From positions 9,526-26,745 of the forward strand of contig DTSJ01000315.1 in assembly GCA_012965445.1 (NCBI GenBank): DNA of 17,220 nt, in the 5' to 3' direction. How positions within the stretch are numbered: position 1 is the stretch's first letter; every line of letters begins with the position of its first letter. This DNA comes from Candidatus Hydrogenedentota bacterium. Its GTDB lineage: Bacteria; Hydrogenedentota; Hydrogenedentia; Hydrogenedentiales; GCA-2746185. The notes below the pieces were generated by a model. That model ran no database searches and was not told where the DNA came from. It saw only the letters and a program-made list of their open reading frames with translations. Of this stretch, positions 1 to 17,220 are shown piece after piece. The position numbers and the translations under genes are program-made.

Positions 1-1
1 A

Positions 2-256
2 GGTATGGTTCCTGTCAATCTAATTGACGAAATCAAAGATGTCGGCTTCGATTACGGTATGAGCGCTTATGAAGTCGCGCTCGGTATACGTTTCGGTATC
101 GGAGATGTCAAGGGTTCATCCGGTGAACGAAGTACCCGGAAACAGGTAGAGGCATTAGCCGATGATCCTGAAGGACATGACTTGGGTCAGTATCGCGGTT
201 TGACGGGAGGGCACACTGTCATACAGGAACTCGGATTCGAGTTCATTATTGAATAA
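2..256 (+). CDS. unrecognised protein, probable 3' end of a gene starting before the window
   Basis: An open frame runs into the window edge and stops with TAA at 254-256. An ATG at 5 is possible, but the frame is open to the first base and no ribosome binding site can be seen, so this is more likely the C-terminus of a longer protein. The visible 83 residues are acidic and contain no cysteine. They include segments with alternating hydrophobic residues (AYEVALGIRFGIGD, and GFEFIIE at the extreme end) that could be beta strands of an outer-membrane barrel; that reading is inference only. Only about 45 bases separate it from the next gene, so the two could be co-transcribed. I do not recognise the family. 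Confidence 0.5.
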   Translation, partial: GMVPVNLIDEIKDVGFDYGMSAYEVALGIRFGIGDVKGSSGERSTRKQVEALADDPEGHDLGQYRGLTGGHTVIQELGFEFIIE

Positions 257-301
257 CCTAACAAGTTTTAAGTTGATAAGGCGAAAGAGGGCGATTTGTG
301 T

Positions 302-2152
302 ATGGACGTGATTCAGCCGACGAAATTGGGAGACTTTTTGCCCTGGAGCAAAGCTGTTAGATTTCTGCCCGCGATTGTGACCCTTCTGCTTGCCATACTG
401 TCGGAAGCCGCAGAAGAGAGCAGACTTTCTCGTAAACCGATCCCGCTTCAGACCGAAGCGTATGCCCTGATTTCTGTCGAAGATATCGTCGATTTCGATA
501 AACTTGCTTTAAGGATAATAGAGGGATCGGAAAATCCAAATACTCCTGCGGGGCGAATCTGGAAAATATTGAGTCCCAAATTACGAAAAGACCTTGAATC
601 CCATAAAGGTCAAGCGATGACTGAATCTCAACGATTCGATCTCGTAAACGGCCTCAACGCGGTATTACGACGCAAAGACTTTTATCATAAGGAGTCGTGG
701 ACTTCCGTGGAGCTGCGCGAAGAATTGCGCGACGAATTGGAACGTGGTTTGGAACAACTCAACCCTGTCGAAGCGACTTCTCGAAACCGAGAATTGCTGC
801 GAATGTCTTTTCCGGAGCTGATTCTGGAAAGCCAAGCTCGTCCGTTTCCAAAACGCCCACGAACGCTACACATTGGAAACGATTTTTTGAACACAGGGCG
901 TCTGAGCGAAGGAATAACGATATTCACCGGAGCAGTATGGCAACCCTCCCTACTCTTGTTTGGTTCTCTTCGATCTGCGTATCAATACGTCGATACGGGA
1001 TCTTCGGAAACCGCTCCAATCGTCCATGAATTCGCAAACAGACTTGATCTCAATTTTAATCTGGCATTCACCCCCACAGAACGTCTCGTAGTAGGGTTCA
1101 GACCTATCGATCGTATAGATCGCGCATCAGGGTACCAATGGAAAAGGTTTGGTTCCGAGCGCGAAAATGAAGGGGACTTGTTTCTCGATGGCAACATCGA
1201 AACACTATACTTTGAAGGAGATTTCGGGGAACTCTTTCCGCGACTCGACAGAAACGACAAAATCGGACTGGATTTTGGCTTTGCCGTCGGGCGCCAACCC
1301 ATCTCAATACAAGAGGGGATAATGCTCAATGATAATATCGATGCGATCGGCATTACCCGAAATAACTTGCTATTTCCTGGAACGTCCAACGTGCGAATTA
1401 CGGCTCTGTGGGGATGGGGCGATATTGAAGGCGTCTTGGGTGCAAATAATATACGACGCGATAGCGGCGATTTGTTCGGAATCTTTACGTCTATTGACAC
1501 ACGAAAGGCGACGCTGGATTTCGATATCGGGTACGTTGACGATCAGGTACGTCTACTTCCGCTTCCAGGCGCCGGGACAAGCACTGATCGCCGCGACCAA
1601 TTAAATTTCGGCGCGAGCTCGGTCAGAAGATTCGGTCACTTCAATACGGCGATTCGCGTCAATCATTCCCAAAGTAAGGGTACGCGAAACCGTGCTCGGA
1701 GCGCACACGGAACGGTAATTCTCATTGAAACTTCATGGACTCCCCCTCACGGTCATGACCTCATCTACGTTAACGTTTTTGGGGGAATTAACAACTTCCA
1801 ATCCTTGGCTCGTGATCAGAGAGTCGGCGGGCCATTGGGACTAGTTGGATTACTTTTCGAGGCTCCGGGAATCGGCACGATTCCCTCTCCAATTGAGAAT
1901 TTCGTAGGGGACAGTGTCGGAGGCGCAGTTGGGTACCAGCTGTTCTTTTCGGAGACAAGAAAACAATTGACTTTCGAAATTGGCGGTAGGGAAGAAACGG
2001 AAGGCCCAGGCGGTGGTAGAATGGGTGGGTTCGTGAGTTATCAACAGGCATTGAAGAATCGCGCTGTTTGGCGCTCAGGTTTATTTTGGGTTGAAGGCGA
2101 TCAAATCGACAGTCGGTATGGGATCCGTAGTGAATTCGTGCTTCAATTTTGA
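302..2152 (+). CDS. outer-membrane beta-barrel (porin-like) protein
   Basis: The 616-residue protein starts with a basic N-terminus and a hydrophobic stretch (VRFLPAIVTLLLAIL) followed by SEAAEE, which reads as a signal peptide. A charged, probably helical periplasmic segment of about 140 residues follows. From roughly residue 190 the protein consists of alternating hydrophobic/polar strands rich in Gly, Asn and aromatic residues, with acidic loops. It ends FVLQF, the terminal aromatic expected of a BAM-inserted outer-membrane barrel. The ATG at 302 is preferred because AGAGGG at 286-291 sits at suitable spacing; an in-frame TTG at 296 is an alternative. It lies 49 bases before the reductase gene on the same strand, suggesting a link with the electron-transfer cluster. 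No MtrB-like N-terminal CxxC is present, and the substrate or partner is unknown. Confidence 0.7.
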   Translation: MDVIQPTKLGDFLPWSKAVRFLPAIVTLLLAILSEAAEESRLSRKPIPLQTEAYALISVEDIVDFDKLALRIIEGSENPNTPAGRIWKILSPKLRKDLESHKGQAMTESQRFDLVNGLNAVLRRKDFYHKESWTSVELREELRDELERGLEQLNPVEATSRNRELLRMSFPELILESQARPFPKRPRTLHIGNDFLNTGRLSEGITIFTGAVWQPSLLLFGSLRSAYQYVDTGSSETAPIVHEFANRLDLNFNLAFTPTERLVVGFRPIDRIDRASGYQWKRFGSERENEGDLFLDGNIETLYFEGDFGELFPRLDRNDKIGLDFGFAVGRQPISIQEGIMLNDNIDAIGITRNNLLFPGTSNVRITALWGWGDIEGVLGANNIRRDSGDLFGIFTSIDTRKATLDFDIGYVDDQVRLLPLPGAGTSTDRRDQLNFGASSVRRFGHFNTAIRVNHSQSKGTRNRARSAHGTVILIETSWTPPHGHDLIYVNVFGGINNFQSLARDQRVGGPLGLVGLLFEAPGIGTIPSPIENFVGDSVGGAVGYQLFFSETRKQLTFEIGGREETEGPGGGRMGGFVSYQQALKNRAVWRSGLFWVEGDQIDSRYGIRSEFVLQF

Positions 2153-2201
2153 TAGAGTGAGAAATGTTCTATATTGATGTGAGAGGAGGGCTCCGCGCGC
2201 G

Positions 2202-3506
2202 ATGGCATATTTCGGGATCGTTGCAGGTTCGATTTTAGCTTGTATGGCGTTCGTCAATATGTTCGTCATATCCAGTGTCGCTTTTCGGCACTCAATAGGC
2301 AAGAGAAAGAGCTATCAGCTCGGCGCTGAAGAATGGCAACAGAGACTCAACACAGCGCAGTTACGTTTTAGGGCACTGGATTCGGAACGACGATACTGGG
2401 CTGGCAAGCGAAAATTCAATGTGGTGAAAAAGGTATTCGAGAACAGGGCAAATTCGATATGCTCTTTCTACCTTTATCCACATGATCTCAAGCCACTACC
2501 AGCCTACCGTCCTGGTCAGTTTATCGTGCTTTGTCTGAACATTCCTGATCCTGATGATCATCAAATTATCGACGAAGAAAATCGGTGCTATTCGTTATCC
2601 GACGCTTCGAATTCGGAGTACTATCGAGTCTCGATAAGGGGCGTTCCGGCACCAATGGTAAATTCAGAGATCTATCCTCCGGGTTTAGTTTCAAACTATA
2701 TGCACGAACAGGTAAACGAACAGGATCTCATCGATGTGCAAGCTCCGTCTGGCGATTTCTTTCTAGACACAAGTCAAAATCATCCCGTGGTTTTGATTGC
2801 TGGCGGAGTCGGTGTTACTCCGATATTGTCAATGTTGAAAACACTGGCGACCGAGCAGAGTTCGCGGGAAATATGGGTCCTCTATGGCGTTAGAAATTCG
2901 GATGATTTAGCCTTTGAGACCGAATTTCAAGAAAGCCTCGAAACACTGGAACAACTCCGAATCTATGTTATTTACAGCGATGTTATGCCTGACGATTGCG
3001 ATAACTCAAATGATCGAATGCAGCACGAATTTGGTTACGCAGATATCAGCAGACTACAATCAATTTTGCCGTGTAATAATTACGAGTACTACATTTGCGG
3101 ACCTGGTCCCATGATGACGGCACTTCGCCATGGTTTACTCGATTGGGGGGTTCCAGACCGCGATATAAAATACGAACAATTTACGCCAGAGCGGCCATCA
3201 CCTCAAAGCGATGCTCTTGTTTCAACAGATCAGGGACACGTTTTCAGCGTGTCGTTTTCTATTTCGAAGAAAACTTTCAAGTGGTCAAGCGAGAAAAGTA
3301 TCTACGCCTTGTCGAGAAGTAAAAAATTCAAGACCAACAGGATAAAATACTCTTGTAAGCAAGGTAAGTGCGGAAGTTGTATGACGGCAGTGAAAAGCGG
3401 CTCCGTAGAGTACCCGGATATTCAACCAAGTTTTCCGAACCTCGTCAACGGTTCATGCCTTCCATGCATTTGTGTCCCGTCGTCCGATATTCACTTGGAA
3501 GCATGA
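2202..3506 (+). CDS. membrane-anchored FAD/NAD(P) reductase with C-terminal [2Fe-2S] ferredoxin domain
   Basis: This 434-residue protein should move electrons between NAD(P)H, FAD and a [2Fe-2S] cluster. Residues 4-27 form one hydrophobic segment, followed by a basic stretch, so the redox domains are probably cytosolic. The FAD domain (about 70-190) has YRPGQF (102-107) and the flavin motif R128-C-Y130-S131. The nucleotide domain has IAGGVGVTPILSML (199-212) and CGPGPMM (299-305). The C-terminal ferredoxin domain has C385-x4-C390-x2-C393 and a fourth ligand at C422, 29 residues on, as in plant-type ferredoxins. The order matches phenol-hydroxylase, Hcp-reductase and NqrF-like enzymes in content, but with the ferredoxin at the C-terminus. 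A purine-rich GAGAGGAGGG at 2181-2190 precedes the ATG. It heads the cytochrome/Fe-S gene set and is the likely entry point for electrons; cofactor preference cannot be read from the sequence. Confidence 0.88.
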   Translation: MAYFGIVAGSILACMAFVNMFVISSVAFRHSIGKRKSYQLGAEEWQQRLNTAQLRFRALDSERRYWAGKRKFNVVKKVFENRANSICSFYLYPHDLKPLPAYRPGQFIVLCLNIPDPDDHQIIDEENRCYSLSDASNSEYYRVSIRGVPAPMVNSEIYPPGLVSNYMHEQVNEQDLIDVQAPSGDFFLDTSQNHPVVLIAGGVGVTPILSMLKTLATEQSSREIWVLYGVRNSDDLAFETEFQESLETLEQLRIYVIYSDVMPDDCDNSNDRMQHEFGYADISRLQSILPCNNYEYYICGPGPMMTALRHGLLDWGVPDRDIKYEQFTPERPSPQSDALVSTDQGHVFSVSFSISKKTFKWSSEKSIYALSRSKKFKTNRIKYSCKQGKCGSCMTAVKSGSVEYPDIQPSFPNLVNGSCLPCICVPSSDIHLEA

Positions 3507-3562
3507 TTTTGCTTTCTCGCATCAACGAATGACAACAAATTCACGATGGAAAATAGTAAGAT

Positions 3563-3592
3563 TTGCAATAGGAGAAAATCTCGTACTATACT
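3563..3592 (+). promoter_or_regulatory. possible sigma70-type promoter before the tetraheme cytochrome
   Basis: TTGCAA (3563-3568) and TATACT (3587-3592) are separated by 18 bases in the 148-base gap between the reductase and the tetraheme cytochrome. This would give the cytochrome, cNMP/Fe-S, cytochrome b and decaheme genes a start of transcription separate from the reductase. The call rests on motif match only. Confidence 0.4.
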
Positions 3593-3654
3593 ACCCAGTG
3601 CATGTATTCGATTTATCTTTAGCGATTGAATCTTGGTTAACGGGAGACAACGGA

Positions 3655-4701
3655 ATGACAGGTCGAACTGCTCAAAAATCGAATGGCGCAAGGTTCCGGT
3701 TCGCACTTATATTTCCTCTCCTTCTTCTTTCAGCCGAATATTTCGGTGCTGCCGCACAAGAATCCATTTTGACCTACGACCCCAGCACGATAACAGCCGA
3801 CGGTCCCGAAAATTGCGCAGAGTGCCATGAGCGCACGTCTGAAGCGTGGTCCGAGTCGACCCACAGTCGCACGTATGAAGAACTTCATTTGAGAGAGGAG
3901 GCGCAAGAGATACTCGAAAGGCTTGGGGAATCCGGCAGTATCCGGCGCAACAGCGAATGCGTACAATGTCATTACACGCGTCACGCGCGAGAGTCGGGAG
4001 GTCGCGCAAAAACAATCAGTGGCATATCCTGTCAACGCTGCCACGGAGGGGCGAGAGACTGGATCGTGATTCATCAGGATACCGAACAATATCCTGATCG
4101 TATGGAACGTCTGATGACCGCTACGGAAAACGGCATGCGCTCAACTCTGAAAATATATGATCTTGCTCGCAATTGCTTCCAGTGTCATACAGTTCCACGC
4201 GAAAATCTCGTAAATGTTGGTGAACACCCTGCCGGAAGTGAGATGTTTGAACTCGTCGCATATTTACAAGGCGAAGTGAGGCACAATTTCTTACCGACCC
4301 CTGCAGAGGAGACCAACAAGCCCGCGTCTACAGAAAGAAAACGTCTTCTCTACGTGATCGGTAAGTCGATTGATTTGGAATTCAGCTTACGGAGTCTCGC
4401 CCTCGCCACAGTCGACGGCATTTTCTTGGAGAGCATGATGGCTCGCGTGCAAAAGGCTTACGACGACTTAAAATTGATGGGTTTGAATGTTGCCGAGATT
4501 AACGCTATGCTCGATACGATTCCGAAGGAGGGAGATACATTAAAACTCGTCAAGAATAATAAAGAAGAATATGAGAACGCTGCTGATACAATAAGCTCTC
4601 TGGCTACGTTCTTAGAAGAAAAAAGTGTCGAATACGGAGCGGCACTGGCGCCCATAGATTCCTCATTACCGGCGGAGTTTAAGGGTGAGGTGTACAAATA
4701 A
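3655..4701 (+). CDS. exported tetraheme cytochrome c (cytochrome c554-like)
   Basis: The 348-residue product has a signal peptide (FRFALIFPLLLLSAEYFGAAA, cleavage likely before QES) and four heme c motifs: CAECH (54-58), CVQCH (102-106), CQRCH (126-130) and CFQCH (174-178). Additional histidines at 70, 78, 110, 140, 191 and 210 are candidates for distal ligands. Heme number and layout resemble the cytochrome c554 family of periplasmic electron carriers. The remaining C-terminal 130 residues are charged, look helical and hold no heme, making this longer than c554 itself. The frame is open further upstream, but ATG 3655 is chosen because GGGAGA (3642-3647) lies seven bases before it and the signal peptide follows directly. 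It is probably a periplasmic partner of the decaheme protein and cytochrome b encoded downstream. Direction of electron flow and substrate are unknown. Confidence 0.85.
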   Translation: MTGRTAQKSNGARFRFALIFPLLLLSAEYFGAAAQESILTYDPSTITADGPENCAECHERTSEAWSESTHSRTYEELHLREEAQEILERLGESGSIRRNSECVQCHYTRHARESGGRAKTISGISCQRCHGGARDWIVIHQDTEQYPDRMERLMTATENGMRSTLKIYDLARNCFQCHTVPRENLVNVGEHPAGSEMFELVAYLQGEVRHNFLPTPAEETNKPASTERKRLLYVIGKSIDLEFSLRSLALATVDGIFLESMMARVQKAYDDLKLMGLNVAEINAMLDTIPKEGDTLKLVKNNKEEYENAADTISSLATFLEEKSVEYGAALAPIDSSLPAEFKGEVYK

Positions 4702-4747
4702 GCCATTTACCCGGTTTACGGCAACGAATGAATGAGGAGACGGCTAC

Positions 4748-6526
4748 GTGGCGACAGAAAAAGTTAGCATAACATCCTCCGGAATATTCAAACAAAAAAG
4801 CCGTTGGGCACAATCATTCGGAGAAATGTCCGAATCTGACGTAGTTGAGGTCTTGAACTGCGATCCTTTTCGGCGCATCTGTGGGGATCTTGAGAGTGCG
4901 AAGAAGGAATTGTTCAATTCATTTGGAGTATCTGTTTCCATATACGGAATCTTGAAGAACGACGCCCGATTACACACCTATCGTAAAGGCGAGATTATTG
5001 TCGGTAAAGGCGACTACGGTAACACAGCGTTTTTTCTAATAGATGGCCTGGTCAGCGCCGTCCTCTCTCCAGATTTGCCTCCTTCGGCTTTGAGACAACG
5101 TGAATCGCGCAAGAGGAACTTTCTGCGTTCATTCGCAGCCAACTTCAAGAGCAGTTTCTTGCCAACAATTCCGGAGAATCTGAAACAAACAACGAAACAG
5201 GGGGGAACCGAGGTACACGGCAGAGGTAAACTCACCGGACTACTATTTGATCAAGTGCATAATAGCGACGAATATGAAACGCATCGGATACAACCAGGCG
5301 AGATATTTGGCGAAGGTAGCGCGATTTATCGAACGCCTAGGTCAGCCAGCGTCGTTGCAAGTGAACGGAGCAGAGTACTGGAAATTCGATGGCAGGGGCT
5401 TCGAGATTTGATCGAAGCTGACGAGGAAATCGAGACACGTATAGATGATGTTTACCGAGCCCGAGCCCTCCAAAGTGCCTTGGAACACGATGAGCTGTTT
5501 CGAAACATTCCATCTGACAAATACGATCTGATTACATTTCACGCCTTTGGCAAATACGATGAATGGTCCGGGGATTATATAGATTTTTCCGCGGAAGAAA
5601 AGCATGCTGCAATTGAACAGGAAGAGATCATCGTCGAAGAAGGAGGATATCCCGACGGTGTATTCGTCGTTTGTACTGGATTTGTCCGGGTTTGCAAACG
5701 TTTTGGCATTGGGTATCAGACTCGAAGCTATCTAGGTAAAGGTATGATTTTTGGTTTATCCGAAGCAATTCACAATTGGAATGACGCAGAACATCCTGTC
5801 TCACAACAATATAGCTTGCGTGCGATCGGTTATACTCACGTGTTACATATCCCGACTCAGGTAATGGAAAAATACGTTTTGCCGGATATGGACCAAGAAA
5901 CGCAAATTGAACGCGATGACATTCAGCGAATTCCAGATACGGGTGATCAAAAATACACGTCCAACTCTACAGGAAATATGTTATATGACGATGTGTTCGA
6001 ATTCCTCGCGCAGAATCGGTATTTGAATGGAACTCAAACAATGCTTATCAATACGGACCGATGTACCCGCTGCGACGACTGCGTCAGTGCCTGCGCCGAT
6101 GCACACGATGGGAATCCAAGGTTCGTTCGGCAAGGTCCAGTCAGCAATCATGTTATGGTCGTAAACGCTTGTATGCATTGCGTTGATCCAGTCTGCATGA
6201 TCGGTTGTCCCACGGGTGCAATCCATCGCGAAAGCCAAGGTGGACAGGTTGTCATAAACACAGAAACTTGTATAGGTTGCTCCACGTGTTATAACAACTG
6301 TCCTTATGACGCGATTCGTATGGTGACAGTGCGCGACAACCGAGGTGAGTTCCGAATTACCGCTTTAGGCGCAGACGCGGGAAAGCCAGTATACAAAGCA
6401 ACAAAATGCGACTTGTGTGTCGACTTACAAGGTGGCCCAGCCTGCGTGCGTGCGTGTCCCCATGATGCAATGGCCCGAGTCAACATGCAGAACAAAGAAT
6501 CCATCGCAAAATTCGTAGCGTTGTAA
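4748..6526 (+). CDS. fusion of two cyclic-nucleotide-binding domains with a four-[4Fe-4S] ferredoxin domain
   Basis: The start is GTG, with GAGGAGA (4734-4740) seven bases upstream; the product has 592 residues and no signal peptide or membrane segment, so it is cytosolic. The first cNMP domain (about 70-240) has the phosphate-binding cassette FGEGSAIYRTPRSA (187-200), with the conserved Glu189 and Arg198 in place, and a basic insertion of about 65 residues (110-175) within the beta roll. The second cNMP domain (about 245-385) has the fold signature but its cassette (FGLSEAIHNW) lacks that Glu/Arg pair. The C-terminal domain has sixteen cysteines in four groups: 439/442/445/449, 475/478/483/487, 508/511/514/518 and 554/557/566/570. 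This is the DmsB/HybA/NrfC-type arrangement of four cubane clusters. Its stop overlaps the cytochrome b start by one base, so the two products probably interact, feeding electrons to or from the membrane under cyclic-nucleotide control. Confidence 0.9.
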   Translation: MATEKVSITSSGIFKQKSRWAQSFGEMSESDVVEVLNCDPFRRICGDLESAKKELFNSFGVSVSIYGILKNDARLHTYRKGEIIVGKGDYGNTAFFLIDGLVSAVLSPDLPPSALRQRESRKRNFLRSFAANFKSSFLPTIPENLKQTTKQGGTEVHGRGKLTGLLFDQVHNSDEYETHRIQPGEIFGEGSAIYRTPRSASVVASERSRVLEIRWQGLRDLIEADEEIETRIDDVYRARALQSALEHDELFRNIPSDKYDLITFHAFGKYDEWSGDYIDFSAEEKHAAIEQEEIIVEEGGYPDGVFVVCTGFVRVCKRFGIGYQTRSYLGKGMIFGLSEAIHNWNDAEHPVSQQYSLRAIGYTHVLHIPTQVMEKYVLPDMDQETQIERDDIQRIPDTGDQKYTSNSTGNMLYDDVFEFLAQNRYLNGTQTMLINTDRCTRCDDCVSACADAHDGNPRFVRQGPVSNHVMVVNACMHCVDPVCMIGCPTGAIHRESQGGQVVINTETCIGCSTCYNNCPYDAIRMVTVRDNRGEFRITALGADAGKPVYKATKCDLCVDLQGGPACVRACPHDAMARVNMQNKESIAKFVAL

Positions 6527-7347
6527 TGTCTCCATCTTCTCGGAATATTCGAAACGGCTTACTGGTTGGGTTCATCACATTATCGTTGGGTCTAATGTAC
6601 GTGCTCCTCGATATTATGCTTTTAGATCCCATCCTCTGGTCGGGGTGGTTGATGATTGCTATCATTCTTTTTTTAGCAGCCTACAACTTGCGAAAAAAAT
6701 TCTCCCTCCCCGTTCTCATTTCATCGCGCATCTGGCTGCGAGCGCATATCGGAGTAGCGCTCGTCGGTATTATCGTCTTTTTTTTGCATACTGAATCAAT
6801 CTGGCCCCTTGGTATAGTTGAGCGAGTCCTGATGATCTTCTGGCTAATCGCGACGATTAGTGGTTTCGTCGGCCTTTTTCTTACTCGGACTTTTCCACGG
6901 CGTCTCACCGGTAAAGGCCAAGAAGTCGTGTTCGAGGTAATCCCTGAGCGTCGCCGAATTATTCGATTAAGAGTAGAAGCGTTGGCAGAAAACTCGATCG
7001 AGAGGACGCTGTTCACGACGGTATCTTACTTTTTTACAGACCATCTTCGCGACTTTTTTTATGGCCCAAAAAATACATTGCAACATCTGTTCGGTGGAAG
7101 TCTGATGATCGACCGAATGATAAGGCAGATCGAAAACAAGAAAAAGTATTTAAACGAAACCGAAAAATCGATCTTAAGTGAAATCGCTGAGAACGCAGTC
7201 GCGAAAGACAATTTGGATTTCCACTTTTCTCTTCAACTTGTACTAAAAATCTGGCTATTTGTTCATATTCCCGTGACTTATTCGCTGATTCTGATGGCAG
7301 TCGTCCATATAATTTTCGTATACTCTTTTTCGGGAAGAGGTGTCTAA
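6526..7347 (+). CDS. small integral membrane diheme cytochrome b
   Basis: The 273-residue protein begins in the ATG of TAATG shared with the preceding stop, implying translational coupling. Hydrophobic segments lie at about 13-32, 38-54, 72-90, 97-120 and 238-268. Two of these carry histidine pairs with identical spacing, H74/H88 and H247/H261, each 14 residues apart as in cytochrome b of the bc1 complex, where such pairs from two helices ligate two stacked hemes. Between the fourth and fifth helices is a soluble segment of about 115 residues that is mostly basic and helical. I infer a heme b membrane subunit carrying electrons across the membrane or reacting with quinone, between the cytosolic Fe-S protein and the periplasmic multiheme cytochromes. 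I cannot assign a named family, and the sequence is too short for a full bc1 or NarI subunit annotation. Confidence 0.75.
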   Translation: MSPSSRNIRNGLLVGFITLSLGLMYVLLDIMLLDPILWSGWLMIAIILFLAAYNLRKKFSLPVLISSRIWLRAHIGVALVGIIVFFLHTESIWPLGIVERVLMIFWLIATISGFVGLFLTRTFPRRLTGKGQEVVFEVIPERRRIIRLRVEALAENSIERTLFTTVSYFFTDHLRDFFYGPKNTLQHLFGGSLMIDRMIRQIENKKKYLNETEKSILSEIAENAVAKDNLDFHFSLQLVLKIWLFVHIPVTYSLILMAVVHIIFVYSFSGRGV

Positions 7348-7349
7348 TC

Positions 7350-9911
7350 GTGCCGGACTCTATCGAACCAATCAAACCCAACGCCCGATATCATAGACCA
7401 CAGGAGCGCTGGGTATGTGGGCGTGCTTCCGAGGGTTGCTGTTGTCCTGCCGGCCCGAACAGAATGGGCCGCTGCCGGGGCTACGAGTGTAAACCAATAC
7501 TTGTTCGTGATCGCTGGAAATGTACACGGCCAGAACAATATGGCGGACCTTGCGACGATACCAGATCTGCTGAGTCGTCATTCGGCCCAATTGTCAAAAA
7601 TGGTATCGGCGTCTGTTGCCGCGAAACACGCTGCACGCCCGTGTTAAGCCTTCGTGCAAAACGTGGTCTAACCACCTGGTTCTTTGTGGCCTTAACCGTT
7701 TCCGCTGTCCTGATTGGACTGAACGGACCCTGGCGCGACAACTTTATTTCCCCTGGTCCACTAATTAAGGCGCACCAAGGGGCATCTATCGCCTCTGGAG
7801 AAGCGGAGTCGCTAGCCGGTTTCGAGTCGAAAAACTGCAACACCTGCCACGTCGAGATTCAATCAGGATTCGCATCCGTCCTACTTTCGGCATTCGATCA
7901 AGACGAGAACAATACCCAGAGCCGGAAGTGTTTGGATTGTCACAATGACATTGGGTCCTCGCCATTGCAAGCGCACGGAATTCCACCACAAGAATTAGAT
8001 CTACGTACAGACGTCGCGTCCTCAAGATTTCCGAGCAACGACAATTCACCGATGTTGTTCAAACTCGCCGCTTTGTTGGAAATTTCATCGGACCACGTTG
8101 ACCGACAGCTTGCTTGCGCTACTTGCCACAAGGAGCACAATGGACAATCCTTTGACTTAAGTCATCTTAGTTCAAAGCAATGTCAATCGTGCCACACGAT
8201 TCAGTTTCGAAGCTTTGAAAATGGCCACCCAGAGTTTGGACGATCGCTGTCGAACCCACGGCAAACTTATCCATACAATCGACGAACGGGCATTGTATTC
8301 GATCATGAGCGACATTTCGACAAACACTTCGAAAATATAACGGATGACTCCGTCGCGCCCCAAAGCTGCACAGTCTGCCATGCGTTTCAGTCGCCCGGGC
8401 GATTGCCCAGAACGCGAACATTCGGCGAAATGTGTGCTGCATGCCATTCGTCATCGATCACAAAGAATAAGGGCGGAGAGCTTCAATTATTCGGTATTCC
8501 TCCGTTGGACACGATGACGCTGAAAGAAGAAAATGTGGAAATCGAAAACTGGCCCAACCTGAATAACGAACGTCCTATTTCTTCTTTCATGCTGTTTTTG
8601 GTCTCCGGAGACCAAGCCTATGGTAATCGTGAATCCGAAGAGGCGTTAAAACTATTCGAGTCAGATTTGGAGATTCTAGATAATGTCTTTCTATTTGATC
8701 TGTCGTACCTCGAAGAATTTGATAATGCCTCGGATCTTGAAGCCGTTGGCAGAATTGCGCGGAGCGTTCAAAACCTAAATATCTTGCTGACCGATGATGC
8801 AGAAGAAAACAGCACATCTGTCATAGAGAGTCGATTAAGAAGTCTCGTCGACCAAGAGTCGAACATTTCGATAAATCCAAGATTACTTGTTGGGGAACTA
8901 GCTGGAACGAGTTCCTTCAATGTCGCTGCCGACATCATTGCGAAGTCGGATCTCATTTCTGCAAACGGAATGTACGTCACAGAAGACGGAAAGCTGACCA
9001 AAACAACTTGGAGTAAAATTCTGGACGAGTTGCCTCAATTGGAGCAAATGTCAACCGAATTGGCTCAACAAAACAACAATAATTACGATGAATTCATTGA
9101 TTGGTTTGAGAGCTTTGATCGTTTTCGGTCCTGGTTCGATTCCAAATTGCATGTGAAGAGTGGCCGCTGGACGTCAGCGGTAACCAAAAAAAGTATCCGT
9201 TCTTCCGATTGGAAACGCCTTATAAAGGATGTTCCAGGGTATAAGGAGTTCGAATCCGATGAAGGTGAGATAGTACCTCAGTCGGTCAATGATTTTGAAA
9301 AATGGTTCTCTTCGCAGTCCAAAGTTAAGAAATGGCTGGATTCGGTTTTCCGAATCTCAGTAAATGGTTGGTACTCTCTCGAATCGCCGCGGTCGATTTA
9401 TCATCGTCCTATAAATCATGGTGATCCGTTCCTTCGTGAATGGTTAGATTTTGCAGCAAGTCTTTACTTCAAGAACGGCGCCGCGCGCCTTCTTTTCGAT
9501 GAACTTAGCGGACGCTCGGACCCGAACACCTCACCCGGCACATGCATTAAGTGTCACAGTGTTGATTTTGATTCGAACGACAGCCGACGCGTCAGCGTAA
9601 ATTGGACGGCACCGGCTAGGCGCCGAACGTTCACGAAATTCGACCACGCCCCCCATTTGAAATTACTCGATTGCAGAAAATGTCATCGCTTTCCAGCCGA
9701 TTCATTGGATTCAGGACAACCGAGTTCGTATCTCGATAGCTATAGAACCCAATCCGGCTCAACAGAATTAGGAACCGACCCATTGAACTTCAGGAGCAAT
9801 TTCAGTCCTATAAAGATTCAGGATTGTCGGCTATGTCATTCTAGTGCAGAATCTGGAAGCAGTTGTCTAACCTGCCACAATTACCACGTCAGTGATTTTA
9901 ATTTATACTGA
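7350..9911 (+). CDS. membrane-anchored decaheme cytochrome c with cysteine-rich cytosolic head
   Basis: GTG start, two bases after the cytochrome b stop, with GGGAAGAGG (7332-7340) as ribosome binding site; 853 residues. Residues 21-95 contain eleven cysteines (23, 30, 31, 32, 42, 47, 58, 68, 89, 90, 95) in a Gly/Pro/Arg-rich setting. A basic stretch and one membrane helix (107-125) follow, placing this head in the cytosol and the remainder in the periplasm. Six CxxCH motifs (163, 194, 256, 278, 340, 362) form an N-terminal heme block. Four more (CIKCH, CRKCH, CRLCH, CLTCH) crowd the last 130 residues, the final two at 826 and 839. The roughly 350 residues between are heme-free, acidic, and contain a 38-residue repeat (579-616 and 646-683). 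It probably serves as the periplasmic electron conduit for the cluster. A metal-binding role for the head is inference. Confidence 0.85.
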   Translation: MPDSIEPIKPNARYHRPQERWVCGRASEGCCCPAGPNRMGRCRGYECKPILVRDRWKCTRPEQYGGPCDDTRSAESSFGPIVKNGIGVCCRETRCTPVLSLRAKRGLTTWFFVALTVSAVLIGLNGPWRDNFISPGPLIKAHQGASIASGEAESLAGFESKNCNTCHVEIQSGFASVLLSAFDQDENNTQSRKCLDCHNDIGSSPLQAHGIPPQELDLRTDVASSRFPSNDNSPMLFKLAALLEISSDHVDRQLACATCHKEHNGQSFDLSHLSSKQCQSCHTIQFRSFENGHPEFGRSLSNPRQTYPYNRRTGIVFDHERHFDKHFENITDDSVAPQSCTVCHAFQSPGRLPRTRTFGEMCAACHSSSITKNKGGELQLFGIPPLDTMTLKEENVEIENWPNLNNERPISSFMLFLVSGDQAYGNRESEEALKLFESDLEILDNVFLFDLSYLEEFDNASDLEAVGRIARSVQNLNILLTDDAEENSTSVIESRLRSLVDQESNISINPRLLVGELAGTSSFNVAADIIAKSDLISANGMYVTEDGKLTKTTWSKILDELPQLEQMSTELAQQNNNNYDEFIDWFESFDRFRSWFDSKLHVKSGRWTSAVTKKSIRSSDWKRLIKDVPGYKEFESDEGEIVPQSVNDFEKWFSSQSKVKKWLDSVFRISVNGWYSLESPRSIYHRPINHGDPFLREWLDFAASLYFKNGAARLLFDELSGRSDPNTSPGTCIKCHSVDFDSNDSRRVSVNWTAPARRRTFTKFDHAPHLKLLDCRKCHRFPADSLDSGQPSSYLDSYRTQSGSTELGTDPLNFRSNFSPIKIQDCRLCHSSAESGSSCLTCHNYHVSDFNLY

Positions 9912-10155
9912 CGGGTTCCCAACTACTGGGGGCGAGCTGTTTTCTTGAGAAGTTGTCGAGGCAGATCCGCGTTTCTCGCTATAATGCTGGAGTGTTGGCA
10001 ATATAGCGGTCCACCTCTGGTTTTTGGCGATGGGCATTTTCGAAATTCTTCTTACAAGGTACATTTTCTATGAATCAATTGGTTTTCCCTCGTAAGGTCA
10101 AAAAAAACAACCTAACTCTTTGTACCCTTTGAATATAGAGTATATACGTTTTTGG
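9912..10155 (+). other. non-coding stretch after the cytochrome cluster, possible small RNA or long 3' UTR
   Basis: No convincing coding frame lies here. A perfect TATAAT occurs at 9980-9985, but the best upstream partner, TTGTCG (9953-9958), has a 21-base spacer, which is long for sigma70. Transcription from it would end at the terminator at 10156-10192, giving a transcript of roughly 200 bases. It may equally be the 3' untranslated tail of the decaheme message. The stretch is AT-rich toward its end. Confidence 0.3.
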
Positions 10156-10192
10156 GCAGGAAATCTCGGCCTCTTGATTTCCTGCAGTTTTT
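10156..10192 (+). terminator. intrinsic terminator
   Basis: A perfect 10-bp stem, GCAGGAAATC (10156-10165) with GATTTCCTGC (10176-10185), encloses a 10-base loop and is followed by AGTTTTT (10186-10192). The T tract is on the + strand side only, so it stops rightward transcription from the cytochrome cluster. The IS3-type end begins about ten bases later. Confidence 0.85.
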
Positions 10193-10203
10193 CGGGGATG
10201 ATT

Positions 10204-10226
10204 GTAATGCTCTATCCATAGTGGAC
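10204..10226 (+). repeat. 23-bp IS-end inverted repeat, left copy
   Basis: This is the exact reverse complement of 13745-13767; it starts GTAATGCTCTATCCATAG and ends TGGAC. The two copies face outward and bound a 3.56-kb block holding the DUF2855-type and permease genes. Confidence 0.9.
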
Positions 10227-10241
10227 AGTCAATCCGAGCAA

Positions 10242-10460
10242 TTATGCTGCTAATGGTTGCTGTAGTTTCATGTTGTTTTCATATTGTATGGGCGATTGGT
10301 AGCCAAGGGCTGCGTGTCGCCGTTTGGGGTTGTAGAGGGTCTCAATGTATTCGAAGATGGCACCGCGGTGGTCGTCCGCTACAAGACACCATTCTCGAAT
10401 TGGCTCCCCCGCTTGCACCCCCGCCTGCCATCTCGTATACTCAATCCCTCGGTGCGACAT
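10242..10460 (-). pseudogene. IS3-family transposase (OrfB/DDE) C-terminal fragment
   Basis: The 72-residue frame ends with AIFEYIETLYNPKRRHAALG followed by YQSPIQYE, the hallmark C-terminus of the IS3-family integrase-core transposase just after its catalytic glutamate region. The first 30 residues (MSHRG... onward) match the usual MSRRGNCWDNA-type block only at the start and then diverge, suggesting frameshifts or internal deletion. A functional transposase would be about 280-300 residues, so this is a dead remnant. Confidence 0.7.
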
Positions 10461-10482
10461 CAGTTACTTGATTCACTCTGAC

Positions 10483-10514
10483 TTGTCTGCTCAGATGACG
10501 TCGATTCCTATAAT
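10483..10514 (+). promoter_or_regulatory. possible promoter of the DUF2855-type gene
   Basis: A perfect TATAAT lies at 10509-10514, 36 bases before the start codon. The nearest -35-like hexamer, TTGTCT (10483-10488), has a 20-base spacer, longer than ideal. The site is just outside the IS3 remnant. Motif evidence only. Confidence 0.3.
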
Positions 10515-10550
10515 CAACACCAGAATATACACCTGCCATGGAGATACAGA

Positions 10551-11648
10551 ATGACTGTTCCAACCGAAAATGTTGATTTCGTAGTAAATAAATCGAATCT
10601 AGGTGAATGCAGATTTGTATCCTCCGGCGTGACTCCGCTTGGAGAAGGAGAAGTGCGATTTCTGGTGGAGAAGTACGCATTCACCGCAAACAATGTAACG
10701 TACGGCGTGGCCGGCGATATGCTGAAATACTGGCAGTTCTTCCCCGCAGAGGGAGATTGGGGTCGCATCCCAGTATGGGCTATTGGTAGCGTGGTAGAGT
10801 CCAAGCACGAGGACTTCGGTGACGGTGACCGTTACTACGGATACTTCCCTATGTCCACGACACTTATCGTTAAACCGGACAGGGTGAATAGCCGAGGCTT
10901 CTTCGATGGAACGCTTCATCGGCAGGAATCGGCACCCACATACAACCAATACACCAGAGTTACGCCTGAACAGGGATTTGCGCCCGCGTACGAGAACCAT
11001 TCAATGCTTTATCGCCCTTTGTTTACCACTTCGTTCCTTATCGATGACTGGCTGGCAGAGAATGAATTCTTCGGCGCAAAGACTCTCGTGTTATCCAGCG
11101 CGTCAAGCAAAACTACCTTTGGTGTGGCTCATCAAGTGGCACTACGCGGTGACGATGGATGCACGATTGTTGGTTTGACGTCGCCTGCCAACGTGGAATT
11201 CGTAGAGAGTTTGGGGTGCTACAGTAAAGTCGTAACTTACGACGATATTAAAAGCATTCCGAATGATGAACCTGTGGCCTACGTGGATATGGCGGGCAGT
11301 GCCAATGTTAACGCGGCCGTTCACCATCATTTCGCAGACCAACTAAAACTCAGTTCATTAGTTGGATTGACACACTGGCAGGAAGGCGGACAAAACGCCG
11401 ATATGCCGGGGGCGACACCACAGACGTTCTTCGCCCCAGACATAATCCAAAAACGGATTAAGGAATTGGGTGCGCAGGAATTTCAAGCAACGGTAGGTGC
11501 AGCATTGGCTAAGATGTACGACTTTGCTGACCAACATATTGAAATAGTGATACGTTCTGGTCAAGACGGTGTGGAATCCGTATACCAAGAAATGCTCGCC
11601 GGTAAAACGACGCCGAACCAAGGATTTATTGTGTCCATGAACGGTTAA
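10551..11648 (+). CDS. DUF2855 family protein (MDR dehydrogenase-like)
   Basis: The 365-residue protein resembles the DUF2855 family, which is built like medium-chain (quinone/zinc-type) oxidoreductases. The N-terminal GroES-like part includes GEGEVRFLVEKYAFTANNVTYG (split by this reader at residues 24-45) and a WGRIPVWAIGSVVES segment. The C-terminal half looks like a Rossmann fold: a strand KTLVLSSASSKT, then VGLTSPANVEFVESLGCYS with predicted strand-helix pattern, and VAYVDMAGSANV. The classical GxGxxG is not obvious, and no zinc-ligand cluster is evident. GGAGA (10540-10544) precedes the ATG by six bases. It lies 112 bases before the permease on the same strand and both sit between IS remnants. 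Substrate and reaction are unknown; a membrane anchor or signal peptide is absent, so it acts in the cytosol. Confidence 0.75.
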   Translation: MTVPTENVDFVVNKSNLGECRFVSSGVTPLGEGEVRFLVEKYAFTANNVTYGVAGDMLKYWQFFPAEGDWGRIPVWAIGSVVESKHEDFGDGDRYYGYFPMSTTLIVKPDRVNSRGFFDGTLHRQESAPTYNQYTRVTPEQGFAPAYENHSMLYRPLFTTSFLIDDWLAENEFFGAKTLVLSSASSKTTFGVAHQVALRGDDGCTIVGLTSPANVEFVESLGCYSKVVTYDDIKSIPNDEPVAYVDMAGSANVNAAVHHHFADQLKLSSLVGLTHWQEGGQNADMPGATPQTFFAPDIIQKRIKELGAQEFQATVGAALAKMYDFADQHIEIVIRSGQDGVESVYQEMLAGKTTPNQGFIVSMNG

Positions 11649-11760
11649 AGTGACCGATGTTTGATTCGGCATTGAAGCCTGATTGTTTGCATAGAGGTGG
11701 GCGGGGTAGAATCAGTCTCAATGAAATGGGCATTACCGAAGTATTTACAGGAGGGTAGTA

Positions 11761-13254
11761 GTGAGCGAGCGTCAAAAACATTCGGGTGTTTCGTATCAAG
11801 TGAAGGACGATGCGTATTTCGAGCAACGTCGACTGAAACGGTTTGCGGGTGTCTGGTCACTATGGGCCCTAGGCGTGGGAGCAGTCATTTCTGGGGATTT
11901 CTTTGGGTGGAATTTCGGGCTCGCTTCAGGTGGCTTCGGAGGCCTTCTTGTAGCCACTGTCATAATCGCTGTCATGTACGTCTGTATGTGCTTTTCCATT
12001 GCTGAAATGTCTCCCGCCTTGCCACATACCGGGGGTGCATACTCATTTGGTCGCTCAGCGATGGGGCCCTGGGGAGGGTTCATAACTGGTCTGGCGGAAA
12101 ATATTGAGTACGTACTGACGCCCGCGGTGATAGTTGTCGGTATCGGTAGTTACATGAGTTCCATTTTCAACGACCTCGTCGGCATGCAAGTCCCCGATCC
12201 TATATGGTGGTTCCTGTTCTATGCCGTCTTTCTTGGCCTCAACATCGTCGGCGTTGAAGCCACTTTCAAGTTCACGATTTTCATCACATTTCTGGCCTTG
12301 GGAATTCTCGCTGTTTTCTGGATAGGGGCGATACCGCATTTTTCCATGGAGAACGCACTTAACATGCCCCCCGAGGACGGTAATAGTGTCTGGTTTCCAA
12401 AAGGATTGAGTGGCGTGACAGCGGCATTACCATTTGCAATCTGGTTTTATCTGGCTATCGAACAATTGCCGCTTGCGGCCGAGGAATCTCATGACCCGAA
12501 GCGCGATATGCCCAAGGGATTGATGTACGGCATTCTCACGTTAATAATCGCCTCTTTTCTTACGCTTTTTCTTAACGCTGGAATCGAACCGGGCTCGGCT
12601 GAAGTTGGAACATCCAGTGACCCATTGTTCTTGGCATTCAAAACGATTTTCGGAGACGGTGTTGGCGCTTCGCTGTTGTCTCTTGTTGCGGTCGCGGGCT
12701 TGGTCGCCAGTTTTCACACCATCATCTACGCTTACGGCAGAAATATTTACAGTCTGAGTCGCGCGGGTTACTTTCCAAAATGGATGTCCCTCACGCATCC
12801 GACCCGAAAAACGCCCCATGTTGCTCTTATTATTGGAGCAGTAATCGGATACATCGTGGCACTGCTTATACATTACAGCAACCGGATTTTTGGAGACGTT
12901 CCCGTTGGAGGCGTACTGTTGAACATGGCTGTCTTTGGAGCGGTAATCGCTTACATCATGCAGATGGCATCTTTTGTGTTGCTTCGCAAGAATCTTCCCG
13001 ATATCGAAAGGCCGTATGTCAGTCCTTTAGGCACTGCGGGCGCTTGGATTGCGGGTATCATTGCTTCTGTCACTTTGGTCTTCCTTTTTTGGAACGAAGA
13101 ATACAGACTGGGGGTATACGGCTGCGCAGTCTGGTTCATCGCCGGACTCGTCTATTTCGCCGTTCACGGCCGCCATCATATGGTTCTTTCTCCCGAAGAA
13201 GAATTTGCACTGAGCCAAGAGCACGAACATAGGTCAGGTGACGTCACCCGTTGA
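11761..13254 (+). CDS. eat: APC-superfamily ethanolamine permease-like transporter
   Basis: The 497-residue product starts at GTG with a strong AGGAGGG (11749-11755) five bases upstream. About twelve hydrophobic segments follow a charged N-terminus. The block GVGAVISGDFFGWNFGLASG and, shortly after, ALPHTGGAYSFGRSAMGPWG and EYVLTPAVIVVGIG closely resemble the ethanolamine permease group (Eat) of the amino acid/polyamine/organocation superfamily. That group imports ethanolamine by proton symport or exchange. The central EQLPLAAEESHDPKRDMPKG segment is the usual APC cytoplasmic loop. No eut ammonia-lyase genes lie in the window, so the substrate could be another small amine or amino acid. A perfect 12-bp palindrome, GGTGACGTCACC (13237-13248), overlaps the last codons. 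The DUF2855-type gene upstream may be co-transcribed. Confidence 0.82.
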   Translation: MSERQKHSGVSYQVKDDAYFEQRRLKRFAGVWSLWALGVGAVISGDFFGWNFGLASGGFGGLLVATVIIAVMYVCMCFSIAEMSPALPHTGGAYSFGRSAMGPWGGFITGLAENIEYVLTPAVIVVGIGSYMSSIFNDLVGMQVPDPIWWFLFYAVFLGLNIVGVEATFKFTIFITFLALGILAVFWIGAIPHFSMENALNMPPEDGNSVWFPKGLSGVTAALPFAIWFYLAIEQLPLAAEESHDPKRDMPKGLMYGILTLIIASFLTLFLNAGIEPGSAEVGTSSDPLFLAFKTIFGDGVGASLLSLVAVAGLVASFHTIIYAYGRNIYSLSRAGYFPKWMSLTHPTRKTPHVALIIGAVIGYIVALLIHYSNRIFGDVPVGGVLLNMAVFGAVIAYIMQMASFVLLRKNLPDIERPYVSPLGTAGAWIAGIIASVTLVFLFWNEEYRLGVYGCAVWFIAGLVYFAVHGRHHMVLSPEEEFALSQEHEHRSGDVTR

Positions 13255-13399
13255 CCGTTCGATTTCCTACCGTACCATTGAGATGGCCCTAGCTCTAGAC
13301 TCTTTCCGTCGCTTCGTGCTGGAGGCGGATATTCTTTGCTACGATTTCCGTAGAATTTCGGGATTTTCCTGTCATGCCCGTAGATAGTGTGTTGAGAAT
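13255..13399. other. non-coding stretch between permease and IS110 remnant
   Basis: No gene is visible. A weak stem CTACG-ATTTC-CGTAG (13339-13353) lacks a T tract and is not a convincing terminator. Part of this stretch may be the 3' flank of the IS110-type element, whose ends cannot be placed because this family has no long terminal inverted repeats. Confidence 0.4.
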
Positions 13400-13660
13400 T
13401 CAAGCATATTGTAGTCCAATGTGATTTTGATTGAATGGTTTTCCACTAATGAGTATGGCGCGCATAGTTACAAGGAGCTTCCGCATAATGGCGGCCAAAG
13501 CGACTCTGGGTTTCTTGTCGCTTTGGAGTAGGCGTTGGTAGGTTGTCCTGAAGGGTGTATCGCTACGTATAGCACTCAGGGCGGCGAGGTAGAGGCATCG
13601 GCGGACGCGTGGGTTGCCCTGTTTGTGTGTACCGTCATGCAAAGTGGGACATATGGGCAC
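13400..13660 (-). pseudogene. IS110-family transposase C-terminal fragment
   Basis: The 86-residue frame contains KQGNPRVRRCLYLAALSAIR, then FRTTYQRLLQSDKKPRVALA and AIMRKLLVTMRAIL. This is the conserved C-terminal (Transposase_20) region of IS110/IS116-type DEDD recombinases, with the QGNxRxRRxLYxAAL motif. The N-terminal catalytic half is missing: homology breaks off at about 13660, right beside the miniature element at 13669. The full protein would be about 320-400 residues. The simplest reading is an IS110-type element truncated by a later insertion or deletion. It is not expected to be active. Confidence 0.75.
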
Positions 13661-13668
13661 GGGTATAC

Positions 13669-13768
13669 TGTAATGCTCTATCCATAGTTGGCGGTGTTTA
13701 GAAACGCTACGAACGGATTCTCAGTATAATTTCTCGGATCGAATGTCCACTATGGATAGAGCATTACG
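13669..13768. mobile_element. miniature inverted-repeat element derived from the IS3-type ends
   Basis: The 100-bp unit begins GTAATGCTCTATCCATAG (13670-13687) and ends with its exact inverse, CTATGGATAGAGCATTAC (13750-13767). The right end is near-identical over about 50 bases to the IS3-remnant right end at 10203-10250, including an ATAATT.CTCGGAT block and the GTCCAC stretch. The left end differs after the repeat (TTGGCGG rather than TGGAC), as expected of a left IS end. It therefore has both ends of an IS and no transposase, like a MITE or an internally deleted copy. No target-site duplication is visible. Confidence 0.65.
13745..13767 (-). repeat. 23-bp IS-end inverted repeat, right copy
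   Basis: This is the exact reverse complement of 10204-10226. It also forms the right arm of the miniature element; its 18 inner-to-outer bases pair with 13670-13687. Confidence 0.9.
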
Positions 13769-13812
13769 TTCGCGCCCGACAACATCAAAAACACCCTCAC
13801 CCCAAACATTAG

Positions 13813-14910
13813 TCAGTTTTCGATATGCTCCAGCGATTCACCGCAGGCAGCAAGGGCCAGCACCGCGTAAGACGTTCCGGCATGGCTGATGTAGTGTCTT
13901 CCGTCACGCCTGGGCGAGCGCGTATACCAACGACCACTGATCCGCTGATTGGCTTTGAGCCAGGCGATCGCTTTTTGAATACGAGGGTCATCGGCATCGA
14001 CTCCGGCTTTACGCAATACATACGTTGCGAAACCCGTCGCGTATCCGTCGCTGGATACGACGTCTTGCTCCTTTCCGTCGGAGCGCTTCCAGCCGCCTAT
14101 TTCGATGAGGTTCCATCCCCCGTCCGGCTTCTGCTGTGCAAAAAGTTTAGTAACGATCTCTTGCTGAACGTCAGACACGAGGATTCCGTCGTAAGTAGTT
14201 GATGTCAGCAGTAGCATGGCCATTTGATGCAAATTCTCCGGCGGATGTTCATCTAGGTATTTACGTAGCTTCCGCATGCCGTCTTGGGCTGTTGGCGTCT
14301 GAGTGTATTCCACTGGGGCCATTCCCAGGGCGTAGGCCACCAGCGTAACTCCAAAATGGTTATCGACTTCGAATGGCGGCCAGTTGCATTTTAGCCACTC
14401 CTCCCAGCAGCCCTCCTCGCTTTGATGCGCCCAAACGTAATCGAATGCTTTGATCGTAATCGGGTCCAACTTGCCATTGGTCTTGACATCGCTGATCGCT
14501 AAAAAGGCGGTAGTGGATACGATTCCTTGAACCGCACCCCAGTCGCCGTCGGGAGGCTCCTTGTCGACGACGTATCGTTTCAGATAGTTGCGGGAAAAAT
14601 CACGGGTGGATTCGTATGCCGTACCGCGAGGGTTAATCTCGGCACGGGACGCCAAATACAACCCGTTCGTGTGGCACGTCACGCATTGCTTGCGTTGTTG
14701 CCAATCCAGGGCTGCATTGTCGAGGTAGTTAACGGCTTTTTGAAATGAGAAGGTATCCGCAATGGGCTCGCTTGCGGAGATTGGCGTTGGCCGCGTGGCG
14801 GAGTCAAGTGGAGTTGTATCCTCGCCACTGGCAAGGCCGATGGAGGCGATCAACACTGCCACAATTATCAAAGTTGAAAAGCAAATCCTGAGGCGAATCC
14901 GATAGTCCAC
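13813..14910 (-). CDS. exported terpenoid-cyclase-like alpha-toroid protein with one heme c motif
   Basis: The start is GTG at 14910 with AGGAG six bases upstream on the - strand. The 365-residue product begins with a signal peptide (ICFSTLIIVAVLIASIGLAS, then GED). A single CVTCH (76-80) follows, then repeats of the squalene-hopene-cyclase/prenyltransferase type: DGDWGAVQG (121-129), SEEGCWEEW (164-172), QKPDGGWN (260-267) and SGRWYTRS (325-332), each followed by a hydrophobic helix (such as TGFATYVLRKAG and GTSYAVLALAACG). These are the alpha/alpha toroid repeats. The DxDD catalytic acid of class II cyclases is not visible and the protein is about half the length of a true squalene-hopene cyclase (around 630 or more). 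I therefore do not assign cyclase activity. Such secreted toroid proteins with CxxCH are something I associate with Planctomycetota; function is unknown. It is transcribed divergently from the GGT-family gene. Confidence 0.78.
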   Translation of the reverse strand: MDYRIRLRICFSTLIIVAVLIASIGLASGEDTTPLDSATRPTPISASEPIADTFSFQKAVNYLDNAALDWQQRKQCVTCHTNGLYLASRAEINPRGTAYESTRDFSRNYLKRYVVDKEPPDGDWGAVQGIVSTTAFLAISDVKTNGKLDPITIKAFDYVWAHQSEEGCWEEWLKCNWPPFEVDNHFGVTLVAYALGMAPVEYTQTPTAQDGMRKLRKYLDEHPPENLHQMAMLLLTSTTYDGILVSDVQQEIVTKLFAQQKPDGGWNLIEIGGWKRSDGKEQDVVSSDGYATGFATYVLRKAGVDADDPRIQKAIAWLKANQRISGRWYTRSPRRDGRHYISHAGTSYAVLALAACGESLEHIEN

Positions 14911-15010
14911 ATGCGACTCCTACTCTTTCGTGAGTACAGAAAAGTGACGATGACCAAGTGGTAATGGTAACACAAAAGTCGAATCGTACCCCGTAGGGTC
15001 AGATTCGATT

Positions 15011-15039
15011 TTGAAACCGCCGACGGTTGTCTCTATTAT
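15011..15039 (+). promoter_or_regulatory. sigma70-type promoter of the GGT-family gene
   Basis: TTGAAA (15011-15016), a 17-base spacer and TATTAT (15034-15039) give a near-consensus promoter. Transcription would begin near 15046, leaving about 55 bases of leader before the GTG at 15101. This argues against translation from the TTG at 15011, which is the -35 hexamer itself. Confidence 0.6.
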
Positions 15040-15100
15040 AGAAAGGAAGTTCCAGGTTCAAGAATCCAGATGGAAGATCTGGGAAGGGAGAGAACGCATC

Positions 15101-16942
15101 GTGATCACCACTCCGCCGTATCGCATGTTGGCCGTCCTTGCTCTCCTGGTCGCCGTTTCGCATTCCGCCCGATCTACGGCACAGGACGAGAGCAAATCGG
15201 AACGCTATCGAGCACACCGACCGGCAGTTACGGGAGTCCACGGGCTGGTAACAAGTGGGCACTCCCTGGCGTCGATGGCGGGCGTACGCATCCAAATGGA
15301 CGGGGGAAACGCTGCGGATGCCGCAATAGCCGTATTGGCTACGTTGAATCTGACCGAGCCGATGATGTCCGGGGCAGGCGGGAACGGCTTTATGACCATT
15401 TACGACAAAGCGTCTGATAGCACCTATTCCCTCAATGCCACCGGCGCAGCGCCGTTGAGGATTGACCCGACGAAGGTGACGCCCGAAGAGTTGTCCCGGG
15501 GCATTCATGCGGGCGTCGTACCCGGGCTCTTCGGAGGCTGGATACGGCTACTTGACCGCTTTGGAACGAAGAGCCTTGCGGACGTACTCGCGCCGGCAAT
15601 CGAATATGCCGAAAACGGTCACCCCGTGAGTCCCTTTGTCGCATCGTACATAGCAGGTAGTCAATCACTCTTTGAACGCTTTCCGTCCACTACCCGCGTT
15701 TTCCTGCCCAACGGCCGGCCACCGGAACCCGGTGAGTTATTGAAATATCCGGACCTGGCCAACACCTTCAAGCGACTCGTGGCAGCGGAACGGGATGCAC
15801 TCGCACGAGGTAAGTCCCGATCCGAGGCCCTGCAGGCGGCGTTTGACTGCTTCTATGTAGGTGACATCGCAAAACAAATGGTTCGCTTCTATGAAAATAA
15901 CGGCGGCCTGTTCACTGCGGAGGATTTGGCGCGATACGAGCCGATCTGGGCCGAACCTCTTCACACCCAATACCGGGGCTTCGACGTCTATACCACCCCG
16001 TCGACGTCACGGGGCGGTCTTGAAGTCGTCATGCAGCTGAATCTAATCGAAGGCTATGATCTTGGAACGCTCGGTCACAACACACCGGAGTCGCTGCATC
16101 TCATCGCCGAATGCATCAAATTGGCCAAGGCCGACATTTATCATGTCGTCGCCGATCCCAAATTTACTAACATGCCAACGGCAGAGATGATCTCGAAGGA
16201 CTATGCTGACACGCGCCGGTCTGTCATCGGCCTTCGGCGGGCGATGACATATCCGGACCATGGCGATCCAGGTCGCGAACAAAAGGTCGCGTTGGCATCT
16301 CGCTGGAAGCGCCCACCTCCTGCCAATCGACCTCTACTATCGGAAAAGGCCTACGAAGGAAGCACTTCGAGCTTTTCAATTGCGGATCAATTCGGCAATG
16401 TGGTGGTCTGCACCCCCACTCTCGGAAGTGCTTGGGGAACGGGTGTTATCGTCGGCGAGACCGGTATATTCTATAACAACGGCACTCGCATTGGTTCTAC
16501 CTCTCCATACCCGGATGATGTGAACTACGTTCGAGCCGGTCAGATCCCGATACTCAATAATTCGCCGATCCTCGTGATGCGCGATGGTGAGTTCTACCTG
16601 TCGCTGGGGACACCGGGTGGCGAGACCATCGGACAGACGCAATTTCAGGTGCTGCTGAACATTCTCGACTTCGGCATGGGCATTCAGGAAGCAATTGAAG
16701 TTCCGCGAATCAGCCTTACCGCGGAGCCCAACTTCTACAAACCCGGCGCCGATATTACTGTGCGGGTGGAAGACCGTATTCCAAAGGGCATTATCCGCCG
16801 ACTCAAAAGGATGGGACACCGTACCGAGGCGAGATCCGGTTGGTCGATGGGTAACATGCAGGGAATCCTGATGAATCCCGAGACCGGTACTATGACCGCC
16901 GGGGCCGATCCGCGCCGCATGATGTACGCCATCGGATGGTAA
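15101..16942 (+). CDS. exported gamma-glutamyltransferase-family Ntn hydrolase
   Basis: The 613-residue reading starts at GTG 15101, with AAGGGAG (15084-15090) upstream and a signal peptide (RMLAVLALLVAVSHSARSTA, then QDE) directly after. An ATG at 15125 is an alternative. The family architecture is complete: NAADAAIAVLA near the N-terminus, MMSGAGGNGFMTIYD, the nucleophile region EGSTSSFSIAD with Thr422 as the expected autocleavage and catalytic residue, and SLGTPGGETIGQTQFQVLLN. Known family members self-cleave into large and small subunits and transfer or hydrolyse gamma-glutamyl groups in the periplasm. Here the block equivalent to the substrate-binding FREMAP of E. coli GGT reads NATGAAP, without arginine. 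The DDFS lid segment is also replaced. Substrate may therefore differ from glutathione, and I give no ggt symbol. It has its own promoter and is divergent from the toroid protein gene. Confidence 0.85.
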   Translation: MITTPPYRMLAVLALLVAVSHSARSTAQDESKSERYRAHRPAVTGVHGLVTSGHSLASMAGVRIQMDGGNAADAAIAVLATLNLTEPMMSGAGGNGFMTIYDKASDSTYSLNATGAAPLRIDPTKVTPEELSRGIHAGVVPGLFGGWIRLLDRFGTKSLADVLAPAIEYAENGHPVSPFVASYIAGSQSLFERFPSTTRVFLPNGRPPEPGELLKYPDLANTFKRLVAAERDALARGKSRSEALQAAFDCFYVGDIAKQMVRFYENNGGLFTAEDLARYEPIWAEPLHTQYRGFDVYTTPSTSRGGLEVVMQLNLIEGYDLGTLGHNTPESLHLIAECIKLAKADIYHVVADPKFTNMPTAEMISKDYADTRRSVIGLRRAMTYPDHGDPGREQKVALASRWKRPPPANRPLLSEKAYEGSTSSFSIADQFGNVVVCTPTLGSAWGTGVIVGETGIFYNNGTRIGSTSPYPDDVNYVRAGQIPILNNSPILVMRDGEFYLSLGTPGGETIGQTQFQVLLNILDFGMGIQEAIEVPRISLTAEPNFYKPGADITVRVEDRIPKGIIRRLKRMGHRTEARSGWSMGNMQGILMNPETGTMTAGADPRRMMYAIGW

Positions 16943-17133
16943 GTCGCGTGTTATTTTTATAGCCGATGGTTCTTAGTCAATATTGACAGGCCATTTTAAA
17001 TCTTTGCCGAACGATAGATTTACCTATACATAGCCGATTTCGTCTCGAGAATCAATTTGTTTAGGCTGAGTTTTTTGACCCTACGGGGGTTATGCATATA
17101 TCGAAACGCGCTCTCCGAACGGAGAAAAAATAA
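16943..17133. other. intergenic stretch between GGT-family gene and tRNA
   Basis: No coding frame is supported. A small stem TCTCC-GAAC-GGAGA (17112-17125) is followed by A residues on the + strand, so it is not a terminator for the GGT-family gene. On the - strand it would lie just downstream of the tRNA, but the T tract comes before rather than after the stem. No clear terminator was found for either gene. Confidence 0.4.
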
Positions 17134-17210
17134 TGGTGGGCGATACTGGACTCGAACCAGTGACCTCTGCCGTGTGAAGGCAGCACTCTAACCAGCTGAG
17201 CTAATCGCCC
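17134..17210 (-). tRNA. tRNA-Val (anticodon CAC), CCA encoded
   Basis: The - strand folds as a complete cloverleaf. The acceptor arm GGGCGAT pairs with ATCGCCC (17138-17144 with 17204-17210). The D arm contains AGCTCAGCTGGTTAGAG. The anticodon stem CTGCC/GGCAG encloses the loop TTCACAC, giving anticodon CAC. The T arm has GGTTCGAGTCC. The discriminator base is A and CCA is encoded at 17134-17136. It decodes GUG valine codons. Confidence 0.93.
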
Positions 17211-17220
17211 GATAGGGAGG

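Follow-up and report, generated by a model that had tools for sequence, protein, structure and literature searches.

In a 17,220-nucleotide stretch of DNA from a Candidatus Hydrogenedentota bacterium (the window), a single gene encodes two cyclic-nucleotide-binding domains (CNBD1 and CNBD2) followed by a ferredoxin with four [4Fe-4S] clusters, and it lies among genes for a predicted cytochrome b, multiheme cytochromes c and an NAD(P)H oxidoreductase. We think it very probable that this CNBD-ferredoxin belongs, as one of the subunits, to a redox complex of the membrane, in which it most likely serves as the cytoplasmic relay between NAD(P)H and periplasmic cytochromes. The full proposal, that the relay subunit carries its CNB domains as a regulatory module and that electron flow is controlled by a ligand, we regard as evenly poised between being right and being wrong. 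The features of the window on which the argument is built are as follows.

2..256, + strand: pentaheme c554-like cytochrome, C-terminal end only, cut by the window edge; assigned by blastp
296..2152, + strand: probable outer-membrane beta-barrel, porin-like, start uncertain; barrel judged from sequence character
2202..3506, + strand: NAD(P)H oxidoreductase with an N-terminal hydrophobic segment, FAD/NAD domains and a C-terminal [2Fe-2S] domain
3472..4701, + strand: tetraheme cytochrome c554-like protein, probably exported; start probably downstream of 3472
4748..6526, + strand: CNBD1-CNBD2-4x[4Fe-4S] protein, 592 residues; the gene under study
5078..5272, + strand: long extra stretch of CNBD1, about residues 111-175; a helix at 125-137 is predicted with low confidence
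5306..5347, + strand: phosphate-binding cassette of CNBD1, residues 187-200; E189 codon at 5312-5314, R198 codon at 5339-5341
5474..5920, + strand: CNBD2 with a degenerate cassette, about residues 243-391
6035..6487, + strand: ferredoxin with four clusters, roughly residues 430-580; its 16 Cys lie between 439 and 570
6526..7347, + strand: membrane protein, predicted di-heme cytochrome b, H74/H88 and H247/H261; start overlaps the upstream stop
7350..9911, + strand: decaheme cytochrome c that starts with a Cys-rich region; inner-membrane anchoring probable

The Pfam scan and the alignment confirmed the two cNMP domains and the four-cluster ferredoxin that had been read from the sequence in the first-pass annotation. 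PF00027 matched with 85.2 bits against a curated cut-off of 27.5, the match being spread over three stretches of the protein. The gene has a GTG start with GAGGAG 8 nt upstream, and a 99% identical protein is on record from Candidatus Hydrogenedentota. The first-pass annotation had placed E189 and R198 in the CNBD1 cassette and had found CNBD2 to be without both residues, and this is indeed so: E189 and R198 are where they were said to be and CNBD2 has L337 and Q354 instead. It was also correct that the protein carries no DNA-binding or kinase domain. No helix-turn-helix family was found in it by Pfam scan, the ferredoxin occupying the place that the helix-turn-helix has in CRP/FNR, and no kinase family was found in it or in the six cluster neighbours scanned. 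On its domain content and gene order we rejected a free ferredoxin or a transcription regulator.

The best Foldseek matches of the protein are PKA/PKG-type tandem CNB structures (6rsx, E 1.6e-14), and in the structure comparison each CNBD singly matches cAMP/cGMP-binding domains. The PKA regulatory subunits and PKG share tandem CNB domains and a similar cassette with this protein but their output is a kinase, and the relative placing of the two domains is unlike that in the window protein, the rmsd being 9 or more when they are superposed as a tandem. The predicted model has a helix at residues 189-194 of the CNBD1 cassette. The extra stretch of CNBD1 is modelled poorly (pLDDT block means of 33-60 over residues 111-160), and the length of the region 108-176 is 62-74 in 128 of the 129 aligned sequences, which are the window protein, 120 listed homologues and eight loci. 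Each of the 16 cluster cysteines, in four motifs, is kept in 128-129 of these 129. The model is weak in the ferredoxin, with block means of 39-81 that are mostly below 60 from residue 471 on, and therefore the interface between the CNBDs and the ferredoxin cannot be read from it. The ferredoxin matched the profiles of HydN (7.5e-17) and DmsB (2.9e-16), both under the NCBIfam cut-offs, and HycB3 (8.5e-17). Ferredoxins of the DmsB/HycB/HydN type, which have the same four-cluster sequence pattern, serve a molybdenum enzyme or a hydrogenase. Here the partners differ, as no molybdopterin or hydrogenase catalytic subunit and no DMSO-type partner was found among the window genes scanned.

The stop codon of the CNBD-ferredoxin gene overlaps the start of the membrane-protein gene (TAATG) and the decaheme gene begins 2 nt past the end of the latter, so that the three genes are laid out as one operon. 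The product of 7350..9911 has 10 CxxCH motifs and matches Cytochrome_C7 (2.5e-11), and that of 3472..4701 has four and matches Cytochrome_C554 (1.9e-14). The oxidoreductase matches NAD_binding_1 (1.4e-18) and Fer2 (2.4e-6), while the probable barrel gave no Pfam match over the cut-off. The truncated product of 2..256 was compared by blastp with full-length pentaheme relatives from two loci and was 85% identical over 26 aa to that of L090 (E 3e-12) and 48% over 56 aa to that of L118 (E 4e-10). Positions 10551-16942 hold apparently unrelated genes, namely, a DUF2855 gene, an ethanolamine-type permease, a squalene-cyclase-like gene (- strand) and a gamma-glutamyltranspeptidase.

This arrangement recurs. 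In a first set of 48 loci (8 records and 40 genomes) the membrane partner is downstream on the same strand in all 48 and a match to the decaheme model in 46, the other two, L107 and L109, having other multiheme genes; c554-like matches were found in 36, pentaheme matches in 18 and barrel-like matches in 20. The window and loci among L001-L008 supplied the sequences for the search models, and L090, L112, L116 and L118 those for the pentaheme model, so these source loci match by construction. In a second set of 21 loci of the TrxR type described below (L126-L146) the membrane partner was present in 19 and the decaheme cytochrome in 18, neither being seen in L129 and L142. The cluster was found across five or more groups of phylum or class rank: Hydrogenedentota, Verrucomicrobiota, Acidobacteriota, Alphaproteobacteria and Gammaproteobacteria. 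At E <= 1e-30, carriers of a CNBD-ferredoxin were 12 of 240 genomes sampled around Verrucomicrobiota seeds, 24 of 247 around Acidobacteriota seeds, 44 of 289 around Alphaproteobacteria seeds and 15 of 274 around Gammaproteobacteria seeds, seeds included, where at most four or five candidates per genome were scored and the group labels are those of the seed loci. The decaheme protein begins (7350-7720) with a cytoplasmic-looking region that has 11 Cys ahead of the first heme motif; such a start is usual in the window's branch of the family and absent from the Acidobacteriota relatives listed. After the decaheme gene of the TrxR-type cluster L119 (1-6149) are genes for an HbpS-like protein, a 627-aa protein without Pfam match and another multiheme cytochrome, and by eye L107, L108 and L121 have similar genes. 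Near the TrxR-type cluster on a Sphingobium megaplasmid (L126, 14284-18273) lies a 3,990-base gene annotated as a multiheme c-type cytochrome.

The unannotated membrane partner is a candidate for a new family of di-heme cytochromes b. Its four histidines, which form two H-x13-H pairs, are invariant in all 48 aligned sequences, window included, and both pairs sit on hydrophobic helices of the predicted model. Pairs of this kind are a usual feature of b-type cytochromes with two hemes, and it is from them that we infer heme ligation and topology. In a Pfam scan of 16 members all matches were weak, the best supported being DUF4405 in nine (best E 0.0011) and Ni_hydr_CYTB in six (best 0.042). Foldseek with the model gave no match at E <= 0.001, a profile search among PDB sequences returned nothing relevant, and the VIA list for the fold was headed by helical sensor domains. 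In four Acidobacteriota genomes (L039-L042) a single ORF of 818-826 aa encodes CNBD-CNBD-ferredoxin together with the cytochrome b partner, the cytochrome b part having been recognised by model match in L109 (same genome as L039) and in the others by both H-x13-H pairs and by eye. These fusions argue for a physical association of the two proteins.

Three unrelated NAD(P)H-type modules accompany the CNBD-ferredoxin: FNR-type, TrxR-like and complex-I-type (NuoEF/NuoG-like). The window has the FNR-type, a flavoprotein with [2Fe-2S] encoded by a separate gene. An FNR-like gene was found in 28 of the 48 first-set loci, a fused TrxR-like module in seven, a fused NuoG-like module in two and none of these in 11, although in three of the 11 (L098, L102 and L109) a TrxR-like gene lies, unfused, at a distance of 3.2-3.6 kb. 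The NuoG-like iron-sulfur segment is fused in front of the CNBD-ferredoxin in L105 and L106. Directly upstream of these fused genes are NuoE-NuoF fusion genes (L105 9691-11370, L106 5554-7224) whose products match the Nuo51 FMN domain (E 2.5e-40 and 4.3e-39). These two loci resemble the NADH module of complex I in having NuoE-NuoF and a NuoG-like segment, here together with the same trio of CNBD-ferredoxin, cytochrome b and decaheme cytochrome; complex I differs because it has a quinone-reducing arm whereas the output here would be cytochrome b and decaheme cytochrome c, and because the window uses an FNR-type module. That three unrelated modules converge on the same CNBD-ferredoxin suggests that NAD(P)H feeds the complex or is fed by it.

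Thus, the electron route that we infer is one in which the NAD(P)H oxidoreductase would exchange electrons with the four [4Fe-4S] clusters of the CNBD-ferredoxin, which would pass them to the di-heme cytochrome b, across the membrane, and on to the decaheme cytochrome in the periplasm, from where the tetraheme and pentaheme cytochromes and the beta-barrel may lead towards the outer membrane. The complex may also run in reverse, with electrons from outside (lithotrophy) reducing NAD(P)+ and the CNBDs regulating that. Gene content alone does not set the direction, and multiheme and barrel genes occur in electron-exporting and electron-importing systems alike, but no substrate-specific oxidase was recognised among the cluster proteins scanned and we consider reverse flow unlikely.

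The conserved Glu/Arg cassette is of the type that holds a cyclic phosphate, and its conservation therefore bears on regulation. Common loss of the two residues among homologues would have refuted the first-pass reading, direct gating of electron flow by cAMP, cGMP or another ligand, but such loss was not seen: of 188 aligned family sequences, the window protein among them, 177 have both E189 and R198. That reading is thereby supported in part. The 11 exceptions have, at these two positions, EQ (8), EV (1), ES (1) and AR (1), and nine of them belong to one Acidobacteriota clade. This set excluded sequences below 450 aa, such as the truncated P0039, and five of the 193 unique sequences (L007 and L039-L042) were left out, of which L007, L040, L041 and L042 retain E and R by eye; in the genome of L039, which is also that of L109, the CNBD1 arginine is a histidine. 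Among the 129 sequences, E189 is kept in 127 and R198 in 127, the exceptions being P0019 (R to S), L006 (E to A), L008 (R to Q) and P0039, while in CNBD2 position 337 is Leu in 108 and position 354 is Gln in 119. Position 199, directly behind R198, is occupied by Thr in 92 sequences of the 129 and by Ser in 15. Since a hydroxyl residue right after the cassette arginine accompanies cGMP use in PKG and HCN, cGMP is worth considering as the ligand.

In a midpoint-rooted FastTree tree of 96 representatives, the half with the TrxR- and NuoG-fused members (and the short L019 and L032), which we call the TrxR branch, has both cassettes mostly intact. In the half with the window, CNBD1 is intact and CNBD2 degenerate, the exceptions being the single CNBD1 losses of P0019 and L006 and the clade of nine Acidobacteriota sequences (support 0.96) in which the CNBD1 arginine has become Gln or Val. 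Cassette states were called by a simple pattern, and by eye the calls for L080 and L083 (degenerate), for L078 (intact) and for CNBD2 of L030 in the Acidobacteriota clade (intact) are doubtful. The asymmetry seen in the first pass, one competent and one degenerate CNBD, therefore stands as common to the window's branch, where it is probably a derived state, but does not extend to the Acidobacteriota clade, and so loss in both CNBDs also occurs. Since this clade keeps the protein, and with it the redox-gene complex, a canonical CNBD1 pocket is not needed everywhere. An NAD(P)H-type module is present in 34 of 37 loci with intact CNBD1 but in only one of eight that have lost the CNBD1 arginine (three of eight if unfused TrxR-like genes 3.4-3.6 kb away are counted), with four of 49 loci, one AR and three unscored, outside the count; as the eight are essentially one clade, this is a single evolutionary contrast.

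Genes for making or degrading cyclic nucleotides were sought with one query of each in 85 sequences (84 loci, at least two of them covered twice, and the window). Linked genes were found in four of the 85, all of the TrxR branch: a cyclase in L119 and phosphodiesterase-like genes in L126, L130 and L134. In L119, genes for a CHASE2-class III cyclase (PF00211, E 2.6e-20), a TPR protein and a FecR protein lead codirectionally into the CNBD gene and, if the longest ORFs are taken, overlap or lie no more than 15 bp apart, so that cyclase and CNBD gene apparently share one operon. The decaheme proteins of the TrxR-type loci L119 and L123 have an FHA domain in the N-terminal region, which is a second sign of regulation. 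On plasmid pMSHV of Sphingobium herbicidovorans (L126) the decaheme gene is followed, after 20 bp, by a gene for an Rv0805/SpdA-like metallophosphoesterase, and in L130 and L134 a relative of it is downstream of the decaheme gene on the same strand. Its NCBIfam scores of 132.6 and 78 bits are under the curated cut-offs of 400 and 225, and it is therefore a relative and not a proven cyclic-nucleotide phosphodiesterase. In L147, FecR and cyclase genes are nearby on the other strand. In the window's branch the single-sequence search linked neither a cyclase nor a phosphodiesterase to the cluster, the nearest cyclases found being 8.8-11.6 kb off on the other strand. Of 39 carrier genomes 37 have a class III cyclase and of 39 non-carrier genomes 31; among carriers of the TrxR type it is 35 of 36. 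Being nearly as common in non-carriers, cyclase presence alone says little, and we rejected it as evidence. By eye among the matches listed, at least five of the 39 and at least four of the 36 genomes have a cyclase on the contig of the CNBD gene and no more than about 20 kb from it, where about three of 75 would be expected by chance, a rough guess from genome sizes.

We propose that the tandem CNB unit is the regulatory module of the complex: a 3',5'-cyclic nucleotide or close analogue would bind CNBD1 and alter the docking of the relay on cytochrome b or on the donor, so that electron flow goes up or down, while CNBD2 would be a structural or coupling domain in the window's branch. That CNBD1 binds a cyclic nucleotide we think somewhat probable; that such binding gates electron flow is close to an even matter, leaning slightly towards no. 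Gating is plausible because the CNBD1 Glu and Arg are kept in nearly all of the 188 sequences while those of CNBD2 are lost in the window's branch, and the cyclase and phosphodiesterase-like neighbours in the TrxR branch and the HoxI precedent discussed below support it. Against it are the lack of any such link found in the window's branch, the Acidobacteriota clade and the losses in P0019 and L006. The weak ferredoxin model, the poor tandem fit to PKA/PKG structures and the lack of a Foldseek match for the cytochrome b at E <= 0.001 also count against the proposal as a whole. The missing link in the window's branch and the Acidobacteriota clade, together with the degeneracy of CNBD2 throughout the window's branch and an extra stretch of CNBD1 that could serve as a docking element, would fit CNBDs that are now a scaffold holding the ferredoxin to the membrane complex, with E189 and R198 kept for structure and no ligand control. 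Yet it is hard to explain by fold alone why just the two phosphate-contacting positions are retained in CNBD1, and not in CNBD2, among sequences with 32-60% identity to the window protein, and the TrxR branch mostly retains both pockets; we judge this explanation improbable, to the same degree as reverse flow.

It is less probable still that CNBD1 binds NADPH or another nucleotide at an activation site, since its cassette is of the cyclic-phosphate kind. What speaks for such a site, apart from the NAD(P)H modules present in this complex too, is HoxI, found in the Cupriavidus necator SH, an NAD+-reducing [NiFe] hydrogenase. It is a CNBD-type subunit on the diaphorase thought to bind NADP according to the excerpt of PMC12319191, and NADPH activated only the enzyme form with HoxI according to the excerpt of PMC3702609. 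HoxI, as those excerpts describe it, is like the present case in being a CNBD-type module, and an activation site, on an NAD(P)H-linked redox enzyme; it differs in being a separate small subunit of a soluble enzyme, activated by NADPH, without fused ferredoxin, cytochrome b or multiheme cytochrome. A heme, Fe-S or gas sensor like CooA, FNR or DNR, in which redox state itself is the signal, is the least probable of all and we give it very little credence: in 31 diverse members the first 400 residues contain no Cys or His that is invariant or reaches 90% conservation, whereas all of them have E189 and at least 90% have R198.

If ligand control is preferred over these alternatives, the complex would be a cyclic-nucleotide-gated transmembrane electron conduit, an electron counterpart of the CNG channel, whose part in the membrane comes from a new family of di-heme cytochromes b; we put this forward tentatively. 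The Mesorhizobium loti cyclic-nucleotide-gated channel, whose CNBD acts on an ion channel, differs in that the flow here would be of electrons, and Rv0998 (Pat) differs in having an acetyltransferase output. To our knowledge CbcL, ImcH and CymA are quinol oxidisers without a CNBD or an NAD(P)H module. As inner-membrane modules that feed periplasmic and outer-membrane multiheme cytochromes they are like the proposed complex, as far as the excerpt of PMC9012536 describes them. Among the matches listed in a literature search, no title or abstract start described a CNBD-ferredoxin fusion or the cluster; the excerpt of PMC10553843 does not mention cNMP, cyclic nucleotide or CRP, and that of PMC9012536 does not mention cNMP or cyclic nucleotide.

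In this family the sensor domain is part of the electron-carrying protein, and the partners in the cluster point to periplasmic or extracellular electron transfer. A cultured carrier of the TrxR branch, Sphingobium herbicidovorans MH, is available; its CNBD-ferredoxin gene is B6S01_RS18455 and its phosphodiesterase-like gene B6S01_RS18440. Cyclic-nucleotide control of bacterial respiration is, as far as we know, mainly control of transcription. If the proposal is true, a conserved complex of NAD(P)H modules and multiheme cytochromes is under post-translational control by a second messenger, and if the pocket works, cells could turn electron export on or off within seconds.
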